The notes beneath the pieces were generated by a model. It saw only the letters and a program-made list of their open reading frames with translations. It was not told the DNA's origin and did not search any database. 64,000 bases of DNA from a virus, in the IMG/VR virus record IMGVR_UViG_3300025832_000005, positions 62,001 through 126,000 of that record; one strand, written 5' to 3'. Position 1 is the stretch's first letter; each line of letters opens with the position of its first letter. Positions 1 through 64,000 of the stretch are shown in pieces. Made by a program: the position numbers and the translations under genes.

Positions 1-27
1 TATAGTACATACGGTACTGATTGTCAA
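1..27 (-). promoter_or_regulatory. sigma70-type promoter, cut by window edge
   Basis: Read on the minus strand, a TTGACA box (22-27) is followed by 17 bases and then TATA at the window edge, matching the TTGACA-17-TATAAT layout repeated across this genome. It would drive a gene lying before position 1. The -10 box is incomplete. Confidence 0.6.
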
Positions 28-28
28 G

Positions 29-277
29 CTATCTATTGGAGTTTTTTTGTTGTTCTTTTAGCCAGCGTTTACGTGCCGCTGCTTTAGCCTTTTTACGCTT
101 TAGACTTGGCTTCTCAAAATATTCACGGTCACGAAGCTCTTTAAGCAAGCCTTCATTGTTTACCATTTTCTTTAGTTTACGTAGCGCACGAGCTATGTCG
201 TTATTGTGTACGTCTACTTGTAGTCCTCTATTTTCTTTTTGTTCTCGTCTTCTTGGTTTTCTATTATCTCTATCCAT
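29..277 (-). CDS. rpsU: ribosomal protein bS21
   Basis: 82-residue homologue of small-subunit ribosomal protein bS21, which sits near the 3' end of 16S rRNA and helps initiation on mRNAs. The family core is visible: DIARALRKLKK, then LRDREYFEKPS, then the basic tail KRKKAKAAARKRW. The first 15 or so residues are an extra charged extension. GAGG lies five bases before the ATG. It overlaps the 3' end of infC by 8 bp and is probably translationally coupled to it. bS21 genes are known in some marine phages, including pelagiphages. Function in this phage (incorporation into host ribosomes) is inferred; the family assignment is firm. Confidence 0.95.
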   Translation of the reverse strand: MDRDNRKPRRREQKENRGLQVDVHNNDIARALRKLKKMVNNEGLLKELRDREYFEKPSLKRKKAKAAARKRWLKEQQKNSNR

Positions 278-803
278 TTTTTCCTCGTTTTAATATTCCT
301 ATTAGCCGATTACCATTTAAACTAGGCTTTGAATCCCATTCAACTTCCTCAAGTGTATCTACTACACGAGCAAGTATCTCAAATCCTACCTGTTTATTTG
401 CGTTTTCTCGGCCTCTAAAACGCACCATTAGTTTTACTTTATTTCCTTTACTAAGGAATTTTTCAATATTTTTTAGTTTAGTGTCAAAATCATGATCACC
501 AATATTAGGTTTAAACTGTATCTCTTTTACTTCAATACGGCTTTCACGTTGCCGTTTGGCTAGATCTTTTTCACGCCGCTTTTGTTCGTAGAGATATTTA
601 TTAGCATCTAAAATCTTAGCGATAGGAGGTTTGGCAGATTCAGTTATTACTACTAAATCTAATCCTCTACTCTCAGCAATTTTTAGTGCTTTTGACTTAT
701 GCATAACTCCAAGTTGACCTTGATCGTCAACTACTCTTAACTCACTGTAACGTATTTGTCCGTTAATAGGTGTTTTAGGTTCTGGTTTGCTAAATTTTTT
801 CAT
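270..803 (-). CDS. infC: translation initiation factor IF-3
   Basis: 177-residue full-length homologue of bacterial IF-3, which binds the 30S subunit, proofreads the initiator tRNA and start codon, and prevents premature 50S joining. The N-domain starts at INGQIRYSELRVVD (about 13-26) and includes AESRGLDLVVI and AKPPIAKILD. A lysine-rich linker follows, then the C-domain with VKEIQFKPNIGDHDF and VRFRGRE, keeping the 30S-binding basic residues. An in-frame stop lies 9 bases before the ATG, fixing the start. There is no clear Shine-Dalgarno of its own; a short upstream frame with a strong one overlaps it. Very unusual cargo for a phage; here it is directly coupled to rpsU. It starts with ATG, unlike the AUU of enterobacterial infC. 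Confidence 0.95.
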   Translation of the reverse strand: MKKFSKPEPKTPINGQIRYSELRVVDDQGQLGVMHKSKALKIAESRGLDLVVITESAKPPIAKILDANKYLYEQKRREKDLAKRQRESRIEVKEIQFKPNIGDHDFDTKLKNIEKFLSKGNKVKLMVRFRGRENANKQVGFEILARVVDTLEEVEWDSKPSLNGNRLIGILKRGKNG

Positions 804-831
804 TTGGGCCTATATATTGTTTGGTAATCAT
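790..831 (-). CDS. possible 13-codon leader peptide of infC
   Basis: A 13-codon frame (MITKQYIGPNEKI, then TAG) begins five bases after AAAGGAG (837-843) and ends inside infC, 14 bases past the infC ATG. infC itself lacks a good ribosome-binding site, so translation may be coupled through this short frame. The frame and its ribosome site are seen; that it is translated or regulatory is inference. Confidence 0.35.
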   Translation of the reverse strand: MITKQYIGPNEKI

Positions 832-841
832 ACTTTCTCCT

Positions 842-1258
842 TTATATGTATTCATTTGTAATCATCATCATATATTCATCAGTATCACTATATACTGTAT
901 ATTCTTTCCGTATATTAAATAGTTTTAATATATCAGACTGACGATCTTCTTTACTAAAGTAAATTGTGTTAGATTCGTTTAGTATACTTGCTACTAATTC
1001 AGTTTGTGTAACAGTGTCCAAATCTACAAAAACATTGTCACTAAGTCTCATTGTACTAATTAGCCAGGCTATGTTGTTATCATTAATTGGTCCATTAGCA
1101 TTATAAATTACAACAGGTACACTTTTGTACATTGCTTCATGTACTCGTTCAATGTCATCTAAAAATTTACTATTATTAGATAAAACTGTGACAACTGGAC
1201 CAGCATCTAATAACTTCATGTCTGGCGGTGATATGTGGTATATACTGTTTTCCCTCAT
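842..1258 (-). CDS. hypothetical protein upstream of infC
   Basis: 138 residues, mixed alpha/beta composition, no signal peptide or membrane segment. A central hydrophobic strand-rich stretch (VVTVLSNN near residue 22, then VPVVIYNANG near 47) looks like a small nucleotide- or ligand-binding fold, but I do not recognise a family. It lies between the large membrane coiled-coil gene and infC, all closely spaced, so it is probably co-transcribed with the translation-factor pair. The leader-peptide ribosome site overlaps its stop codon. Confidence 0.7.
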   Translation of the reverse strand: MRENSIYHISPPDMKLLDAGPVVTVLSNNSKFLDDIERVHEAMYKSVPVVIYNANGPINDNNIAWLISTMRLSDNVFVDLDTVTQTELVASILNESNTIYFSKEDRQSDILKLFNIRKEYTVYSDTDEYMMMITNEYI

Positions 1259-1264
1259 TGGGGT

Positions 1265-3271
1265 TTACTCATCCTCTTTATATGGTTTAGGTGGAGCCAA
1301 CTTTCCATCATAATCATCAGGCCATATGACAGTTCTTGCGTTACGTTCACTAGGGCTTAATTTACTTGTTGGTCTTGTATCAGTATACGGGTCATATAGC
1401 GGTTTGTCAACCTTTTTATTATCTGGCTTAGGTTTAACAACTTTTGCCATAGGAGTCTTTACTGTGTTGTTAGTAACTTCTTGTAATTCTGGTAGTATGC
1501 TTTCCTGCTTTTCTTCCACTATTGGTTCAACTACAGGCTTAGGCTTTTTTACTGGTGGCGGATCTCTTGGCGGCAATCCTCGATCTGCTCTACGCCATTC
1601 AAATATATACTGTGCTGCAATTAGTAGTGCAACTGCTAATGGATCAAACACAAATATAATAATGAGTATTACCCAACGTACTGCATCTTCTAGTGTAGTG
1701 CGATCAGCATCCTCGTATATAAACTCTGCCAAATACTTAACAGGTCCTACTTCTGCTTCTAGCTTTCTAGCTTCTGCTTGTAGCGCAAACTTTTCATTTG
1801 TAATACGGTCAATATTATCGTTTGCTGTTTTAATTCTAGCTAACTGTGCGTCAGTTAATGTATCTAAATCTACATCATCGCCTATCTGAATTTCAGCACG
1901 TAATCTTTCAATAACACTTTGTGACTGTAAAATCTCTGCTTCTGCTAGTTCACGTAGTCTAGCCATTTCTGCTTGCGCATTTTCAATTTTACGATCTGGT
2001 GAGTTACGTAAATCAGTAATACTATCCTGTGCTAGTTTACGTTGCTCTCTAACAGCAGGTATGTCTGTATCAAGTACTATAGTAATTTTTGTTTGTATGT
2101 TATCACGTTGTGTTTGTAAACTACTTGACGCATCATTTCTAATACGATCAATTGTATCTAATAGTCCTTGCTTACGTGCTTGTACACTTTCTGTTTGTGA
2201 TCCTCGTAGCCCTGTAACTAAGCCAGTTAAACGTTCACGCTCTGAACTAATAACTAATTGTGCTTGTGATCTTAGTTCTGTCTCTTGTGATTGTAATTGT
2301 GCGATGCGTTCTTGCTGTGCTGTTACCCAAGCATTTAGCGCACGAGTTGTATTACTGCCAAATAGTCCGTCACTAGTAACACCAATTACTGCCTGACCTT
2401 CTTGTATTTTAGCACGTTCTGTACTTTGTAGTTTGTTTGTGGTAATAACAATTGATTCCTCAATTGCTGTAATTTGTGCTTTTAGTGTATCAACTGCACT
2501 ATAGTCTGGTACTAGTTCACTAATACGAGCTTCATAATCTGCCGCTTGGGTGTCTAGTCTAGTAATATCATTATCAAGTTGTGTAATTTGATCTCTATAA
2601 GGCTGTATTTGTTCCTCTACACTTGCTACACTTGTATTGGATAACTGTGTTCTAAGCTCTGATATTAATCCATTTAATCTTACTATTTCTGTATCTAAGC
2701 TAGCTATTTCATCTGAAAATACAGCAACTCTTCCATCAAGTGCTAGTTCAGCGGCACTAATAATATCAAGTTGCTCTTGTATGCTAGGTTGACGTCTTGT
2801 ATATGCGCCATCAATACGTTGTTGTTCTTTATCTATTTTTTCTTGTATACCAACATCTTCTTTGTCAGCATCAGCTTCTCCTTTGGCAATACGTTCATTA
2901 GCTCTAGTAATAATCTCTTGTTCTCTGCCAATCTCCGCATCAAATCTTTCCAGTGTTGCCACTTGTTCATTAGCGGCGGCAGTTTGTTCAATATGTGCTT
3001 TAGATAAGAATCCAAAGATACCCATGCTTGTAATAAACATCAGTACTAGTACTGCTATACTAAGATATACTCTCAACCACCAGGCTGCTCGATCCCAATA
3101 TTTGTGTAACCATACAGCCGCCACTAGTTTGCCAATTTCTAGTGCGCCGCCCATTATAATAATAGGAATACTTGCTGCTGCAAATATAGCAACTAGCCCT
3201 GCTACACTATAGTAAATCGCAACTCCACTGATAGTTAGTGCGACTAATAAAGTTAAAATACCAAATAACAT
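1265..3271 (-). CDS. large membrane protein with coiled coil and peptidoglycan-binding-like segment
   Basis: 668 residues. Three hydrophobic segments at the N-terminus (about 1-30, 33-55, 68-95) are followed by some 400 residues of Glu/Arg/Gln-rich heptad-like sequence predicted to form a long coiled coil. Another hydrophobic helix near 540-570 follows, then a Pro/Lys-rich cytosolic-looking tail. Inside the coil, around 300-325, EGQAVIGVTSDGLFGSNTTRAL resembles the repeat core of peptidoglycan-binding domains (D-G-x-FG-x-x-T). GGAG precedes the ATG. Similar long membrane proteins occur in marine T4-like phages without a known role. Envelope anchoring is inference. Confidence 0.75.
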   Translation of the reverse strand: MLFGILTLLVALTISGVAIYYSVAGLVAIFAAASIPIIIMGGALEIGKLVAAVWLHKYWDRAAWWLRVYLSIAVLVLMFITSMGIFGFLSKAHIEQTAAANEQVATLERFDAEIGREQEIITRANERIAKGEADADKEDVGIQEKIDKEQQRIDGAYTRRQPSIQEQLDIISAAELALDGRVAVFSDEIASLDTEIVRLNGLISELRTQLSNTSVASVEEQIQPYRDQITQLDNDITRLDTQAADYEARISELVPDYSAVDTLKAQITAIEESIVITTNKLQSTERAKIQEGQAVIGVTSDGLFGSNTTRALNAWVTAQQERIAQLQSQETELRSQAQLVISSERERLTGLVTGLRGSQTESVQARKQGLLDTIDRIRNDASSSLQTQRDNIQTKITIVLDTDIPAVREQRKLAQDSITDLRNSPDRKIENAQAEMARLRELAEAEILQSQSVIERLRAEIQIGDDVDLDTLTDAQLARIKTANDNIDRITNEKFALQAEARKLEAEVGPVKYLAEFIYEDADRTTLEDAVRWVILIIIFVFDPLAVALLIAAQYIFEWRRADRGLPPRDPPPVKKPKPVVEPIVEEKQESILPELQEVTNNTVKTPMAKVVKPKPDNKKVDKPLYDPYTDTRPTSKLSPSERNARTVIWPDDYDGKLAPPKPYKEDE

Positions 3272-3274
3272 GAT

Positions 3275-3622
3275 TTAATCTCCGTACCGAGTGGCTAGGC
3301 CTTCGTTTATAAGAATCTGATTTACGTCAATACGGTTTTCATTAGCGTCCATAATATGGACATGTCCAAGAGTTCTACCAGCCTTGCCACGCTTATTCAT
3401 AATTGTATGACAGTAAAATTCTTTTCCAACTAGCTCTGCTAGTCGATTACGTGCTTTTTGCGCACGTTCTTTTTCTTTTGGATCAGAGCTTTTAATATCA
3501 GGAGCATTTACTCCATGAAGTTTAATACGTTGTCGTACTAATACATTAAAGCCAAGATCGATTTCAGCATCTATCGTACTGCCGTCAATAACTCGCATTG
3601 TTAAACATTTATAATCGTACAT
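3275..3622 (-). CDS. staphylococcal nuclease-like (SNase/TNase) protein
   Basis: 115 residues from the ATG preceded by AGGA. It has the SNase layout: MRVIDGSTIDAEIDLGF near the start, then RQRIKLHGVNAPD and the AQKARNRL helix. The active-site arginines of the family appear present (RIKLHG; KAGRTLGHV), while the usual catalytic Glu of the P-E-T motif is Asp here (APD). No signal peptide is seen, so it acts inside the cell or the virion. It begins one base after the stop of the P-loop kinase gene and is probably co-transcribed. Likely a Ca-dependent endonuclease; activity is uncertain because of the Glu-to-Asp change. Confidence 0.8.
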   Translation of the reverse strand: MYDYKCLTMRVIDGSTIDAEIDLGFNVLVRQRIKLHGVNAPDIKSSDPKEKERAQKARNRLAELVGKEFYCHTIMNKRGKAGRTLGHVHIMDANENRIDVNQILINEGLATRYGD

Positions 3623-3623
3623 T

Positions 3624-4319
3624 TTATTGTTCCTGATTAGGCTTTTGGGCAGCCAACCATTTTTGCGCACGCCGATCGTTAGGCGGCGTTGTTAAAAACT
3701 TTTGTACGTTTTTGAATACTTGATTAAAGTTCTGTTCACGAGCTGGGTTTTCTTGACCCCCGCTGTTATCAACTACATGGAAATCAGCGGCGCCAAAAAC
3801 TTGCTGAAACTGCATTAGATTTTGTTGAACTTGGTTCCACATTTTGGAAACCATTTCAGCTGGAATACTTCTAGCACGTTGCTTATTACGTTCTTGTGCT
3901 ACTTCTTCACTTGTGTTTACATACACCATCATTGTTTCGTATCCCAATGACTTTAGCGCATTACTATCTTTTTGTACTTTAGCAACATCTTTGCCTGTAC
4001 CATCAATAACAAGACCTAGACGACCATCTAAATATTGAGTACGTCTTTTCTGTGTAAGCTCTTTGGCTTTATCACGTACTTCTTGACCTGCTTGACTACC
4101 AACAACTTCTGGATCTCCAAGATCCATATCTTGTTTCTGCGCCAAATATTCATAAATCTCATCACTATTAACAGATTTAAGGCCGCTAGATCCAAGCATC
4201 TTTCTAGCCACATAAGACTTTCCAGAACCTGGGCCACCGGCCATAAACACTGCTTTAAAAATATGAGGGTCGTTTGGACCTTCTTCAAGTGGTTGATTTA
4301 TTACTTCGTTAATTTTCAT
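3624..4319 (-). CDS. P-loop kinase (zeta-toxin / polynucleotide-kinase-like)
   Basis: 231 residues. Walker A GGPGSGKS at 28-35 is followed by a DSDE-like site (VNSDEIYEYL) and a VIDGTGKD stretch typical of the AAA_33/zeta-toxin kinase group, whose members phosphorylate nucleic-acid ends, nucleotide sugars or other small molecules. The substrate cannot be read from sequence. The N-terminus MKINEVINQPLEEG precedes the domain and resembles short capsid-targeting peptides of T4 internal proteins. A late octamer ends exactly five bases before the ATG, so the mRNA is probably leaderless. Late expression with a nuclease and a cell-wall hydrolase nearby is compatible with a virion-carried enzyme (inference). 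Confidence 0.8.
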   Translation of the reverse strand: MKINEVINQPLEEGPNDPHIFKAVFMAGGPGSGKSYVARKMLGSSGLKSVNSDEIYEYLAQKQDMDLGDPEVVGSQAGQEVRDKAKELTQKRRTQYLDGRLGLVIDGTGKDVAKVQKDSNALKSLGYETMMVYVNTSEEVAQERNKQRARSIPAEMVSKMWNQVQQNLMQFQQVFGAADFHVVDNSGGQENPAREQNFNQVFKNVQKFLTTPPNDRRAQKWLAAQKPNQEQ

Positions 4320-4324
4320 ACATA

Positions 4325-4332
4325 TATTTATG
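4325..4332 (-). promoter_or_regulatory. T4-type late promoter octamer CATAAATA
   Basis: CATAAATA on the minus strand with exactly five bases before the ATG of the P-loop kinase gene. In T4 the octamer covers about -13 to -6, so +1 would be the A of the ATG. Confidence 0.75.
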
Positions 4333-4337
4333 TATTT

Positions 4338-4832
4338 TCATTCCCAACGATAAAAAATATGCGCACCAATACGTCCTACTAGCTGTAAGGATGACGCCCA
4401 ATTAGGCTGTACATATGTAGCGTGGTAGTGTGTTGCGCCTTCTGTTAGTCCACGGTGCTTGCCGTTTTGAACTACGTTCCACGCAAGAGTTTGAGCATCT
4501 ACCCAAAGATCTTGGTTTTGTGGGTTATCTGCTTTGCCGTCACAGTACCAACTAAATTGGCACTTGTTACGGCGCATGTTACCGTTATCATCTTGTAACC
4601 CCTGCTTGACTACTTCGCAGATTGTATCGGGATAACGTATATCGTTTACACGATTAAGAACTACATCAGCAACACCTGCTCTGTCTGCTAAATTACTTCC
4701 TCGTGCTTCGTAGTAGATGTTTAATGCCATACAGCGTACTTCAGGAAATTCTTCAATTAGCTTAAAGTCTGTTGCTGATGATACTGGAGTAAATGCGAAA
4801 AACATCATAACTGCCATAATAAGTTTTTTCAT
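4338..4832 (-). CDS. secreted SleB-type cell wall hydrolase
   Basis: 164 residues with a clear signal peptide (MKKLIMAVMMFFAF, cleavage after about residue 20, VSSA). The mature part has the Hydrolase_2/SleB pattern: ALNIYYEARGSN with the conserved Glu, DVVLNRV, CQFSWYCDG and the ending ATHYHATYVQPNW. SleB-type enzymes cleave peptidoglycan glycan strands, usually as lytic transglycosylases. As the exported peptidoglycan hydrolase of the window it is a good endolysin candidate; export by the host Sec system (SAR-like or periplasmic) is inferred. A second, cytoplasmic-type transglycosylase lies at 18.7-19.6 kb. Confidence 0.88.
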   Translation of the reverse strand: MKKLIMAVMMFFAFTPVSSATDFKLIEEFPEVRCMALNIYYEARGSNLADRAGVADVVLNRVNDIRYPDTICEVVKQGLQDDNGNMRRNKCQFSWYCDGKADNPQNQDLWVDAQTLAWNVVQNGKHRGLTEGATHYHATYVQPNWASSLQLVGRIGAHIFYRWE

Positions 4833-4856
4833 ACTCTTTGCCTCATGTATAAGAGT

Positions 4857-5081
4857 TTATATAATCTGTCCAAATTTAATTTTCTGTCGGACAGTTCCTC
4901 GGTCATCGAGAAGTTTAACTTCGCCGTCTTTAATCTCACCTCGTTGTAGTAAGCCATGACGATCTTTAATTTTCTTTCTCATATGATTGATAGCTTCTTT
5001 TTTACTACCAAATAGTTCACATTCTTTTTTAACACTTCCGTGTCTGTTGTATTCAATTGTTTCAATTTCAAATGTAGCCAT
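4857..5081 (-). CDS. small hypothetical protein
   Basis: 74 residues (MATFEIETIEYNRHGS...). The ATG at 5081 is chosen because AAGGAG lies nine bases upstream; an in-frame GTG at 5090 would abut that site. Charged, with no membrane segment; the pattern of two short strands, a Lys-rich helix and a strand ending IKFGQII is not assigned to a family. It has its own sigma70-type promoter, so early expression is likely. Confidence 0.65.
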   Translation of the reverse strand: MATFEIETIEYNRHGSVKKECELFGSKKEAINHMRKKIKDRHGLLQRGEIKDGEVKLLDDRGTVRQKIKFGQII

Positions 5082-5103
5082 AATAAACACTCCTTACTTA
5101 AAT

Positions 5104-5132
5104 AATATATAGATTAAAACTACAAATGTCAA
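5104..5132 (-). promoter_or_regulatory. sigma70-type promoter
   Basis: TTGACA (5127-5132), 17 bp spacer, TATATT (5104-5109) on the minus strand. Predicted start near 5097, upstream of the small gene beginning at 5081. Confidence 0.8.
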
Positions 5133-5139
5133 GCATTAA

Positions 5140-5394
5140 TTACCATTCCTTAAACATACCTGCGTCTTCATTATCATTAAAGCCTTTGGTATAGGCAGTA
5201 ATTTCCAGTGGAGTCATGTCTTTCATTTCAACACGAGCACCTTTTTGTGTACCTTGAGGCCAGTAATGTGGATCAAAAGATCGTCCATAATAACTGTCAG
5301 CGCCACCACGATCATATGGCCCGCCGTGTACATCATCATATACGTTCTCAATTTTATTGAGTACATCAATTGGTAGTTGTGATTCAATAGTCAT
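5140..5394 (-). CDS. hypothetical protein
   Basis: 84 residues, acidic, rich in Gly/Asp/Tyr (VYDDVHGGPYDRGGADSYYG) and probably cytosolic. Its start overlaps the previous stop as TAATG, so it is translationally coupled in a three-gene early operon (5140-6034). No family recognised; similar small Tyr/Gly-rich proteins are common early products in marine T4-like phages. Confidence 0.65.
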   Translation of the reverse strand: MTIESQLPIDVLNKIENVYDDVHGGPYDRGGADSYYGRSFDPHYWPQGTQKGARVEMKDMTPLEITAYTKGFNDNEDAGMFKEW

Positions 5395-5705
5395 TACGCA
5401 GCTTCCTTTTCTCTACAAATATTTTCAATGTGACGTTCAATAGCACTATCTTTCCAATTAGCAAAGTCTAAAGAACGGGCATAACTTTTACTGACATAAT
5501 CAGCAGTAATATAGTACGCATCTTCTACAAGTTGAATACGGTTATATTCTTTAAGAGTACCTGAAGGAACACGATCATTCCAATACTCAGTTTCAGTTGC
5601 CGCAGGAATCATACCCATCCAACAACCAGGTTGCTTTGAAAACTCTTCAGCTTCTTTGCGTTGAGCGTTGATATAGTCAACTAGTGCAGTTTCCATATTA
5701 TACAT
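5394..5705 (-). CDS. hypothetical protein
   Basis: 103 residues, mostly helical, with one WMGMIPAATETEYWNDRVPSG stretch in the middle. No membrane or signal segment. The start again overlaps the upstream stop (TAATG); a second in-frame ATG three codons on is possible. Middle gene of a coupled early operon driven by the palindromic promoter at 6065-6093. Confidence 0.65.
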   Translation of the reverse strand: MYNMETALVDYINAQRKEAEEFSKQPGCWMGMIPAATETEYWNDRVPSGTLKEYNRIQLVEDAYYITADYVSKSYARSLDFANWKDSAIERHIENICREKEAA

Positions 5706-6034
5706 TATAAAACTTCTCCTGTAATTACGTTAACAACTTTAGTATCTGGACCAAATGCTGCTTGCGCCATCATACGCTCTTCGTTCTTTTGTTCTTCTGA
5801 ACGGTTAGCTTGTGAAATCATGTACTCTTTTAAGAATGATGTCTGTTCAATCTTACGAGTGTTTTCAGAAATTTCAACTTGAAAATCAGCAATCAAACCT
5901 AATGTTGCAAAGTCAGTTACCATATCAAGAAATGGAACACGGTCATTGGATACCCAACGAACTACATCTCCATCTAAATATGCGTCAGCAAAGTTTTCAA
6001 TAACTTTTTGTTCTGTGTAACCTGTAAGCATCAT
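5705..6034 (-). CDS. hypothetical early protein
   Basis: 109 residues from the ATG at 6034 (MMLTGYTEQKVIENF...), which has AGGA upstream; an upstream extension in the same frame would begin inside the promoter and is rejected. Acidic, helical, ending VVNVITGEVL. First gene of a three-gene operon. Transcription is predicted to start near 6058 from a strong promoter whose spacer contains an inverted repeat, so it may be repressed or switched by a DNA-binding protein. Confidence 0.65.
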   Translation of the reverse strand: MMLTGYTEQKVIENFADAYLDGDVVRWVSNDRVPFLDMVTDFATLGLIADFQVEISENTRKIEQTSFLKEYMISQANRSEEQKNEERMMAQAAFGPDTKVVNVITGEVL

Positions 6035-6064
6035 TTTTGTTTCCTTGTTTGTTATCATACTACG

Positions 6065-6093
6065 ACTATAGCACCAAAACGTCTTGGTGTCAA
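6065..6093 (-). promoter_or_regulatory. sigma70-type promoter with palindromic spacer
   Basis: TTGACA (6088-6093), 17 bp, TATAGT (6065-6070). The -35 box and spacer contain CACCAA-GACGTT-TTGGTG, an inverted repeat overlapping the polymerase site. Nearly the same element occurs at 41291-41319, differing by one base in the spacer, and a related one at 35247-35275. Confidence 0.85.
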
Positions 6094-6124
6094 GCAAAAA
6101 CGCAGGAAAAGTTTCCTGCGTTTT
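6094..6124 (-). terminator. intrinsic terminator
   Basis: Hairpin with arms AAAACGCAGGAAA / TTTCCTGCGTTTT (6097-6109 and 6112-6124) followed on the minus strand by a T run. It ends the transcript of the small membrane protein gene at 6160-6390 and sits directly before the next promoter. The symmetric A/T flanks could let it act in both directions. Confidence 0.8.
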
Positions 6125-6159
6125 CAATAGGTTATAATTTTTTTTAAATTAAATCCTGT

Positions 6160-6390
6160 CTATTTTCTATTCCAAATAGCATATAGTACCCAGATAGCAA
6201 TCAAGCCCATTAGGCCTTCTGCGCTTAGTGTGCCTAGCATCGCTGATACGTTGCTTACTACACTTGTTTCTGGGAAGAACGGAATCGCTCCTAATCCTAG
6301 TACTTCAACAACTAGCAGTAGTGCTACAATTGAAAGTCCCAAGTCTGTTAGGCCAGCAGCCCATCCTTTAATCTTTTTAAGAATATCCAT
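6160..6390 (-). CDS. small membrane protein
   Basis: 76 residues with a short amphipathic start (MDILKKIKGWAAG), a hydrophobic helix at about 17-40 and a second at about 57-72, ending NRK. AAAGGAG precedes the ATG. It is a stand-alone early transcription unit with its own promoter and terminator. The 5' end of the mRNA carries a hairpin (6432-6447, GTGTGA/TCACAC). Holin-like in size and topology, but early-type control makes lysis unlikely; function unknown. Confidence 0.7.
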   Translation of the reverse strand: MDILKKIKGWAAGLTDLGLSIVALLLVVEVLGLGAIPFFPETSVVSNVSAMLGTLSAEGLMGLIAIWVLYAIWNRK

Positions 6391-6456
6391 AGTTTATCTC
6401 CTTTTAGGTTTTACGGGTTATGTCTCCCGGTGTGTGAACAGTCACACAACTTCAAT

Positions 6457-6485
6457 ATATTAACATAAATGTTATAAGTTGTCAA
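6457..6485 (-). promoter_or_regulatory. sigma70-type promoter
   Basis: TTGACA (6480-6485), 17 bp, TAATAT (6457-6462) on the minus strand. Predicted start near 6450, three bases before a 6-bp stem hairpin at the very 5' end of the transcript. Confidence 0.85.
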
Positions 6486-6492
6486 GAAGTTT

Positions 6493-7023
6493 TTAAGTAT
6501 CTTCTAAATCAAGCCACTGATACCAGCTTGGATGTCGTACAGCAAAATCTAATTGCTTACGTTTGCGTACAAGTTCATAGTATCCTGGTTGGTAAGGCTT
6601 ATATAGCGGACGCCAATTTGGTCCTACTTTATCACTTTTACTCCAGTTACAAGGCTTACATGCGGTAATACAATTGACCCAGGATGTCTTGCCGCCTTTT
6701 GATACAGGTCGGACATGGTCCATTGTAAGTTCACTTTTCAGATGTCTTTCGCCACAGTAGCCACACTCATATAAATCTCGCAAAAACAAATTATTTTTGC
6801 TAAATCGGGGCCTACGTGTTTTGTGCTTAAAATCTTTCAGCATAATAACTGCTGGCACTTTTGTTTCCCAACTGGGAGATCGGACAATCCAATCGTCATA
6901 CCAGTCAAGCACTGTGCATTTATCATGGTACATATACATTACTGCTTCTTTCCATTGTACCACACTTAATGGTAAGAAACTAACAGGTTGTGCGTCTGCA
7001 TTCAAAACCAGGGTATCGCTCAA
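6493..7023 (-). CDS. HNH endonuclease
   Basis: 176 residues. HNH core with two CxxC pairs (ECGYCGERH and TACKPCNW) and the catalytic-type segment LTMDHVRPVSKGG, followed by the Asn-containing WVNCITACKPCNWSK. The N-terminal 80 residues (LVLNADAQPVSFLPLSVVQWKEA) are typical of the free-standing HNH group found widely in bacteria and phages. It may be a host-DNA-degrading or homing enzyme; there is no intron or tRNA context here, unlike the two HNH genes in the tRNA cluster. Confidence 0.88.
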   Translation of the reverse strand: MSDTLVLNADAQPVSFLPLSVVQWKEAVMYMYHDKCTVLDWYDDWIVRSPSWETKVPAVIMLKDFKHKTRRPRFSKNNLFLRDLYECGYCGERHLKSELTMDHVRPVSKGGKTSWVNCITACKPCNWSKSDKVGPNWRPLYKPYQPGYYELVRKRKQLDFAVRHPSWYQWLDLEDT

Positions 7024-7052
7024 GTTTTAGTCCACTTCTTTGTTTTATGTAT

Positions 7053-7283
7053 TTATTCTGGGTCTTGAGCTAAAATTTCAGTAAGCAACATATGTATTGC
7101 TTCATCTGTCCAATTGTGTTCCTGATGGAAATTACCAGTTACTGAAAACCAGTCACCGTATTCTTCTACATCATTTGGAACCAGTGGATCAAATCCGTCT
7201 TCAATCATTTGTTTACATTCTGCTCGATGCAATCCGCTTTTACGCACTGCTCTCTCTAGATTGAAGTTTATTACATTACTCAT
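7053..7283 (-). CDS. hypothetical protein
   Basis: 76 residues (MSNVINFNLERAVRKSG...), acidic, helical. Its ATG lies next to the stop of the preceding gene (7283). The start MSNVINFNLERAV resembles a motif common in small proteins of marine T4-like phages and bacteria, but no function is known to me. Part of an early operon with the gene at 7283-7588 and probably the HNH gene. Confidence 0.65.
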   Translation of the reverse strand: MSNVINFNLERAVRKSGLHRAECKQMIEDGFDPLVPNDVEEYGDWFSVTGNFHQEHNWTDEAIHMLLTEILAQDPE

Positions 7284-7588
7284 TAATCACACTCTGGAAA
7301 TTTATATTCTACAATTTTACGAACTACTTTTACTTGTCCGTTAAGTTTGTTTGTTACATAGTGTTTTGGTTCATTTGCGCCGTATAAGAACAATGCTCTT
7401 TTCGCAAATCCAAATATTTCTCTTTTTGTGCTTGATAATACAGTTTCTCGTGGATCGTTATCTCCAATCTCATCGAGGTATCTTAATGCGTATAATGTTA
7501 TGTCGTCTACCCCCAAGGGTACTTCGACCTTTGCCATAATTTTGCGCCCGTCTCCAGTATCTTTCGATCTCATTTTTTTGCCTTTCAT
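7283..7588 (-). CDS. hypothetical protein
   Basis: 101 residues if started at the first ATG (MKGKKMRSKDTG...); an ATG five codons later has AAAGG better placed, and a third lies at IMAKVEV. The C-terminal two thirds (VDDITLYALRYLDEIGDNDPRE ... FAKRALFLYG) look helical and cytosolic. No family recognised. First gene after the promoter at 7653-7681; the roughly 58-base leader contains a GTAAGACGTC half palindrome like that in other promoters. Confidence 0.6.
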   Translation of the reverse strand: MKGKKMRSKDTGDGRKIMAKVEVPLGVDDITLYALRYLDEIGDNDPRETVLSSTKREIFGFAKRALFLYGANEPKHYVTNKLNGQVKVVRKIVEYKFPECD

Positions 7589-7652
7589 TTGCCTATAGTT
7601 AAGTTATAGTGTTTTGTGCCATGACGTCTTACCATAACCTATTACTTCACAT

Positions 7653-7681
7653 AATATACGGCAAAACGACTTATTTGTCAA
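7653..7681 (-). promoter_or_regulatory. sigma70-type promoter
   Basis: TTGACA (7676-7681), 17 bp containing AAGTCGTTTTG, then TATATT (7653-7658). The leader downstream carries GTAAGACGTCATGGCAC, which resembles the palindromes in other early promoters. Confidence 0.8.
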
Positions 7682-7700
7682 GTGTTTTCTTCAGTATTAT

Positions 7701-10253
7701 TTATAATTCAACGTATTCTAGTTTAACACTCCAGTTTACAGTGCTTGTGTCTCCACGTACTCTTATTGATAGTTGATTATTAAAGATCGCTACAGTAGCG
7801 TTCCATCCTGCGTCAATCACAGTCCAATCACTATAATTAGTATCTGGACTTGTATAAGAACTTGGAGTGTTAGCAGAAATATTATTAATTGCTTGGTATA
7901 TAATTAAGTCATGTTCAACTTGATCACCAGTTGAGTATGCGGTAGTTGCGTTCCAAGGTGTTATAAATGCTTCTGCATCTCCAGTATTACGCTGGTAGTC
8001 TATACGGCTAACTGCGCCAACAAAACTATCTGCATCATTAATATCTTGTACTACGCCTTGTATCTGCCAAGCTCGATTAGTTTGAGCTTGCCCAGCCAGT
8101 ACATAAATCTTAAAGAACCAAGTTTTGTTAGTACCAGGGCTAAGTACCAATCCATTAAACAATGCTGGTGTTGATGTTACATCAGTAGTTGTTAAGGTTG
8201 TATTTCCTACACCTGGTATAGTTAAATCAATATCATTAGCGTTTTCAGTAATCGTTACACTATTGTTGGACGATTTTAGTTTTCTGAATTGTAAATCATT
8301 TGTTACTCTTGATTTAAATATCTCTGCTCCAGTACCTAAATTACTAGCAGTTAGTGTATCACTAATAGTGATGTCACTAGTATTTTGTACAACACTAAGA
8401 GCACCACTAACATTAATTTTTCTGAATTCTTGTTCATTACTGACATTTTTTTGTTTGTATACTTCTACACCAGTACCTATGTTAACAAAAATATTACTTT
8501 GAGCATTGATATCATCAATTGTTGCTATATCTCTCCAACTATTTGTACTAGCATAATATGCTTCTACTTCATTAGTTGTGTTGTTGTAGCGTAACATACC
8601 ACTATTAGCTGGTGTTGATCGTTGAGTAGAGCTACCAACTGGTATAGTAATTGAACCTTGTCCTGGTATAATTGTGTTATCAGCTAAACCAATAGTAGGA
8701 TTGCCACCAGCGCCACTGCCATTAATAACTGTTATTTCATTATTAGTACCATTAATTGACCTTGCTATAGCAACTGCGCCATCTTTTGCTACAAATCCTG
8801 TACCAGACAATTCATTAACGTTTTTTCCAAATGCTGTAAATGTTACACTACTTTGTTGATAGTCTGACATTGTACCAAAGTTAAATGATGCTGTATCTAA
8901 ACGGGCAAATATAGTTAAGATGTCTGTTCTTACTACTAAATCATTTGTATTTGTTTGTAGTGCTAACTGTGCAGCTTCACTATTAACCAAATAAACATTA
9001 GCACCACCGCCGCTTTGTACTGAAATAGAACCACTTGCTACTGTTGGATTATCCGTAGCTGTATTTCCATCACTGGTACTTAATCCGCCTGCCAAGTAGC
9101 CAGGACTGTTGGGTGCTGTAGGATCGCTACCTAAACTCTTATCATCTTCACGTTGTACTACCTGTGTAGTATAACCAATAATTGTACCACAATAATCGTA
9201 TACTGGTATTTGATTGTCTACATTACTTTGTGGATCATCTGCTTGATCTAATAATGTCAGGAAGTCATCATCAAACAATAGTTTGAAAATGTTTTCGTAT
9301 TCAATTGGATCTGATTCTTGTTGTGACAAGTTACTTGCGCTAATTGGTACAGATCCATTTGACCCACCAAGCGAAGTTCCTGGTCTATATGTAACTGGGT
9401 AACCAGCAAGTTTGTCATATAAACCTTTCATACTTGAAGCTAACCTAGCATTACTAGCAACACTTCCGTTTTGTGGGTTATGCATAACACCAACACCACT
9501 ATTACAACTTGGGTCAGGAGTAGCAAATTGGCTTCCGCCTAAACTGTATGATCCATTAATATTATTTTCAAAGCTAATTAAGTTTTTAATACCACCAGCA
9601 ACACCTTCGATATCGTTACGTATACTATCAATTACACTTTGTCCAAGTGATCCAGCATTAATAGCATCAATATTATTAGCAATATTTCCTAGTATACCAC
9701 CATTAAACACGTTACCGTTAAAGCCGCCTGTTCCTATACAAGCACACACTTGACCAGGTACAATGCTACCAATTTGATCAATTAAATTTTTACCAGCACC
9801 AAGGAAACTGCCCATTGCTCGTTCTAACATATTTGGAATAGCGATTGGATCTACTGGTGCGCTACAAAAGTTAATCATGTTAGCAACATTTTGTGCTTCT
9901 GCCAATACACCATTAAGACGTCCAAGTATACTATCTAACTTAGTGTGATCCATAAAGTCGTTCATTGCGCCATCTAATTGTGATAACGCATCATATAGCT
10001 CGCCCTGTAATGCTGGAATACCCAGTAGCGCATTAATGTTTGCGCTCATACAAATCTGAATGTTTGGAAGTTTTATACCATTGCCGCCTAGTACACCACA
10101 TAACAGTTCACGTAATGTAAAACTATACTCTGCTTGTGCTACTGCTCGTAAGTTACTATTACCTAAAGCAGTGGTACCACTTAAATGATGTTTAGTATCA
10201 AGATAGTCATTGGCATTTTGTAAGCCATTTTTAAAATCAGTAAAGTCTGCCAT
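7701..10253 (-). CDS. large virion structural protein with fibre-like C-terminus
   Basis: 850 residues. The N-terminal 350 (MADFTDFKNGLQNANDYL..., with CVCACIG-type Cys and Gly/Asn-rich segments) match no family I can name. Further on are two fibre-type repeats, IGTGVEVYKQK...EFRKINVSG and LGTGAEIFKSR...QFRKLKSSN, as in phage tail fibres. A beta-rich end follows (WNATTAYSTGDQVEHD, a carbohydrate-binding-like motif). GGAGG lies inside the last codons of the PAAR gene, one base before which it starts, so it is tightly coupled to the spike gene. Likely a baseplate or fibre protein of the late class. Confidence 0.75.
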   Translation of the reverse strand: MADFTDFKNGLQNANDYLDTKHHLSGTTALGNSNLRAVAQAEYSFTLRELLCGVLGGNGIKLPNIQICMSANINALLGIPALQGELYDALSQLDGAMNDFMDHTKLDSILGRLNGVLAEAQNVANMINFCSAPVDPIAIPNMLERAMGSFLGAGKNLIDQIGSIVPGQVCACIGTGGFNGNVFNGGILGNIANNIDAINAGSLGQSVIDSIRNDIEGVAGGIKNLISFENNINGSYSLGGSQFATPDPSCNSGVGVMHNPQNGSVASNARLASSMKGLYDKLAGYPVTYRPGTSLGGSNGSVPISASNLSQQESDPIEYENIFKLLFDDDFLTLLDQADDPQSNVDNQIPVYDYCGTIIGYTTQVVQREDDKSLGSDPTAPNSPGYLAGGLSTSDGNTATDNPTVASGSISVQSGGGANVYLVNSEAAQLALQTNTNDLVVRTDILTIFARLDTASFNFGTMSDYQQSSVTFTAFGKNVNELSGTGFVAKDGAVAIARSINGTNNEITVINGSGAGGNPTIGLADNTIIPGQGSITIPVGSSTQRSTPANSGMLRYNNTTNEVEAYYASTNSWRDIATIDDINAQSNIFVNIGTGVEVYKQKNVSNEQEFRKINVSGALSVVQNTSDITISDTLTASNLGTGAEIFKSRVTNDLQFRKLKSSNNSVTITENANDIDLTIPGVGNTTLTTTDVTSTPALFNGLVLSPGTNKTWFFKIYVLAGQAQTNRAWQIQGVVQDINDADSFVGAVSRIDYQRNTGDAEAFITPWNATTAYSTGDQVEHDLIIYQAINNISANTPSSYTSPDTNYSDWTVIDAGWNATVAIFNNQLSIRVRGDTSTVNWSVKLEYVEL

Positions 10254-10254
10254 G

Positions 10255-10554
10255 TTACCCTCCGGCTCTTACATCGCCGCTTGCGCTTGTCGCTGATGGT
10301 CCACAGTGTTCAGGACCATAACCTGGTCGTCCGCAATAGCTGTCTGCTGATGAGGGGTCATTTAAAATGATGATAGGTTTACCGCCAGCACGAGTTCTAC
10401 CACTAGTCGCAGTAGCTTGAAGAACGCCCCCACCATGACTGTTGGGGTCGCCCTCTGTACTAATAAATTGTCCGTTTACTCTGACATTATTAACTATAGC
10501 TCTAGTTGAGGCTCCACATAGTCTCTTGTCATTATTTCTGTGTACAAAGTTCAT
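10255..10554 (-). CDS. PAAR-repeat tail spike protein
   Basis: 99 residues with the PAAR layout: VHRNNDKRLCG at the N-terminus, VNGQFISTEGDPNSHGGG in the middle and C-terminal GPEHCGPSATSASGDVRAGG. PAAR proteins cap the central spike of contractile tails and bind a metal through His/Cys residues. It is followed immediately by the large structural gene. A late octamer ends five bases before the ATG, predicting a leaderless message. No T4 gp5 is in the window. Confidence 0.85.
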   Translation of the reverse strand: MNFVHRNNDKRLCGASTRAIVNNVRVNGQFISTEGDPNSHGGGVLQATATSGRTRAGGKPIIILNDPSSADSYCGRPGYGPEHCGPSATSASGDVRAGG

Positions 10555-10559
10555 ACACG

Positions 10560-10567
10560 TATTTATT
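10560..10567 (-). promoter_or_regulatory. late promoter octamer AATAAATA
   Basis: AATAAATA five bases before the PAAR ATG, inside the last codons of the next gene. Predicts transcription from the A of the ATG. Confidence 0.7.
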
Positions 10568-10895
10568 AGATAAGCAGACTACTTTCTGCCGCTGTTGCTG
10601 TCGTAATACCAGTTGTACTCTGCATATATCCGTCAGCTAAGTTCTTTTCAGTTTTTGTAATTGCTACAACTTGCGCTTTGCCAATAAACACTGGATCATT
10701 GCTTTTTGTATCAATACTCATAATCCAAGGAATAAGCATTGCTTTACCATCTTGTGGGTTAATTGTAAGCACTGTTGGCTTTACTACATTTAATGCGTTG
10801 TCGTCTTCTGAATCAAATCTAGCAACGACTTCTTCGCCAGTGCTACATTTAACAGTCATTACATCGCCTTTTTTAAAGTTTGAAATCTTTAACAT
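10566..10895 (-). CDS. Sm-like-fold hypothetical protein
   Basis: 109 residues. The pattern LKISNFKKGDVMTVKCSTGEEVVARF, then NALNVVKPTVLTINP and MLIPWIMSID, looks like a small beta-barrel of LSm type. A conserved-looking helix YMQSTTGI lies near the end. Homologues appear in marine T4-like phages without assigned function. It overlaps the 3' end of the glutaredoxin gene by 23 bp. RNA binding is only a fold-level guess. Confidence 0.65.
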   Translation of the reverse strand: MLKISNFKKGDVMTVKCSTGEEVVARFDSEDDNALNVVKPTVLTINPQDGKAMLIPWIMSIDTKSNDPVFIGKAQVVAITKTEKNLADGYMQSTTGITTATAAESSLLI

Positions 10896-11151
10896 TTAGT
10901 TTTACTTCTCCAATAAGTTCACGTACAGTTTCGGGTTGTAATCTTACTAACGCCATACCGCCGCCTTCTACTAATAATTTGCCATCATGATAAATTTGTG
11001 GCATTGTTCTGTGACCTTCTGTAATTAGAAACTCACGTGCTTCTGGAACAGACTCGACATTGATCTCCTCAAACTCGAATCCGTTCTTTTTTAAATAATC
11101 CTTAGCCATGTCACAGTAACCGCATAAGTTTTTGCTGTATACTGTAATCAT
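10873..11151 (-). CDS. nrdC: glutaredoxin
   Basis: 92 residues. Redox motif CGYC near residue 10 (YSKNLCGYCDMAKDYL), TMPQIYHDG with the cis-Pro, and GGGMALV near the C-terminal helix: the thioredoxin fold of phage glutaredoxins. It supplies electrons to the ribonucleotide reductase. The ATG overlaps the nrdB stop by four bases, so it is the third gene of nrdA-nrdB-nrdC. The C-terminal extension (LIGEVKLNVKDFKL) runs into the next gene. Confidence 0.9.
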   Translation of the reverse strand: MITVYSKNLCGYCDMAKDYLKKNGFEFEEINVESVPEAREFLITEGHRTMPQIYHDGKLLVEGGGMALVRLQPETVRELIGEVKLNVKDFKL

Positions 11152-12275
11152 AAACTAAATCCTTTAAATGTATCTTGGGTAACATCTTGCTTTGTGCCAC
11201 CGTTAATATAACTTGTAATCTCTGTTTCCTGTGGTGCTACTTGTACATCTCCACCAGCGATCCATTTCTTTGTCCAAGGCAATGGGTTACTAGCTTGATT
11301 GTAAATTTTAGGAAGACCAGCATTGCCCATACGCTTCATGGCAATGTGTTCAATGTACTGACTTAGTAGCTCTTTGTTTAAGCCAAGCATACTACCGTCT
11401 TTAAACAAATAGTCCGCCCAGGCTTTTTCCTGATCTACAGCATCAGTAAACATCTTGATACATTCTTCTTCTGTTTCTCGAGCAATCTGTTCAAACACTG
11501 GATCGTCTTTCTTGAGTGTTTTAAGTAATAGCTGTGTTGATCCTAAATGTAGGTTCTCATCACGAGCAATAAACTTAATAATCTTAGCATTGCCTTCCAT
11601 CTTTTTAAGTTCAGCAAATGCCCAACTACATGCGAATGAAACGTAGAAGCGAACACCTTCAAGAATGTTAACACTCATTAGTGCTAACCATAGTTTCTTT
11701 TTAAGTTCATACAGATCAACTACAACTTTTTTGCCATTAACTGTGTGTACGCCTTCACCTAGTAGATTGTAGTAACTAGCGCCTTCAATTAGATCGTCAT
11801 AGTACTTGGAGATATCTCCAGCACATTCAATGATCTCTGGAATATCCATAAGTTGATCAAAGATAACGCTTGGGTCATTATACACATTACGAATAATATG
11901 TGTGTAACTACGACTGTGGATTGTTTCACTAAATGTCCAGGTAATAATCCAGTTCTCTAGTTCTGGTAAACTTACAATGCTACCAAACGATTCCACTGGT
12001 CCACGCCCTTGTACACTATCCAACAAGATCTGTCTTTTAAGATTACTTGTAAAGATATGTTGCTCATGGTCCGTCAACTGTTTAAAGTCTTTCCCATCAC
12101 GATATGTATCAACTTCTTCTGGACGCCAGAAGAATCCTAGTTGTTTGTCTGTAAACTTATCAAAGCTAGGATACTTCATTGTATCGTAACGTTGAATTGT
12201 TACTCCTCCTGATGGATCAAGGAATGCCAAGTTATTTGTTTGGCTACCTTTGTTAGTTACGTCAAAAACACTCAT
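11148..12275 (-). CDS. nrdB: ribonucleotide reductase class I beta subunit
   Basis: 375 residues. Carries the diiron/tyrosyl-radical motifs of class Ia NrdB: FSETIHSRSYTHIIRN (Glu and His ligands and the radical Tyr), EGVRFYVSFACSW and RDENLHLGSTQ (Glu/His ligands). With NrdA it makes dNDPs for phage DNA synthesis. The C-terminus TFKGFSL is a plausible NrdA-docking tail. It starts 13 bases after nrdA ends. Confidence 0.97.
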   Translation of the reverse strand: MSVFDVTNKGSQTNNLAFLDPSGGVTIQRYDTMKYPSFDKFTDKQLGFFWRPEEVDTYRDGKDFKQLTDHEQHIFTSNLKRQILLDSVQGRGPVESFGSIVSLPELENWIITWTFSETIHSRSYTHIIRNVYNDPSVIFDQLMDIPEIIECAGDISKYYDDLIEGASYYNLLGEGVHTVNGKKVVVDLYELKKKLWLALMSVNILEGVRFYVSFACSWAFAELKKMEGNAKIIKFIARDENLHLGSTQLLLKTLKKDDPVFEQIARETEEECIKMFTDAVDQEKAWADYLFKDGSMLGLNKELLSQYIEHIAMKRMGNAGLPKIYNQASNPLPWTKKWIAGGDVQVAPQETEITSYINGGTKQDVTQDTFKGFSL

Positions 12276-12288
12276 TCAATCTCTCTCT

Positions 12289-14589
12289 TTATATTACACA
12301 GCTTTCGCATTCATCGTCTTCAATTGTTATATTATCTTCCACTATACTTGATTGTTCCAGTTTGTCAATATCTATTTCGCCGGCTCCGTCATATGTGTTA
12401 AAATAATACAACTGCTTGCCGCCATATTTGTAGAACATCATTAGATGTTGTAGCATACTACTCATTGGAATCTTCTCATCTGGGAAGTGCTGTGGATTAT
12501 AACTTGTGTTTACACTAATACCTTGATCGATATATTTTTGTAACACTGCCATAATCTGTAAGTATCCTTCTGGTGATGTCTGATCCCATAGTAGTTCATA
12601 CTTGTTTTTGAGATGATGGATACCAGGCACAACTTGCTTTAGTACACCATGTTTTGATTGTTTAATACTTACTAAACTACGTGGTGGTTCAATACCGTTT
12701 GTCGCATTACTAATTTGTGCTGACGTTTCAGCAGGCATAAGAGCCATTAGTGTTGAGTTACGGATACCTGTTTTAGCTAATTGTACTCTTAGTTCTTTCC
12801 ATGGCATACGTTCTTTGTGTGCTACTAGTTCATCAACATCTTTCTTATATGTGTCAATAGGTAGGATACCATCACTATATTTTGTTTGGTCATTCCACAA
12901 ACATGCGCCTTGCTCTTGTGCTAGGTCTGCGCTTGCTTTAATTAAACTGTAACTCCATGCTTCAGCATACTCATCAATCATTTCTAGATTAGGCTCACTG
13001 TATGTCATATTGTTTCGTGCCATCCAGTATGCCAAGTTAATAATACCTACACCTAATGGTCGTCTACCCATGGTTGCCATTTCTGCCGCAATTACTGGAT
13101 AGTTCTGATAACTGAGTAGAGCATCAAGCCCACGTACTGCTAGTTTACCAATACGGATAAAGTCACTTGGCTTACGTACATTGCCCCAATTAACAGCACT
13201 TAGTGTACATAAGGCAATCTCACCATCTGGATCATTAAAGTCATTAAGTGGTTTTGTAGGTAAATTAATCTCACAACACAAGTTACTTTGTTTAATAGGT
13301 GCCATATCTGCTTTGAACGAACCATGCTCGTTAGAATGGTCAACATTTTGTAAGTAAATGCGTCCAGTATCTTTGCGTTCTCCCATAAAGTGACTAAACA
13401 ACTCAAGTGCTGGTATTGTCTTCTTACGTAGTCTTGTATTACGCTCTGCTGTTTCATATAAACGTTTAAACTCGTCTTGGTCAGCAAAGAATGCTTCGTA
13501 TAGTCCTGGTACATCACTAGGTGAGAATAAGGTAATGTCTCCGCCAGTAATTAAACGCTCATACATTAGTTTGTTAAACTGTACACCGTAGTCCATTTGA
13601 CGTACACGATTATCTTCAATACCTTTGTTGTTTTTAAGTACTAGTAGATCTTCTGCTTCGAGATGCCAAATCGGGTAATATAATGTTGCTGCTCCGTTTC
13701 GCACGCCGCCTTGGCTACATGATCTGGTAGCAGACTGGAACATTTTAAAGAAAGGAACGACCCCGGTATGATATGCGTCACCTCGACGTATGGGGGAGCC
13801 GAGAGCCCGTATACTTCCTGCTCCAATACCAATTCCTGCTTTTTGTGATACGTATTTGACAATACTACTAGTAGTTGCGTTAATGCTATCGAGACTATCG
13901 CCAGTTTCAATAAGAACGCACGAACTAAATTGTCTCTGCGGAGTACGCACGCCTGCCATAACAGGAGTAGGTAAACTGATATCGAAAGTACTAATGGCAT
14001 CGTAATAATCCTTAACCCATTTTAATCTTGTTTCTTTGTCATAACTACCAAATAATGTCGCTGCAATTAGCATATATGCCATTTGTGGTGTTTCTAGTTT
14101 TTCACCTGTAACACGGTTTTGTACAAGATACTTGCCACGCCATTGTTCCATAGCGGCATATGTAAAGTCTTGATCACGGTCGTGTTTAATATAATCATTA
14201 AGTTCGTCCCATTCTGAAGCAGTATATTCAGTGAGCAACGCTGGGTCATACCATCCTTCATCTACATTACGAGTAATTAGTTTTAAGATATGCCAAGGTT
14301 CAAAGCTATCGTATACTTGTTTGCGCAAATGATACACAATAAGGCGCCCTGCTACCCATTGATAGTTTGGGGCATCTTCTTCAATTAACTCTGAAGCACT
14401 TTTAATAAGTGTTTCTTGGATGTCATCAGTTGTAATACCATTATAAAAATGTAAGTTACTCTTCATCTCAACTTGACTAGGACTAACTCCATTAATACCT
14501 TCACAGGCATAAAAAGCTACTTTATGTAGCTTTTCGAGGTCAATTGCCTCTTTACTTCCATCTCTTTTTGTTACTTGAATATTGCTCAT
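12289..14589 (-). CDS. nrdA: ribonucleotide reductase class I alpha subunit
   Basis: 766 residues from MSNIQVTKRDGS; AAGGA lies ten bases before this ATG, and a nine-codon upstream extension is rejected. ATP-cone at the N-terminus, then the barrel with QFSSCVLIETGDS, the active-site NLCCEINLPT, the YYFNTY-type radical-transfer tyrosines near the C-terminus, and the redox pair CESC at the very end. Head of nrdA-nrdB-nrdC. A short CCGAA/TTCGG hairpin lies just upstream. No TTGACA promoter is visible directly before it. Confidence 0.97.
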   Translation of the reverse strand: MSNIQVTKRDGSKEAIDLEKLHKVAFYACEGINGVSPSQVEMKSNLHFYNGITTDDIQETLIKSASELIEEDAPNYQWVAGRLIVYHLRKQVYDSFEPWHILKLITRNVDEGWYDPALLTEYTASEWDELNDYIKHDRDQDFTYAAMEQWRGKYLVQNRVTGEKLETPQMAYMLIAATLFGSYDKETRLKWVKDYYDAISTFDISLPTPVMAGVRTPQRQFSSCVLIETGDSLDSINATTSSIVKYVSQKAGIGIGAGSIRALGSPIRRGDAYHTGVVPFFKMFQSATRSCSQGGVRNGAATLYYPIWHLEAEDLLVLKNNKGIEDNRVRQMDYGVQFNKLMYERLITGGDITLFSPSDVPGLYEAFFADQDEFKRLYETAERNTRLRKKTIPALELFSHFMGERKDTGRIYLQNVDHSNEHGSFKADMAPIKQSNLCCEINLPTKPLNDFNDPDGEIALCTLSAVNWGNVRKPSDFIRIGKLAVRGLDALLSYQNYPVIAAEMATMGRRPLGVGIINLAYWMARNNMTYSEPNLEMIDEYAEAWSYSLIKASADLAQEQGACLWNDQTKYSDGILPIDTYKKDVDELVAHKERMPWKELRVQLAKTGIRNSTLMALMPAETSAQISNATNGIEPPRSLVSIKQSKHGVLKQVVPGIHHLKNKYELLWDQTSPEGYLQIMAVLQKYIDQGISVNTSYNPQHFPDEKIPMSSMLQHLMMFYKYGGKQLYYFNTYDGAGEIDIDKLEQSSIVEDNITIEDDECESCVI

Positions 14590-14652
14590 ACTGTTTTCGT
14601 CCTTATAGTATATCATGTTAGTGCCGAATCATCGTAGTTCGGGGTATATTTG

Positions 14653-15105
14653 TTATTTTATTATGTTTTTTATTTTAGTTCTGTAGGAAACAGAACATAT
14701 ATCTTCAGTGGGTAATGTACTTATACTACCGTGATCAAAGTTAAGCAGGTGTTTATTATCGATCAGCGCACATAGACGCTGAAAACTTTTACCAATACAT
14801 GTTACATACAGTAGCTCATTTTGTATGTTTGGATTGGCATAATAGATAGTATATGCCATTCCTAATGCGACACTATTTTGACAAAAGTTTCCTTGATGTA
14901 ACATTTCCCAAGGTGTTGGCCACTGTTCTGGGTTAACAGGATCAATAGATATGTTAACCAATGGAGCACTTTGCCACCACTGTACTACAGTCTTACTTAC
15001 ATCAAGTGTATTTGTTTGATCCAAGCCATTACGGAAGTCACGCCACATACTTAAACGCTTGCTAGGTGACTCATACCAGGCTTGATTATTTAATTGCTGT
15101 TCCAA
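14653..15105 (-). CDS. conserved phage hypothetical protein
   Basis: 150 residues, aromatic-rich (AWYESPSKRLSMWRDFRNGL, WPTPWEMLHQGNFCQNSVALGM). The pattern is shared with a small protein family of marine T4-like phages. The apparent start is TTG at 15105, overlapping the fibre gene by 16 bases; the next in-frame ATG (at MWRDF) would remove the conserved-looking start. No membrane segment. Function unknown; lies between a late fibre gene and the RNR operon. Confidence 0.6.
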   Translation of the reverse strand: MEQQLNNQAWYESPSKRLSMWRDFRNGLDQTNTLDVSKTVVQWWQSAPLVNISIDPVNPEQWPTPWEMLHQGNFCQNSVALGMAYTIYYANPNIQNELLYVTCIGKSFQRLCALIDNKHLLNFDHGSISTLPTEDICSVSYRTKIKNIIK

Positions 15106-15749
15106 AGTTGATATGTATATTTAAATTTCGTTATAGTATTAGCGCCATCAGTGTACATTAAACGTAGTGTGTTTGCTACGCTAATATCTGCACTAAAGGT
15201 CACATCTACTGTTGCGGTTTCGGTATAATTATCATCAATTGCGCTTGTTGAAGCACTAATGTCTGTTGCCATTCTGATTTGGCCAACACGTACACCATTA
15301 GTACTTTCTAATGTATAATCAATGATAGCGATATTGTATAGTGTGGTATCAATACTAAAGCCAGTTACTACATTATTTCCATTTGCAGCTAGAGAAAGGC
15401 TGTTTGGAATCGTTGCGTAACGTTCCATGCTAATCTCACCATTAAAGTTGGCAGTAATAGCACCAGTTGGAGCAGTAGCAAACGTTAGTGTAGTTCCAAC
15501 AATACTATAATCAGCAGGATTAACTTGTGAACCGTCATCAAATACTCCTACTACGCCGTTTGTAGTTAATGTACTTGGTACAACAAATGCTGTGATTACG
15601 CCATTACCTGTGCCTACACTAATAGTAGTGTTTCCGATAAACAACCTTTGATTGTCTGTTGCGTATCCTACTTCACCTGGATCAAGCAAGGGCAAATCTG
15701 CGAAGTTGCCTTGCCTTACTTTAATTTTACTAATACGTGTGTCTGCCAT
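15090..15749 (-). CDS. tail fibre-like protein with Mtd_N-type N-terminus
   Basis: 219 residues. The start RISKIKVRQGNFADLPLLDPGEVGYATDNQRLFIGN is the tail-knob pattern of Mtd_N / phage fibre N-termini (a 'GE(V/I)GYATD.QRLFIGN' turn). The rest is Thr/Asn-rich beta sequence. It has a late octamer and GAGG before the ATG, fitting a structural, receptor-interacting or adaptor protein. Confidence 0.75.
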   Translation of the reverse strand: MADTRISKIKVRQGNFADLPLLDPGEVGYATDNQRLFIGNTTISVGTGNGVITAFVVPSTLTTNGVVGVFDDGSQVNPADYSIVGTTLTFATAPTGAITANFNGEISMERYATIPNSLSLAANGNNVVTGFSIDTTLYNIAIIDYTLESTNGVRVGQIRMATDISASTSAIDDNYTETATVDVTFSADISVANTLRLMYTDGANTITKFKYTYQLWNSN

Positions 15750-15769
15750 TGATCTGTTCCTCTATAATG

Positions 15770-15777
15770 TATTTATG
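15770..15777 (-). promoter_or_regulatory. late promoter octamer CATAAATA
   Basis: CATAAATA on the minus strand 20 bases before the fibre gene at 15090-15749; here the leader has a ribosome-binding site (GAGG). It overlaps the end of the upstream exonuclease gene. Confidence 0.6.
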
Positions 15778-16438
15778 ACAGGTTATAAAACTCTGCTACC
15801 TTGCCGGCCCACTTTTCTTCCCAAACTTTGAACTCTTCTGGGCCTACTTCAAATAACTGCCAGTCTAAATCTCGACTACACATAAAGATAGCGGCATGCT
15901 CAATCTTTGTTTCAAATATTTCGTTGTGGGCCATCGCATAAGCGGCGGCTTGCATAAAGTAGTCGTCAATCCACTCACGCTTTTTGGGTTTATTGGTTTG
16001 TTTAAAATCCATAATACAAGGCTTCCCCTTGTACATGCCAACTAAGTCAGTAGTACCAGCATACAATCCTGGATAACACAAGTTTACTTCACTACCCCAA
16101 ACTTCGTCAATGTCAGCTTCTACGTTTTTTATAACGGTCTCTGCCATCATCTTGGCTTGTAGCATAGTTTTACCTGTATACTCTTGGTTAAGGCTCCATG
16201 CTTCCAGCATTTCGTGCATTATTGAACCTACGCCAGCGGCTTCAGTTACAATTTGTTGTGCTTTCTTTTCACCTACACGCTTTTTCCAAGCATTGAGGTG
16301 TGTCATATCCTTTGTTTTACTCAGGATAGTAGTAACACTGGGCACAGGATCGCCATACGGATTTTCGTATAAACGTTTGCCGTTTACGCTTTTGCGTTTA
16401 AATTCTTGATACGGGTAGGGTGTGGTAATTTTTAACAT
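15773..16438 (-). CDS. PD-(D/E)XK exonuclease
   Basis: 221 residues of the PD-(D/E)XK nuclease superfamily (RecB/Cas4-like exonucleases of marine phages). Visible motifs: GSIMHEML (active-site His helix), LYAGTTDLVGMYKGKPCIMDFKQT (the D...DxK core) and the QAAAYAMAHNE helix. Likely degrades or processes DNA in recombination or host-genome breakdown. A sigma70-type promoter places +1 exactly at the A of its ATG, so an early leaderless mRNA is predicted. The first codons MLKITTPYPYQEFKR follow directly. Confidence 0.85.
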   Translation of the reverse strand: MLKITTPYPYQEFKRKSVNGKRLYENPYGDPVPSVTTILSKTKDMTHLNAWKKRVGEKKAQQIVTEAAGVGSIMHEMLEAWSLNQEYTGKTMLQAKMMAETVIKNVEADIDEVWGSEVNLCYPGLYAGTTDLVGMYKGKPCIMDFKQTNKPKKREWIDDYFMQAAAYAMAHNEIFETKIEHAAIFMCSRDLDWQLFEVGPEEFKVWEEKWAGKVAEFYNLS

Positions 16439-16444
16439 ATAGTG

Positions 16445-16473
16445 ACTATAGCACTAATGAACTACAATGTCAA
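16445..16473 (-). promoter_or_regulatory. sigma70-type promoter giving a leaderless start
   Basis: TTGACA (16468-16473), 17 bp, TATAGT (16445-16450), then CACTAT and ATG. With the usual spacing +1 is the A of the ATG at 16438. Confidence 0.8.
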
Positions 16474-16814
16474 TAGTTGATTACCCATTTAAATGTAGTA
16501 TTTGTAGTAGTATTTGTCTGACGTTGTATTGTATAACCCAAGTTCTCAAAATAACTAATAACTTGTTTCATTTGGTCAACTTTAGCAACATCAGCAATGT
16601 CAGTTCCTTGCCATACATTAAAATATGCTTTGGCATCAGCGGTTGCTGTTGGGTTACTCTCTGTCATTGTAGTTCCATCATCTACTATTGTTTGGTAAGC
16701 GCCAGCACTAGCATCAACTATAACTTGACGCATCAATGCTGATGTTTCATCAAAGATTGTTAAATCATTTCTTGCTGTTGTTCTTGCTTGCTGTGCGCTT
16801 ACTTGATAACTCAT
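16470..16814 (-). CDS. hypothetical late protein
   Basis: 114 residues, N-terminal helices (VSAQQARTTARNDLTIFDETSALMRQVI) and a C-terminal domain ending YTIQRQTNTTTNTTFKWVINY. No signal or membrane segment. It overlaps the upstream gene as ATGA and is the last gene of a long late operon (16470-17976). The composition resembles small virion proteins of marine T4-like phages, but I know no function. Its 3' end overlaps the -35 box of the exonuclease promoter. Confidence 0.65.
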   Translation of the reverse strand: MSYQVSAQQARTTARNDLTIFDETSALMRQVIVDASAGAYQTIVDDGTTMTESNPTATADAKAYFNVWQGTDIADVAKVDQMKQVISYFENLGYTIQRQTNTTTNTTFKWVINY

Positions 16815-17128
16815 AGTTTCTTATCTTTCTTTGACAGTTGTTTTGATGCCATTTTACTAACAGTGTCGTCAGTAGGATCAGTTTCAGTGGGGAGAGCTGA
16901 ATCTAATTTTACTTCTTGTTTGTTAGCACTACCAACGGCAGAAATACTGTTTAACATACGGATTAGTGATTTCATTTCTAAATAATATCCACTAGACTGT
17001 AATTTAGCTAATAATGCTGGTGTTTTAATTGAAGTCATACCACGTGCTTTAGATCGAACAATTAATTCTTCGATACCATTTAGGACATAGTCCTGTCCTT
17101 CAGTTATTATGACTTCATTAACTAACAT
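16811..17128 (-). CDS. hypothetical late protein with capsid-targeting-like N-terminus
   Basis: 105 residues. The N-terminus MLVNEVIITEGQDYV contains an I-T-E/G site like those cut by T4-type prohead protease, followed by a helical region and a Lys/Ser-rich tail ending KQLSKKDKKL. It starts where the gene at 17128 stops. Internal head protein is an inference from the N-terminus and late context; no family recognised. Confidence 0.65.
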   Translation of the reverse strand: MLVNEVIITEGQDYVLNGIEELIVRSKARGMTSIKTPALLAKLQSSGYYLEMKSLIRMLNSISAVGSANKQEVKLDSALPTETDPTDDTVSKMASKQLSKKDKKL

Positions 17129-17976
17129 TACTTGTTACCTGCGTCCAGTTCATTAATAATATTGATAAACTGATCGTGTGTCATAGTGCCGCTTTCAACC
17201 ATTTTAAAGAGCTTGTCTTTACTCTCTAGAAACTTTTTTTCAGCTAACGCACCTTTTTCCATGTCTGCTAAAGCACTTTCGCCTTTTAACTCACGTCCAA
17301 GTTGGTTGTCATCACCAGCGGCAGCATCGTCGCCACCAAATTCGTCACCCATGTCTAGTTCATCTGTGTCGCCCAGGTCCATGGTATCTGTACCCATGTC
17401 TGTTGGCATTGTTTGTGCTGGTTGCTCGCCACGTGCTACAAGTGTTGCGTTTTCTAATTCACCTTTTGCTGATTTAGCAGAGTCAAGTAATCCACCAAGT
17501 GCCGCTTCAGCACTAGCATTATATGCTTCTGCTTGTTCAAAGCCTAGTTGTTCTTTCATTGCGTCAACAATTGGCATAAGTTTTTGTACTTGCATTCCTG
17601 CTAAGTCTTCAACCATTTTTTGTAGTCCATCAACTAACTCTTGTGCGGCTAGCATTACTTCTGCTTGCTCTAGTTCTGCTGATTCACGTACTTTAGTTTT
17701 CATCTTTTTACCATCGTTACGTGTTGGCGCAACTTCACTGATGTAAGTACGTAATGAGTGTGAAATTAAACTTAATTTATTATAAGTTTTATCTTCCCAA
17801 TAAGCACTGTTGCTTTCTTTAATTGCTGTAATCTTTGCATTAGTTGCGTTTAACATACGCCCTAATGATTCACTGCTCATTTCAGAAACATTAACATTAT
17901 GACCAAATGTGTTAGCCAATACTTTGTTAATTTTTTCTACGTTGTGGGCAGCTGAGTTTAAATCGTTTAAATACAT
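17128..17976 (-). CDS. conserved late phage protein, acidic and helical
   Basis: 282 residues. Helical throughout, with a Met/Asp/Gly-rich low-complexity acidic stretch at about 190-225 (MGTDTMDLGDTDELDMGDEFGG) and a C-terminal EF-like helical pair (MTHDQFINIINELDAGNK). Similar proteins are conserved in marine T4-like phages. First gene after the late promoter at 18001-18008; the leader is about 20 bases. Scaffold or virion protein is possible but unproven. Confidence 0.7.
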   Translation of the reverse strand: MYLNDLNSAAHNVEKINKVLANTFGHNVNVSEMSSESLGRMLNATNAKITAIKESNSAYWEDKTYNKLSLISHSLRTYISEVAPTRNDGKKMKTKVRESAELEQAEVMLAAQELVDGLQKMVEDLAGMQVQKLMPIVDAMKEQLGFEQAEAYNASAEAALGGLLDSAKSAKGELENATLVARGEQPAQTMPTDMGTDTMDLGDTDELDMGDEFGGDDAAAGDDNQLGRELKGESALADMEKGALAEKKFLESKDKLFKMVESGTMTHDQFINIINELDAGNK

Positions 17977-18000
17977 TGTATAATTCCCCGTTGTTTATTA

Positions 18001-18008
18001 TATTTATA
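18001..18008 (-). promoter_or_regulatory. late promoter octamer TATAAATA
   Basis: Perfect T4-type TATAAATA on the minus strand, 24 bases before the ATG at 17976, lying between two late genes. Confidence 0.75.
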
Positions 18009-18016
18009 CACATCTG

Positions 18017-18484
18017 TTACAGACGTGATAAAATTCTTTGCTTTGCTTCTTGTACTTTTTGCTTCGCCCTACTGGCTTTAGCAATGGCAATATCTTCATT
18101 GATACCACCTCTGTTTGCTCTAGATTGTTGTGCCCAAGTTTCATATAGCGCATTACTATAATCATGGTCATACTTTTCTAATTCTGTAATTCCTGATGTT
18201 TTATTAGTGATATATTTTTTAACAATACCCATTGCTGTTTCAAACAATGCTAAGTCACTGTGTATTACTTCGTTGCCATCAACTACATTATAAAAGTTTT
18301 TTTGTCTACCAGCAAACTGCTCACTGATAATGTCAATGCGATAGTTTTGTACTGTAATTGATTGCTCTGTTATAGTTTGTGTCATAGCAACTTTTAGATC
18401 AACGTCAGCTTCTGCAGCCTCGTTAAGCATAGCAGATGTTTCCTCAACCTGCGCAGTTAAAATGTCTTTAAGAGATCTAGTCAT
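18017..18484 (-). CDS. hypothetical late protein
   Basis: 155 residues, helical, basic C-terminus (KASRAKQKVQEAKQRILSRL). The start MTRSLKDILTAQVEETSAML has a short amphipathic helix. Overlaps the previous gene at 18484. It belongs to the late set between the transglycosylase and the acidic helical protein. No function recognised. Confidence 0.65.
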   Translation of the reverse strand: MTRSLKDILTAQVEETSAMLNEAAEADVDLKVAMTQTITEQSITVQNYRIDIISEQFAGRQKNFYNVVDGNEVIHSDLALFETAMGIVKKYITNKTSGITELEKYDHDYSNALYETWAQQSRANRGGINEDIAIAKASRAKQKVQEAKQRILSRL

Positions 18485-18711
18485 TATAATTTACCGTACT
18501 TGTTAATGTTAAGTTTATAACCTGTTGTTTTACTGTCTACTACTTTATCTAGTACACCACGTACAACTAAGTTTTGCGCAATATACGCATCACGCTCATT
18601 TAATGACTTACGCTCTAGTATAATGTCTTCAGTAAAATGACTATCTAAAAAATCACTTTCACGACTATTAATAAATGTAGGAAAGCCACCTTTGGTTACA
18701 AATGCTCTCAT
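18484..18711 (-). CDS. small hypothetical late protein
   Basis: 75 residues (MRAFVTKGGFPTFINSRESDFLDSHF...). Looks like a winged-helix-sized globular domain ending TTGYKLNINKYGKL. Overlaps the end of the transglycosylase gene by four bases, so it is coupled to it. No family recognised. Confidence 0.65.
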   Translation of the reverse strand: MRAFVTKGGFPTFINSRESDFLDSHFTEDIILERKSLNERDAYIAQNLVVRGVLDKVVDSKTTGYKLNINKYGKL

Positions 18712-19577
18712 TGGTTTTGTATCCCTCTGCCTCTCAACAAATCCTGACGCATATTATCGTACGCCGCACGATTTGGTGTACCTGTAGGAAGACGTCTTGC
18801 GTCTCTATTGGCATTTTTATTCATTTGTGTTTGTTTAATTGTAAGCTCTCGGTTAGTATCTGCCATTTTATTGTTGATACGTTTATTCATATTTGTTTGA
18901 TCACTATTAAATTTACCCATAGCTGATCTGCCTTGAGCTAAACTATAACGTTCATTAACTTTGTAACAGTCACAATGTTTACATTCTGGACCACATTCAC
19001 ATTCAGTAACAGGTTGTCCACAACAGTCTTTGCTGCACATTTCAACGCCGTCCTTCATCCATGTTTTTTTGTCTTCATTTGTTAATGTTTTATATTTAAA
19101 ATTCTCTAATGAATCTGGTCCTTCGTGGTTAAATACTGCGTTGTTCCAAACATCATGTGCATAATTATTTGCTGATGCTACATCACCTTTAATTGCGCTA
19201 GGACCACCGTTATATCCTCTAAGTTGTTCTTCCCAATTGGCTGCACCATAATGATCACCTTGTGCTTTAAAATACAATAATCCTACCTTAGCATTTATAT
19301 TTGCATCATTTTTTATATCATCTAATGAATAGTTTGTTCCATATAATCTATTAACATCGTTTAATGCTGGTAATCTAACTTGAGCCATTCCGTATGCATT
19401 ATTTGTACGATTCGTGTCACCGACTACAGTGTTACCATTCTTATCAAACTGACCTGTTCTACTTTCTTTATTAAAAAGTTCCATAGCTATCGCAAATGGT
19501 ATATTTAGATCAGCCGCTGTTTTTCTAATTATATCAGATCTGTTACTATTCTCATTTATGATATCAAATATCTTCAT
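18708..19577 (-). CDS. lytic transglycosylase (SLT-like) with Cys-rich tail
   Basis: 289 residues. Soluble lytic transglycosylase fold: catalytic Glu in ELFNKESRTG (Glu38), NNAYGMAQVRLPAL, AKVGLLYFKAQ and LRGYNGGPSA. At about 175-205 a Cys cluster (MCSKDCCGQPVTECECGP) may bind metal, followed by a basic tail. No signal peptide; the N-terminus MKIFDIINENS resembles capsid-targeting peptides with an I-N-E site. A virion-borne peptidoglycan-cutting enzyme is the best inference, distinct from the secreted SleB-type protein. Confidence 0.82.
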   Translation of the reverse strand: MKIFDIINENSNRSDIIRKTAADLNIPFAIAMELFNKESRTGQFDKNGNTVVGDTNRTNNAYGMAQVRLPALNDVNRLYGTNYSLDDIKNDANINAKVGLLYFKAQGDHYGAANWEEQLRGYNGGPSAIKGDVASANNYAHDVWNNAVFNHEGPDSLENFKYKTLTNEDKKTWMKDGVEMCSKDCCGQPVTECECGPECKHCDCYKVNERYSLAQGRSAMGKFNSDQTNMNKRINNKMADTNRELTIKQTQMNKNANRDARRLPTGTPNRAAYDNMRQDLLRGRGIQNQ

Positions 19578-19578
19578 G

Positions 19579-19866
19579 TTACTTTACCTTGTTTAGCCTT
19601 TGTATTGCTTTACTTGCTGGATTCATACGTTTTGTGCGCTGTGCTTTTTTAGCTATTCTAGCACCCATCTTTGCTTTAGTTTTACGTAAAGTCATTCTTT
19701 TCTTCATATCAATGGGTTTAGCACATTGTGATGGATCGCTCACAACTCTGCCTTTTCGTTGTCCCACACTACAGCGAAATTTTCTAACAATTTTATTACC
19801 TTTGCGAGCCCAGACTAGCTGTGCTTCAACAACAGGTTCTTCTGATGTGAGTTCGTTTAAGTTCAT
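19579..19866 (-). CDS. small highly basic late protein
   Basis: 95 residues, strongly Lys/Arg-rich (KKRMTLRKTKAKMGARIAKKAQ) after an acidic start MNLNELTSEEPVVEA. A pair of Cys (FRCSVGQ...SQCAKP) could be structural. Known as a conserved unassigned protein in marine T4-like phages. A late octamer ends five bases before the ATG. DNA-binding or internal head protein is inferred from charge and context. Confidence 0.7.
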   Translation of the reverse strand: MNLNELTSEEPVVEAQLVWARKGNKIVRKFRCSVGQRKGRVVSDPSQCAKPIDMKKRMTLRKTKAKMGARIAKKAQRTKRMNPASKAIQRLNKVK

Positions 19867-19871
19867 ATAGT

Positions 19872-19879
19872 TATTTATT
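19872..19879 (-). promoter_or_regulatory. late promoter octamer AATAAATA
   Basis: AATAAATA with exactly five bases (ACTAT) before the ATG at 19866; leaderless start predicted. Confidence 0.7.
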
Positions 19880-19885
19880 AGATTT

Positions 19886-20182
19886 TTATGACATTAATAA
19901 TGTTGCTAGTAATGTTAGTACACCAGCAAGAACTGTACCACCAGTTCCCATCATTATTTTATTTGTTGTGGCATTTGCTTTAATCATTTCTTCACGCATT
20001 TTAGAGAATTCACGGATGCCTTCTTCTCTCATGGAAGTCACACTTTTTTCAATATTATTAAGGCGGGTATCAATATTGTTAACTTTTTCTTCCAAGACAC
20101 GATACCTCTCAGCACACAGGTCAACGTGAGCTTCTAAATTCTGTTTCTCTAACTGGGTTGTCCCAATTGTAGCTATAGACAT
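19886..20182 (-). CDS. coiled-coil protein with C-terminal membrane anchor
   Basis: 98 residues from MSIATIGTTQLEKQ (an in-frame GTG nine codons earlier is less likely). A coiled coil (about 15-65; ERYRVLEEKVNNIDTRLNNIEKS) is followed by a hydrophobic helix at about 78-96 (GTVLAGVLTLLATLLMS). Layout resembles XhlA/haemolysin-type phage proteins that work with a holin. Holin-related function is a possibility only. The late promoter lies about 125 bases upstream, with a hairpin (CGGAG/CTCCG) and two AAAAGGCTAC direct repeats in the leader. Confidence 0.7.
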   Translation of the reverse strand: MSIATIGTTQLEKQNLEAHVDLCAERYRVLEEKVNNIDTRLNNIEKSVTSMREEGIREFSKMREEMIKANATTNKIMMGTGGTVLAGVLTLLATLLMS

Positions 20183-20308
20183 AATTCTTCTCAACTGTGT
20201 CTTCAGCACATCGTTGTGCCTTGTTAACAGTAGCCTTTTATGTAGCCTTTTGATATCGGAGGCTTGTGGCGAACTCCGTAGTCTTGTGCCTTAGTTTTTT
20301 CTTAATAC

Positions 20309-20316
20309 TATTTATT
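20309..20316 (-). promoter_or_regulatory. late promoter octamer AATAAATA with long leader
   Basis: AATAAATA on the minus strand at the end of the upstream gene. The transcript to 20182 would have a leader of about 120 bases containing a CGGAG/CTCCG hairpin and a repeated AAAAGGCTAC. Confidence 0.55.
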
Positions 20317-20321
20317 GATGT

Positions 20322-20729
20322 CTACGTTTTCTTAAAGTATATGTTTAATAGTTTTTCGTCATAAGTCTCAAATGTATTAGTGACAAAGTTTGCGGTTTCT
20401 GTCAGATAAGGAGTAAATGCTACGCCGTCAAAATCATTTTCTAAGAAATGTACTGGATTATCGTTTAACATGTAAACGTCGGCATGCTCTACTGCAAATT
20501 CAATTTTCCACACATGATGTAGTCCTTTATGCGCTGAACCGAAGCGGTAATCAACTACATCTTGTGCTTCAAGGCACTTAACTGCAATAGATATTGGCTG
20601 GCTTCTCATGCCAGCTAGCTGAATAAGTGTATTAAAATTTTGTTTTTGATTATATGCTATAACATTTTTTGATTTACTATTATTGTCAGTAATATCAACT
20701 AGTGTATAGACTATGTATTGTTGTATCAA
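20322..20729 (-). CDS. conserved phage hypothetical protein
   Basis: 135 residues. Starts at TTG (20729) with AAGGTG six bases upstream; no ATG fits. Beta-rich, with LIQLAGMRSQPISIAVKCLEAQD and HHVWKIEFAVEHADVY. Proteins of this kind are conserved next to late genes in marine T4-like phages. Function unknown. Confidence 0.65.
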   Translation of the reverse strand: MIQQYIVYTLVDITDNNSKSKNVIAYNQKQNFNTLIQLAGMRSQPISIAVKCLEAQDVVDYRFGSAHKGLHHVWKIEFAVEHADVYMLNDNPVHFLENDFDGVAFTPYLTETANFVTNTFETYDEKLLNIYFKKT

Positions 20730-20737
20730 ATGACACC

Positions 20738-21520
20738 TTAAACTAGACTTCTTCCAAATGCTCTGCCAGCAGCAAATCCACCAGTGAACGCTGCAGCACC
20801 AACAGCTGCTCTTTGCGCAATTTTTCTAGCAGTAATTTTTGGCTCTGCGCTAGCAATATCTGGATTAATTAATCCGCCTGCTTTACTAAATTGTTTAAAT
20901 GGTTCATACAGTTCACTACGTATAGCATTGGCTCTATAATATTGAATTATTTTAGTTGCTGCTAATTGTTTTTGTCCTGCTTGTAATCCTTGCCATCCAG
21001 TTGCCATTCGTCTAATAGACTTATAATTAGCTTCTTTAATATCAAGACTGCGTTCAAGACGCATGAATAATCCACTAGCTTGTTTGGGATTTTGCCCAGC
21101 AGCTATGGATCTTAAATATGTTTTTAACTGTTGCTCTGGTATACCAACTCTTGCTGCTTGTGCTTTTTCAGAAGCATCGATACCAGTTTTAGTTGATATT
21201 TTATGAAGTGCGTGATAAAGATCATTGCCGTCTCTACGATAGTTTTTAAAGTTACCACCGCTAGCAAGTGTTCTTTTAGCATAATCTTGCGCCATAGGTT
21301 TAGTACTTGGATTTTGTGACATTATATGCATTGTTAGCAAGTTCATGAACGCAAAGTCCGCAGTGTTTTTCAAATCAACAGTTTCAAGTTGTTGACGAGT
21401 TTTGTACATTTTACTAGCTTCATTGAGATCATTAACAAACCCAAATTTTGGTTCGTTAGCCTCACTCATAGTATGTCCGCCTTCGATTTCTGCCCATTGC
21501 TTTGCTGTATATTGTTCCAT
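20738..21520 (-). CDS. hypothetical late protein with Ala/Gly-rich hydrophobic C-terminus
   Basis: 260 residues, mainly helical and basic, ending in an Ala/Gly-rich segment (AVGAAAFTGGFAAGRAFGRSLV) that could insert in a membrane. A late octamer ends five bases before the ATG, so it is probably read from a leaderless mRNA. No family recognised. It lies just downstream of the ligase-like gene and could be a virion protein ejected with DNA, which is speculation. Confidence 0.65.
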   Translation of the reverse strand: MEQYTAKQWAEIEGGHTMSEANEPKFGFVNDLNEASKMYKTRQQLETVDLKNTADFAFMNLLTMHIMSQNPSTKPMAQDYAKRTLASGGNFKNYRRDGNDLYHALHKISTKTGIDASEKAQAARVGIPEQQLKTYLRSIAAGQNPKQASGLFMRLERSLDIKEANYKSIRRMATGWQGLQAGQKQLAATKIIQYYRANAIRSELYEPFKQFSKAGGLINPDIASAEPKITARKIAQRAAVGAAAFTGGFAAGRAFGRSLV

Positions 21521-21525
21521 AGTAG

Positions 21526-21533
21526 TATTTATA
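21526..21533 (-). promoter_or_regulatory. late promoter octamer TATAAATA
   Basis: Perfect TATAAATA, five bases (CTACT) before the ATG at 21520, overlapping the last codons of the ligase-like gene. Confidence 0.8.
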
Positions 21534-22602
21534 AGTTTGGCGTCCAGCGATGTCTTGGTACAAGTTTAATTTTATCTCTACCTACTACATATCCTTCGCC
21601 ACCACTTTCACCTTTTGTAGTTGCTGTTACATCAGCTGGAGCATTGTCTAGCTGATCAATAATATTATTTTTTACTGTCATAATTTGTACAACTAATCCT
21701 AGTATAGCATTTAATCCATTACTGTCACTAGCCATTAGTTTTGCTTGTTGTCCAGCACTTACTTTACTAGTTTTTAACCAGTCGAAAAAACCACTTTGTA
21801 ATTGCTTTAATTTACCTTGTTTTACCATTTGATTTACATATGTATAAATGATATTACCTTTATTACTAAGACCCTGTTCAGGTGTTAACCAACCGTCAAT
21901 TGCTTGAGCATTAGCATTAGTTGCTTTTATAATGTCTTCTACACTGCTAATATCTACACTAGCTTGATGTGGTACATATGTTTGACCCATAACTACAACT
22001 TCATTAGTATTAATTCTTTTTGTATCTTTAATAGGAGTGCCAGTTTTGTCGCCAAACTCTCCGTATATACTGTGTGCCGCAATACCAATACTACTTGCGC
22101 CAACTCTTTTACCAAGATCACTGTTAGCGTCTATAGTATATAGAACACTATTTGGTTCAAATTGATATGTGTCGTTGTTTGATACGTATGGTTTGCTTGG
22201 TGAGTATAATAAATCACCATATATAAAGCCACGCAGATCGTTTGGTGTATTACGTTGCATGATGTCAAATACATCACCCATGTTATTAGCAAAGTCCTGT
22301 CTCCAGTCTTCGCCTTTACCAGTACTCATAACAAATGATTTTAATTCATCACTGCTAGTAGTTTTATTTTTACCCCAGCCATTTTTACCAGTTAGTACAA
22401 ACGTTCCGTCTGCTTCTCTGCCCCAATAGATAGTAGGATTGCCGTCCCATTTAATGGCTACATCATTTGAATCTTGACCAAGTCGTTGTAGTATACTTGC
22501 CGCTCTAAGAGCACCAGCACTGCCTTCAGCAAATACTAGATCTTCTAAGTGCTGGTATTCACGCCCTACTTTAGCTTCCGTTAAAAACTGGTTTGCTCGC
22601 AT
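21529..22602 (-). CDS. nucleotidyltransferase/ligase-like protein (KxDG motif)
   Basis: 357 residues from the ATG at 22602, which overlaps the preceding stop as TAATG; a TTG extension is rejected. IKWDGNPTIYWGR (Lys51-x-Asp-Gly54) matches motif I of covalent nucleotidyltransferases (DNA/RNA ligases, capping enzymes). RGFIYGDLLY (about 124-133) fits a motif III region, and EGYVVGRDKIKLVPR (336-350) fits motifs IV and V. The family is one of the unassigned families of marine T4-like phages. N-terminus MRANQFLTEAKVG looks like a capsid-targeting peptide with an L-T-E/A cleavage site. Co-transcribed with a Pol-beta-type nucleotidyltransferase. Ligase chemistry is inferred from motifs, not demonstrated. 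Confidence 0.72.
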   Translation of the reverse strand: MRANQFLTEAKVGREYQHLEDLVFAEGSAGALRAASILQRLGQDSNDVAIKWDGNPTIYWGREADGTFVLTGKNGWGKNKTTSSDELKSFVMSTGKGEDWRQDFANNMGDVFDIMQRNTPNDLRGFIYGDLLYSPSKPYVSNNDTYQFEPNSVLYTIDANSDLGKRVGASSIGIAAHSIYGEFGDKTGTPIKDTKRINTNEVVVMGQTYVPHQASVDISSVEDIIKATNANAQAIDGWLTPEQGLSNKGNIIYTYVNQMVKQGKLKQLQSGFFDWLKTSKVSAGQQAKLMASDSNGLNAILGLVVQIMTVKNNIIDQLDNAPADVTATTKGESGGEGYVVGRDKIKLVPRHRWTPNL

Positions 22603-23390
22603 TAGCTTTGTTCTTTCCAATTTGGATCGTTAGCTCTGATATTTGCTAATAGCTCTTCGCCTTCTTTACCCAATGCTGCTACAATAGCTTCCACACTGCC
22701 CATGTCTTGTTTGTGGGCATTAGGGCCTAATAATAATTTAGCAATCTCATCAATGTCACTTGTAATAAATCCATCTGGATCTTTTTTACCGTTTGGTAAA
22801 CGTTTAAACAATCCAACATAGTTACTCCATAACATGCCTTTTCCTTTAGCAATAATACTAAGCATCTGTTGCTTGTTAACACCTTTAAACGGCGATCCTT
22901 TTGGAATATTATGTGTATGGAATTGTGCCGCATTAGCAGCATTTGGTACTACCATAATGTCTACTTGGTGTGTGTTATCACCAATTGGTGTTTCTACGTG
23001 TACACTAGTACCACTTTGTCCTGTGTTAAACCCTGCTAAGTCAAATACTTGACGTAGCTTTTTACGGATGTCAGCATCTTTAGCGTCTTCCATATTAAAA
23101 TGTTGTTTTAGCTGATCTACATCTACGATCATATCCAAGTCACCACTTACTTTACCAGGTGTTGGAGTTGCTCCACTACCAATTGGTATAGCAGTACTAC
23201 CAGTTTTTGCCAGTACTGAATTAATTGATTTCATAATGCCAGGTATTAGTTTGTGATCAAAGCCCACACTGTCAGGGAATACATTACCGCCTTCTCTAAG
23301 ATGTAAATCTTCTTGTCTTAATCTTTTGATGCGGCTTCCACGACGGATTTTGCGTTTGCTCATTCCGCCTAGTATGTCTTTAATCTTCAC
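22602..23390 (-). CDS. Pol-beta superfamily nucleotidyltransferase
   Basis: 262 residues. Shows the superfamily signature: GS at 71-72, then SGDLDMIVD with Asp84 and Asp86, and the third carboxylate in HQVDIMVV (Asp144). Such enzymes add nucleotides to RNA, DNA, proteins or small molecules. The N-terminal 40 residues are very basic (SKRKIRRGSRIKRLR). Overlaps the preceding small gene by four bases (ATGA) and the ligase-like gene by one base, so the three are tightly coupled. Substrate unknown. Confidence 0.8.
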   Translation of the reverse strand: MKIKDILGGMSKRKIRRGSRIKRLRQEDLHLREGGNVFPDSVGFDHKLIPGIMKSINSVLAKTGSTAIPIGSGATPTPGKVSGDLDMIVDVDQLKQHFNMEDAKDADIRKKLRQVFDLAGFNTGQSGTSVHVETPIGDNTHQVDIMVVPNAANAAQFHTHNIPKGSPFKGVNKQQMLSIIAKGKGMLWSNYVGLFKRLPNGKKDPDGFITSDIDEIAKLLLGPNAHKQDMGSVEAIVAALGKEGEELLANIRANDPNWKEQS

Positions 23391-23623
23391 AGCTTTGATA
23401 CCCCTCTTTTAAACTTCCGAGGATCCTTGGTGCGAATTGAATTAATTAATCTTTTATTCAAATCCGCCGCAGTTTCATTATCAAATGTCTCATTAATTAA
23501 TTCAATTAAGTTAATTGCCGTAGCAATTACTTGTTCAGCATTTGCTTCAACAAGTTGCCGTCTGTCACGCTTTGGTGACATAGAATTAATTTCTTCTAAA
23601 ATAGATCTCGTTTTACGTTTCAT
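23387..23623 (-). CDS. small basic helical protein, first gene of the nucleotidyltransferase cassette
   Basis: 78 residues: MKRKTRSILEEINSMSPKRDRRQLVEANAEQ..., basic ends around a helical centre (VIATAINLIELINETF). Late octamer TATAAATA eight bases before the ATG. Stops inside the start of the nucleotidyltransferase gene. It could be a partner, adaptor or substrate of the two enzymes that follow; I recognise no family. Confidence 0.7.
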   Translation of the reverse strand: MKRKTRSILEEINSMSPKRDRRQLVEANAEQVIATAINLIELINETFDNETAADLNKRLINSIRTKDPRKFKRGVSKL

Positions 23624-23631
23624 ATCAATAC

Positions 23632-23639
23632 TATTTATA
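23632..23639 (-). promoter_or_regulatory. late promoter octamer TATAAATA
   Basis: Perfect octamer, eight bases before the ATG at 23623; would start a transcript with about three leader bases for the nucleotidyltransferase cassette. Confidence 0.75.
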
Positions 23640-23645
23640 AATATT

Positions 23646-23836
23646 GTTGTTAAAACATTGGTGGATAGTACTTATAGCAACTTTGCATTTCCTGATCGTG
23701 AACTTAGGATCCATAGGCAATAAGAATTAATACAGCTATGGGATGCGGGCAACAATTCAGGCTAATATCTTCGCCCGTTGTTCGTACATCATATTATAGA
23801 TACATATAAGGTCAACGGCATCAATGTTTTAACAAC
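23646..23836. repeat. gene-free region bounded by a 15-bp perfect inverted repeat
   Basis: About 190 bases between gp41 and the nucleotidyltransferase cassette hold no gene. Arms GTTGTTAAAACATTG (23646-23660) and CAATGTTTTAACAAC (23822-23836) are exact inverse copies. Inside are further inverted pairs (CCATAG/CTATGG, CGGGC/GCCCG). It could be a structured RNA, a bidirectional terminator or a replication origin. Confidence 0.7.
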
Positions 23837-25221
23837 TATTCCCTTCGTTTAAGTAAATTTTGTAATCTTGCGGCGTTTTCCACTGCGGTATTATCAGGCT
23901 GTGCTGACTCAGTACCAGCAGGGCTAACAGTTGCTTTATTCTTTAAGCTCTGATAGATGCTTGCTACTTGTCCTTCTTCACCTTGTTCATCTTCATCCAA
24001 GTCTGTAATACGCAGTGTATTCATATCATAGCCCAAGTCTAGTTTAGATCCAACACCACTACTACTACGTGTTTTCATAAACTGTATCTGTACTCTGCCA
24101 CGTTCACGCATTGCTCTTGAGCTAAAGATACCAATTAGGTTGTCTGCTGTATTAATCTTACTAATACCACCAGCAATGTGACTGTGATCAAACTCTACTT
24201 CATCAACAGCACCACGATTCAACTGAGACGCTGTAACAAACAATATGTTAAGCTCAATAGCTAAGTTACGTAGTTCTTCACTTACATACTTGTCTTTAAT
24301 AAACTGATCGCTTGGATTAACTTTAACGCTAACAGGCATCATAAGATCCAAATAGTCCACAAACAATCCATCAATTTTAATGTCGTTTTGTATCTGATAT
24401 TCTTTAATATATGCCTTGATATCATTAATAGTTGCGCCGTTAGGCATTTGTATCATTTGTAGTACGCCTGCTTTTTTGCTTGCCATACGTACTTTAAGTG
24501 CTGTGTCATCAGCATTGCGCATAACATCTTTAGTACTCTGGTTAGTAACCATAGCATCAATACGCATACTACATAGTTCTTCACTAAGTTCTAAACTTAC
24601 ATACACTACGTTCTTGCCAGCTAAACTCCAGTTGAGTGCCATGTTTTGCATAAACAAACTCTTACCACTACCGGATCCGCCAGCAAAGATGTTTAGTTCG
24701 CCTGGATTAAATCCACCATATAGTATCTTGTCAAGGCTTTCCCATCCAGTACTGTTTTGTCCACGATTGTCTTTAATTGCTTGTATACGTCCTGCTGGAT
24801 CGTCCCAGTAGTTAAGCCCAAAGTCTTTTGCTAGTCCAATACCAACAGCATCTTTAATTAGTTGCTCAACACTTCCGTATTCATGTCGTTCTAGTTTATC
24901 AGCACTTTCCAGGATAGCACCCTCAAGTGCCTTGTGTCTACAAAACTTTTCGTATTCATCCATAAACCATTTTTTATGGTCATCAGTAATCTTTGCTCTT
25001 ACATCATCAAATTCAATTCTTACTTTGGCTTTAATTTGTTCATGTGTTGGTAAATCGCCGTAGCCATCTACATGTTCTTGTATAAAGTCCATAACAGGCT
25101 GATACTTACGAACAAAGTATTTGCTGTTTGTAATCGCATTGCAGCGTACAAACAAATCTTTGTCAGCAAGTAAAAACTCTAGATATAACTTTTGTAAATC
25201 TTCTGTGTACTCTTCACTCAT
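23836..25221 (-). CDS. 41: replicative DNA helicase, gp41-like
   Basis: 461 residues of the DnaB-like family. Walker A GGSGSGKS at 181-188, Walker B-type GLFVDYLDLMMP, and later FVTASQLNRGA and HIAGGISKINTADNLIGI helicase motifs. Unwinds DNA 5'-3' on the lagging strand and pairs with the gp61 primase encoded just upstream. No intein or frameshift seen. The C-terminal Gln/Ser/Pro-rich 40 residues are probably disordered. Confidence 0.95.
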   Translation of the reverse strand: MSEEYTEDLQKLYLEFLLADKDLFVRCNAITNSKYFVRKYQPVMDFIQEHVDGYGDLPTHEQIKAKVRIEFDDVRAKITDDHKKWFMDEYEKFCRHKALEGAILESADKLERHEYGSVEQLIKDAVGIGLAKDFGLNYWDDPAGRIQAIKDNRGQNSTGWESLDKILYGGFNPGELNIFAGGSGSGKSLFMQNMALNWSLAGKNVVYVSLELSEELCSMRIDAMVTNQSTKDVMRNADDTALKVRMASKKAGVLQMIQMPNGATINDIKAYIKEYQIQNDIKIDGLFVDYLDLMMPVSVKVNPSDQFIKDKYVSEELRNLAIELNILFVTASQLNRGAVDEVEFDHSHIAGGISKINTADNLIGIFSSRAMRERGRVQIQFMKTRSSSGVGSKLDLGYDMNTLRITDLDEDEQGEEGQVASIYQSLKNKATVSPAGTESAQPDNTAVENAARLQNLLKRRE

Positions 25222-25567
25222 TATTTGTTAGCTTCTTCAATATATATTCCTCTCGAGTGTAGATCATTCGCCAGGCGTCACCCTTGAGCGGCACTTTACC
25301 ATGCATATCCATAGTTATAGCGTATTCCCAGTAATTTGTCAACCAGATAAACTTACCACTGTGATCACTACGGGTTGGCATCCAAGCAAAATGCTTGGTC
25401 CAATAACTGTGTAAATCAGCATATGCGCTAATGTGTTTCATCTTATCTACTTGTCTCCAAAAATTTTCATCTCTTATATTATAATCATCTACAATAGGAT
25501 TTTGCAAGTAATCATCTACAATAGGATTTTGCAAGTAGCTGGATCTTCGTTGTGTTTGTTTCTGCAC
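25214..25567 (-). CDS. conserved phage hypothetical protein between gp61 and gp41
   Basis: 117 residues if started at GTG (25567, GGAG upstream), overlapping the primase 3' end by 56 bases. A core of NFWRQVDKMKHISAYADLHSYWTKHFAWMPTRS is followed by a Trp-rich segment; relatives sit in the same place in marine T4-like phages. The N-terminus contains YLQNPIVDD twice because of a 27-bp tandem duplication. An ATG at MKHISAY is an alternative start. Function unknown, probably replication-associated by position. Confidence 0.65.
   Translation of the reverse strand: MQKQTQRRSSYLQNPIVDDYLQNPIVDDYNIRDENFWRQVDKMKHISAYADLHSYWTKHFAWMPTRSDHSGKFIWLTNYWEYAITMDMHGKVPLKGDAWRMIYTREEYILKKLTNNE
25483..25536. 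repeat. 27-bp perfect tandem duplication
   Basis: Two exact copies of a 27-bp unit (25483-25509, 25510-25536; begins AATCATCTACAATAGG). It overlaps the gp61 stop and the start of the next gene. It adds nine residues to the latter and leaves gp61 unchanged because the stop is inside the first copy read. Confidence 0.95.
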
Positions 25568-26531
25568 TGTCTATAATGCTCCTCACTGTGAATAGTCTAC
25601 CATATTTTACAGCAGCATCTGCCGCATCTTTACAGCTTTCCCATGGAGGAAAACTGACTGACCAACCTCTGCGAATAGCTGTTTTAACTAAGTCCATGCC
25701 TGCGCTATCTGCGTCTGGCACAACTATAACTTCTTTTTTTAGATCGTCAATAATATCACACTGTACATTACTTGGTGTATTGCCACTAGTAGCAATGCCA
25801 TTTACTAACAATGCGTCCATTTGACCTTCAGTAACGATCGTATACTTATGAGTACGCTGTTTGTCTAGATTATAAACAAAGTTCTTGGGCATCTGATGAT
25901 AGTATTTTGGTGTAGCTTTGTCAGGTGTTTGTCCTACCCAACGTGCTGTATATCCTACTGTTTTTCCTTTATAGTTAAACGGCAATATGATACGATTTCT
26001 GAAATGGCTTTCTGGTGTCCACTGCCAACCATTATAGAAACTCATTCCACGCTCTTCAACATACTGTACTGCTTTTATAAAACTTTCCAGTTGTCTTGGA
26101 GTTAGTGTATCAGTATCCCATTTATCAAAGGTAGTTGCGTTTTTTGGCAATTCCATAGGTTGCCATGTAATTTTAGCTTTTTCCTTACGTTCAGTAGTTG
26201 AAATAAACTGTTGTGCTACTTGATCTTTTTCGTTCTCTTTAAGTAGTTCAAAATTAACTCGTTGTATTTGGGCTGGATCAGCGCCAAACGCTACTAGTAA
26301 ATCAGATAACATTGTGTTGATTCGGTTACCAGGGCTCCAACCTGTTTTGTAATTACAGTTAAAACAGTTATATTGAACTTTATCGTCCTGGAACATTATA
26401 CCGCCACGTCCACGAGTATCTCTACTGTGTCCACGAGTATGGCACATTGGACAATTACCACTTGTCCATCCACTTGGGGACTGTTTCCAGCCACCAGGAA
26501 TGCTCTGGCGTACAAAATCTAAAACTATCAT
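25512..26531 (-). CDS. 61: DNA primase, gp61-like
   Basis: 339 residues. N-terminal zinc finger (GNCPMCHTRGHSRD ... YNCFNCNYKTGW), then the TOPRIM core: TIVTEGQMDALLV with the catalytic Glu and EVIVVPDADSAGM with the Asp pair. Makes RNA primers for lagging-strand synthesis with gp41. Ends at 25512 inside the tandem duplication. No nearby promoter is seen; it follows the structural gene at 26541 by nine bases, though the latter is late. Confidence 0.93.
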   Translation of the reverse strand: MIVLDFVRQSIPGGWKQSPSGWTSGNCPMCHTRGHSRDTRGRGGIMFQDDKVQYNCFNCNYKTGWSPGNRINTMLSDLLVAFGADPAQIQRVNFELLKENEKDQVAQQFISTTERKEKAKITWQPMELPKNATTFDKWDTDTLTPRQLESFIKAVQYVEERGMSFYNGWQWTPESHFRNRIILPFNYKGKTVGYTARWVGQTPDKATPKYYHQMPKNFVYNLDKQRTHKYTIVTEGQMDALLVNGIATSGNTPSNVQCDIIDDLKKEVIVVPDADSAGMDLVKTAIRRGWSVSFPPWESCKDAADAAVKYGRLFTVRSIIDSAETNTTKIQLLAKSYCR

Positions 26532-26540
26532 ATATGCAGT

Positions 26541-27335
26541 TTAACTTCTATATAGCACTTTGTCAAGTGTTCCTTCGTTGCCAACTGCTGCAACATAGCG
26601 GAAACGTACCCACATAAACATACCATCAAATGTAAACGGCTCTAGTCCAGTGGCACCAGTAAATGTCCAATAATCTTCTGCGTCACCTGGATTAAGCTGA
26701 ATAGTAAACCAATCGCCAACTGCTTCTGTTGGGCTTTGTTCAAGTGATCCTTCAGCATAAAACTTGCCACTAAAGTTAGTAGTGTACGCTACAACAGTAT
26801 TTGTGCCGTCACTATTCTGACTTTGGGCTGTACCAGTAAAATTATTTGTTGTATCAGTATCACCAGTTAAACTTTCATCATCTTGACTAGGGGTAATAGT
26901 GGTAGCTGTGGTAGCTTTTACTTCTAATACATATGTTAACCGTGCGTTTTGGTCACTGTATAGTCCAAATACCATTGCTTCACTATCGGTATAAGTAATG
27001 GTAACATCATATAACGCAGGAGACAATTTACCTAGATCGGACTCAGTTAACCGCATTAATACACTACCAGTATCAGTACTAAGTGTAACAAGAGTTTTAG
27101 TTATAATAGCAGTCTTGGTTGTTCTATTAACCACACTTGCTTTAAAAGTTTTATTAGCTAAACTTACTGGTTTGCGACTGTTATCGATAACAAAGAATTC
27201 AAAATCATTAGTAACCCCATCATAAGCAATTAATGGCTTATGATTTTGTGAACCATAATATGTTGTACCTCTACGATTTGGTATAACAATTTCACTTCGT
27301 TGGTTGTAACTATATGCTTTGCTTTGATAATTCAT
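26541..27335 (-). CDS. virion structural protein with BppU_N-like domain
   Basis: 264 residues from the ATG at 27335 (GGAG nine bases upstream; an in-frame GTG at 27350 is rejected). Residues about 35-135 (FVIDNSRKPVSLANKTFKASV ... LSPALYDVTITYTD) have the layout of baseplate upper protein N-terminal domains found in tail-associated proteins. The C-terminal half is Thr/Ser/Gly-rich beta structure ending DKVLYRS. Perfect late octamer upstream. Probably a baseplate or fibre component. Confidence 0.72.
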   Translation of the reverse strand: MNYQSKAYSYNQRSEIVIPNRRGTTYYGSQNHKPLIAYDGVTNDFEFFVIDNSRKPVSLANKTFKASVVNRTTKTAIITKTLVTLSTDTGSVLMRLTESDLGKLSPALYDVTITYTDSEAMVFGLYSDQNARLTYVLEVKATTATTITPSQDDESLTGDTDTTNNFTGTAQSQNSDGTNTVVAYTTNFSGKFYAEGSLEQSPTEAVGDWFTIQLNPGDAEDYWTFTGATGLEPFTFDGMFMWVRFRYVAAVGNEGTLDKVLYRS

Positions 27336-27353
27336 GTTTCGGATCTCCACTAC

Positions 27354-27361
27354 TATTTATA
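27354..27361 (-). promoter_or_regulatory. late promoter octamer TATAAATA
   Basis: Perfect octamer on the minus strand, 18 bases before the ATG at 27335, in the short divergent gap shared with the plus-strand gene at 27381. Confidence 0.75.
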
Positions 27362-27380
27362 GTGATAAGTAATAATAATA

Positions 27381-27764
27381 ATGACACATATACCAAACAA
27401 ATATCAAAAACTACTAGAAAATTTTCCGTTCTTAACTTTAGTTTCGTACGGCGGTAACGAGTACGTTGGAATAATGCAAAATCAGGACCATCAGATGGCC
27501 AGTATGTATTGTTTTGATAATATTAAAAATGACAAAGACAAAGAAGAATTTATTGAACTAGGCGAAGAATGGTGGTGGGGGACAAATAGAATGATCCCTA
27601 TTAACATTATTTTTAAAAGTCAGTGGAGCAAATATAGATCATCACTGGTTACATTTAGTCTTAAAGACTTTCAAGTAGTACATGGGCCAACTATTAGCCT
27701 AAGTAACATTTGTCAGAAACGTATTAAACGCCGTAATATTCAGTTAGTACGTAAAGTTACGTAG
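27381..27764 (+). CDS. conserved phage hypothetical protein on the plus strand
   Basis: 127 residues, the only plus-strand gene between 1 and 57.5 kb. Conserved features of a marine T4-like family: FLTLVSYGGNEYVGIMQNQD, EFIELGEEWWWGTNRMIPIN and VVHGPTISL, ending in a basic KRIKRRNIQLVRKV. Its 3' end overlaps the oxygenase gene on the other strand by eight bases. Upstream GATAAGTA resembles the variant late octamer seen before gp17. Function unknown. Confidence 0.8.
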   Translation: MTHIPNKYQKLLENFPFLTLVSYGGNEYVGIMQNQDHQMASMYCFDNIKNDKDKEEFIELGEEWWWGTNRMIPINIIFKSQWSKYRSSLVTFSLKDFQVVHGPTISLSNICQKRIKRRNIQLVRKVT

Positions 27765-28494
27765 TTCTAATATTACTGTTTACTTGCGGATCAATTACAC
27801 TTAGTTTACGACTAGTTGATTTTTCTGCCGCATGCAGTAATAATGCTCGTCTAATTTCATTGCTGTTATTAGGCATGGTACTGTGTAGTAGCCTCGGATG
27901 CCATGCTACAAAACTACCAGCATTTGCTGTGTACTGTTGATAATTATCAGCATAGAATGTATACCAACTTTTATCATCTTGTATGCTTCTTGGATCAAAT
28001 ATATAGTTGTGAGTTCCTGGAACGTACCCTGTTGCTCCATTGTGTTCATTAAAATCACACATCATTACCATAAACTGTAGACCTAATAATTCTTGATTAT
28101 ATCGAAATTCTGGAAATCTATAAGGTGTATCAATATGTGGACGATAAAAATTCATACCTGGATGTAATACAATAAAATCTTGCACATGCCATACCCAATT
28201 ATGTTCACCGAATGCTGCGTCTGCGTATTGTCCTAGTGTGTTTTTCATTTCATTGATTATTGGATGCTGAACTTGTTCAGTCCAGTAATATGCCCAGTCA
28301 ATGTCAGTCTTAGGGTTTTCCATGTCTTTTACTTGATTCCATCCAATCCATTTTTTATCTTTAGTGTGTCCTCGCTCAGGTCTTATTGTTTCAGCAAATT
28401 CATTAAGTTCGTTTATCTTGCCTATATCAAAAGCATCACGCTGAACTGTAAACCCGGTATGCTTCAAATCGTGTAAAAAAATGTCTCTGTTCAT
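27757..28494 (-). CDS. 2-oxoglutarate/Fe(II) dioxygenase, PhyH-like
   Basis: 245 residues. The iron-binding facial triad is visible: His-x-Asp in FYRPHIDTPY (about 120-125) and the distal His in VAWHPRLLHSTMPN, followed by the 2OG-binding Arg in EIRRALLLHAAE. Belongs to the phytanoyl-CoA dioxygenase-like group often carried by marine T4-like phages. The substrate (nucleobase, lipid or protein) is unknown. Starts two bases after the stop of the PolIII-alpha-like gene. Confidence 0.82.
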   Translation of the reverse strand: MNRDIFLHDLKHTGFTVQRDAFDIGKINELNEFAETIRPERGHTKDKKWIGWNQVKDMENPKTDIDWAYYWTEQVQHPIINEMKNTLGQYADAAFGEHNWVWHVQDFIVLHPGMNFYRPHIDTPYRFPEFRYNQELLGLQFMVMMCDFNEHNGATGYVPGTHNYIFDPRSIQDDKSWYTFYADNYQQYTANAGSFVAWHPRLLHSTMPNNSNEIRRALLLHAAEKSTSRKLSVIDPQVNSNIRTT

Positions 28495-28495
28495 G

Positions 28496-29053
28496 TTAAT
28501 ATCCTAATTGTTCACATATTAAGTTAATATGTACTATGCACGCCATTGCGTAAGAATGGGCGTGACTTTTCTTAAAGTAGTATTCGTTACCAACTGGCTT
28601 AGTCCAGACTTCTTGTAGTATTCGTTGCCAGCTTTGATTTGCTAAATGCCGTTTAGCTGGACGTATAATTGCTAATGTTGCCGCTAGTTGCTCTAGTGTA
28701 GTAGGACGTAATTGTTTTAGTAATTTTTCATGTCCTGAAAGATGAAAAACTTTATCAACAAAGTCTGTATGCTCTAGTAATTGCCACACTGGCTCTTTAT
28801 TCATTAGTTGCTCCAGATGATCATTATCCCTTACATCTTTATATATGCTGACATTTAATACGTCTAGTTTAAAAAAGCCTTTGTCATCAGCCATTTTATG
28901 ATCAATTGTACAAAGCCCATTAACTGGATCTACTGGTACACGATGTGTATATACACCTGTATTATGTTTTTTGCTTTTTAATCTTGCTGGTACATGTTTT
29001 ACTAGTTTTAGTGCTAGTTTTCTGTCAGCAAAGTCTAAGTCAATATCTGGCAT
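28496..29053 (-). CDS. miniature DNA polymerase III alpha (C-family palm)-like protein
   Basis: 185 residues. The protein begins almost at the palm motif: MPDIDLDF (Asp3, Asp5) corresponds to PDFDVDF of DnaE with its two catalytic Asp. GFFKLDVLN (Asp64) corresponds to the third Asp in VKFDFLGL. Further matches are VFHLSGHEKLLKQLRP and LAIIRPAKRHL (DnaE: VFQLES...RLQP, LVALFRPGP) and FKKSHAHSYAM (DnaE: FNKSHSAAYAL). The PHP, finger, exonuclease and beta-binding parts are missing. Whether it polymerises is unknown; it could be a remnant, a regulator or a minimal enzyme. It lies in the uvsW operon. Confidence 0.7.
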   Translation of the reverse strand: MPDIDLDFADRKLALKLVKHVPARLKSKKHNTGVYTHRVPVDPVNGLCTIDHKMADDKGFFKLDVLNVSIYKDVRDNDHLEQLMNKEPVWQLLEHTDFVDKVFHLSGHEKLLKQLRPTTLEQLAATLAIIRPAKRHLANQSWQRILQEVWTKPVGNEYYFKKSHAHSYAMACIVHINLICEQLGY

Positions 29054-29056
29054 GCT

Positions 29057-29350
29057 TTACCCTAACCAAAATAACTGTACCATAGCGATACTATTCATTA
29101 CAACAAACCATATTGTTAGTACAATAGCAAATCCTGCTCGTCTAATCCATGTACTGATCACACCAAGTATACTGCCTACCAAATACATAGGAATAAAGAT
29201 CTTGGTTGCTGGATCTAATACTGTATATGTTAATACCGCACTAGCACCAATCAGCATTACGGCTTCAACTAGTTCGCAGTAAAACGCAAACGGCGAAAAC
29301 TTATAACTATCTTTAAAAAACTCTATTACGTTATTATACATCTTACGCAT
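29057..29350 (-). CDS. small membrane protein
   Basis: 97 residues with three hydrophobic segments (about 22-42, 50-70 with a turn, 75-95). Starts MRKMYNNVIEFFKDSYKFSP, so the N-terminal 20 residues are probably cytosolic. Overlaps the zinc-finger gene by eight bases and precedes the PolIII-alpha-like gene. No family recognised. Confidence 0.7.
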   Translation of the reverse strand: MRKMYNNVIEFFKDSYKFSPFAFYCELVEAVMLIGASAVLTYTVLDPATKIFIPMYLVGSILGVISTWIRRAGFAIVLTIWFVVMNSIAMVQLFWLG

Positions 29351-29996
29351 TACTATCTCCGTCTATTATTGTTTTAACCCACTGTACATCTTGTGGTTGT
29401 TGTTGTGTTTTTCTACCCCAATGAGTAGCATCAATACTATTTGCTACACGATTGAAACATTCTTCATTCATATTGTTTAGTGCTGATTGAGCTCGTTTAC
29501 TACAAATAATAATCCAGGGGGATATTTTTCCACTCTCTGCCCAATCTGCGATAACATAACCACCAGCACTTTCCCAGAACGTATCAAAGTAAGACGTCTT
29601 ACTTGCGTGTTCTACAAATCTTTCTAATGCTCTATCAACTGTTTCTTTTTTTAGATGTTCTCTAATGAACAGCATATACATTCTATCAGTTGCCCAGTCT
29701 TTGAGCTTTGCTTGCTTACGTACTAACCAACGTGTGTATGCTTCTGCGTCAATAACATTGGTATTAATACAATAACTACCAAACTTTACAAACGCACTAA
29801 AGTACTGACTATCAACAAACTGTGTATACTCTCTTGGCTTGCCTTGCATACCCAAACGATAAAACAAATCAAATGCCAAGAATCCTGCTATAGTTTCAGG
29901 AAACTCTTTTTGTAACCATCTTCTTTTCTTTTCACAGATGTGTGACATAAGTGTGCTTTCACGCTTAAAAACCTTGCCACAATACTCGCACTTCAT
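29343..29996 (-). CDS. C2H2-type zinc-finger helical protein
   Basis: 217 residues. N-terminal finger MKCEYCGKVFKRESTLMSHICEKKRRW (two Cys, His and Cys ligands), then an all-helical domain with YFSAFVKFGSYC and SPWIIICSK. A conserved family of marine T4-like phages with no proven function; DNA or RNA binding is likely from the finger. It contains a perfect 18-bp palindrome inside the coding region (29587-29604). Overlaps both neighbours slightly in the uvsW operon. Confidence 0.78.
   Translation of the reverse strand: MKCEYCGKVFKRESTLMSHICEKKRRWLQKEFPETIAGFLAFDLFYRLGMQGKPREYTQFVDSQYFSAFVKFGSYCINTNVIDAEAYTRWLVRKQAKLKDWATDRMYMLFIREHLKKETVDRALERFVEHASKTSYFDTFWESAGGYVIADWAESGKISPWIIICSKRAQSALNNMNEECFNRVANSIDATHWGRKTQQQPQDVQWVKTIIDGDSNA
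29587..29604. repeat. perfect 18-bp palindrome
   Basis: AAGTAAGACGTCTTACTT reads the same on both strands. Its core AAGACGTCTT also occurs at 35247-35275 inside a promoter and at about 18789, and related forms lie in other promoters, so it may be a protein-binding site in a coding region. Confidence 0.85.
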
Positions 29997-30457
29997 TTTT
30001 TCAACAACTCTTTAATCTCTTTTGGTTTCATACCTTGTTGTTCCATCATATCACGAAACTCTTTCTTGTCACCTGTTAGTGCTAAAATTACAAGTTCATC
30101 ATCATTACATTCTGGATACTGTGTTACTAACCATTCAGCTAGTTTATTCTTTTTACCTTTTTTACCAGGCGGCATCCAATCATGTTTTTGTGCTTTTCCT
30201 ACACCAGCAATTTGTAAAGACTGTAGTTGTAGTTCTGGATGTTTAGCTAGTAGATTAAAGTTTACATTTGAATAGTCATTAACTAGAATTAGGTACTGTG
30301 CTGCGTTACCGCCCTGTACACTACTTGCCCAACGCTGTTGTATCCATAATTGTTTGTCGTACTTTACACGTTCTTCATCATCAAGTGTTTTATACCAATT
30401 ACGATTTTTAGTATCGATTGCTCGCATTTCGTTAGCAATGCTAAGTTTACCTACCAT
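29993..30457 (-). CDS. conserved phage hypothetical protein
   Basis: 154 residues, helical: RAIDTKNRNWYKTLDDEERVKYDKQLWIQQRW, then HPELQLQSLQIAGVGKAQKHDWMPPG and a C-terminal helical pair (MKPKEIKELLKK). The late part faintly recalls the small clamp-loader subunit gp62, but the similarity is too weak to assign. Overlaps the zinc-finger gene by four bases. Replication accessory role is a guess from position. Confidence 0.65.
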   Translation of the reverse strand: MVGKLSIANEMRAIDTKNRNWYKTLDDEERVKYDKQLWIQQRWASSVQGGNAAQYLILVNDYSNVNFNLLAKHPELQLQSLQIAGVGKAQKHDWMPPGKKGKKNKLAEWLVTQYPECNDDELVILALTGDKKEFRDMMEQQGMKPKEIKELLKK

Positions 30458-30660
30458 ATTCCAAGTGTCCTTCCATTACCAGCTATTATAGCACAACATG
30501 TTAAAATATGCAAGACAATCCAGAACGTTCTGAACCATAATGCTTTAATAACATCGTTGTGTCGTAAAGGCAAAAACTCTGGCTTATCGTCGTCATTAAG
30601 TCCAGCTGGCATGCCAACTGTTCTACTCCAAACTTTAAGCCATCGTCTTTGCCCACTCAT
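30451..30660 (-). CDS. small membrane protein
   Basis: 69 residues; polar N-terminal half and one hydrophobic helix (about 40-62, ALWFRTFWIVLHILTCCAIIAG). The ATG overlaps the histone-like gene stop (TAATG) and the 3' end overlaps the next gene by seven bases. Coupled member of the uvsW operon; function unknown. Confidence 0.6.
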   Translation of the reverse strand: MSGQRRWLKVWSRTVGMPAGLNDDDKPEFLPLRHNDVIKALWFRTFWIVLHILTCCAIIAGNGRTLGIW

Positions 30661-30836
30661 TACATGGAGTTCTTACGTTCTTGGATTTCAGCACGACGAG
30701 TTTTAGTTAGTTTACCTAGCTCACCTAGTGCTTTACGAGCTCTACCAGCAGCCGCTTTAGTGCTTTTGCCTTCCCATAGTTCATGCTCTTTAGTATATGT
30801 TTCGTATGCTTCTACGATTTGTTCGTGTAATGTCAT
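30660..30836 (-). CDS. histone H1-like (Hc1-type) small basic protein
   Basis: 58 residues from MTLHEQIVEAYETY; AAAGGAG lies six bases before this ATG, so an eight-codon extension is rejected. STKAAAGRARKALGELGKLTKTRRAEIQE matches the AAG.RARKAL.EL.KL...R.EIQE pattern of bacterial histone H1-like proteins. Probably binds DNA or RNA. It is early (uvsW operon), so it is more likely to act on intracellular DNA than to be a packaged protein. Confidence 0.75.
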   Translation of the reverse strand: MTLHEQIVEAYETYTKEHELWEGKSTKAAAGRARKALGELGKLTKTRRAEIQERKNSM

Positions 30837-30853
30837 TAAATTCTCCTTTGATA

Positions 30854-31354
30854 TTACCATAAATCATCAGTACTCAGTACATCAGGTATTTTATTTGTTT
30901 CTTTTACAAAGTAAACACACAGTGGTTTTACTGTGTCTTCAAGTGGTACTGCTAGTATATGTCCATACTTTAATTTAGGAAAATACCATTTCATATCTTG
31001 ATAAATGTTTACTATTTCTACTTCGTTAAACTCAGGCATAAATCCACTAATTGGATTAATCGAAAATGCCTTAAATCCACGATCATTTAAACTTGTAATA
31101 GGCAATACTTCTGGATCGCCTACCATTGGATCACATACAATTATATGCCAGTCTAGTGGTACACTAACTGTATGTTTTCCTATTTTTAACACCGCGGCAG
31201 GAGAACTAAAACTTTCCAAAAATACTAATGGTACAAATATATAATCTGCGTTATCCTTGTCGCTGTAATCTAATACACAATAACGTATATCTTCTATTTC
31301 TTCTGGAACAAAGTCTAAGTCATAACTTTGATTCTCTACTGTTAATACTTTCAT
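30854..31354 (-). CDS. conserved phage hypothetical protein
   Basis: 166 residues. Characteristic stretches: DIRYCVLDYSDKDNADYIFVPL, LDWHIIVCDPMVGDPEVLPI, GFKAFSINPISGFMPEF and KLKYGHILAVPLE. These look like a conserved family found beside uvsW in marine T4-like phages. Mixed alpha/beta, no membrane segment. Starts in a four-base overlap with uvsW. Function unknown. Confidence 0.72.
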   Translation of the reverse strand: MKVLTVENQSYDLDFVPEEIEDIRYCVLDYSDKDNADYIFVPLVFLESFSSPAAVLKIGKHTVSVPLDWHIIVCDPMVGDPEVLPITSLNDRGFKAFSINPISGFMPEFNEVEIVNIYQDMKWYFPKLKYGHILAVPLEDTVKPLCVYFVKETNKIPDVLSTDDLW

Positions 31355-32805
31355 TTATAATTTACTTTCTCTACCCTAAACGGATAATTTGCTTCCTTGT
31401 AGAACTTTTTACGTTCTGTTAAGTGGCGTTTACTAAACTTAGCACTACTGGTAATGTCCCAAATTTGTACACTGTCTTTATCTTGTGCTTTACGTATTCC
31501 ACGTCCAATACTTTGAATTACTCTTACAAAGGACTTGCCAGGCTCCAAGAGAACCAAGTTAAAAATACGAGGAATGTTAATACCCACGGCAGCCACTCCA
31601 TAGGTTGCGATGATAACTTTATTATTTGCTTCACTAACTTCATCATATTCTTCTTTCCTGTCTTTTGATTTCATACTACCACTAATAAACACAGCATCTT
31701 CACCTAGGCGTTCAATTAGTCCTTCGCCTGCTTTAATTCTATCTACCAATACAAGTGTATTACCTGTTTCAGCCATATTAGTAATAAGGTCTCCTAAGTA
31801 GTCTAAACGATTTTTATCAGTTGTCAAGTATGTTAGTTCACTCTGATAGTTGCCAAAGCTCACACTGTCTTGCATTTGTAGTATGTTAACGTCACACTGC
31901 GCAAGTACACCTTGGTCTTGTAGTTCACTTGCAGCTAACTGATGCACAACTTCGCCCAAACTTACTTCCAAGCTCAAACGCTCATAATCTGCTTTGGGTA
32001 TTGTACCAGTTAACCCCCAACGGATAGGTACATTACGGAACGGACCTGTTAGTAGTTTTTTAAGTACGTCAGCTTTTGCTTGGTGTACTTCGTCTACCAT
32101 AATACATACTAGACCTTCAGAAAATTCATCCAGTCCCCAATCTTGTTCTCCATCACGGAAACGTTTCTCCATGATGTTTAAACTTTGCCATGTACAAATG
32201 GTGTGTGTCTTACCAAAGTCTTTGCGGTCACCAAAGTACACACCTACATCTAAACCTAAGTTGATGTAATCTAATTCTGTCTGTGTTACCAAATCTTTGT
32301 TTGGCACAATAACAATACTGCGTCCATAAGGCTCAATTAGATTACTAAGAGCCGCTGTCATTAATGTCTTACCAGCGCCTGTAGCAATCTCTTGAATACT
32401 TTGTGTATTATTAATAAACTTATTGATAATACCTACTTGATAGTCACGTAGTATAACAGGTTGTCCTGCCGCTGGATGTTTATCAGGCCATGCTCGGTCA
32501 GCAAAATGTTCTTCAGTTATTTCTGAAAACTTTAAATCCCAAGTATTGCGATTGTCTTCTATATCAAATTCGTATCGTTGTTCTTGTAGTATTGGAATGA
32601 TATGACTAAGCGCATTAACAAATGTATTACCGCCCATAGTAAAGTAACCAACACATCCATCCCAACGTCCTAGTTTATAAGCAGGAACATGTCTGGCGTA
32701 TGGTAACATAAACTTTAATTTCTGTTCACATTTACGACGAGTTTGTAAGTCGAGGCCTTCAACTTTACAGTTAACCTCGTCTTTAAGGATAATTTTACAT
32801 TTCAT
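31351..32805 (-). CDS. uvsW: UvsW-like RNA-DNA/recombination helicase
   Basis: 484 residues, superfamily 2 helicase. Small N-terminal DNA-binding domain (1-110), Walker A ATGAGKT (141-147), DEVH box in MVDEVHQAK, TGT in WGLTGTIPK, and C-terminal ATYGVAAVGINIPR and QSIGRGIR motifs. UvsW unwinds branched DNA and R-loops and switches T4 origin-dependent to recombination-dependent replication. Heads a long accessory operon down to about 27.8 kb. The promoter places +1 one base before the ATG, so the message is essentially leaderless. Confidence 0.94.
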   Translation of the reverse strand: MKCKIILKDEVNCKVEGLDLQTRRKCEQKLKFMLPYARHVPAYKLGRWDGCVGYFTMGGNTFVNALSHIIPILQEQRYEFDIEDNRNTWDLKFSEITEEHFADRAWPDKHPAAGQPVILRDYQVGIINKFINNTQSIQEIATGAGKTLMTAALSNLIEPYGRSIVIVPNKDLVTQTELDYINLGLDVGVYFGDRKDFGKTHTICTWQSLNIMEKRFRDGEQDWGLDEFSEGLVCIMVDEVHQAKADVLKKLLTGPFRNVPIRWGLTGTIPKADYERLSLEVSLGEVVHQLAASELQDQGVLAQCDVNILQMQDSVSFGNYQSELTYLTTDKNRLDYLGDLITNMAETGNTLVLVDRIKAGEGLIERLGEDAVFISGSMKSKDRKEEYDEVSEANNKVIIATYGVAAVGINIPRIFNLVLLEPGKSFVRVIQSIGRGIRKAQDKDSVQIWDITSSAKFSKRHLTERKKFYKEANYPFRVEKVNYK

Positions 32806-32812
32806 ATTTAAT

Positions 32813-32841
32813 ATACTACACTACTTGTTGGGGGTTGTCAA
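32813..32841 (-). promoter_or_regulatory. sigma70-type promoter for uvsW
   Basis: TTGACA (32836-32841), 17 bp, TAGTAT (32813-32818), seven bases, ATG. Predicted +1 is 32806, one base before the uvsW start codon. Confidence 0.75.
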
Positions 32842-32848
32842 TAATACT

Positions 32849-32886
32849 TATAATAAAGAAGGCTCGGTAAGATGTCTTACCGAGCC
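32849..32886 (-). terminator. intrinsic terminator
   Basis: A 12-bp perfect stem (GGCTCGGTAAGA / TCTTACCGAGCC, 32861-32886) with a two-base gap is followed on the minus strand by TTCTTTATTATA. It ends the AAA-ATPase transcript just before the uvsW promoter. Its arm contains GGTAAGA...TCTTACC, like the palindromes elsewhere. Confidence 0.9.
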
Positions 32887-32893
32887 CCAGTTT

Positions 32894-32946
32894 GTGCAAT
32901 AGCGTTGAGTGAGAGTGACGCAGACAGAGGAGGTCTACTATTGCAC
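32894..32946 (-). ncRNA. 3'-UTR hairpin with anti-Shine-Dalgarno loop
   Basis: Between the AAA-ATPase stop and its terminator, GTGCAATAG and CTATTGCAC pair across 35 bases. The loop holds a small hairpin AGAC-CTCCTCT-GTCT whose top, with neighbours, reads ACCTCCT, the same as the 16S anti-Shine-Dalgarno. With the terminator this looks like a 3'-UTR-derived small RNA. Expression is unproven. Confidence 0.45.
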
Positions 32947-32952
32947 TGTCTA

Positions 32953-33963
32953 TTAGGAATTACGGCGCATACAAGTCATTTCTACGTACCGCTTCCATTT
33001 ATCGCCGTTCATCTTCTTGAGATCGGCAATCTTGAGTACCATACGCAAGCTCATTTCACGTAGCTTGAGTCGGTTAGTGTGTATATAATCCAGTAGATCT
33101 GATTGATCAGACTCACTAAAGTTATATTCGGTTAACATACCGTCACTGACGATCTGCTTACAACGCAACCACTTTTCGTGCATTGTATCCAGTGTAAGGT
33201 CCAAATAGTGACACCGTGACATAATAGCGTCTAGGTGATCTTTAATCTTACCACGTGTCTTTTCAAACTTGAGGTTAGTAATAAAGATAATCGAACCTTT
33301 AAACTCGAATTTGTCTGGAATGCCTTCGTTGTGAAGCACACGGCTTTCACTACGCCAGCTCAGGAACCGCTTTGGGCTACTGTCTAGTGCCGCTTTAAGC
33401 AAGTTAAGTGATGTCTCATCGTACAATACACTATCACAGTCATCTAGTACAAGCACACTGCCTTCGTTGGCATATTCAAATAGTAGCTTGTACAAACCAA
33501 TGGCACTTGCGGCACCTTTTTCCATTCCATATTTGCGTCCAGTACCTGTGGTACCCCCGCCCATTTTATTCATCATTTCCGCTTCATTCATTACCTTCTC
33601 TACACCGTAGGATTTACCTACACCTGGAGGACCAGTAACAACCATACCACGGACAACACCATCACATGATGCGTATGTCATATCTTCTAATACTTGAAAA
33701 CGTTCACGCAGACGTTCAATTATCTCTGCGTCTGTTTCAGTTTTTTCTGGCGTTTGTACTTCACCATTTGTCATTAATGAAAAGCAAGTTGTTCCTTTTA
33801 CATTAATACGGACATTGCGATCTGGCATATCATTATGCTCTTTGCCACATACTGTAATATAAGGGCCGGTTGCTCCGTCCTTAAATTCTTTAGTCATCTT
33901 AAAGACTTTGTCAGTTACTGGCATATTGCGGTATGTTCCGTTATGTACTATTACTTGTTGCAT
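32953..33963 (-). CDS. AAA ATPase
   Basis: 336 residues from MQQVIVHNGTYRN. An upstream ATG is rejected because it lies before the predicted transcription start, while GGAG lies ten bases before this one. Walker A GPPGVGKS at 111-118, Walker B LVLDDCD at about 171-177, a sensor-like IIFITNLKFE, and a C-terminal helical lid. The fold suggests a clamp-loader or chaperone-type AAA protein common in marine T4-like phages; partner unknown. Early promoter upstream, 3' UTR structured. Confidence 0.85.
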   Translation of the reverse strand: MQQVIVHNGTYRNMPVTDKVFKMTKEFKDGATGPYITVCGKEHNDMPDRNVRINVKGTTCFSLMTNGEVQTPEKTETDAEIIERLRERFQVLEDMTYASCDGVVRGMVVTGPPGVGKSYGVEKVMNEAEMMNKMGGGTTGTGRKYGMEKGAASAIGLYKLLFEYANEGSVLVLDDCDSVLYDETSLNLLKAALDSSPKRFLSWRSESRVLHNEGIPDKFEFKGSIIFITNLKFEKTRGKIKDHLDAIMSRCHYLDLTLDTMHEKWLRCKQIVSDGMLTEYNFSESDQSDLLDYIHTNRLKLREMSLRMVLKIADLKKMNGDKWKRYVEMTCMRRNS

Positions 33964-33998
33964 CTGTTTCTCACTCCATTTGCTCTGTTTATACATTC

Positions 33999-34027
33999 AT
34001 AATAACATCAAGTATTCGATAAGTCAA
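33999..34027 (-). promoter_or_regulatory. sigma70-type promoter
   Basis: TTGACT (34022-34027), 17 bp, TATTAT (33999-34004). Predicted +1 near 33992 for the AAA-ATPase gene; it overlaps the end of the upstream gene. Confidence 0.75.
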
Positions 34028-34719
34028 GCACTTTCTTCTACTCTTACGTAATTAATTACAGTTTCTTTACACTGACTAAACTTGCTGACGTCATGTTGCT
34101 TTACTTTACCAGTAAGAATAACGTTACGCCCTTCAAGCAATCCTGCGATATCAGGTTCTTTACTAAAGAAGAACTTCACAATGTTGTCATCTTTATCAAC
34201 ACAAGTTACCAAGTGAATTCCATATTTGGCGATAAACTTTACATCACGAACATATACACCAAAACGTAGACGTTCGCCACGTTTACCAATAAACTCACTT
34301 TTGTCACGTAGTTCGTCAAACCAAGTGTCTAGGTCATCACGCTTTTTACTAATACGTAAACTGTTGGGTAAACTAGCAATAACACTGATGCCAAAACTAT
34401 TGGTTTCGTTATTGCCTATTGACTTAATAACACCGTCTTCAAAACTATTAAGTGTACCCATGAGCTTCTTTGCTACTAGTGTACCTTTAAAATATTCACG
34501 TATTTCAACAGCACGTTCTTTTTGCTGATCAGTAATTTCTGGCATATCAACTGTGCCATTCATATACTGAAAGATCGCAGTTTTATTATCTTTAGTTTCT
34601 TCTCCACGATCACTGTCGTAAAATCCAAACCCACTTTTAATAAACCCTTGCTGATCATCAACATATACAGACAATTGCAAGGCTTGATCCACATTGTAAA
34701 CTGTTTCTGACTTTTTCAT
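34024..34719 (-). CDS. hypothetical protein with OB-fold-like C-terminus
   Basis: 231 residues. The C-terminal 90 residues (RFGVYVRDVKFIAKYGIHLVTCVDKDDNIVKFFF ... ILTGKVKQHD) have the strand pattern of an OB-fold, suggesting nucleic-acid binding. The N-terminal part is charged and helical. Overlaps the gene at 34716 by four bases in a three-gene early operon started at 35247-35275. No family recognised. Confidence 0.68.
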   Translation of the reverse strand: MKKSETVYNVDQALQLSVYVDDQQGFIKSGFGFYDSDRGEETKDNKTAIFQYMNGTVDMPEITDQQKERAVEIREYFKGTLVAKKLMGTLNSFEDGVIKSIGNNETNSFGISVIASLPNSLRISKKRDDLDTWFDELRDKSEFIGKRGERLRFGVYVRDVKFIAKYGIHLVTCVDKDDNIVKFFFSKEPDIAGLLEGRNVILTGKVKQHDVSKFSQCKETVINYVRVEESA

Positions 34720-34925
34720 ACTGATAACTTTCCACCAAATTTACGGATACGTTCGTTAGCTTCTTCTTGCTTCCACTCAGCTACTTTATCCCAAGCACGA
34801 CAGCTAGCCCAGTTGCCACTGTTTGACATTTTTGCGATCATACGGTGAGCTTCTTTCATTGTCAATCCAGACTGATAAAAGTAATCTTTTTTCTCACCGA
34901 AATTTCTTGCTTCAATTGCCCACAT
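34716..34925 (-). CDS. small hypothetical protein
   Basis: 69 residues, Trp/Lys/Glu-rich (MWAIEARNFGEKKDYFYQSG ... WKQEEANERIRKFGGKLSV), probably a small helical domain. Short intergenic gap of four bases to the preceding gene. No family recognised. Confidence 0.65.
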   Translation of the reverse strand: MWAIEARNFGEKKDYFYQSGLTMKEAHRMIAKMSNSGNWASCRAWDKVAEWKQEEANERIRKFGGKLSV

Positions 34926-34929
34926 CTGA

Positions 34930-35214
34930 TTAGGCTCCTATGCTTAGTGGTGTTAACATTGATGCTGTAACTTTCCACTGTGTAGACGAGTTGTTATCAA
35001 GTACAACTACAGTCTTTTGATTAACTTTGGTAACACGCCCTGTTACTGTAGCATTACGGCGTCCTGTAAATGATACAATGTCACCTACCATAAACGAACG
35101 TGATGCTTGACGAGCAAGGAATGTTTGACGCAATTTAACTGCTGCAATAATCTGATTTAGTTCATCACGATCACTGTTTTGGATTGCTTGGATTGCTGTG
35201 TTTAACATTACCAT
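34930..35214 (-). CDS. small SH3/KOW-like hypothetical protein
   Basis: 94 residues. N-terminal helix (AIQNSDRDELNQIIAAVKLRQTFLARQ) and a small beta domain SFMVGDIVSFTGRRNATVTGRVTKVN ending STQWKVTASML, a widespread phage/bacterial pattern of unknown role. AAGGA precedes the ATG. First gene after the palindromic promoter at 35247-35275. Confidence 0.72.
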   Translation of the reverse strand: MVMLNTAIQAIQNSDRDELNQIIAAVKLRQTFLARQASRSFMVGDIVSFTGRRNATVTGRVTKVNQKTVVVLDNNSSTQWKVTASMLTPLSIGA

Positions 35215-35246
35215 TGTGTTATTCCTTTTGCTTTGTTTATACTAAT

Positions 35247-35275
35247 ACTATACAGTAAGACGTCTTGGTTGTCAA
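35247..35275 (-). promoter_or_regulatory. sigma70-type promoter with AAGACGTCTT palindrome
   Basis: TTGACA (35270-35275), 17 bp containing the palindrome AAGACGTCTT, then TATAGT (35247-35252). Same -10 and related spacer as at 6065 and 41291. Confidence 0.85.
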
Positions 35276-35658
35276 CCTACGATTTTAATATCTACGCTTT
35301 CACTGTAGTATCCGTTGCTTTCACCGTACCAGCGAATATCTACTGAGCCTTTTATAGTTCTAAAACGGTAGTAGGTCCAAGTTTCGCTTTCACTGTATTC
35401 TTTGCTTTCGCCGTCGTAGTTGCTTACTTCTTCAACCAACAGCAGTGGAGTTCCAACAAGATCATCTAAGTCGCCTACAATGTCTTCGATGTATACGCTT
35501 TCACAGCAGTCCTGCATATGATACATACGCACATAGTGATCTTCAGTCAAGTGGAAGCGAAGTTCGTAGTCATCAAGTTTTAATACTTTGCAAAGAATTC
35601 GTCCCTGCAAATCTTCAAACGATTTTACTGGATCTACTACTGTTTTAACCATTGCCAT
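35272..35658 (-). CDS. conserved hypothetical protein (DUF7448-like)
   Basis: 128 residues. Conserved core YHMQDCCESVYIEDIVGDLDDLVGTPLLLVEE followed by SETWTYYRFRTIKGSVDIRWYGESNGYYSE, a family found in many phages and bacteria without known function. AAGGA precedes the ATG. It ends on the -35 box of the next promoter, so it forms its own early unit driven from 35694-35722. Confidence 0.78.
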   Translation of the reverse strand: MAMVKTVVDPVKSFEDLQGRILCKVLKLDDYELRFHLTEDHYVRMYHMQDCCESVYIEDIVGDLDDLVGTPLLLVEEVSNYDGESKEYSESETWTYYRFRTIKGSVDIRWYGESNGYYSESVDIKIVG

Positions 35659-35693
35659 TTTGTATTCCTTGCTTTTGTTTAACTTATACTAAT

Positions 35694-35722
35694 GTTCTAG
35701 CAGTTCTAGATCAGGAAGTCAA
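35694..35722 (-). promoter_or_regulatory. promoter with TCTAGAACTGCTAGA element
   Basis: TTGACT (35717-35722), 17 bp, extended -10 TGC-TAGAAC. The spacer and -10 carry ATCTAGAACTGCTAGAAC, nearly the same as at 40852-40880. Imperfect -10, but the recurrence supports function. Confidence 0.65.
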
Positions 35723-35782
35723 CAAAAAACAGAACAAAGGTTTCCAGTGTTTTCAATAGGTTATAAAATAGTTTGAATTAAT

Positions 35783-35998
35783 TTAAGAAACTTTTCCGTA
35801 TTCTTGGATAGTTTCTCTGGTTAGAATGCCATCTATCCAATTACTTGCCGCATCTTTGACATAATTAATATGTTTATTTGGATATTCAATACCGCCTACC
35901 CATTTATCATTTTCATAATATGCTACACTAAAGACTTCGTCTTGTAGCATAATTACGCTGAGTTTTTCTTCTTTGGTATATGAGTCGATAATTTTCAT
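35783..35998 (-). CDS. small hypothetical protein
   Basis: 71 residues (MKIIDSYTKEEKLSVIMLQDEVFSVAYYENDKWVGG...), alpha/beta, cytosolic. It follows the 273-residue hypothetical gene by two bases and is the last gene of an early operon. Downstream, GTTTTCAATAGGTTATAA (35751-35768) repeats the sequence beside the terminator at 6118. Function unknown. Confidence 0.65.
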   Translation of the reverse strand: MKIIDSYTKEEKLSVIMLQDEVFSVAYYENDKWVGGIEYPNKHINYVKDAASNWIDGILTRETIQEYGKVS

Positions 35999-36000
35999 TG

Positions 36001-36822
36001 TTATTCCTCTTTGGTTAAGCTAGTACGACAAACTGTTGGATATTTAGAAAAAGTTTCGTAAAGAGTTGTAGGCGAGTCTTGTGGCTCACCAATTAATAAT
36101 ACTTCACTAGTAAGAAGTTTTGTATACGATTCTTTATCATAACCTAACTTAATTAGTTCATCTTCATATTCTTCAAATATATTCTGTTGATGATGGAATA
36201 GATTTTTAAATATTGTTGGAGCAGTGGAATTTTTGTTTTGAGTTAAGTTTAAGTTTAAGTAAAAATTTGACGGTATTTCTAAAACTCTATTGTTAACAGT
36301 ATCAAAATCTTCCTCAATAGCTAATTCATTATTTTCTTGTGTATAATCAATTTGACTATGTATATAACTATTGCTAATATTATTGTGATTATAGATGTTA
36401 TCCATAAACAATACTAATGCTCCCCAACTTGTGCTGTTTCTTTTTCCAAATCCATAATCCATTAACTCACTATTGGGTAATGATATTATGTCTTCGTCAG
36501 GCAATAGCGAGATATGCTGTAATAGCATATCCATATCCAAATAATCTTTATTAAAATGGAATGGCTTATGCCGTGTGTTGATCATCTTAAGGTGTGGTTT
36601 TCTGATAATCTTTTCCCATTGTTCAACTAATTTAACAACTAATGGATTTTCCATATTCAGTTTCCAGGAAAGTGACGCTTTTTCCACTTCTGGATTCTGT
36701 TTGTATAGATTATAAGATTTACGATATTCAGGTTGTTCATGTTCTGACTGTACAATCCATTCACCATTGTTATCTATTTCATCAGTCAATCCAATAGTAA
36801 AGATTAAAGTCTTAGCTGTCAT
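36001..36822 (-). CDS. hypothetical protein
   Basis: 273 residues, acidic, no membrane segment. Starts TAKTLIFTIGLTDEIDNNGEW and has an Asn-rich middle (NIYNHNNISNSYIHSQIDY). The beginning resembles a short beta-strand/turn but I see no recognisable catalytic motif. Its start overlaps the stop of the gene at 36822. The composition (Asn/Ile-rich) is more AT-biased than its neighbours, suggesting a less conserved accessory gene. Confidence 0.65.
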   Translation of the reverse strand: MTAKTLIFTIGLTDEIDNNGEWIVQSEHEQPEYRKSYNLYKQNPEVEKASLSWKLNMENPLVVKLVEQWEKIIRKPHLKMINTRHKPFHFNKDYLDMDMLLQHISLLPDEDIISLPNSELMDYGFGKRNSTSWGALVLFMDNIYNHNNISNSYIHSQIDYTQENNELAIEEDFDTVNNRVLEIPSNFYLNLNLTQNKNSTAPTIFKNLFHHQQNIFEEYEDELIKLGYDKESYTKLLTSEVLLIGEPQDSPTTLYETFSKYPTVCRTSLTKEE

Positions 36823-37055
36823 TATTTTTTCCTGTTAACTGTCTTAAAAAAGCCTTCATGGCTTTGAAATGATGCTATCAGTTCTTCCCATTGTTGTGGT
36901 GATATTGCTATAGCATGTGGTATTTTTTTATCATCTTCAAATTGTCTAATATAGACAATGTCATCAAAACTATTAATAATAAGGTCAGAGTAATTACCGT
37001 GATCGTCCATGATTGTGATCGTAATCTCATCATGATCCATTTCTACGCTATACAT
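36822..37055 (-). CDS. small conserved phage protein
   Basis: 77 residues, acidic (MYSVEMDHDEITITIMDDHGNYSD ... IVYIRQFEDD). A pattern seen in a small marine T4-like phage family. AAGG and AGGAG lie upstream of the ATG. Beta-rich first half, helical second half; function unknown. Confidence 0.68.
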   Translation of the reverse strand: MYSVEMDHDEITITIMDDHGNYSDLIINSFDDIVYIRQFEDDKKIPHAIAISPQQWEELIASFQSHEGFFKTVNRKK

Positions 37056-37103
37056 CTGACCTTATACTCCTGTCCACTGTGTTCTTATTTAAGGGATTCA
37101 GGT

Positions 37104-37307
37104 TCATTCAGAAAAGTGAGTGTTTAGCATTTCAATACGATCAGTTGCTGATGCCATTTTATCAAGTTCTTCTTGAATAGCTTCAACAATATCGCTGTGT
37201 TCACCAATACCAACTGCGTGGTTCATGTATACCAAGATGTTTGTTTTGGCACGTTCTAGTTCACCCTCGGCGTGCATACGTGCTGCTTTTACTAATTGTT
37301 CTTTCAT
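37104..37307 (-). CDS. small conserved phage protein
   Basis: 67 residues from MKEQLVKAARMHAEGELERAK, which follows AAGGATAATAAA; an upstream extension into the DUF805 gene is rejected. All-helical, with YMNHAVGIGEHSDIVEAIQEELDKMA, the pattern of a conserved marine T4-like phage protein often found near DNA-metabolism genes. Function unknown. Confidence 0.75.
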   Translation of the reverse strand: MKEQLVKAARMHAEGELERAKTNILVYMNHAVGIGEHSDIVEAIQEELDKMASATDRIEMLNTHFSE

Positions 37308-37311
37308 TTTA

Positions 37312-37629
37312 TTATCCTTCTGAATCCTTAGTTGATAGACAACCAAGTACAATAGTAACAACTGATCCAATAAATGGAATCAATGTTGCGGCGGTCCACC
37401 ATGGATTTAATCCACAATTACGGCATCGTTTAGCTGTTACTGCTAGCATAACCCACAGTAAGGAAATCAGTGCCACCATACTAATTAAAAGTACCATTGC
37501 GCTACCACTTTCAACAAACGGAGTTACTATAATTACCGCAAGAAACGTAATTACTATTGTACCCCAATATTGACTTCTAGGTGCGGAACCATTAAAACTA
37601 AAGTTTCTTTTAAAATCTTCTGTTAACAT
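37312..37629 (-). CDS. DUF805 family membrane protein
   Basis: 105 residues. FSFNGSAPRSQYWGT at the start, three or four hydrophobic helices, AKRCRNCGLNPWW (the family's R-x-x-D/N-x-G-x-x-W turn) and IPFIGSVVTIVLGC match DUF805 inner-membrane proteins. Lies directly after the tRNA cluster (20 bases from tRNA-Gln), probably on the same transcript. Role in infection unknown. Confidence 0.85.
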   Translation of the reverse strand: MLTEDFKRNFSFNGSAPRSQYWGTIVITFLAVIIVTPFVESGSAMVLLISMVALISLLWVMLAVTAKRCRNCGLNPWWTAATLIPFIGSVVTIVLGCLSTKDSEG

Positions 37630-37648
37630 ATTTTTTCTTTCTATTATT

Positions 37649-37723
37649 TGGCTGGGTCGATAGGACTCGAACCTATACTCTACGCTACCAAAAAGCGGTG
37701 CATTACCATTATGCTACGACCCA
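37649..37723 (-). tRNA. tRNA-Gln (anticodon TTG)
   Basis: Seven-base acceptor TGGGTCG/CGACCCA, D-arm GCAT...ATGC, anticodon loop TTTTGGT, T-arm ATAGG-TTCGAGT-CCTAT, encoded CCA. Last tRNA of the minus-strand cluster. Confidence 0.92.
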
Positions 37724-37728
37724 TTACT

Positions 37729-37803
37729 TGGCAGTCCCTAGGGGAATTGAACCCCTCTTTCCAGGTTGAAAACCTGGCGTCCTAACCGATAGACGAAGGG
37801 ACC
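37729..37803 (-). tRNA. tRNA-Glu (anticodon TTC)
   Basis: Complete cloverleaf: acceptor GGTCCCT/AGGGACT (first pair G-U), anticodon stem CCAGG with loop TTTTCAA, T-loop TTCAATT, CCA encoded. Confidence 0.95.
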
Positions 37804-37807
37804 ATTA

Positions 37808-37892
37808 TGGTGCGGATGGAGAGACTCGAACTCTCACGCCGTGAAGCACAGGTACCTAAAACCTGCGTGTCTACCGATTCCACCACATCCGC
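37808..37892 (-). tRNA. tRNA-Leu (anticodon TAG)
   Basis: Acceptor GCGGATG/CATCCGC, class II variable arm, anticodon loop TTTAGGT, T-loop TTCGAGT, encoded CCA. Confidence 0.95.
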
Positions 37893-37895
37893 TTA

Positions 37896-37932
37896 TGGTG
37901 CCTGTTGAGAGACTTGAACTCCCGACCGGCTT
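37896..37932 (-). pseudogene. 3' half of a tRNA (T-arm and acceptor only)
   Basis: A complete T-arm (GGGAG-TTCAAGT-CTCTC) and acceptor strand AACAGGC-A-CCA, but nothing upstream except the neighbouring tRNA-Thr. Remnant of a tRNA cut by insertion or recombination. Confidence 0.8.
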
Positions 37933-37936
37933 ATTA

Positions 37937-38011
37937 TGGTGCTGATGGAGAGAATCGAACTCCCAATCTACTGATTACAAATCAGTTGCCTTACCATTGG
38001 GCCACATCAGC
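37937..38011 (-). tRNA. tRNA-Thr (anticodon TGT)
   Basis: Acceptor GCTGATG/CATCAGC, anticodon stem CTGAT with loop TTGTAA-type (TGT), T-loop TTCGATT, encoded CCA. Its 5' end abuts the stop of the HNH gene with no gap. Confidence 0.95.
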
Positions 38012-38518
38012 TTAGAAACTTTGTCCTTCATAATAGCGTTTCATTCTACTATGTCGTCCGTTTCCTTTATTCTTACCCTTGTATGTTAATGTCTGACTAT
38101 GACAGTTAGGACATAACAAACTTAGGTTATCTTCAGCGTTATTTTCTGAATTGCCATCTTTGTGTTCTAATTCTAACACAATTGGCTTTTGGTTCCACTC
38201 AGTAATTCCGCATTGCCAGCAACCACTTACTTGTTCTGCCAAGTACCGTTTAACTGGTCCTTTGCTTAGTTTACCTGTTTCCTTCCAAACACGAACGTAT
38301 TCGTTATGTTGGAAACTATGTTGGCACTCTAAATTACAAAATTTATTCTTAGTCGAGTGTGACCATTTATTTTCATTTCCACAGTGCAGACATATAAATG
38401 TTTTTATAGGTCCTGCTCTGCTAACGCTATATCTACTTCCTTCTTTATGTGCTACCATATGTGCGTTCAACGCTCTTTGGGTAGCATATTCTTTATTACA
38501 TTCACCGCACTTAAACAT
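38012..38518 (-). CDS. HNH homing-type endonuclease with zinc finger
   Basis: 168 residues. N-terminal C2H2 finger (MFKCGECNKEYATQRALNAHMVAH), a second Cys pair (CLHCGN...CNLEC) and a third (CWQCG), then the HNH core LELEHKDGNSENNAEDNLSLLCPNCHSQ. Typical of free-standing homing endonucleases. Sits between a 5' tRNA fragment and an intact tRNA-Thr whose first base follows its stop directly. Upstream are AAGGAG and a late-type octamer CATAAATA (38544-38551), plus a palindrome AGCAAAATTTGCT (38558-38570). Confidence 0.88.
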   Translation of the reverse strand: MFKCGECNKEYATQRALNAHMVAHKEGSRYSVSRAGPIKTFICLHCGNENKWSHSTKNKFCNLECQHSFQHNEYVRVWKETGKLSKGPVKRYLAEQVSGCWQCGITEWNQKPIVLELEHKDGNSENNAEDNLSLLCPNCHSQTLTYKGKNKGNGRHSRMKRYYEGQSF

Positions 38519-38585
38519 CAGTGGCTCCTTATTTGCTCAAAAGTATTTATGCTTTTAAGCAAAATTTGCTCTATTAGTTGAGCAA

Positions 38586-38608
38586 GCTACCAACTGAGCT
38601 ATTGCGGC
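38586..38608 (-). pseudogene. 5' tRNA fragment
   Basis: GCCGCAA-TA-GCTCAGTTGGTAG is the acceptor and D-arm of a tRNA; no matching 3' half follows. It precedes the HNH gene and is next to the palindrome AGCAAAATTTGCT. Confidence 0.7.
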
Positions 38609-38609
38609 G

Positions 38610-38684
38610 TTATCTTTTTACTCTACAAATTGGACAAAAGTCGTTGTGATCCAATTCAAATTTACATTCAGGACATTTATTCAT
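38610..38684 (-). CDS. possible 24-residue zinc-ribbon microprotein
   Basis: ATG-started frame with two CPxC motifs: MNKCPECKFELDHNDFCPICR and a KR end. AGGA lies eleven bases upstream. It fits between tRNA-Ser and the 5' tRNA fragment. Four spaced Cys argue for selection, but length is short and it could be a chance or decayed end of an HNH gene. Confidence 0.35.
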   Translation of the reverse strand: MNKCPECKFELDHNDFCPICRVKR

Positions 38685-38705
38685 ATTAATACTTATCCTG
38701 TATCT

Positions 38706-38797
38706 TGGCGGGCAGCCAGGGATTCGAACCCTGGGAACGCTATTAACGTTCGTCCGCTTAGTAGGCGGGTGCTTTAAACCACTCAGCCAACTGCCCG
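38706..38797 (-). tRNA. tRNA-Ser (anticodon ACT)
   Basis: Class II tRNA: acceptor CGGGCAG/CTGCCCG, D-arm TGGCTGAGTGG, anticodon loop CTACTAA, long variable arm, T-loop TTCGAAT, encoded CCA. Anticodon ACT (A34) is unusual for bacteria, where GCT is normal. The 5' 15 bases overlap the end of an HNH gene. Confidence 0.88.
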
Positions 38798-39187
38798 TAA
38801 ACCGTCCCAACCTCCAAGTATTGCATGTTCTTCTGCATGACAGTTTGCACATAACAATGCGCACTTATCTACTTCTTCTAAAAAGACCTGTAAGTTTTTA
38901 GATCTTCTAAACGCTTTTGGGTCCTTCTTAGTCGGGTCTTTGTGATGAAACTGTAATGCTCCTGTGTAGTTGTTATATCCACACTTTTCGCAACAGCCAC
39001 CTTTATGTTTAATCGCTTGCAACCTAACATCTTTTTGTGTTTGGTGCGTTAATTTAATGTGACAACTTTTACACCGGATCTTCTGACCACCATAAAAGTT
39101 GTCTGGATTAGTTTCGTTACAAGTCTTACACAAGTATGGCTTTACCACACCTTTCTTACCTGAACTGCCTATGCCTTCTAAGTTCAT
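38783..39187 (-). CDS. HNH homing-type endonuclease
   Basis: 134 residues. Four Cys of an N-terminal ribbon (YLCKTCNE...IRCKSCH), a second pair (CCEKCGYNNY), then the HNH core LQFHHKDPTKK ... LLCANCHAEEH. The last 15 bases are inside tRNA-Ser. Upstream is a 5' tRNA-Ser fragment, a perfect palindrome AAAGTAAATTTACTTT (39219-39234), a CTAAATA octamer (39206-39212) and GGAG. Same arrangement as the HNH gene at 38012. Confidence 0.85.
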   Translation of the reverse strand: MNLEGIGSSGKKGVVKPYLCKTCNETNPDNFYGGQKIRCKSCHIKLTHQTQKDVRLQAIKHKGGCCEKCGYNNYTGALQFHHKDPTKKDPKAFRRSKNLQVFLEEVDKCALLCANCHAEEHAILGGWDGLRAVG

Positions 39188-39228
39188 CTTACTCTCCTAT
39201 ACTGTTATTTAGCATATTAAAGTAAATT

Positions 39229-39256
39229 TACTTTAAGCCACTCAGCCACCTGTCCG
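39229..39256 (-). pseudogene. 5' fragment of a tRNA-Ser
   Basis: CGGACAG-GTGGCTGAGTGGCTTAAAG is close to the 5' end of the intact tRNA-Ser (CGGGCAG-TTGGCTGAGTGG-TTTAAAG) but stops at a 16-bp palindrome. It marks the other border of the HNH cassette. Confidence 0.8.
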
Positions 39257-39261
39257 TATTC

Positions 39262-39337
39262 TGGCTCCCTCTGCTGGGCTCGAACCAGCGACAAATTGAT
39301 TAACAGTCAATTGCTCTACCAACTGAGCTAAGAGGGA
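39262..39337 (-). tRNA. tRNA-Asn (anticodon GTT)
   Basis: Acceptor TCCCTCT/AGAGGGA, D-arm GCTC...GAGC, anticodon loop CTGTTAA, T-arm GCTGG-TTCGAGC-CCAGC, encoded CCA. Confidence 0.95.
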
Positions 39338-39340
39338 ATA

Positions 39341-39448
39341 AAGACTGCTTATTGCTAACACACCTATCAACACTTCCTCCCTCACCTAGCCTTATTGACA
39401 TTGCTAGTTACGTTTGGTTGCTACTTGTGTGTAGCAATAAGCAGTCTT
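39341..39448. repeat. 22-bp inverted repeat forming a 108-nt hairpin element
   Basis: Arms AAGACTGCTTATTGCTAACAC and GTGTGTAGCAATAAGCAGTC-TT pair except for one extra A, around a loop of about 63 bases. It lies between tRNA-Asn and a degenerate tRNA. No reading frame inside. It may be a small structured RNA or a recombination/processing signal. Confidence 0.85.
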
Positions 39449-39457
39449 CCTTATTCT

Positions 39458-39526
39458 TGGTGCCCTCTCCCGGACTCGAACCGGGACGCTGTGAAGACTG
39501 AGGATCCCCATTCTCCATCACTAGGG
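39458..39526 (-). pseudogene. degenerate chimeric tRNA
   Basis: The 3' half (CCCGG-TTCGAGT-CCGGG, AGAGGGC-A-CCA) is intact and its acceptor pairs perfectly with the 5' fragment at 39760-39784. The 5' half instead resembles the tRNA at 39991-40075 (CCTAGTGATGG, AATGGGGA, CCTCAG). The anticodon arm cannot form. Reads as a recombinant between two tRNA genes. Confidence 0.7.
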
Positions 39527-39534
39527 TTATTCTT

Positions 39535-39628
39535 TGGTGCGGGCGGTGGGACTTGAACCCACAACGTGATCATTAATCTGTGAAGGATTTTAAGTCCTTT
39601 GCGTTTCAACCAATTTCGCCACGCCCGC
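39535..39628 (-). tRNA. tRNA-Leu (anticodon TAA)
   Basis: Acceptor GCGGGCG/CGCCCGC, class II variable arm, anticodon stem AGGAC-type with loop TTAAAA carrying TAA, T-loop TTCAAGT, encoded CCA. Confidence 0.94.
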
Positions 39629-39752
39629 TTATTAACTTTTTAACTCTGGAATAGTTGCCCCCTTTTGGAGCAAGTCCAACTTCTAACAACGTTTGTCTTA
39701 TATTACTATGATTATCGTATGCTGTCAATAACTCATTGTCAGAAACTTTAAC
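39606..39752 (-). pseudogene. remnant of a homing endonuclease DNA-binding region
   Basis: A 48-codon open frame without an ATG encodes VKVSDNELLTAYDNHSNIRQ followed by TLLEVGLAPKGGNYSRVKKLI. The GLAPKGGNY..VK.LI signature is the helical DNA-recognition segment common in HNH homing endonucleases. The frame runs into tRNA-Leu and stops there; no HNH core is left. Upstream is a 5' tRNA fragment. Confidence 0.65.
39700..39728 (-). promoter_or_regulatory. sigma70-type promoter within the tRNA cluster
   Basis: TTGACA (39723-39728), 17 bp, TAATAT (39700-39705) on the minus strand, upstream of tRNA-Leu(TAA). It overlaps the homing-endonuclease remnant. Confidence 0.65.
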
Positions 39753-39759
39753 TTAAACA

Positions 39760-39784
39760 ATGTCTACCATTCCACCAAGAGGGC
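39760..39784 (-). pseudogene. 5' tRNA fragment (Leu-like)
   Basis: GCCCTCT-TGGTGGAATGGTAGAC is an acceptor and D-arm of class II Leu type. Its acceptor is a perfect partner for AGAGGGC at 39461-39467, about 290 bases downstream, with a homing-endonuclease remnant and an intact tRNA-Leu between. Confidence 0.8.
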
Positions 39785-39813
39785 ACTTTATTCTAATTAC
39801 TGTGTATGTGTGG

Positions 39814-39957
39814 GAGGTTCTCAACGCTTTCGCTCCGCCTATCCACACTAACGACAAACACTTGCCGGCATACTTGCATCGAGCCTTTTGTTGTGATTGC
39901 GACATCACTTCTCATCATATGGGACTTGCTAACCCATACTAGCTGAGGAGCAACCTC
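39814..39957 (-). ncRNA. GC-richer structured non-coding element
   Basis: The 200 bases between two tRNA-like genes are much richer in G+C than the surroundings and hold no convincing gene. Complementary ends GAGGTTGCTC (39948-39957) and GAG-AACCTC (39814-39822) close a region with internal hairpins (GCTA...TAGC, GCGAAAGC). A GTACTCC-TTA-GGAGTAC hairpin lies just outside. Probably an RNA; family not recognised. Confidence 0.45.
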
Positions 39958-39990
39958 AACACGTCTCTTGGTACTCCTAAGGAGTACTAT

Positions 39991-40075
39991 TGGTCCTAGC
40001 GGTTGGAATCGAACCAACTCGGTCATTACAACAAAGCGTTATGAGCGCTGAGGCTCCCCATTTGCCATCACTAGG
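39991..40075 (-). tRNA. tRNA with anticodon CAT and long variable arm
   Basis: Acceptor CCTAGTG/CGCTAGG, D-stem GGC/GCC, anticodon loop CTCATAA, a variable region of about 14 bases (GTT...GAC can pair), T-arm GTTGG-TTCGATT-CCAAC, CCA encoded. CAT suggests Met or Ile (if C34 is lysidine-modified), but class II structure is not expected for either. Confidence 0.7.
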
Positions 40076-40082
40076 TGTATTC

Positions 40083-40159
40083 TGGCGGTCCCTGCAGGAT
40101 TCGAACCTGCAACCTACTGCTTAGAAGGCAGTTGATCTATCCAGTTGATCTAAGGAACC
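40083..40159 (-). tRNA. tRNA-Arg (anticodon TCT)
   Basis: Acceptor GGTTCCT/AGGGACC (one U-G), anticodon stem ACTGC with loop CTTCTAA, T-loop TTCGAAT, encoded CCA. First tRNA of the cluster on the minus strand; its 5' 23 bases overlap the end of the preceding gene. Confidence 0.93.
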
Positions 40160-40406
40160 TTAATTCTATTGTTTTTAGTTTTAACATGATAGCATTAACT
40201 GAGTCTGGTGTCAAGCCTGGAATAACATCATCATTGTCATTTATGCCAGGTAGTTGTACAAACATATTGTCGTCAAAAACTGCCGCTTCATACTTTGCTT
40301 TTCCAGGCAAAAGTACTACACTAAGCTGATACTTTCCAAACTGCTGTTTAGCTTGAAAGTGACCAGGACCAACTTCATTAAACTTGAGTGTATTGAAAAG
40401 TTGCAT
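40137..40406 (-). CDS. hypothetical protein ending inside tRNA-Arg
   Basis: 89 residues from MQLFNTLKFNEVGPGHFQAK; GGAGG lies nine bases before this ATG. Beta-rich first half (YQLSVVLLPGKAKYEAAVFDDNMFVQLPG). The last eight codons (LRFLRSTG and stop) are read from the 5' part of tRNA-Arg, so the end may have been remodelled when the tRNA arrived. Follows the LPD29-like gene directly. Function unknown. Confidence 0.65.
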   Translation of the reverse strand: MQLFNTLKFNEVGPGHFQAKQQFGKYQLSVVLLPGKAKYEAAVFDDNMFVQLPGINDNDDVIPGLTPDSVNAIMLKLKTIELRFLRSTG

Positions 40407-40410
40407 CAGT

Positions 40411-40818
40411 TTACACCTCCAATGTATATGGTTTATTCCACTTACCAACATTAACGTCAGTGTAGTGTGAACGACTAAAGTAATCAGTCATTGCGTCATC
40501 GTTGTTAAAGTACTTTGGACCTTTCATAGCATCTACAAGCTCTTCTAAAAAGTCACTAGCGGCACCGTATGTTTCAGGATAGTAAGGGTTTACTTGAATG
40601 TATCCATCATTTTCATAGTATGGTGTACCACGGCGTTCTGCGATCTCCTGGTTCTTTTTATTGGCTTCACCAATAAAGTCAATTGGACCACTCTTAATGT
40701 TTACACAAATTGTTGAGTGATTATTAACACTAATGCTGGCTTTCATACGATACTTTTTTAGTACTGCTTTGATGCCTGGTGCTAATTCTTTTTTCATTGC
40801 TTGTGATACATACGCCAT
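40411..40818 (-). CDS. conserved hypothetical protein (LPD29-like)
   Basis: 135 residues. The layout MAYVSQAMKKELAPGIKAVLKKYRMKASISVNNHSTICVNIKSGPIDF ... PEHY-like region ... SHYTDVNVGKWNKPYTLE matches a widespread phage/plasmid domain with an N-terminal helix and an S-x-x-V beta core, related to large-polyvalent-protein domains. Function not established. Preceded by AGGAG and the TCTAGAACTGCTAGA promoter. Confidence 0.7.
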   Translation of the reverse strand: MAYVSQAMKKELAPGIKAVLKKYRMKASISVNNHSTICVNIKSGPIDFIGEANKKNQEIAERRGTPYYENDGYIQVNPYYPETYGAASDFLEELVDAMKGPKYFNNDDAMTDYFSRSHYTDVNVGKWNKPYTLEV

Positions 40819-40851
40819 TTGCTAACTCCTGTTTGCTTAACTTATACATAA

Positions 40852-40880
40852 TGTCTAGCAGTTCTAGACCAAGATGTCAA
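40852..40880 (-). promoter_or_regulatory. promoter with TCTAGAACTGCTAGA element
   Basis: TTGACA (40875-40880), 17 bp, extended -10 TGC-TAGACA. Contains GTCTAGAACTGCTAGAC, an inverted repeat shared with the promoter at 35694-35722. The message leader also shares TATAAGTTAA. Confidence 0.7.
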
Positions 40881-40888
40881 TAGCTAAT

Positions 40889-41263
40889 TTAACTTTTTTT
40901 ATATTTTTTTAACATTTTTTCTTGTTCAGCATATGCTTCAATTTCCCACGGACGTTCAAAGTAAGGAATATCACTAGGCTCAAACATAGGAAACTCACCA
41001 CGTACATCTTGTTTAATGTGTACAAACTCATGGAAGATAGCAGTAATAAGGTCTTCAGTTTTCAGACCTTTGCGAACACGGATCTCATACTCACGATCAT
41101 CATCGCCTTCTAAACAGTCTGCTTCGGCGGCCAATCCTGGCGCAATCTCTACATCAACTGCTAGTTTACGGTGTCGTGGTAACCAGTAATCTTTAGCAAA
41201 CCATAATGCTTCTGTTACTAGTTGTCGTTCTTTTTTAGTACCGCCGATTACACTATAAAGCAT
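40889..41263 (-). CDS. zinc metallopeptidase-like protein (HExxH)
   Basis: 124 residues. ITAIFHEFVHIKQDVRG holds the HExxH zinc motif (HEFVH) and WEIEAYAEQEKML provides a candidate third ligand Glu further on, as in gluzincin-type small peptidases. N-terminal helix (KKERQLVTEALWFAKDYW) and acidic EGDDDREYEIRV. Could be a protease or an inactive relative. Early promoter with palindromic spacer upstream. Confidence 0.75.
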   Translation of the reverse strand: MLYSVIGGTKKERQLVTEALWFAKDYWLPRHRKLAVDVEIAPGLAAEADCLEGDDDREYEIRVRKGLKTEDLITAIFHEFVHIKQDVRGEFPMFEPSDIPYFERPWEIEAYAEQEKMLKKYKKS

Positions 41264-41290
41264 TGTGATCCTCTTTTAACTTATACATAT

Positions 41291-41319
41291 ACTATAGCAC
41301 CAATACGTCTTGGTGTCAA
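41291..41319 (-). promoter_or_regulatory. sigma70-type promoter with palindromic spacer
   Basis: TTGACA (41314-41319), 17 bp, TATAGT (41291-41296). Contains CACCAA-GACGTA-TTGGTG, the same element as at 6065-6093 with one base changed. Confidence 0.85.
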
Positions 41320-41328
41320 GCCGGTTTA

Positions 41329-41487
41329 TTAAAAAAATGCCATTAAAATTAGAATTAATATTAGCCAGCCAACCCAGTTAAATCCGCCACCAATTAAGCC
41401 CTTACTTTTAGCACAATCGTAGCAGTAACGATACTTCTTTGGTGTCTTTTTTGTACAAAAAAATGCGTCACATGTTTTTTTACTCAT
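41329..41487 (-). CDS. 52-residue Cys-rich membrane microprotein
   Basis: MSKKTCDAFFCTKKTPKKYR, YCYDCAKSKG, then a hydrophobic helix (GWLILILILMAFF) at the C-terminus. Four Cys in a C-x4-C...C-x2-C pattern could bind zinc. It starts as ATGA over the uvsY stop, so it is coupled to uvsX-uvsY expression. No family recognised. Confidence 0.7.
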   Translation of the reverse strand: MSKKTCDAFFCTKKTPKKYRYCYDCAKSKGLIGGGFNWVGWLILILILMAFF

Positions 41488-41939
41488 AATGAAATATCTT
41501 CTAATCCTGCTGATCTTAATTTTACAATGTTATTAATCTGAAATCCTTTAGTATCCAGTGCTTTGATAAGCCCCATATACTTGTTACGGATCAAGGCAAA
41601 CTCATTACAAATGTGTTGCTGGTCGATAACATCAGGTTCACCTTCAGCATACTTGTCAGCGTCACGGCTACTTAGAGCACGATTATAATGCTCTAAAAAC
41701 TTTTTATATTTTTGTGTTTTTATTTTACGAAGTTCAATATTCAGATATTCCAGAATTGCTTCTATCTCCTGTAATTGATTAAAACGATATTCAATTATAC
41801 CAGGCATGTCTCGTGAATGTCTTTCGACACTGCCTTTAAGGCCACACTCTTTACGTGCTTCGTCTAATTGTTTTTCGTAATAATCAATTGCAGGGATAAT
41901 GTTACTGATATCTTTTCGTATATCGTTAAACCAGCTCAT
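41484..41939 (-). CDS. uvsY: recombination mediator UvsY-like protein
   Basis: 151 residues, helical. The C-terminal region GLIKALDTKGFQINNIVKLRSAG parallels T4 UvsY (ALDAIKSRGFAIKHIQDMRAF), and the middle KFLEHYNRALSSRDADKYAEGE fits its DYYSGRGD-type stretch. UvsY loads UvsX onto gp32-coated ssDNA. It follows the small gene at 41940-42188 immediately and lies downstream of uvsX, as in marine T4-like phages. Confidence 0.82.
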   Translation of the reverse strand: MSWFNDIRKDISNIIPAIDYYEKQLDEARKECGLKGSVERHSRDMPGIIEYRFNQLQEIEAILEYLNIELRKIKTQKYKKFLEHYNRALSSRDADKYAEGEPDVIDQQHICNEFALIRNKYMGLIKALDTKGFQINNIVKLRSAGLEDISL

Positions 41940-42188
41940 TTACCATTCTTCATCATCTTCGTTAAACTCGTCCAAATCTACATATTCAGTATATTTGTCT
42001 CGGATAACTTTGTCAATAGTTCCGTCAAAACCAACTAGTTCATCAGATACTTCTTCAATATCAATTGAATCTTCTAGGGTCATTAAGAACTTTTGACAAG
42101 CGTCATATTTGTCCTTTGCTGTAATGTATGGCTTTACTGCCATCCAAAGATTCACGAACTGTTCAATTTCGTCTTCACTCAGTTTCAT
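41940..42188 (-). CDS. small acidic protein between uvsX and uvsY
   Basis: 82 residues, acidic C-terminus (YVDLDEFNEDDEEW), helical. KPYITAKDKYDACQKFLMTLEDS fits a compact helical bundle. Overlaps the uvsX 3' end by 14 bases. Conserved position between the two recombination genes suggests an accessory role, but no function is known. Confidence 0.72.
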   Translation of the reverse strand: MKLSEDEIEQFVNLWMAVKPYITAKDKYDACQKFLMTLEDSIDIEEVSDELVGFDGTIDKVIRDKYTEYVDLDEFNEDDEEW

Positions 42189-43293
42189 ATGTATCAGTTT
42201 CCTCAGATAATGTGTTCTCGTTATTTAGTTCATCAGCATCTTCAGTAACGTCATCTACTTTTTGGTCGTCCCATTCGCTCATAATAAGGTCTAATGCGCC
42301 ATCTTTATTAGCATTCCAAGGCTTACGGAACATTTTAATTACTTCACCAGTTACGTGACTAGTGTATTCCAAACTGTTACCGCTCTTCTTTAGAATATCT
42401 TTGGCTTCAAAGAACTCTACAAGTCCACTGTATGGACTCATACCTGTTTCATATGGAATCTCCACTTGTACACTTTCAAACGGTTTAGCATAACGTGTTT
42501 TCATTACCTTACACGCCGCTCTAATACCATGTACTTGTGAAGTCTTGTTGCCGTCTGCGTCTACTTTTAGTTTAAGTTTACGCATAGCAACCACAATACT
42601 ACTTGCGTAGATAAAGCCTTGCCCACCACTAATCTTATCATCTGGATCAAACATATCCTGTGATGCGTATGTGTGGTTAGTTGCCATTAGTCCTACGTTG
42701 TATTCGCCCAACATGTTAACAGTATTACGAACCAGTGATGTTAGTGCTTTAGGCTTACGGCCCAAGTCACCCTTCATATCACCTGCTTCAAACTGTTTAA
42801 CATCAGTTGGTGTCAACATCATACCTAATGAGTCAATCACAAACAATACTTTAGGACGTTCGTCCTTTTCCTTGTCTGCCCATTCCTTTTTGTAGTCTGT
42901 CATGAAATCACTCATAACTTTGGCTACATCGTCAATCATTGCTAAGTTAAGTTTTAGCAACTTATCTGGACTTGTATCTACATCTAATGCGTGTAGCCAA
43001 GTCTCATCTAGTGCGTTTTCAGTATCAATTAGTACAACAAAAATGTTTTGATCCTGTGCTTGTTTAACAATATTACCAGCCGCAATATACGATTTACCTG
43101 CGCCTGATTCACCAGCTAGTACTGATACTTTGCCAAGTGGAATACCCTTTTCAAAGTCTCCACTAATTAATTTGTTTAGTGTATAATTACCTGTTGAAAT
43201 CCATGTATCTGGATCATTAAACCCAACACTTAGTCCGGGCACCGCTTTAGTAATACTCTTGCGGAATTTACTTACATCAAATGGTCTTGCCAT
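42175..43293 (-). CDS. uvsX: UvsX recombinase (RecA-like)
   Basis: 372 residues. Walker A GESGAGKS at 61-68, Walker B VLFVIDSLGMM, and the GDMKGDLGRKPKAL and NHTYASQDMFDP stretches of UvsX. Forms filaments on ssDNA for strand exchange. Follows gp32 by about 64 bases, separated by a GGGCG/CGCCC hairpin that could be an attenuator. No intein seen. The acidic, Thr/Glu-rich C-terminus is typical. Confidence 0.96.
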   Translation of the reverse strand: MARPFDVSKFRKSITKAVPGLSVGFNDPDTWISTGNYTLNKLISGDFEKGIPLGKVSVLAGESGAGKSYIAAGNIVKQAQDQNIFVVLIDTENALDETWLHALDVDTSPDKLLKLNLAMIDDVAKVMSDFMTDYKKEWADKEKDERPKVLFVIDSLGMMLTPTDVKQFEAGDMKGDLGRKPKALTSLVRNTVNMLGEYNVGLMATNHTYASQDMFDPDDKISGGQGFIYASSIVVAMRKLKLKVDADGNKTSQVHGIRAACKVMKTRYAKPFESVQVEIPYETGMSPYSGLVEFFEAKDILKKSGNSLEYTSHVTGEVIKMFRKPWNANKDGALDLIMSEWDDQKVDDVTEDADELNNENTLSEETDTYETE

Positions 43294-43318
43294 TATTATC
43301 TCCTAGAAAGAAAGTGTC

Positions 43319-43338
43319 GGGCGACATATTTGCCGCCC
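43319..43338 (-). terminator. weak hairpin between gp32 and uvsX
   Basis: GGGCG and CGCCC (43319-43323, 43334-43338) can pair across ten bases, followed on the minus strand by GACACTTTCTTTC. A partial terminator or processing hairpin would let gp32 be made in excess over UvsX. Confidence 0.45.
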
Positions 43339-43357
43339 TTAACTATATGTTATGGAT

Positions 43358-44374
43358 TTATGCTCTTGAGCGGATTGCCGCTAAGATGTCCTGCGCACTT
43401 GGCTTGTCACCTTCAGCTGCTACTGGAGCAGGTGTTGGTGCAGGCGTTGGTGCCGCTTCTGCTACTGGAGCAGGTGTTGGCGTAGGTGCTGTTGCTACTG
43501 GTTGTGGCGTTGGCGTTGCTACTGGAGCAGGTGCCGCTGCTGGCGCACTACCATTATTTGGTGCGCTGTTTGATGTATCAATTTGTACACCTGATGGGCG
43601 ATAAAAATTACCCCAACGTGATGGATCATACATTTTACCATCAACACTTGCTTCAAACATTTCAGCAATTACTGCCAACTCTGCTTCGCTTGGTTGCTTT
43701 GGTAGATAATCATTTAGATTATACAATCCATGTGTTTCGATAGCTGCACGTTCATTGCTATCTAAGCTACGTTCTCTACGAGCCCAACCACTAGTTGAGT
43801 AATCTGCGTATTGACCTTTTGTTGTCTTAGTAAGACGGAAGTCTGTACCACCTTCGTAATCTGTAGGAAGTTCTTCAAAGTCACTACTCATTAGAGCACC
43901 TTTAATAATATTGAAGATACTTGGATTAATTACAAATCTACGAATTGGATTTTCTGGAGACTCTTCTTCCAAAGAGTTTTCAGTTACAAAACCTTGGAAT
44001 ACGTATGAACGTTTCTTCCAATACTTACGACCCATGTCTTCTAGACTTGGATCCTTAAACCACTGACGTACCTCTGATAGTACTGGACAGCTTCCAACTG
44101 GTCCCCACATTTCATTACATGGAACGTTTACAACACAACGACGACTGTCTGGTTGTCCTTCGATTCCTTGAAACTCCATGCGAATCATTTGACGCTCACG
44201 CCAAAAGAAAGTGTTTCCTGTATCTCCATCTGGAAGGAAACGAATTACACTTGTTGAATTTTCTGGGATGTTCCAAAACGGATAGATTGCGTTATCGCCT
44301 CCGCCGCTTTGCTTGCCTGGACCGCTGTTGTCCTGTGCTTGTAGTTTTGCTTTAATTTCTGCCAATGATGCCAT
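43358..44374 (-). CDS. 32: single-stranded DNA-binding protein gp32
   Basis: 338 residues. N-terminal LAST-like basic segment (MASLAEIKAKLQAQD), an OB-fold core with VIRFLPDGD, and a zinc-type Cys cluster near 85-105 (RRCVVNVPCNEMWGPVGSCPV). SDFEELPTDYEGGTDFRL and KTTKGQYADYS follow as in other gp32. The C-terminal quarter is a Pro/Ala/Thr-rich low-complexity linker, ending in EGDKPSAQDILAAIRSRA instead of the acidic tail of T4. AGGAG precedes the ATG. Confidence 0.92.
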   Translation of the reverse strand: MASLAEIKAKLQAQDNSGPGKQSGGGDNAIYPFWNIPENSTSVIRFLPDGDTGNTFFWRERQMIRMEFQGIEGQPDSRRCVVNVPCNEMWGPVGSCPVLSEVRQWFKDPSLEDMGRKYWKKRSYVFQGFVTENSLEEESPENPIRRFVINPSIFNIIKGALMSSDFEELPTDYEGGTDFRLTKTTKGQYADYSTSGWARRERSLDSNERAAIETHGLYNLNDYLPKQPSEAELAVIAEMFEASVDGKMYDPSRWGNFYRPSGVQIDTSNSAPNNGSAPAAAPAPVATPTPQPVATAPTPTPAPVAEAAPTPAPTPAPVAAEGDKPSAQDILAAIRSRA

Positions 44375-44459
44375 AGTTATTCTCCTAATATGTTTGCCTA
44401 TGTGTGTTGCTCTAAGAGCAACTTTTGCCTAAGTTTGCCTAAGTGACAATGTACTTATT
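44375..44459 (-). promoter_or_regulatory. gp32 leader with repeats and hairpin, possible autoregulatory site
   Basis: The predicted 85-base leader carries three copies of TAGGCAAA (44393-44400, 44424-44431, 44434-44441 on the minus strand) and a perfect hairpin GTTGCTC-TTA-GAGCAAC (44406-44422). T4 gp32 represses its own translation by binding leader RNA; the repeats are plausible binding sites here. Confidence 0.55.
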
Positions 44460-44465
44460 ATCACT

Positions 44466-44494
44466 AATATATAATACATGCGTTAGTTTGTCAA
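44466..44494 (-). promoter_or_regulatory. sigma70-type promoter for gp32
   Basis: TTGACA (44489-44494), 17 bp, TATATT (44466-44471). Predicted +1 near 44459. Overlaps the end of the late gene at 44491. Confidence 0.85.
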
Positions 44495-45855
44495 CTAAAA
44501 AGTTTATTAATATCATAAGATTCGAATACTTTATTGATATCCGCTTCCCATTGATCACTTTCTGCATGTACTGGTGTCTCATTGTGTGTTGGCTGTAGCC
44601 TAGGCATCAGCGAAGCAAGTGCTTTTGCTGATTTACCCAGTATAGCATCGTCGTTGATGCTGTCAACCAATTTACTTGCTTCTGCAAGACAATTTGACAT
44701 TGTGCTTTCGCTCTCATCAAGAACGTTAGCAATATACTCCATCACTGCGCCTAATTGGGCTCGTGCTGAAGAATTCTCAAATGTGTGGTTCATTGGATTT
44801 TCAGGATCGCCGACAATGTCAGTTCCTTCTTTAACCCAAACTGTTTTACCACTATTTTCAACAACACTTACAAGGTTGTTGATTGTTTCTGCTACTTTTG
44901 TATTGTGTTCACGTACTGCTTGCATTTCTTTTACAAGTGACTGAACATAAGGTAGTGCGCCTTCTACATTTTCATCAAAGTGATGTACTGTAAATTTTGT
45001 TTTGATATCATCTAGTCCATTTTCGTCCAGTTGCTCATCGCTGGCTTCAAATGCTTCAATCATTGATGAATAGGTTCTTGCGCCCTTCATACGGTTAAGT
45101 GTTTCACGTATACTGTTAATACGTCCAATAACTGCTTCTACAATATCTGCTGTATCTTCGTTAACAAGTCCATTCTTTTCACTATAACGTCTAAACTCTT
45201 TAAGTTTCTTTAATTCTGAACATTGTTCTGCGATATGTTTGCCGAAGTCATCCATTGGATTACCACCAGCTTGTACGTGACGTAGCATAGCTCTGCCGCC
45301 TGCTAAGTTGTTACTTGGAAACTTGTAACGTTCACCTTCGCTGTTTTCAATATAGATGGCTTGAATGTTTCTACTACGTGATCCACGTTGTTCTTCATTC
45401 ACTGCTTTGTTATGTTTAATAACAAGTCTAGCACTTTCTAATTTTTGGTAGCTACTTTTGCTACTCCCGTATGCGGCTCCGATGCCTTCATTTACTTTAT
45501 CTTGATTCATGTCTTTTACCTTTTGAGCTTGGTAGTCGAAATCTTTTGGTTCAATTGACTTGGTGAAATTCTTTAGTGTGTATTCAATAATACTACGGTT
45601 GGCCAAAGTTTTAATCTGTCCTAGCGTTTCTTTTATTGATTGATGATCTACATTTGATCCTAAACTTACTTTTATATTACGAGTATTTTCAGTTTCATCT
45701 AAACTAATCATAGTTCCAGTGTCTATCATAAAAAATCGTCTAGCTTCTGCAGGGTCTACTGTATCAGCACCCTCATCAGTATACAATTTTAAATCGTGAC
45801 CGTTGCCTTTGAGTATTTTAAACATCTTTTCTGCAACTAATTCTGAACTCAACAT
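44491..45855 (-). CDS. large hypothetical late protein
   Basis: 454 residues, mostly helical and soluble, no catalytic motif seen. LSSELVAEKMFKILKGNGHDLKLYTDEG starts a small domain; later AIYIENSEGERYKFPSNNLAGGRAMLRHV and a helical C-terminus ending FESYDINKLFS. Late octamer upstream, leader about 20 bases with a weak ribosome site. Position after the terminase suggests a virion or scaffold role (inference); similar proteins occur in marine T4-like phages. Confidence 0.7.
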   Translation of the reverse strand: MLSSELVAEKMFKILKGNGHDLKLYTDEGADTVDPAEARRFFMIDTGTMISLDETENTRNIKVSLGSNVDHQSIKETLGQIKTLANRSIIEYTLKNFTKSIEPKDFDYQAQKVKDMNQDKVNEGIGAAYGSSKSSYQKLESARLVIKHNKAVNEEQRGSRSRNIQAIYIENSEGERYKFPSNNLAGGRAMLRHVQAGGNPMDDFGKHIAEQCSELKKLKEFRRYSEKNGLVNEDTADIVEAVIGRINSIRETLNRMKGARTYSSMIEAFEASDEQLDENGLDDIKTKFTVHHFDENVEGALPYVQSLVKEMQAVREHNTKVAETINNLVSVVENSGKTVWVKEGTDIVGDPENPMNHTFENSSARAQLGAVMEYIANVLDESESTMSNCLAEASKLVDSINDDAILGKSAKALASLMPRLQPTHNETPVHAESDQWEADINKVFESYDINKLFS

Positions 45856-45879
45856 ATCTCTTTAACTTTCTATATAATG

Positions 45880-45887
45880 TATTTATA
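45880..45887 (-). promoter_or_regulatory. late promoter octamer TATAAATA
   Basis: Perfect octamer on the minus strand inside the last codons of gp17, 24 bases before the ATG at 45855. Confidence 0.75.
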
Positions 45888-47439
45888 CCAAAAACGTAAA
45901 TGGCATAGGTGCTAAATCTTCTTCATCACTAAAACTATCTTTAAGCTCGTTATATGTAACTTCATCATACTGTGCTACTTGTTGTGCGACTCTAACCACC
46001 AGCAATGCTGACATTACTAAGTCATCAGTTTCGCCTTCTTTTGCGCTGTAACTAGCACCACGAGCAACAAATGTTTTTGTTTCACGTAGTAGTGTACTAC
46101 TGGCTATTTCCATTTTATCAGTTTCAATCCAGTTTTTAAATTTACTACATGCTGCTAACTTACTTTTGTTTGTAGTAGTAAACCCTTTTCTATAACCTCT
46201 GCTTGATCCAGCACGTCTAGGTTCAGATATAAATGTGCCAGGTAAGTTTTCCTCACCCATTTCATTAATAACAACTAGTGCCGCTTCTCCTAGTGTATTG
46301 TTTTCTACACTCCAATATATTTCAGATTCAGGTGCTCCTGATTGTATTTCAGTAAGCATTCCACGTAATATTCTTATTTGCTCTTGTATAGGAGTTTTAT
46401 TGTGCATCCACTCTCCTACTTGTCGCATACCAGGAAGCTCGTATATTTGTATTGCGCTGTTGTCGCCACCTGTACCCAAACTTGGATCCAATCCAGCAAT
46501 ATAAGTTTTTCCATTTTGGAATGGCCTATACCAACGTACTTGTCCAGTTTTCTTGAGTACATCTTTAGTTTCCATTAACGATAACTTTACACTGTCAATA
46601 AGTGTTTCATCAAAGGCAATGAATTCATTTAGGTGTTCACGACGGAATCGCTCCTCACCAATTTTACCTGTTTCTTCATCTGCCCATTTTTGGTCACGGT
46701 CTGGATGATGTTTCCAATCAGCACTGTATGCTTTAAACCCATTTTTACCAGTTTCTTTTTCATTACCATATGCGTCAGTTGTCTTTAGTGCTTCTCGCCA
46801 AATACGAGCAAATTGGTCATCGTCTTGGTTTGGTGTACTTGTAATAATACATTTACCACCTGTACTAAGTGTTGGTGACAATGCTGTCCAGAATTCACGA
46901 GCAATAGTAGGTCTTACAAACGCAAACTCGTCTAAGTACGCTAACGATATACTTAAACCACGTCCAGTATTGTCTGTAGTTGCTTGAGCAATAATACGGC
47001 TACCATTGTCAAACTCTAGTGATCCTTTATTATATGCTGTAACACCAGCACGTATAAAGTTTGGTAAAAGTTCGTAAGCAAAACGTATACGCTGCATAAT
47101 CTCTTGTGCGCCACTATACTTGTGCGCCGCAATTAGAATAGTTTGGTCTGGAATAAACATACTATACCACAGCAAGTATGCGCCCGCCGCAGTTGATTTA
47201 CCCATCTGTCTACTAATAAGAGCAATACTGTATCTGTGATTGTGATACGAATTTAATAGTTCTCTTTGGTAATCAAACAACTCAAATTTAAGTCTACCCT
47301 TGGTAGGGTGTTGAATCCAAACATATTCAGTTATAAAGTACTGCGGATCCATAGCACATTTAGCAAGTTCTTGTAACTCATGCGTTGTGTATTTTTCTTT
47401 TGTGTACGGGGTTTTAGTTAATTTTGTATCTACTGACAT
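45883..47439 (-). CDS. 17: terminase large subunit gp17
   Basis: 518 residues. ATPase Walker A SRQMGKST at 76-83 (T4 SRQLGKTT), Walker B SLAYLDEFAFV, a coupling motif SSTPNQDDDQ-like (CIITSTPNQD). Nuclease domain with AGLDPSLGTGGDNSAIQI (RNase H-type Asp) and EGETDDLVMSALLV. Packages DNA into the prohead. A variant octamer CATAAGTA ends five bases before the ATG, and a strong terminator separates it from the upstream genes, so it is its own late unit. Confidence 0.96.
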   Translation of the reverse strand: MSVDTKLTKTPYTKEKYTTHELQELAKCAMDPQYFITEYVWIQHPTKGRLKFELFDYQRELLNSYHNHRYSIALISRQMGKSTAAGAYLLWYSMFIPDQTILIAAHKYSGAQEIMQRIRFAYELLPNFIRAGVTAYNKGSLEFDNGSRIIAQATTDNTGRGLSISLAYLDEFAFVRPTIAREFWTALSPTLSTGGKCIITSTPNQDDDQFARIWREALKTTDAYGNEKETGKNGFKAYSADWKHHPDRDQKWADEETGKIGEERFRREHLNEFIAFDETLIDSVKLSLMETKDVLKKTGQVRWYRPFQNGKTYIAGLDPSLGTGGDNSAIQIYELPGMRQVGEWMHNKTPIQEQIRILRGMLTEIQSGAPESEIYWSVENNTLGEAALVVINEMGEENLPGTFISEPRRAGSSRGYRKGFTTTNKSKLAACSKFKNWIETDKMEIASSTLLRETKTFVARGASYSAKEGETDDLVMSALLVVRVAQQVAQYDEVTYNELKDSFSDEEDLAPMPFTFLV

Positions 47440-47444
47440 ACTAA

Positions 47445-47452
47445 TACTTATG
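47445..47452 (-). promoter_or_regulatory. variant late promoter octamer CATAAGTA
   Basis: CATAAGTA, five bases (TTAGT) before the gp17 ATG. One change from the consensus, same leaderless geometry as other late genes. Confidence 0.6.
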
Positions 47453-47458
47453 TTAAGT

Positions 47459-47497
47459 TAAAAAGGGGAAGCGACAAATTGTTTTGTCAGCTTCCCC
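47459..47497 (-). terminator. intrinsic terminator upstream of gp17
   Basis: Arms GGGGAAGC...GACAAA / TTTGTC...GCTTCCCC (47465-47497) with TTTTT following on the minus strand. Ends the gp16-side late transcript. Confidence 0.92.
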
Positions 47498-47534
47498 AAA
47501 TGTAAACCTTAAGCCTGTAATTAAGGGTTGTATA

Positions 47535-48341
47535 TTATATACCCGCTAGTTTGCGCAAGTAATCTAATTCTTCGTGTGCGTGTGTATGCGCATCATTATT
47601 GCATTCACATCCTGTTTCTGGTTGGCCAATTGTACATCCACAATCTTCACATGTTGCTGTTGCTTCTTCGCCTAAGCCTTCGCCCATTCTTGACAACGCA
47701 TCTTGAATAACATCTGCGTCTAAGGCAGTTAATAGTTCGTGCATTACTTTTTCAATACCATGTTGTTCGATCATATCGTATACTGGTTTTGTATAATAGC
47801 CGCCTGCTTCGTTAGTTTTAGCTCTAGCGTTAGCTCTTTCTTCAGCAGCACATTCATCACATGTATCAATTTCACCATCAGTTTCGTCTTTCATGTATTC
47901 ACAATCTGAACAACCTTTGGTTTCTTCTCCTAATTCATCTCTACCCCATACAAACTTACCATCTGCGCCAGGTTTCATACGCTTAATAATCTCCGCATTT
48001 TTACCTAGTCCATCATTTTTACGATCATCTGCTTTTTTTTGATAAAATGGATTATCTGCATGTGTATATGAACTATCGCCTGATACTTTACGTACTGCGT
48101 CTTGTGGCATTGAAGCATTGCTTTTACCTACTTTAATAGCGTTTGCTGTACTTGCTACTGCATTGTAACGATCTTGATAGTTTTCTACATATACTTCTAC
48201 CATGTCATCGCCATTACGTAGTCCGCCTTTTTTAACTTTTACGTTTTCTTTGCCGTATTCTTTCATAGCTTTTGCTGGAGACATTGATGTTTGTTTCCAA
48301 CTCTTTTCGCCTTCTTTTAAATATTCAGTAAATGTTTTCAT
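47535..48341 (-). CDS. late protein with Cys-ribbons and capsid-targeting-like N-terminus
   Basis: 268 residues. N-terminus MKTFTEYLKEGEKSW resembles T4 capsid-targeting peptides (L-K-E/G site). Two Cys-rich ribbons: GCSDCEYMKD...TCDECAAEE and TCEDCGCTIGQPETGCECN. A helical domain YDMIEQHGIEKVMHELLTALDADV lies between. Ends in LDYLRKLAGI, the same C-terminal motif as the next gene. Probably an internal head or core protein; inference. Confidence 0.7.
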   Translation of the reverse strand: MKTFTEYLKEGEKSWKQTSMSPAKAMKEYGKENVKVKKGGLRNGDDMVEVYVENYQDRYNAVASTANAIKVGKSNASMPQDAVRKVSGDSSYTHADNPFYQKKADDRKNDGLGKNAEIIKRMKPGADGKFVWGRDELGEETKGCSDCEYMKDETDGEIDTCDECAAEERANARAKTNEAGGYYTKPVYDMIEQHGIEKVMHELLTALDADVIQDALSRMGEGLGEEATATCEDCGCTIGQPETGCECNNDAHTHAHEELDYLRKLAGI

Positions 48342-49018
48342 TATTCTAGTCCTGCTAATTTTTTCATATATTCAATAGCTTCACCAAATCCACTATCACG
48401 ACCAATACGACTATCTAAGTCACGTGCTACTTGATCTCTAACATCTGTATCGCCTGCTTCAGCAAAATTATCGTTATCATCTGCTAAGTTCATTAAGTCT
48501 GACATAGCGGCATCAATAGCACGCTCTGGACTATCAAATTCACCTGCTTCGTGTCTTTTAACAATATCGTCTACAACTTCAGCAACTTCAGCATTGCCTT
48601 CGTCACTAAACATACCGTATTCACGGTTGCTATCATACTCGCCACGTGATGGGTTGTAGTCTGGTGCGCCTGCTTCTTGTACGTCTTCGTTCATGCTTTT
48701 CCACATTTCGTCACATTCTTCTTTGCTAACGCCTTGTGCCATATACTCTTGACAAAAATCATCATGGTCCATGTTTTCAGCATCGTCCATCATTTTGTCT
48801 TTCATGCCGCCTTCATTTATTGACTCTTCCATGGTTGCTTCTGTATGTGCTTCACGCATTGCTCCCATTAATTCTTCAAAAGCAGATCTTACATCTCCTA
48901 AATCACAATCATCGCCACAAGCTGCTTCTAGCTTGCCGCCATCACGGAATACACTATTAAGTTCTTTTAGTTTATCCATTGCTCCATTAAATGTATTATC
49001 TATTTTTGAATGTGCCAT
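48341..49018 (-). CDS. acidic late protein with C-terminal KLAGL motif
   Basis: 225 residues, strongly acidic, rich in Asp/Glu/Met (KMMDDAENMDHDDFCQEYMAQG), mostly helical or disordered. Ends YMKKLAGLE. Start overlaps the stop of the gene at 49020 region closely. Composition is like prohead core/scaffold proteins (gp22-type), but there is no convincing sequence match. Late operon gp16 to here. Confidence 0.68.
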   Translation of the reverse strand: MAHSKIDNTFNGAMDKLKELNSVFRDGGKLEAACGDDCDLGDVRSAFEELMGAMREAHTEATMEESINEGGMKDKMMDDAENMDHDDFCQEYMAQGVSKEECDEMWKSMNEDVQEAGAPDYNPSRGEYDSNREYGMFSDEGNAEVAEVVDDIVKRHEAGEFDSPERAIDAAMSDLMNLADDNDNFAEAGDTDVRDQVARDLDSRIGRDSGFGEAIEYMKKLAGLE

Positions 49019-49019
49019 A

Positions 49020-49640
49020 TTAAATACCTGCGTTTCTTCTAAGTACTGCTAGTTCACTGTCTATGCTATCTGATAGTTTGTGTGCTGTATCTTTTTTCAT
49101 TGTAGTTTTATGTGTCTTACCACCAAACTCAAAACTGTCTTTACCAGATCTTGATGCTGCAGCAGCCGCTTGATTAAAAGCATTTTCGTCAATATCATCT
49201 TCTTCAACTTTTGCTTCGTCTACTTTATCATCGTCGTCTTTTTCCCATGGTGCTTTTTTAAGAGATACTTTTTTTCTTTTCTCGCCACGCTCTGGTTCGT
49301 CTGCTTTATCAAAAGCACGTCTTATTGCTTTCTCATCTTCAGCACTACCTTCTTTAAATGATGCATATGCTTCACTTACACTTTCTACAGTGTGGTCTGG
49401 ATACACAGTTTCATCTACACTAACATGATCGCCTTTTGCTTTCAAGTAACGGCGTAAACTTGTATCTACATCACTACCCATTGATTGCATTGGGTCGTCC
49501 ATCATTTGTTCATCTGGGGCTGTTGTTGCTTGCTCGAATCCTGCGCCCTCTGCTTCTTCAACTTCTGCTGTTGTTTCAATTCTGTTAAGAAGTTCTGGGT
49601 TTACAATTCCTGCTAATTTTACTAAGTCTCTTAAATCCAT
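49020..49640 (-). CDS. acidic late protein starting DLVKLAGI
   Basis: 206 residues, acidic with a Lys-rich centre (RGEKRKKVSLKKAPWEKDDDD), low complexity and probably flexible. N-terminus MDLRDLVKLAGIVNPELLNR carries the KLAGI motif also found at the ends of the two following genes; C-terminus LAVLRRNAGI is similar. These shared ends suggest common binding to one partner (for instance a core or protease). Function unknown. Confidence 0.68.
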   Translation of the reverse strand: MDLRDLVKLAGIVNPELLNRIETTAEVEEAEGAGFEQATTAPDEQMMDDPMQSMGSDVDTSLRRYLKAKGDHVSVDETVYPDHTVESVSEAYASFKEGSAEDEKAIRRAFDKADEPERGEKRKKVSLKKAPWEKDDDDKVDEAKVEEDDIDENAFNQAAAAASRSGKDSFEFGGKTHKTTMKKDTAHKLSDSIDSELAVLRRNAGI

Positions 49641-49644
49641 TTTT

Positions 49645-50145
49645 TTATACCTTATATTCTTTATTTAATTCTGATTTAGGTAAGTTCTTAACAAAGTTTG
49701 AAACAAATTCATTTCCAAAGTTGTCTTTATGTTCTACTTTTTCAGCTTCGCTATAATCAGCATCTGCTAATACACTTTTGCTTTCATCATCAGTAGCGTT
49801 CTCTAAATCCTCTTCTTCGTCGATAAACTCACCTTCATTATATACTCTAATTGCTCCAATACTAATACCAGTTGACGCCGCAACTTCTTCTTGCATTACA
49901 TTTGGAGTACATGGTAGGTGTGTTACGATTTCCAAAGTAGACACTGCGCTCGGGCCAATGTCACCAAACCCGGCTGGGCTTCTTTGAATAATACTAGTCT
50001 TAGGTGCGCTTACGCTCTCTACATTGTATCTTGCTAAGTGCTTCTCTAATTTATCTAGTTGATCATCTGACATTTCAGCCACAGTACGTAGTCTGAAGTT
50101 GTATGTTTTCTCAGATTCTGCCAAATATTGCTTTAAACTTTTCAT
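49645..50145 (-). CDS. late protein with capsid-targeting-like N-terminus
   Basis: 166 residues. N-terminus MKSLKQYLAESEKTYNF has an L-A-E/S site like T4 prohead-protease sites. A ferredoxin-like alpha/beta domain follows (FRLRTVAEMSDDQLDKLEKHLARY ... STLEIVTHLPCTPNVMQEEVAASTG), and then an acidic tail. AGGA precedes the ATG; late GATAAATA octamer upstream. A family of conserved but unassigned marine T4-like proteins. Confidence 0.72.
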   Translation of the reverse strand: MKSLKQYLAESEKTYNFRLRTVAEMSDDQLDKLEKHLARYNVESVSAPKTSIIQRSPAGFGDIGPSAVSTLEIVTHLPCTPNVMQEEVAASTGISIGAIRVYNEGEFIDEEEDLENATDDESKSVLADADYSEAEKVEHKDNFGNEFVSNFVKNLPKSELNKEYKV

Positions 50146-50165
50146 AATATTATCCTATCTTATAG

Positions 50166-50693
50166 TTATTTATCACCGTTCTTAGATTCTGCCACTTTTG
50201 CCATAATGTCGTTAATAAGGCTAGAACGGTCAAATTCTTCAGCAGCTCCTTCAATAGGACCGCCATCAATCGGGGTGTCATTGAGCTTGGCAATTTGCAT
50301 TTCAACTTTCTTTTCTTCTAAATCAAGTTTACGTTTGCGCATTTGCATCTCAATCATCTTTAATTTTTTGTCCATCTTTGCTGTTTTAGCTGTAATGGCA
50401 TTTGTCATCATTTTACTTGCGCTATCAAACACTGGAGCAGCATGTCTGTCTTCTACGTTTTGTCCAAGATCCATAAGATCTTTAAACGCATCCATTGCTT
50501 GTTGAGCATACTCATCCATGTCTTTATCAAGTGACTCTAAATCACGCACTGCTGGTAATGCTTGGTCAATTTTATCAGCAGTGTCTAATGCTTGTTGCAT
50601 TGATTCTAAATCAAACCCAGTTTCTTCTGCTGTAGTTTGTGCTGGCGTTTCTGGACTAGCCATGTTAAAAACTTCTTCAATTTTTTTACTCAT
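50166..50693 (-). CDS. 16: terminase small subunit gp16-like
   Basis: 175 residues, helical. VEDRHAAPVFDSASKMMTNAITAKTAKMDKKLKMIEMQMRKRKLDLE parallels the central helices of T4 gp16 ([29 protein letters not shown]). Regulates packaging initiation and stimulates gp17. Here gp16 and gp17 are separated by four acidic late genes and a terminator, instead of being adjacent as in T4. Overlaps gp4 by four bases. Confidence 0.8.
   Translation of the reverse strand: MSKKIEEVFNMASPETPAQTTAEETGFDLESMQQALDTADKIDQALPAVRDLESLDKDMDEYAQQAMDAFKDLMDLGQNVEDRHAAPVFDSASKMMTNAITAKTAKMDKKLKMIEMQMRKRKLDLEEKKVEMQIAKLNDTPIDGGPIEGAAEEFDRSSLINDIMAKVAESKNGDK
50167..50174 (-). promoter_or_regulatory. late promoter octamer GATAAATA
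   Basis: GATAAATA inside the last codons of gp16, about 21 bases before the ATG at 50145. Confidence 0.55.
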
Positions 50694-51139
50694 TTTTTTC
50701 TCTTCTTTGTTTTCTTAGGATTATTAAAAAGTTCATTCTCAGTTAGCACTCTAAATCCTACGCCTTGTTTTGAAGCAAATAACTTTGCGGCTTGCCATTT
50801 AGCTTCGTTTACTACTGCGGCGGCTTTTTGAGCTGGACTTCTAGCATTGCCAAGTATTTGTCCAGCAGGCTTAATTTCTATAAACTCAGCATGTCTTTTT
50901 TTGTTTACATCTTCATACACTATAAAAAAGTCTGGCACATACATTGTTTGCTTATTTTTAACTGGATGAAAATATGGTATGCGATGACTTTCACTTGCCC
51001 AGGCTACTACACTAGGATGTGTATCACAAAATCTCATAAATTTTAATTCCCATCCACTACGATATCTCGGTGAATGTTTACCAATATACCTAGATAAATT
51101 TCTAGGTGTGAATATTCCTTGTTGAAACTTAGATGCCAT
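50690..51139 (-). CDS. 4: head completion nuclease gp4-like
   Basis: 149 residues. RNLSRYIGKHSPRYRSGWELKFMRFCDTHPSVVAWASESHRIPYF matches T4 gp4 (NISKYRGD..ITYRSNWEKFFFEWLD..P.IIAWGSE), followed by VPDFFIVYED and AEFIEIKPAGQ (restriction-fold D...ExK) and LFASKQGVGFRVLTENEL. Head-completion endonuclease that trims packaged DNA ends. Late octamer eight bases before the ATG. Confidence 0.9.
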   Translation of the reverse strand: MASKFQQGIFTPRNLSRYIGKHSPRYRSGWELKFMRFCDTHPSVVAWASESHRIPYFHPVKNKQTMYVPDFFIVYEDVNKKRHAEFIEIKPAGQILGNARSPAQKAAAVVNEAKWQAAKLFASKQGVGFRVLTENELFNNPKKTKKRKK

Positions 51140-51147
51140 TATATACG

Positions 51148-51155
51148 TATTTATG
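51148..51155 (-). promoter_or_regulatory. late promoter octamer CATAAATA
   Basis: CATAAATA, eight bases before the gp4 ATG at 51139. Confidence 0.7.
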
Positions 51156-51160
51156 TTTAA

Positions 51161-51841
51161 TTAAAAGTTTTCAAAAGCAACGTGTTCTGGTTGAAATTGT
51201 GCTGTAAAAGTAACTGGTGCGCTGTCTGAATAGTCTAGTCTATCATGAGTAACATTTGTCATCATACAGTTAGACATAATAATCCTTCGTCCACGACCAT
51301 CACCAGCAGCTGCTGGAGTATTTGGTGGACCAGCAAAAACTGATTCACGTGTGTCAGTAGTAGTTATAATAATTCTATTAAAGAAAAATCTACCTAACGA
51401 ATTTATTGCGTTAAGACCGCTTGGTGTATTAATTACACCAGTAGTAGCATTTGAAGCAAACGGAGATTTAAGTTTACTTAATCCTTGTGAGTAATAATAA
51501 GAAGCATAAGAAGTAAGTAAATTTTGAAAGTGACCATCAACAGTATCATAAAATGTTATTGATGATGGTGAAATTTCCTGTCTAGTTGTCACAAATCTTT
51601 GATGATTGTATTGATTTAATCGTGTTACATTGTATTGATAGTCAGGCAGTTCAACTCCTGATACTCTATCAAATACAAATGATTTTCCATAACTTTCATC
51701 AGATAGTGTAGCAGCATCGTCAATTTCCATAAACACAGAAAAGTTAAATTTCTGTCTTGGCTTCTTGAACATTACGAGATCGTCGACTCCGTAAATCGAT
51801 GCTGCTGCATTAAGTGGACCAGTGCTAGAGGTTATTCCCAT
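51161..51841 (-). CDS. tail tube-like structural protein
   Basis: 226 residues. Strand pattern KFNFSVFMEIDD ... VSGVELPDYQYNVTRLNQYNHQRFVTTRQEISPSSITFYDTVD and an ending IIMSNCMMTNVTHDRLDYSDSAPVTFTAQFQPEH look like a tail-tube/gp19-type fold. It follows gp19 directly and could be a second tube or a baseplate/terminator variant. Not certain that it is a gp19 paralogue. Confidence 0.65.
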   Translation of the reverse strand: MGITSSTGPLNAAASIYGVDDLVMFKKPRQKFNFSVFMEIDDAATLSDESYGKSFVFDRVSGVELPDYQYNVTRLNQYNHQRFVTTRQEISPSSITFYDTVDGHFQNLLTSYASYYYSQGLSKLKSPFASNATTGVINTPSGLNAINSLGRFFFNRIIITTTDTRESVFAGPPNTPAAAGDGRGRRIIMSNCMMTNVTHDRLDYSDSAPVTFTAQFQPEHVAFENF

Positions 51842-51847
51842 TAGTTA

Positions 51848-52438
51848 TTAGCCTGTTGCGTTAACTAATGTGTTGTCTACTGTGCCGCCTGTAAGTGTGG
51901 CGTTTCCAGCAGCGTCATAAATCTCTGCGTTGTCGTATTGAATTTGTACTGTAACTTGTACTTGGTCACTTGCGCTATATGCCATATCGCCATACTGAAT
52001 GTTTGTGATGTAGCAACCGCTAAGTTCAAACTTGTCTAGTACACCTGGTGTTGGATTTGCTCCGTCAAGTGTTTCTATTGAAGTTGAAAATTTATAACCA
52101 GCACCTGCTCTTACACTACTTTGGTTAGCGTGGTCTACTTGTCTGTTAAGTTGGTTATTTAATTCTCTTAGTGTAACGCCATCAATGTCGTCACGTAATA
52201 CAATACTTACAGGTTCCCATGTGTGTTTGCCTGCTAAGTAAATTCTACTATTGTACGCATCTACTGGGATTTGTTCGTGTGTTAATCCAGGTCTGCTTGT
52301 ACTAATAACGTTTCTTGTTGGGGTAGCACTAAAGCCTTCACCCTCAAAAGTAACTCTGAAACGGTACTGTAGTTTTGGCATAATAGTAGTGGTGTTTCCT
52401 GAATTGTCTGGAACACCTAGTGTTGTTAATACTGCCAT
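51848..52438 (-). CDS. 19: tail tube protein gp19
   Basis: 196 residues. PKLQYRFRVTFEGEGFSA at the N-terminus, KHTWEPVSIVLRDDIDG, and LDKFELSGCYITNIQYGDMAYSASDQVQVTVQIQYDNAEIY at the C-terminal strand pair are typical of T4-like gp19. Forms the inner tube inside the gp18 sheath. Late octamer and AGAGGAG before the ATG; gene order gp18-gp19 is conserved. Confidence 0.88.
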   Translation of the reverse strand: MAVLTTLGVPDNSGNTTTIMPKLQYRFRVTFEGEGFSATPTRNVISTSRPGLTHEQIPVDAYNSRIYLAGKHTWEPVSIVLRDDIDGVTLRELNNQLNRQVDHANQSSVRAGAGYKFSTSIETLDGANPTPGVLDKFELSGCYITNIQYGDMAYSASDQVQVTVQIQYDNAEIYDAAGNATLTGGTVDNTLVNATG

Positions 52439-52465
52439 GTTAGTCTCCTCTATACTAGCTAATAC

Positions 52466-52473
52466 TATTTATA
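52466..52473 (-). promoter_or_regulatory. late promoter octamer TATAAATA
   Basis: Perfect octamer, 27 bases before the gp19 ATG, just after the gp18 terminator. Confidence 0.8.
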
Positions 52474-52483
52474 AGAAATCAGT

Positions 52484-52512
52484 GAAAAAAAATGGACGCA
52501 CTAGGCGCCCAT
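52484..52512 (-). terminator. intrinsic terminator after gp18
   Basis: Arms ATGGGCGC / GCGTCCAT (one G-U) around CTAGT, then eight T on the minus strand. Separates gp18 from gp19. Confidence 0.92.
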
Positions 52513-52537
52513 TAAGTTTGTAGTTATTTTAGTCTTT

Positions 52538-54916
52538 TTATGCGTTAGACAGTGTACCACTGTTAACGATACGGATTGGAATGTAAATAAATTCTACTGA
52601 TTTAGTTGGCTCAATTGCCACATCAATATATAATTCGTTACGGTCAATACGTGCTGGTGTGTTGTTGCTTGTATCACACACAACAGCAAAGTCTGTTACA
52701 CCTCTGCGGCTTAAAATATCTGCCAAGAAACGTTCAAACACTTGTGCTGCTCTTGCTCTAGTCTGTGTATCGTTTTGTTCAAACAAGAATGGTCTAGCAA
52801 TCTCATCAAAACGTTCACGTAAGTAAGCCACCAAGCGAGCAACGTTAACACGGTCAAGTGCTGTTGTTGTACTTGCTAATGTTTTCTGTCCAAATATAAC
52901 TGTACCTTGTCCAATAAATGTTGTAATTGGATTTAGTTTGTTTTGATACATTTCATCACGTTGTCCTTGTGTAAGGCTAATTGCTTTAAACTCATTCTCA
53001 CTAGTAATGTAACCAACTGAGCTTGCGTTTTGTACAACACCACGTGTTAATCCTGCTGGAGCAAACCATGGGAAACTAATGTTGTCGTTATAAGCAAATG
53101 TGTATAGTGCCATGTGACTTGCTGGAACAACTACTGTTTTACCTGTAACTGGCTCTGTTGAGTTGCCTGATGGATAGTATGCGGCACTGTAAGTATTATT
53201 TGTTACTAAGCCATCTTCTCCATTTTCAGTAGCAACGTTACTATTTTTAACCCAACTAATTGCTTCAGTTGCAGTTTTGCGCATTGGTGTATCAATAATA
53301 ATAAATGCTGTTTCACCACGGTCACTGTTTAGTGTTACTAATTCGTCTGTTAGTTCAGGATAGTTAGGTGCTGCTAGTAAACTATATGCGTACTGCTCTT
53401 CACGTAAATCTGCTCCTGCTACTACTGCTTGCATGCCAGCCGCTACAACTTTACGTTGAGCAAATCTACCAAATGCGCCACTGCCATCTGAATGATTAGT
53501 TGCCGCATTTCTCCATGCTGTGCCGTTCCAACTACGTACTGTATTTCTACTTTGTGCCATATTAACTACAAGCATTCCATCTGGATAAATTGTCGCATCT
53601 GGAGCACCTGCAATACCAGCACCGCCGCCGAAAGTGTCGTCAATGTCAGCAAACAATACACCGTTTGCGCTTGTTTGGTCACTATTTGAATGTTTAACCC
53701 AAGCAGAACCATTATGCTGATAAATTTTAGGATAGTCACGGGCATTAGCACCGCTTGCTAATGTTGTGTCGACCCAAACATCACCATCCGCTAATGCGGC
53801 GCCTAAGGTGTCTGTTGTTGGTGCTGTTGTGCTATATTGTACATCAGCTGCTGCGGTCCATGCAGAACCATTACTAGTATAAATGTCTAAACTATCAACT
53901 GTGTTATCAAACCAATATTGACCAGTTGATGCTGTTGCTGTTGGTGCTGCAATTTGTGCTAATAATGAAGAAGCTAATGCCAACGGTGCGCCTGCGCCGC
54001 TTACTACTAAGATATCAATTTGATCTACTGCTTCACCTAAAAGTATACCGCCTGCTGTGGCACTTGATGTTAGTGCTGTTGCGCTTGCGCCATCTTGTGG
54101 TACAAATGTAGTAATATCAGCATTATCTGAACCATCACTTACACCTACTACTGATTGTGGATTCCATGCTGTAGTAAATTTACTAATAGCAATACTTACA
54201 CCGTTACCTGGGCTTGTTGTTTTAACCCAAACATCGCCATTACTTGGTCCTACTGGTACGCTATAGTGTGGTGCTAGTGTTGCGCCTGCTGTTACCCATG
54301 CCGCTCCACTTTCTTTATAATATTCAATACTATTACTTAAAGTTGAAACTACGACGTGATATCCGCCAGTTACAACTGCTGCCGCTGGTGCTGTGCCTGC
54401 CGCTGTACTAATTACTTCTACTGTTGGTAGTTTGTTTTCCCATAGTCCACTTGTACTGTTATATACGTGGATACCATACTTACTAGCGTCTGTGTCTAAC
54501 CAGTATGTATTTGCTGTTGAAAATGTACTTGTTGGTTGAATTGTTGTTGAATCTAATTCTGCTAGGTCAATATTAGCACGAACGATAAAGGCTCGTGATC
54601 CTTGTCCTAGATAACTGTATGCGGCTAATAAGCCGTATTCACTTGTTTCGCTACCTTGTACAATAGCTGTTCCGCTTGTAGTGAATGTTGGATTACCAAA
54701 ATATTGTGTAAGCTCACGCTGTGATGTAACTGAAATTACATTACCAGCTTGTGTTGCTTTTGTAAATTTTGCGATACCATCTGATTCACTACCAGTTGGA
54801 TCTGTTTTATTTTCTCTTGTTGCTACAACAATTAGTGGTACTGTTCCGTTTCCGGCGGCGCCATATGCGCTTTCATCAGTTACACTAACCTGTACACCTG
54901 GTGATACTAAAGCCAT
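52538..54916 (-). CDS. 18: tail sheath protein gp18
   Basis: 792 residues. MALVSPGVQVSVTDESAYG is the typical start, AYSYLGQGSRAFIVRANIDL follows, and the C-terminal domain has LTQGQRDEMYQNKLNPITTF, VNVARLVAYLRERFDEIARPFLFEQND and FIYIPIRIVNSG. The middle (about 150-480) is an extended Ala/Thr/Ser-rich insertion of beta repeats (W-x-N-x-A-type 'WTAAADVQYSTTAP'), longer than T4 gp18 (659 aa). Contractile sheath. Late octamer and GAGGAG precede the ATG. Confidence 0.95.
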   Translation of the reverse strand: MALVSPGVQVSVTDESAYGAAGNGTVPLIVVATRENKTDPTGSESDGIAKFTKATQAGNVISVTSQRELTQYFGNPTFTTSGTAIVQGSETSEYGLLAAYSYLGQGSRAFIVRANIDLAELDSTTIQPTSTFSTANTYWLDTDASKYGIHVYNSTSGLWENKLPTVEVISTAAGTAPAAAVVTGGYHVVVSTLSNSIEYYKESGAAWVTAGATLAPHYSVPVGPSNGDVWVKTTSPGNGVSIAISKFTTAWNPQSVVGVSDGSDNADITTFVPQDGASATALTSSATAGGILLGEAVDQIDILVVSGAGAPLALASSLLAQIAAPTATASTGQYWFDNTVDSLDIYTSNGSAWTAAADVQYSTTAPTTDTLGAALADGDVWVDTTLASGANARDYPKIYQHNGSAWVKHSNSDQTSANGVLFADIDDTFGGGAGIAGAPDATIYPDGMLVVNMAQSRNTVRSWNGTAWRNAATNHSDGSGAFGRFAQRKVVAAGMQAVVAGADLREEQYAYSLLAAPNYPELTDELVTLNSDRGETAFIIIDTPMRKTATEAISWVKNSNVATENGEDGLVTNNTYSAAYYPSGNSTEPVTGKTVVVPASHMALYTFAYNDNISFPWFAPAGLTRGVVQNASSVGYITSENEFKAISLTQGQRDEMYQNKLNPITTFIGQGTVIFGQKTLASTTTALDRVNVARLVAYLRERFDEIARPFLFEQNDTQTRARAAQVFERFLADILSRRGVTDFAVVCDTSNNTPARIDRNELYIDVAIEPTKSVEFIYIPIRIVNSGTLSNA

Positions 54917-54950
54917 TTTATTCTCCTCTGGTCATATCTATCGATGTTAG

Positions 54951-54958
54951 TATTTATT
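54951..54958 (-). promoter_or_regulatory. late promoter octamer AATAAATA
   Basis: AATAAATA, 34 bases before the gp18 ATG. Confidence 0.75.
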
Positions 54959-55010
54959 AGAATAGCTATATATCAGGGGGGAAACAGGGGTTAACTACGT
55001 AGTTATTTAA

Positions 55011-55523
55011 TTAATTAGCACTATATGAGTCAATATGTGAGATAAGAGCATGTACATTAAACTCAAGATCTTTTAGTGTACCATTGTTACAAATAGTAAA
55101 GTCTGACATCCACTGTTCTAAACTCATACTATTTTTATTCTCTGGAGGTAAATGATCACTACGGTCAACCCAAATACAGTAATCAAACACACCTGTATTT
55201 TTCATGGCATGGAATTCTTTTTTGTTTCTTAGCCCACAATAGATGTCATAAGCGTTAAACATTTCTCTACCTAGTGTAGCAGGATCCGGTACATTGTAAT
55301 CACAGATAGCTTCATACCACTCTTGTCTGTGGTTATGTCGGTCAGCATAACATTCTTCTTCAGATTTATATCCATACTTGTCTTTAAGATCGTTGTATAT
55401 AAATTGTAGACTACAAAATTTTGAACTGCTTTCAAAACTGTATCCATACGTGTCTCTGAGTATCTCACAGACAGTATCTTTGCCATGGCGTCCATGACCT
55501 ATTACTAGTAATTTTAATTTCAT
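55011..55523 (-). CDS. P-loop nucleotide kinase, deoxynucleotide-kinase-like
   Basis: 170 residues. GHGRHGKDT at 9-17 is the modified P-loop of phage dNMP-kinase-like proteins (T4 gp1 type); later ADRHNHRQEWYEAI and YCIWVDRSDHLPPE. Probably phosphorylates deoxynucleotides. The -10 box of its promoter is six bases before the ATG, so +1 is the A of the ATG. It is an early gene between late gp13 and gp18. Confidence 0.8.
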   Translation of the reverse strand: MKLKLLVIGHGRHGKDTVCEILRDTYGYSFESSSKFCSLQFIYNDLKDKYGYKSEEECYADRHNHRQEWYEAICDYNVPDPATLGREMFNAYDIYCGLRNKKEFHAMKNTGVFDYCIWVDRSDHLPPENKNSMSLEQWMSDFTICNNGTLKDLEFNVHALISHIDSYSAN

Positions 55524-55529
55524 GTTTAT

Positions 55530-55558
55530 ATAATAGCAAACCTAGTTGTAGTTGTCAA
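55530..55558 (-). promoter_or_regulatory. sigma70-type promoter giving a leaderless start
   Basis: TTGACA (55553-55558), 17 bp, TATTAT (55530-55535), ATAAAC, ATG. Predicted +1 is the A of the ATG at 55523. Confidence 0.8.
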
Positions 55559-56295
55559 CCGATAATTATACCTAAGCCAGCTTGGCCATCAGTATAAGTT
55601 TTAAGTTCATCATCTAGTTTGTCAATTGCCATTTGCGCATCACTACGCAATGCGTCAGCATTAAGACTAGTACCACCTTGTGGACCAGCAATAGTATTAA
55701 ACTTACCACGAGCTTCTGCTAACATTAGTTTACTATATGCTAGTGCCAATTCTTTAATCCATGGCATGGCATATGTATCACTTAGTAATTCTTCTTCACT
55801 GCGCTGTTTATAAGTGTGTAAGTATACAGTGTCAGCGGCTTTAGTTCTGCGATGAATTGTTATTTTTTTACTAACAGTATTCCAAGTAAACAATAACTCT
55901 TTACCAAAAATACGACCAAGTGTTTCACGATGTTGTGATAAAGCATCAAATGTTGCTAGTCCGCCAGCTCTACCGCCGTGTAACAAATAGTTGTTTAAAT
56001 ATGCTGCTTCGAATGGTTCCATATCAGCACCACCACTACCATTAAGTGTGCCACTTGCTCGTCTGTAAATGGTATAAACATCTATAACTTCATCAGGTAA
56101 AGTATAGTCAGCAACATCAATTACTAAGTCTAATGTAATGAAGCTTTCTTCGACAGCGTTTTCACTACGCTGTCTATATTTTTCTAATGCCTTGCGAATG
56201 GAAAGATCGTAGTGCTCTGGGTCGAGCTCTACGTCTACCATTTGTCCGCCTAAGCGAAGTTCGATTTCTTTAATTAATTCATCACGTTTTGCCAT
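55555..56295 (-). CDS. 13: neck protein gp13-like
   Basis: 246 residues. RDELIKEIELRLGGQMVDVELDPEHYDLSIRKALEKYRQRS is the characteristic N-terminus of marine T4-like gp13 and head-tail connectors; DYTLPDEVIDVYTIYRR and WIKELALAYSKLMLAEARGKF follow. Connects the filled head to the tail with gp14, which lies on the opposite strand 1.2 kb away. Late octamer five bases before the ATG. Confidence 0.88.
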   Translation of the reverse strand: MAKRDELIKEIELRLGGQMVDVELDPEHYDLSIRKALEKYRQRSENAVEESFITLDLVIDVADYTLPDEVIDVYTIYRRASGTLNGSGGADMEPFEAAYLNNYLLHGGRAGGLATFDALSQHRETLGRIFGKELLFTWNTVSKKITIHRRTKAADTVYLHTYKQRSEEELLSDTYAMPWIKELALAYSKLMLAEARGKFNTIAGPQGGTSLNADALRSDAQMAIDKLDDELKTYTDGQAGLGIIIG

Positions 56296-56300
56296 GTAAG

Positions 56301-56308
56301 TATTTATA
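56301..56308 (-). promoter_or_regulatory. late promoter octamer TATAAATA
   Basis: Perfect TATAAATA with five bases (CTTAC) to the gp13 ATG; leaderless start predicted. Confidence 0.8.
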
Positions 56309-57463
56309 CTATTTGAAGGCTTTTAGTAAAATAGTATCTTCATTAATCCTACCGTTCATTTTAATATCAGTAGTTTTCAGATATCCGAACTGTGTTTTAA
56401 GTTTATGATGTGTTACCTTTTTCCACTGTGGCAATATTTCACTTGGCTTACGTACTGTTTTTTGTCGGCTTGTCTTCTCATCAAAGAACTGAAGTGTAGT
56501 ACCTTTAACTTGTAGTGTAGCTTCGTGTTGCGCATAGTAGATACCAAGTTTACGTGTTTTAGTATTAAACACAACTAGCGCACTAGCACCAATGATGTCT
56601 TGTGGAGGAATACTGCTAATACCGTAGTCTGGATCACTTGGCTTAAACTTCATCTTCTTAACTAAATCAACAGCACTTTTTTGTTTAGGCTTACGCACAG
56701 CTCTTGTTTGTTTCTTCTCAGCACGTAAAATGTCAAGTGCTTGAAAGATACGTTGGTAAAAACCATGTAGCTCTTTCTTTTCTTTTGTACTCAAGTGATT
56801 AAAACCTTCAGCAAGTTGCTGTTGCATATCGTCTTGTTTTTTAGGAGCAGGCAAGTTAATAAGTTCTTCTAGCTCTTGATACGCACCTTCATAAAACTGC
56901 TGAATAAATCGAGCATGTCCTAGATTAACTTCTAACTTGCGGAATAGTTGTAGAGGTTGCTTGTCTTTAAGTGGATTCTTTTTAGGATCACGAAGCCAAT
57001 CATCTGCCCATTGATCAATCTCTTCCATTTTATCAATGGTTGCTTCTTGAAGTCTTTCCTGAATTGTAGGAACATACTTTACTTTTTTTGTAGTTAATTC
57101 AATCTTTTTAAGCTCAACAATCTGACGTCCTTCTTCTGCTAGACTCTTGATCCACGCATCTAGTTTACCTACATAATCAGGATGAATTTTATCTGGAGCA
57201 TTTTCTTCAATAAATGCGGCTGTTGCCCAATGGCTTTTACCACCAACTTTGTGGTCTGGTAACTTATTAATAGCTACTTGTACTTCTTTATCGTAGTTTT
57301 TCTTAATATAGTTCTTAACTTGATTTAACCACTCTTTTGACTCCATCATATAATGAATATGATATTGTGCTGTATGCCAATCCTTTGTAGGAACCATATC
57401 CCAAGCGCCTTTGCGTCTTGTAGCACGTACTGTTTTTTTCTTACGAGTTGATGTTTTAGCCAT
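56309..57463 (-). CDS. large basic hypothetical protein
   Basis: 384 residues from MAKTSTRKKKTVRATRRKG (AGGAG six bases upstream; a longer start is rejected). Very basic N-terminus, Lys-rich helical centre, and a C-terminal beta domain SSIPPQDIIGASALVVFNTKTRKLGIYYA ... TTLQFFDEKTSRQKTVRKPSEIL. Similar C-terminal domains occur in marine T4-like phages. DNA/RNA association is likely from charge. Early-type promoter upstream, divergent from gp14. Confidence 0.72.
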   Translation of the reverse strand: MAKTSTRKKKTVRATRRKGAWDMVPTKDWHTAQYHIHYMMESKEWLNQVKNYIKKNYDKEVQVAINKLPDHKVGGKSHWATAAFIEENAPDKIHPDYVGKLDAWIKSLAEEGRQIVELKKIELTTKKVKYVPTIQERLQEATIDKMEEIDQWADDWLRDPKKNPLKDKQPLQLFRKLEVNLGHARFIQQFYEGAYQELEELINLPAPKKQDDMQQQLAEGFNHLSTKEKKELHGFYQRIFQALDILRAEKKQTRAVRKPKQKSAVDLVKKMKFKPSDPDYGISSIPPQDIIGASALVVFNTKTRKLGIYYAQHEATLQVKGTTLQFFDEKTSRQKTVRKPSEILPQWKKVTHHKLKTQFGYLKTTDIKMNGRINEDTILLKAFK

Positions 57464-57498
57464 GTTATTCTCCTGAACTATATTGCCGTTACTTATAA

Positions 57499-57527
57499 AC
57501 AATACACTATTTAAAAACCTTTGTCAA
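57499..57527 (-). promoter_or_regulatory. sigma70-type promoter
   Basis: TTGACA (57522-57527), 17 bp, TATTGT (57499-57504) for the basic protein. Overlaps closely with the plus-strand late octamer of gp14. Confidence 0.7.
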
Positions 57528-57529
57528 GC

Positions 57530-57537
57530 CATAAATA
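57530..57537 (+). promoter_or_regulatory. late promoter octamer CATAAATA for gp14
   Basis: CATAAATA on the plus strand, then TACGT and the gp14 ATG at 57543. Same five-base geometry as the minus-strand late genes; leaderless start predicted. Confidence 0.8.
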
Positions 57538-57542
57538 TACGT

Positions 57543-58685
57543 ATGCCACGTTTAACATTATATAAACCAACTAAAACTAACGATTTTCACTTTATGGATC
57601 GCCAGATCCGTGAGCAATTTTGGATTGGAGGCACAGGAGTTAACGTACACAAGTATGTAGGGCCAGCCGCACAGCCCAATCAAAATGATCCATCACAGCC
57701 CAATTATATTGACGGACGTGAAGTGGATCCACTCAGTGGAGATTTTATTAATGTAGATAGTCTCATTAATGAAACTAAAATACAAGACTTATTATTCTTG
57801 GAAAACAGAGATAGAAAATACGATCCAGACATTTACGATCTGCGTGGTATATATAATGTACAAGACAATGATTTTGACCTAACACAATTTGGTATGTTTT
57901 TAGCAAACGATCAATTTTATATGACATTCCATACTAATGATATGGTTGAATTACTTGGAAGAAAACTATTACCTGGTGATGTACTAGAATTACCTCACTT
58001 ACGTGATGATTTGTTATTAGATGCTAATAAAGCACCTATAAGCAAGTATTATGTAGTAGCAGACGGCAACCGTGGTGCTGAAGGATTTAGTCAAACTTGG
58101 TATAGTCATATTTGGAGAGTAAAACTTAATCCACTTACAGACTCACAAGAGTTTAATGATATACTTGGCAATGCCAGTGACAGTGCTACAGTAAATTACG
58201 ATATAAGCACATATAAGTCAGAGTTTAATGTTAGTGATGCGATTGTAGCAAGTGCTGCGCAAGATGATCCAGATGGTACAAGTTTACTAGATCATTTATA
58301 TGGTTTTGAACACGCAACTGCTGGTGGTGTTGTAATACAAGATAATACATATAACCATGGCGAAACAATAGCAAGTGGCAGTGCTTTTCCAGCAGATGCC
58401 AATGAAGGCGAATATTTTATTAGAACAGACTTTAGTCCGAACCGTATGTTTGTGAGAAGAGGTTCTAAGTGGAACAGAAGTTACGACAACGTAACTGACA
58501 AGACTTGGGTAGACCGTACATATAACGCAAGTGATTATATTACAGAAGATGCCAAGTCAATGGTAAACGATGAAGAATTTAATAGGAAGCAAGCAATAAG
58601 TGATGTCATTATGCCACGTCCAGACAATAAAGTTAATAGCGAATATGTTGAAGACGGGTATACGGATGACGATTACGTGCTGTAA
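57543..58685 (+). CDS. 14: neck protein gp14-like
   Basis: 380 residues from MPRLTLYKPTKTNDF; an upstream extension lies before the promoter and is rejected. DRQIREQFWIGGTGVNVHKYVGP, SLINETKIQDLLFLENRDRKYDPDIYDLRG and FGMFLANDQFYMTFHTNDMVELLGRKLLPGDVLELPHL parallel gp14 of T4 and cyanophages. Neck protein acting with gp13. Longer than T4 gp14 (256 aa). First gene of the plus-strand block. Confidence 0.85.
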   Translation: MPRLTLYKPTKTNDFHFMDRQIREQFWIGGTGVNVHKYVGPAAQPNQNDPSQPNYIDGREVDPLSGDFINVDSLINETKIQDLLFLENRDRKYDPDIYDLRGIYNVQDNDFDLTQFGMFLANDQFYMTFHTNDMVELLGRKLLPGDVLELPHLRDDLLLDANKAPISKYYVVADGNRGAEGFSQTWYSHIWRVKLNPLTDSQEFNDILGNASDSATVNYDISTYKSEFNVSDAIVASAAQDDPDGTSLLDHLYGFEHATAGGVVIQDNTYNHGETIASGSAFPADANEGEYFIRTDFSPNRMFVRRGSKWNRSYDNVTDKTWVDRTYNASDYITEDAKSMVNDEEFNRKQAISDVIMPRPDNKVNSEYVEDGYTDDDYVL

Positions 58686-58696
58686 GGATAAAAAAC

Positions 58697-61195
58697 ATGG
58701 CAATAACTAAAAGACTAGTAAAAGGTAGCGCATTAACGCATACAGAGTTAGATAGTAACTTCACCGATTTAGATGGTCGAGTAACTACTCTCGAAAGTAC
58801 ACCAGGTAGTGACAGTCAAACATTAACATTAGCAGGTGATGATTTAACTATTACCGGCGGCAACACTGTTAGTTTAAGTACATTAAGCACAGAGGTAGTT
58901 GATGATACATCACCACAACTTGGTGGCAATTTAGATTTAAATGGCAACGAGATTACTGGTAGCGGTGGTTCTGCGATATCAGAGGTATTAAACGTATTAA
59001 CACTAGTGGGTGGTAATAATGGTATCATTATGCGTACAACAACTGGCGCAGGTAAAATTGTAATTGGCGACCAAGCAGGTTCCGTTGTACTTGGTAACTC
59101 TGCCAATTCAATAGAATTTGTAGACAATGTAGATGTTGACTTTACAAATACTAATGTTGACTTTACTAGCGCAACTGTAACAGGATTAACAGTATCACAA
59201 AGCATCGATAGTTTAACTGATGTAGATACAAGCACTACACCACCAGGTGTTGGTCAAGTACTTAAATGGGATGGCGCACAGTGGGAGCCAGCAAACGATT
59301 CATCTGGAAGCGGCGGAATTACATTAACAGCATTAAGTGTAACAAGTGCTAGTGCTAGTGCTAGTTCAAGTTTAGTTTATAACAATACAACTGGAGTATT
59401 CACATATACTCCTGCTCTTAATACTTGGGCATCTATTACTGGAAAAGATGACGCAAATGGTCCAAATGAGGTTACTATTGGAAGACTTGCAGGTTCAGGC
59501 GGCGACAGTTCAGTAGCAGTTGGCCAACTTGCAGGCGAGACATCTCAAGGTGATTATTCATCAGCATTTGGTCCCCTCGCAGGCCGGACAAATCAAGGTT
59601 CAAACTCAGTTGCGATTGGTAACCAAGCTGGGTTAAGTAACCAAGGTGACTACGCAGTAGGAATAGGTACCTTGGCAGGAGTGCTCACCCAAGGCGAGCG
59701 TGGAATAGCAATTGGTTATGAATCTGGCAGATCAAGCCAAGGCGCAGACTCAATAGCAATTGGTACGAAAGCTGGCAGAGGATCCCAAGGCAACAACTCA
59801 ATTGTACTTAATGCGACTGGGGTAACTTTGGAAAACACAACAGCAAGTAGTTTAGTAATTAAGCCAATTAGAAATGCAAGTGGTACACATAGCATGGAAT
59901 ACAACCCAACTACAGGTGAAGTTACATATGACACACTTGGTGGCGGCGGTGGTGGTGGTATTGATTTAACAGCATTAAGTGTAACAAGTACTAGTGCTAG
60001 TGCTAGTCCAAGTTTAGTTTATAACAATACAACTGGAGTATTCACATATACCCCACCTAATTTAACAGAGCTAGGAAGCAATTTAGACCTAAACAGCAAT
60101 GATATTACTGGAACAGGAAATATTAATATTATTGGTTCGATTACATCAACTGCGGTAGGTACACCAACTATTACTAGTAGCACTGATATCATTCTTTCAG
60201 CTAACAGTGGAAGTGGAATAGTTAATGCTAGTGGAAGTAAAATTACAAACTTAGGTACACCAGTAGCGGGAACAGATGCTGCAACTAAAGCGTATGTTGA
60301 TGCTAACGGAGGAGGATCATTGTCGTGGGCAACTTTAGCTGATAAAAATAATGCCAGCGGACCTACTAAAATAGCATTAGGACTAGACGCCGGTTCAGTA
60401 ACTCAAGGTCTCAACACCATAGCAATTGGTGAAACTGCTGGCCAAACTAATCAAGGCGTCTCCGCCGTAGCAATTGGCACTGGTGCGGCTACAACCGATC
60501 AAGGCGGTGCCGCAATAGCAATTGGCAACGGCACTGCGGTTACTAATCAAGGTGCAAGCGCAGTAGCAATTGGTAATGTGGCTGCCTTAGCTGGACAAGG
60601 CGACAACGCAATAGCGATTGGGAACAGGGCAGGCGGATTTGTAAATCCGCAAGCAGCAACTTCGATTATATTAAACGCAACTGGTGCCCAATTAGAAAAT
60701 ACAACAGCAGATAGTTTTGTAGTTAAGCCAGTACGTAATGCTAGTGGTACACATAGTATGGAATACAATCCAACTACAGGTGAAGTTACATATGACACAC
60801 TTGCTAGTGGTGGCTTACCTAGCAGATCCCCTCCAATCGGCGCAACAAGCAGTTTAGCTGATGCCGCACAAGCAGACTTGGATATTACAGGATTCAAATC
60901 ATACACATTAATGGCTATCACAACAGACAAAGCGGCCCGTGTAAGATTGTATGTGAATGCTGCAACAAGAACAGCAGATGCGGCAAGGGCAGAGGGTATT
61001 GATCCAACATCAGACGCAGGTGTTATTGCTGAAGTAATTACCACAGGCGCAGAAACTGTTATTATTAGTCCAGGTGCTATTGGATTTAACTTAGAAAGTT
61101 CGCCAACTACAAATATACCATGTAGAGTTACAAACAAAAGCGGTAGCACAGGTACTGTACAAGTAGGCTTAACCATACTACAACTGGAGGCGTAA
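58697..61195 (+). CDS. tail fibre with YadA-like head repeats
   Basis: 832 residues. Begins MAITKRLVKGSALTHTELDSNFTDLDGRV, a common fibre start. It contains two blocks of 16-20-residue repeats (SVAIGNQAGLSNQGDYAVG-type: A-I-G-x-x-A-G-x-x-x-Q-G) like the trimeric YadA head. Two large duplicated segments also occur: LTALSVTS.SASAS.SLVYNN and RNASGTHSMEYNPTTGEV each appear twice. C-terminal beta domain for receptor contact. AAGGA before the ATG. Confidence 0.82.
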   Translation: MAITKRLVKGSALTHTELDSNFTDLDGRVTTLESTPGSDSQTLTLAGDDLTITGGNTVSLSTLSTEVVDDTSPQLGGNLDLNGNEITGSGGSAISEVLNVLTLVGGNNGIIMRTTTGAGKIVIGDQAGSVVLGNSANSIEFVDNVDVDFTNTNVDFTSATVTGLTVSQSIDSLTDVDTSTTPPGVGQVLKWDGAQWEPANDSSGSGGITLTALSVTSASASASSSLVYNNTTGVFTYTPALNTWASITGKDDANGPNEVTIGRLAGSGGDSSVAVGQLAGETSQGDYSSAFGPLAGRTNQGSNSVAIGNQAGLSNQGDYAVGIGTLAGVLTQGERGIAIGYESGRSSQGADSIAIGTKAGRGSQGNNSIVLNATGVTLENTTASSLVIKPIRNASGTHSMEYNPTTGEVTYDTLGGGGGGGIDLTALSVTSTSASASPSLVYNNTTGVFTYTPPNLTELGSNLDLNSNDITGTGNINIIGSITSTAVGTPTITSSTDIILSANSGSGIVNASGSKITNLGTPVAGTDAATKAYVDANGGGSLSWATLADKNNASGPTKIALGLDAGSVTQGLNTIAIGETAGQTNQGVSAVAIGTGAATTDQGGAAIAIGNGTAVTNQGASAVAIGNVAALAGQGDNAIAIGNRAGGFVNPQAATSIILNATGAQLENTTADSFVVKPVRNASGTHSMEYNPTTGEVTYDTLASGGLPSRSPPIGATSSLADAAQADLDITGFKSYTLMAITTDKAARVRLYVNAATRTADAARAEGIDPTSDAGVIAEVITTGAETVIISPGAIGFNLESSPTTNIPCRVTNKSGSTGTVQVGLTILQLEA

Positions 61196-61196
61196 C

Positions 61197-62945
61197 ATGG
61201 AATTGTTCCAAGTAACACTAAAGCATGGCGAAGACATTAATGCTTTCTATGAGGATATGGAAACACCAGGTGGTGCTCTAACTATTCCAGATCGTAAAGT
61301 AGAGTGTGCCGCAAGACGCCCAACTTCAAGAACCACAGGCTATATGCTTACTATGGAAGAAGCAATGGAAGTAGCTGATGACGACAGAGTTGAACAAGTT
61401 ATACCACAAAGTGTTTTAGATAGAAACATAGATAAACCAGCAAGTACTTTCACAGGCAGGTTTGACAAAGGTGTTCCAAGCGGTTCAGCGCCGTTTACAA
61501 AAGCAAATGGTCAAACAGGAATGAAGTATACTGTTGATCACAAAAATTGGGGCATACTAAGACACAGTGAAGGCGCAAACAGAACCAATTGGGGATCAAA
61601 TGCTTCATTATCAGATAGATATGTTGATGACAGTGTAACATATTCAGCAAGTGGTAAAAATGTAGACATTGTTATTGTTGAAATAAAAACATTAAGCGAC
61701 CACGCAGACTATTCAAGTAGAGTAGTGGACTACAACTGGGGTCAACACTACAACACAATCACAGGTGGTACTAACTATACATACAGCAACGCAGACGCTC
61801 GTGACAACTATGGCGCAGAAGACAAACATCCCACAGCAGTCACAAGTTATGCGGCAGGCACACTATACGGACTTGCCAATGATGCAAACATATACATGTT
61901 TGACAAGACTTACGAAAAATCAAAGTCAGGCGGCAGTAGTGATGATAGAACTTATGCCTACATCAGAGAGTTTCACGCAAACAAAAGTATAAATCCAGCA
62001 ACAGGTAGAAAAAATCCTACTATTGTTAATATTAGTTTGGGAACACAGACCCTAGTAGGCGGCGGGGCCGCTTTAATTCACTTCCAGGGTGTAACTACAG
62101 ACAACGGCACAGGCAATGATCTATTAGCCGCAGAACTAAATGCAAGAGGTATATATGCAAGTGATCCTGAGTGGACAGACAATCAACAATTTAGTGTAAA
62201 TTCGCAAGTCCTACTAAGTGATATGCAAGATGCTATAACAGATGGAATTATTATTGTAGCATCGGCAGGCAACGAAAACAGATACACTGATGTGTCAGAT
62301 GGCGACAACTACGATAACTATATTGTTAGTGAGGGGGCATATTTCTTTAAAGATTACTACTTTGGCGGTAATTATCCATTTAGATATTACTATCATCGTG
62401 GCTCCACTTATACGTTCAATGGTGCTATTTGTGTAGGTGCGTTAGGAGTTAACACAAATCAAGGCAAAGCAGGTTTCAGCAGTTGGGGACCAGGTGTCGA
62501 TGTATATGCCGCAGGAGTTGGTTGTTTTGGCGCAGGAGAAAGTAGCAATATTATGTTTGGTGTTCCGTATCCAGGACAAGAAGCAAATACATCAAACTGG
62601 GACACAGTACAGTCTGGATCAGGAACAAGTTATAGTGCGCCGTTCGTAACAGGTATGTTAGCTTGTTTAGCAGAAATATATCCTAACCTTACACACGCAC
62701 AAGCAAGAACATATTTACACGACAATGCTGTAACAGGATTAATGGTAGACACAGCAGACGCAATAGATGTAGACACAGACACAAGAACAAGCATAGACGG
62801 TAGCAGCATTGATAGAATAGCATTGTGGAAGAATCACAGAGCCACATCAGGCAATATGGCGTTCAACACATATAACAAAGATGTTAACAATAAGCCTACA
62901 ACTGGTGCTATCTATCCTCGTACAAGAATACGCAAGCGTGGGTAA
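61197..62945 (+). CDS. subtilisin-like (S8) protein with altered triad
   Basis: 582 residues. HPTAV (His211), VASAGNEN (oxyanion Asn359) and SGTSYSAP (Ser478) match S8 peptidases. At the Asp position of the triad, VDIVIVEIKTLSD has Glu162 instead of Asp. The first 90 residues look like a prodomain (VTLKHGEDINAFYED ... VEQVIPQSV). No signal peptide; probably virion-associated or needed for fibre/structural maturation. GGAGG precedes the ATG, two bases after the fibre gene. Confidence 0.82.
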   Translation: MELFQVTLKHGEDINAFYEDMETPGGALTIPDRKVECAARRPTSRTTGYMLTMEEAMEVADDDRVEQVIPQSVLDRNIDKPASTFTGRFDKGVPSGSAPFTKANGQTGMKYTVDHKNWGILRHSEGANRTNWGSNASLSDRYVDDSVTYSASGKNVDIVIVEIKTLSDHADYSSRVVDYNWGQHYNTITGGTNYTYSNADARDNYGAEDKHPTAVTSYAAGTLYGLANDANIYMFDKTYEKSKSGGSSDDRTYAYIREFHANKSINPATGRKNPTIVNISLGTQTLVGGGAALIHFQGVTTDNGTGNDLLAAELNARGIYASDPEWTDNQQFSVNSQVLLSDMQDAITDGIIIVASAGNENRYTDVSDGDNYDNYIVSEGAYFFKDYYFGGNYPFRYYYHRGSTYTFNGAICVGALGVNTNQGKAGFSSWGPGVDVYAAGVGCFGAGESSNIMFGVPYPGQEANTSNWDTVQSGSGTSYSAPFVTGMLACLAEIYPNLTHAQARTYLHDNAVTGLMVDTADAIDVDTDTRTSIDGSSIDRIALWKNHRATSGNMAFNTYNKDVNNKPTTGAIYPRTRIRKRG

Positions 62946-62953
62946 ATAGTAGT

Positions 62954-64000
62954 ATGACAAATATAACCGCAGTACCATACTTTTATGACAAACAATTTAG
63001 ACGCTATATTCAGCAATTTATTCGTATCTTTGCGGGCTTTCAGTATGTTAAAGGATACACTGAGCAAGGCGAGCCAGTGTATCATACAACACCCGTTCGT
63101 TATGGTGATATTAGTCGTATGGCGGCACATATACAAAGAGAGAACAGTGAGAATACATTAAGCACTGTGCCTTTTATTAGTTGTTATGTTACTGATTTAC
63201 AACCAGATGTAAACAAACGAGTGTTTCCTCAGTTTGAAGAAAAAATGACTGTTATTGAAAAAGAGTATAATACTACTACTAACAGTTATCAAAATAAACA
63301 AGGCAGTGTGTACACAGTAGAACGTCATATGCCAGTACCTTATACGTTAAGAATGCAAACTGACATATGGACAAGTAACACAGATCAAAAAATGCAAATG
63401 CTAGAACAAATACTAGTATTGTTTAATCCAAGTCTCAACATACACACAACAAACAACCCACTAGACTGGAGTAGTTTAAGTGTTGTTGAACTTGTTAATA
63501 CACAGTGGACAAACCGTGGTATACCCAGTGGTGTTGATGATATAATTGATATTAGTACTTTAACATTTGAGTTACCAATCTTAATTAATCCTCCAGCAAA
63601 GGTAAACAAAAGTAGTATGATTCATACTATCATTACTAACTTACATGAAGTTGCTACTGGAGATGCTGATAGTATCAAGGTGTTAAATGATATTAATGCT
63701 ATCACTACTAGCTATACAGTAGTAGCAGTTGATAATAAAGTAAAACTAGATGTATCAGGCGGAGTAGCAACAGCACAAATACTAGGTAAAACTGGTGCTG
63801 TTGAAGCTGGGCTAAGATGGGATACTATTTTTAAACAATACGGTGCTGAACTCAGAGAAGGCACTAGTCAAATAAGATTTAAACAAACAGACGATCCTGG
63901 AGATATGACTACTGATATTATTGGTAAACTTAATGGTGACAGTTCATCAGATACATTAACAGTAACATTAGATAATAGTACTATAACCGCAGATTCACAA
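62954..64000 (+). CDS. 15: tail sheath stabiliser gp15-like, partial
   Basis: Open through the window end (349 codons). VPYFYDKQFRRYIQQFIRIFAGFQ, TPVRYGDISRMAAHIQREN and YTLRMQTDIWTSNTDQKMQMLEQILVLFNPSLN parallel T4 gp15 (YFYNSSFRRYATLMGDLFSNIQ; YELSIFTRYEDDMFQIVEQILPYFQP). Terminates the sheath and tail. TAAATA ends five bases before the ATG, like other late genes. Longer than T4 gp15 (272 aa); the C-terminus lies outside. Confidence 0.85.
   Translation, partial: MTNITAVPYFYDKQFRRYIQQFIRIFAGFQYVKGYTEQGEPVYHTTPVRYGDISRMAAHIQRENSENTLSTVPFISCYVTDLQPDVNKRVFPQFEEKMTVIEKEYNTTTNSYQNKQGSVYTVERHMPVPYTLRMQTDIWTSNTDQKMQMLEQILVLFNPSLNIHTTNNPLDWSSLSVVELVNTQWTNRGIPSGVDDIIDISTLTFELPILINPPAKVNKSSMIHTIITNLHEVATGDADSIKVLNDINAITTSYTVVAVDNKVKLDVSGGVATAQILGKTGAVEAGLRWDTIFKQYGAELREGTSQIRFKQTDDPGDMTTDIIGKLNGDSSSDTLTVTLDNSTITADSQ

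What the first reader, a model, noticed from the sequence alone, without database searches (positions are those of the whole stretch)
21529..23623. Candidate new system: small basic protein + Pol-beta nucleotidyltransferase + KxDG ligase-like protein
Three overlapping genes under one late promoter encode a basic protein, a nucleotidyltransferase with GS...DLD...VDI motifs, and a protein with KWDG (motif I), GDLLY, EGYVV and IKLV motifs of covalent nucleotidyltransferases. Such a pair could modify and seal nucleic-acid ends, or transfer nucleotides to a protein. The ligase-like protein also has a capsid-targeting-like N-terminus, raising the idea of a packaged repair or takeover enzyme set.
Basis: partly seen in the sequence, partly recalled or inferred. 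Interest (0 to 1): 0.88.

Follow-up and report, generated by a model that had tools for sequence, protein, structure and literature searches.

The report
Phage polymerase-ligase repair gene pair
A marine T4-like virus of bacteria carries, side by side and apparently addressed for packing into the virus head, a small gap-filling DNA-polymerase-like enzyme and a ligase-like enzyme of a family so far called only 'unknown function', which suggests that many ocean viruses bring along their own kit for mending broken nucleic-acid ends.

Summary
On the minus strand three overlapping genes follow a TATAAATA late-type promoter: a 78-aa basic protein, a 262-aa nucleotidyltransferase and a 357-aa KWDG protein. 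The 357-aa protein belongs to an existing Pfam family of unknown function (DUF6267). The 262-aa protein matches no family in Pfam, PHROGs or NCBIfam.

The 262-aa protein is best read as a family-X (Pol lambda/beta-like) polymerase core: its AF2 model has Pol lambda/beta as all 50 top PDB matches (E down to 3e-8), and its profile matches bacterial PolX but not RlaP. DUF6267 looks like a divergent covalent nucleotidyltransferase: Lys51, Glu336 and Lys346 are invariant in 89 sequences, RNA/DNA ligases recur among its sub-significant structural neighbours, and jumbo-phage KxDG ligase-like proteins bridge it to RNA ligases.

The two genes are adjacent in most relatives and fused in one contig. Where the polymerase is missing, a HIGH-type nucleotidyltransferase often takes its place. 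Both proteins carry disordered leaders ending in [LI]xE, like T4 capsid-targeting presequences.

Most likely this is a virion-borne nucleic-acid end-repair pair. DNA versus RNA as substrate, and packaging itself, are not shown. New variant of a known kind.

The parts
23632..23639 (-). TATAAATA, T4-type late promoter octamer before the cassette
   Evidence: same octamer before other genes with 5' ends at 27361, 21533, 18008, 45887, 52473
23387..23623 (-). 78-aa basic protein (phrog_11854, 'virion structural protein'); N-terminus MKRKTRSILEEIN conserved
   Evidence: relatives in jumbo phages sit at the same place after the DnaB helicase
22602..23390 (-). 262-aa family-X polymerase-like nucleotidyltransferase (palm + thumb, no 8-kDa/HhH domain)
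   Evidence: AF2 pLDDT 88.8; Foldseek PDB top 50 all Pol lambda/beta, E to 2.8e-8; hhalign vs bacterial PolX P 1.4e-5
23292..23390 (-). leader of the polymerase-like protein (aa 1-33), mostly predicted disordered, ending LRE before GGN
   Evidence: 60 of 65 leaders end [LIV]xE-GG; leaderless relatives start MSGN or MGGN
23133..23141 (-). catalytic DxD (D84, D86) of the polymerase-like protein
   Evidence: invariant in 70 sequences; coordinates
22959..22961 (-). third catalytic Asp (D144)
   Evidence: invariant in 70 sequences
21529..22602 (-). 357-aa DUF6267 protein, ligase-like covalent nucleotidyltransferase (ATG start inside the listed 363-aa ORF)
   Evidence: Pfam PF19782 E 9e-28; AF2 pLDDT 91.8
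22573..22602 (-). leader MRANQFLTEA of DUF6267, prohead-protease-like site LTE|A
   Evidence: pLDDT below 50 for aa 1-11; 78 of 88 leaders with [LI]xE versus 22 in shuffles
22441..22452 (-). motif I KWDG, Lys51 = expected AMP/GMP acceptor
   Evidence: invariant in 89 sequences
22213..22215 (-). Asp130, motif-III-like acidic residue (GDLLY)
   Evidence: at least 90% conserved
21592..21597 (-). motif IV EG (E336, G337)
   Evidence: invariant in 89 sequences
21565..21567 (-). motif V Lys346 (IKLVPR)
   Evidence: invariant in 89 sequences
20738..21520 (-). 260-aa protein downstream, own TATAAATA at 21526-21533; a homologue follows the ligase-like and polymerase-like genes in jumbo phage Phosso: possible fourth member
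   Evidence: BLASTP E 1e-16

Best explanation
The cassette encodes a two-enzyme kit for repairing broken nucleic-acid ends. The 262-aa protein is a reduced family-X polymerase that adds one or a few nucleotides at gaps or ends. DUF6267 is a covalent nucleotidyltransferase that takes an NMP on Lys51 and seals the 5'-phosphate end. Both are made late and carry cleavable leaders that direct them, probably with the small basic protein, into the prohead, so they would enter the next host with the genome and repair it (gaps, nicks, UV or nuclease damage) at once. Shown here: families, conservation of catalytic residues, adjacency, one fusion, partner swapping, leaders. Inferred: catalysis, sealing, packaging, and a preference for DNA.
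For: Polymerase side: all 50 top PDB matches of the model are Pol lambda/beta over about 200 residues, E 2.8e-8 to 4e-7, prob 1.00; profile versus bacterial PolX prob 80, P 1.4e-5, against 0.1 for RlaP and at most 0.4 for four other sets; catalytic Asp invariant in 70. Ligase side: K51/E336/K346 invariant in 89; after its own family the best named high-probability viral-structure match is an 'RNA ligase' of phage Atu_ph07 (E 2.9e-3, prob 0.90), with other RNA/DNA ligases recurring further down, and ligases also recur among the sub-significant PDB matches, Trl1 first; jumbo-phage KxDG proteins match DUF6267 (P 4e-4 to 8e-4) and RNA ligases (P 7e-4); an ordered motif string is in 171/198 DUF6267 and 3/3 jumbo proteins, 0/872 other ORFs, 0/60,000 shuffles. 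Joint action: polymerase gene directly upstream in 54 of 92 non-redundant loci, most often with a 1-nt overlap, and one single-ORF fusion. Packaging: [LI]xE leaders; leader moved straight onto DUF6267 in L133 and L198 and found on unrelated proteins; in S-SZBM1 the neighbouring HIGH-type enzyme with leader MRFRQFIIEA was found in virions (PMC9146016). No other recognisable ATP-DNA, NAD-DNA or PF09414 RNA ligase in the 133-kb record.
Against: No significant PDB match for the DUF6267 model (best E 0.1, TM-scores about 0.2) and no direct profile match to DNA or RNA ligases. Ligase-like matches are more often RNA than DNA ligases. In S-SZBM1, DUF6267 (leaderless there) was not among the virion proteins. 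Many DUF6267 genes lack the polymerase, and the swap to a HIGH-type enzyme is not explained by gap filling. The only fusion is one metagenomic contig and could be a frameshift artefact. The motif string was chosen after seeing the jumbo proteins.
Confidence: 0.5

Rival explanations
1. RNA repair pair: the polymerase-like protein restores nucleotides on cleaved tRNA or mRNA and DUF6267 seals the RNA, countering host anticodon nucleases, as predicted for RlaP with phage RNA ligases.
For: Most ligase-like structural neighbours are RNA ligases; the jumbo bridge proteins resemble PF09414 RNA_ligase (Atu_ph07 E 0.002, below cut-off); RlaP-Rnl pairs are described in jumbo phages (PMC7824862); the window carries 10 tRNA genes.
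Against: The Pol-beta protein is not RlaP by profile or Pfam and resembles gap-filling DNA polymerases with a thumb; no kinase/phosphatase end-healing gene was recognised next to it; late promoter and head leader are unusual for tRNA repair.
Confidence: 0.27
2. The pair belongs to phage DNA replication or genome maturation in the infected cell (missing replicative ligase, end processing before packaging); the N-terminal sequences only keep it near the prohead or are incidental.
For: The locus lies directly after primase and DnaB helicase in the window, in cyanophages and in jumbo phages; no other ligase is recognisable in the record; the cyanophage S-SZBM1 DUF6267 lacks the leader and was not found in virions.
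Against: Late promoter; leaders with [LI]xE far above chance; T4-like phages can use host ligase (established knowledge).
Confidence: 0.13
3. DUF6267 and its partner move nucleotides onto a protein or small molecule (AMPylation, capping, cofactor making) to take over the host, rather than joining nucleic-acid ends.
For: The partner can be a HIGH-type NMNAT/cytidylyltransferase-like enzyme instead of the polymerase, never both nearby (0/51 versus 11/25), and published work places that enzyme in virions (PMC9602691, PMC10665884).
Against: Retention of a motif-V lysine and an EG motif IV fits ligase/capping chemistry, and the usual partner resembles a template-using polymerase rather than a protein NMPylase.
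Confidence: 0.1

Closest known systems
DUF6267 (Pfam PF19782) / phrog_455
   Same: The 357-aa protein is a member over its full length (E 9e-28).
   Different: The family has no assigned function; here it is given a ligase-like reading and a polymerase partner.
RlaP (PF10127) with phage RNA ligases
   Same: A Pol-beta-superfamily enzyme working beside a covalent ligase (PMC7824862).
   Different: Not RlaP by profile (prob 0.1) or Pfam; late and head-addressed rather than in an RNA repair operon.
PgVPolX, polymerase X-ligase fusion of Phaeocystis globosa virus (PMC5537341)
   Same: Pol-X core joined to a ligase domain; the L205 fusion has the same order.
   Different: PgVPolX has lyase activity and an NAD+-dependent ligase domain; DUF6267 is a different, more divergent ligase-like family with an inserted helical region.
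Family-X DNA polymerases (Pol lambda/beta, bacterial PolX)
   Same: Palm and thumb, GDxD...D catalytic triad, KGM..S thumb region.
   Different: No 8-kDa/HhH or PHP domain, low sequence identity (13-20% in the structural matches).
T4 internal head proteins with capsid-targeting sequence
   Same: Short N-terminal leader with an [LI]xE cleavage-like site on proteins otherwise unrelated (PMC9958956).
   Different: Packaging not shown for these two proteins; basic leader of about 33 aa on the polymerase-like one.

Membership tests
Family X DNA polymerase | Pol-beta palm with DxD...D carboxylates | tested here: met
   D84, D86, D144 invariant in 70; structural match E 2.8e-8
Family X DNA polymerase | C-terminal thumb subdomain | tested here: met
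   alignments of about 200 of 262 residues to Pol lambda/beta; profile alignment runs into the thumb start; the Pfam thumb model itself gives no match
Family X DNA polymerase | 8-kDa/HhH domain or PHP domain | tested here: not met
   protein is 262 aa with a disordered N-terminus; a truncated relative at most
Family X DNA polymerase | template-directed gap filling | not testable with these tools
   needs an assay
RlaP (PF10127) | match to the RlaP profile | tested here: not met
   hhalign prob 0.1; PF10127 is not among the 25 families shown for 70 members
Covalent nucleotidyltransferase/ligase superfamily | motif I KxDG with invariant Lys | tested here: met
Covalent nucleotidyltransferase/ligase superfamily | acidic motif III, EG motif IV, Lys motif V in order | tested here: met
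   D130, E336-G337, K346
Covalent nucleotidyltransferase/ligase superfamily | nucleotidyltransferase fold | tested here: inconclusive
   no PDB match below E 0.1, but Trl1, REL1, LigD and LIG1 recur in the list; ligases recur among the non-family viral matches
Covalent nucleotidyltransferase/ligase superfamily | profile match to PF01068 or PF09414 sets | tested here: not met
   direct prob 0.9 and 0.2; only through jumbo-phage intermediates
DUF6267 (PF19782) | score over the curated cut-off | tested here: met
   98.1 bits versus 27
T4-type capsid-targeted internal protein | N-terminal leader with [LI]xE prohead protease site | tested here: met
T4-type capsid-targeted internal protein | presence and processing in the virion | not testable with these tools
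   only a neighbour enzyme is documented (PMC9146016); leaderless DUF6267 of S-SZBM1 not detected

The most novel reading that the evidence does not exclude
DUF6267 is the constant part of a head-packaged nucleic-acid end-processing system that is widespread in T4-like marine phages and their jumbo relatives. Its second enzyme is exchanged between a Pol-X-like polymerase and a HIGH-type (NMNAT-like) nucleotidyltransferase. The set is injected with the genome and acts before any phage gene is expressed.
Probability: 0.3. Interest if true: 0.82.

Novelty: new variant of a known kind. Interest (0 to 1): 0.62.

Why it matters
DUF6267 occurs in at least 468 phage records, most of them T4-like cyanophages, without any function. 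A ligase-like reading with a polymerase partner makes it directly testable by a simple adenylylation assay. If the enzymes are packaged, marine phages would carry repair of their own genome into the cell, an entry-stage function known mainly from large eukaryotic viruses. The exchange of a polymerase for an NMNAT-like enzyme would also offer a role for the NMNAT-like enzymes repeatedly found in cyanophage virions.

Tried and rejected
Sequence search of the PDB with both profiles: nothing meaningful; the weak ribosomal eS8 and OAS2 matches lie outside the catalytic motifs or are sub-significant. CCA-adding, MNT/HEPN and AbiEii readings of the nucleotidyltransferase: only sub-cut-off Pfam matches (AbiEii best E 0.0034, DNA_pol_B_palm 0.054), while the structural match points to Pol X. 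RlaP: rejected by profile. Direct profile link of DUF6267 to DNA or RNA ligases: not found; removing the helical insert did not help. A conserved-block scan with the polymerase alignment failed for want of conserved stretches. The PD-(D/E)XK look of the gene upstream of DUF6267 in some phages: a motif in four of 17, no Pfam support, left as a lead. The literature searches found no paper naming DUF6267 or describing this pair.

Full report
WHAT IS THERE. The window is bases 62001-126000 of a 133-kb record of a T4-like marine phage. On the minus strand, downstream of a primase (25512-26531) and a DnaB-type helicase (23836-25221), lie three overlapping genes: 78 aa (23387-23623), 262 aa (22602-23390) and DUF6267 (ATG at 22602, 357 aa, to 21529). 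A TATAAATA octamer precedes the first. Overlaps of 4 nt and 1 nt suggest translational coupling.

HOW FAR IT SPREADS. DUF6267 (PF19782, E 9e-28) was found in 72 phage records with the window protein as query and in 468 with a cyanophage member, plus hundreds of metagenomic viral contigs. The 262-aa protein has no match in Pfam, PHROGs or NCBIfam but 66 viral loci by direct search, and relatives in jumbo phages Phosso, Atu_ph07 and Lak. The 78-aa protein has relatives in 82 phage records, many of them jumbo phages, some annotated as virion structural protein.

THE POLYMERASE-LIKE PROTEIN. With 70 sequences AF2 gave pLDDT 88.8, with the first 33 residues mostly disordered. Foldseek against the PDB lists Pol lambda or Pol beta in all 50 rows shown, prob 1.00, E from 2.8e-8, TM about 0.5 over about 200 residues. 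Independently, hhalign of its profile against ten bacterial PolX proteins gave prob 80 and P 1.4e-5, aligning GS..GDLD, QVDI and the KGM.wS thumb region; RlaP, ligases, helicase and an unrelated phage family gave at most 0.4. I therefore read it as a reduced family-X polymerase, not as a CCA or MNT enzyme.

THE LIGASE-LIKE PROTEIN. With 89 sequences K51, W52, D53, G54, E336, G337, K346 and V348 are invariant, and GD (129-130) and R350 are over 90%. AF2 gave pLDDT 91.8. PDB Foldseek gave nothing significant, but the first row is the adenylyltransferase domain of a tRNA ligase (E 0.1) and REL1, LigD and LIG1 recur. In the viral library the family itself comes first; the best named match outside it with high probability is the 324-aa 'RNA ligase' of Agrobacterium phage Atu_ph07 (E 2.9e-3, prob 0.90), followed by several RNA and DNA ligases at weaker values. 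That 324-aa length equals the gene lying directly before the polymerase-like gene in Atu_ph07; I take them to be the same, unproven. Three jumbo-phage KxDG proteins at the equivalent place (Phosso, Atu_ph07, Cassandra) connect DUF6267 (P 4e-4 to 8e-4) with PF09414 RNA ligases (P 7e-4) and share PNx[IV]xY between motifs III and IV. This is good but indirect evidence for the covalent nucleotidyltransferase superfamily.

DO THEY WORK TOGETHER? In 92 non-redundant DUF6267 loci the polymerase-like gene is directly upstream in 54, nearby in 6 and fused in 1. A HIGH-type (cytidylyltransferase/NMNAT-like) gene follows DUF6267 in 11 of 25 uncut loci without the polymerase and in 0 of 51 with it (Fisher 8e-7, not corrected for kinship). 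On a DUF6267 tree the partner type needs at least 8 changes, and HIGH-type loci arise within the polymerase clade for L066/L072 and for L148. So DUF6267 often keeps one nucleotidyltransferase partner, but which one is exchangeable. In cyanophages the gene just upstream is variable and in some phages resembles PD-(D/E)XK nucleases (a lead only).

HEAD ADDRESS. DUF6267 leaders contain [LI]xE in 78 of 88 against 22 in shuffles; polymerase leaders end in [LIV]xE-GG in 60 of 65, and leaderless relatives begin MSGN or MGGN, at the supposed mature end. The basic leader MKIKDILGG... is attached straight to DUF6267 in L133 and L198 where the polymerase is gone, and similar leaders stand on unrelated proteins of these phages. 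[quoted passage not shown] In cyanophage S-SZBM1 the HIGH-type enzyme next to DUF6267, with leader MRFRQFIIEA, is in the virion, whereas DUF6267 there has no leader and was not detected (PMC9146016). The leader reading is therefore well supported; packaging of the window's two proteins is inferred.

MECHANISM. I favour a virion-borne end-repair pair: polymerase fills or extends, ligase seals (confidence 0.5). RNA repair of the RlaP-Rnl type is the main rival (0.27). A role in replication or maturation (0.13) and nucleotide transfer to proteins or small molecules (0.1) remain open.

NOVELTY. Pol-beta/ligase pairs are known (RlaP with phage RNA ligases, PMC7824862; the PgVPolX fusion, PMC5537341). 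What is new is the families involved, the partner exchange and the head address: a new variant of a known kind.

Noticed in passing
L205:2961-4883: Single 641-aa ORF joining the polymerase-like protein and DUF6267; only one such contig, with an internal LAEA leader-like junction, so a frameshift artefact is possible.
   Followed up: partly
L133:2227-3540 and L198:5728-7092: The basic leader of the polymerase gene is fused directly to DUF6267 and the polymerase body is absent: a natural leader swap.
   Followed up: partly
L072:7082-8053, L139:6170-7225, L136:6634-8586: HIGH-type nucleotidyltransferase (TFGRFNPP, SASKMR) after DUF6267, mutually exclusive with the polymerase-like gene; apparently fused to DUF6267 in phage S-PM2 (591-aa entry in the viral structure library).
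   Followed up: partly
L136:3923-5008, L137:4079-4996, L138:3442-4980, L212:3554-4909: Gene just upstream of DUF6267 in several phages has a PD-(D/E)XK-like motif (TPKTD...SLK); the gene at this place is highly variable in cyanophages.
   Followed up: partly
L131:8369-9052 and L134:8134-8823: A second, different Pol-beta-type nucleotidyltransferase (GSSAGYNYSEYSDMDLHLVV) a few genes downstream of the first in phages that lack DUF6267 nearby.
   Followed up: no
window 20738-21520: 260-aa unknown protein conserved after the cassette down to jumbo phage Phosso (BLASTP E 1e-16); may belong to the system.
   Followed up: partly
window 47535-48341 and 49645-50145: N-termini MKTFTEYLKEGEK and MKSLKQYLAESEK look like T4 capsid-targeting or scaffold leaders.
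   Followed up: no
window 37649-43506: Ten tRNA genes, nine in one minus-strand cluster.
   Followed up: no
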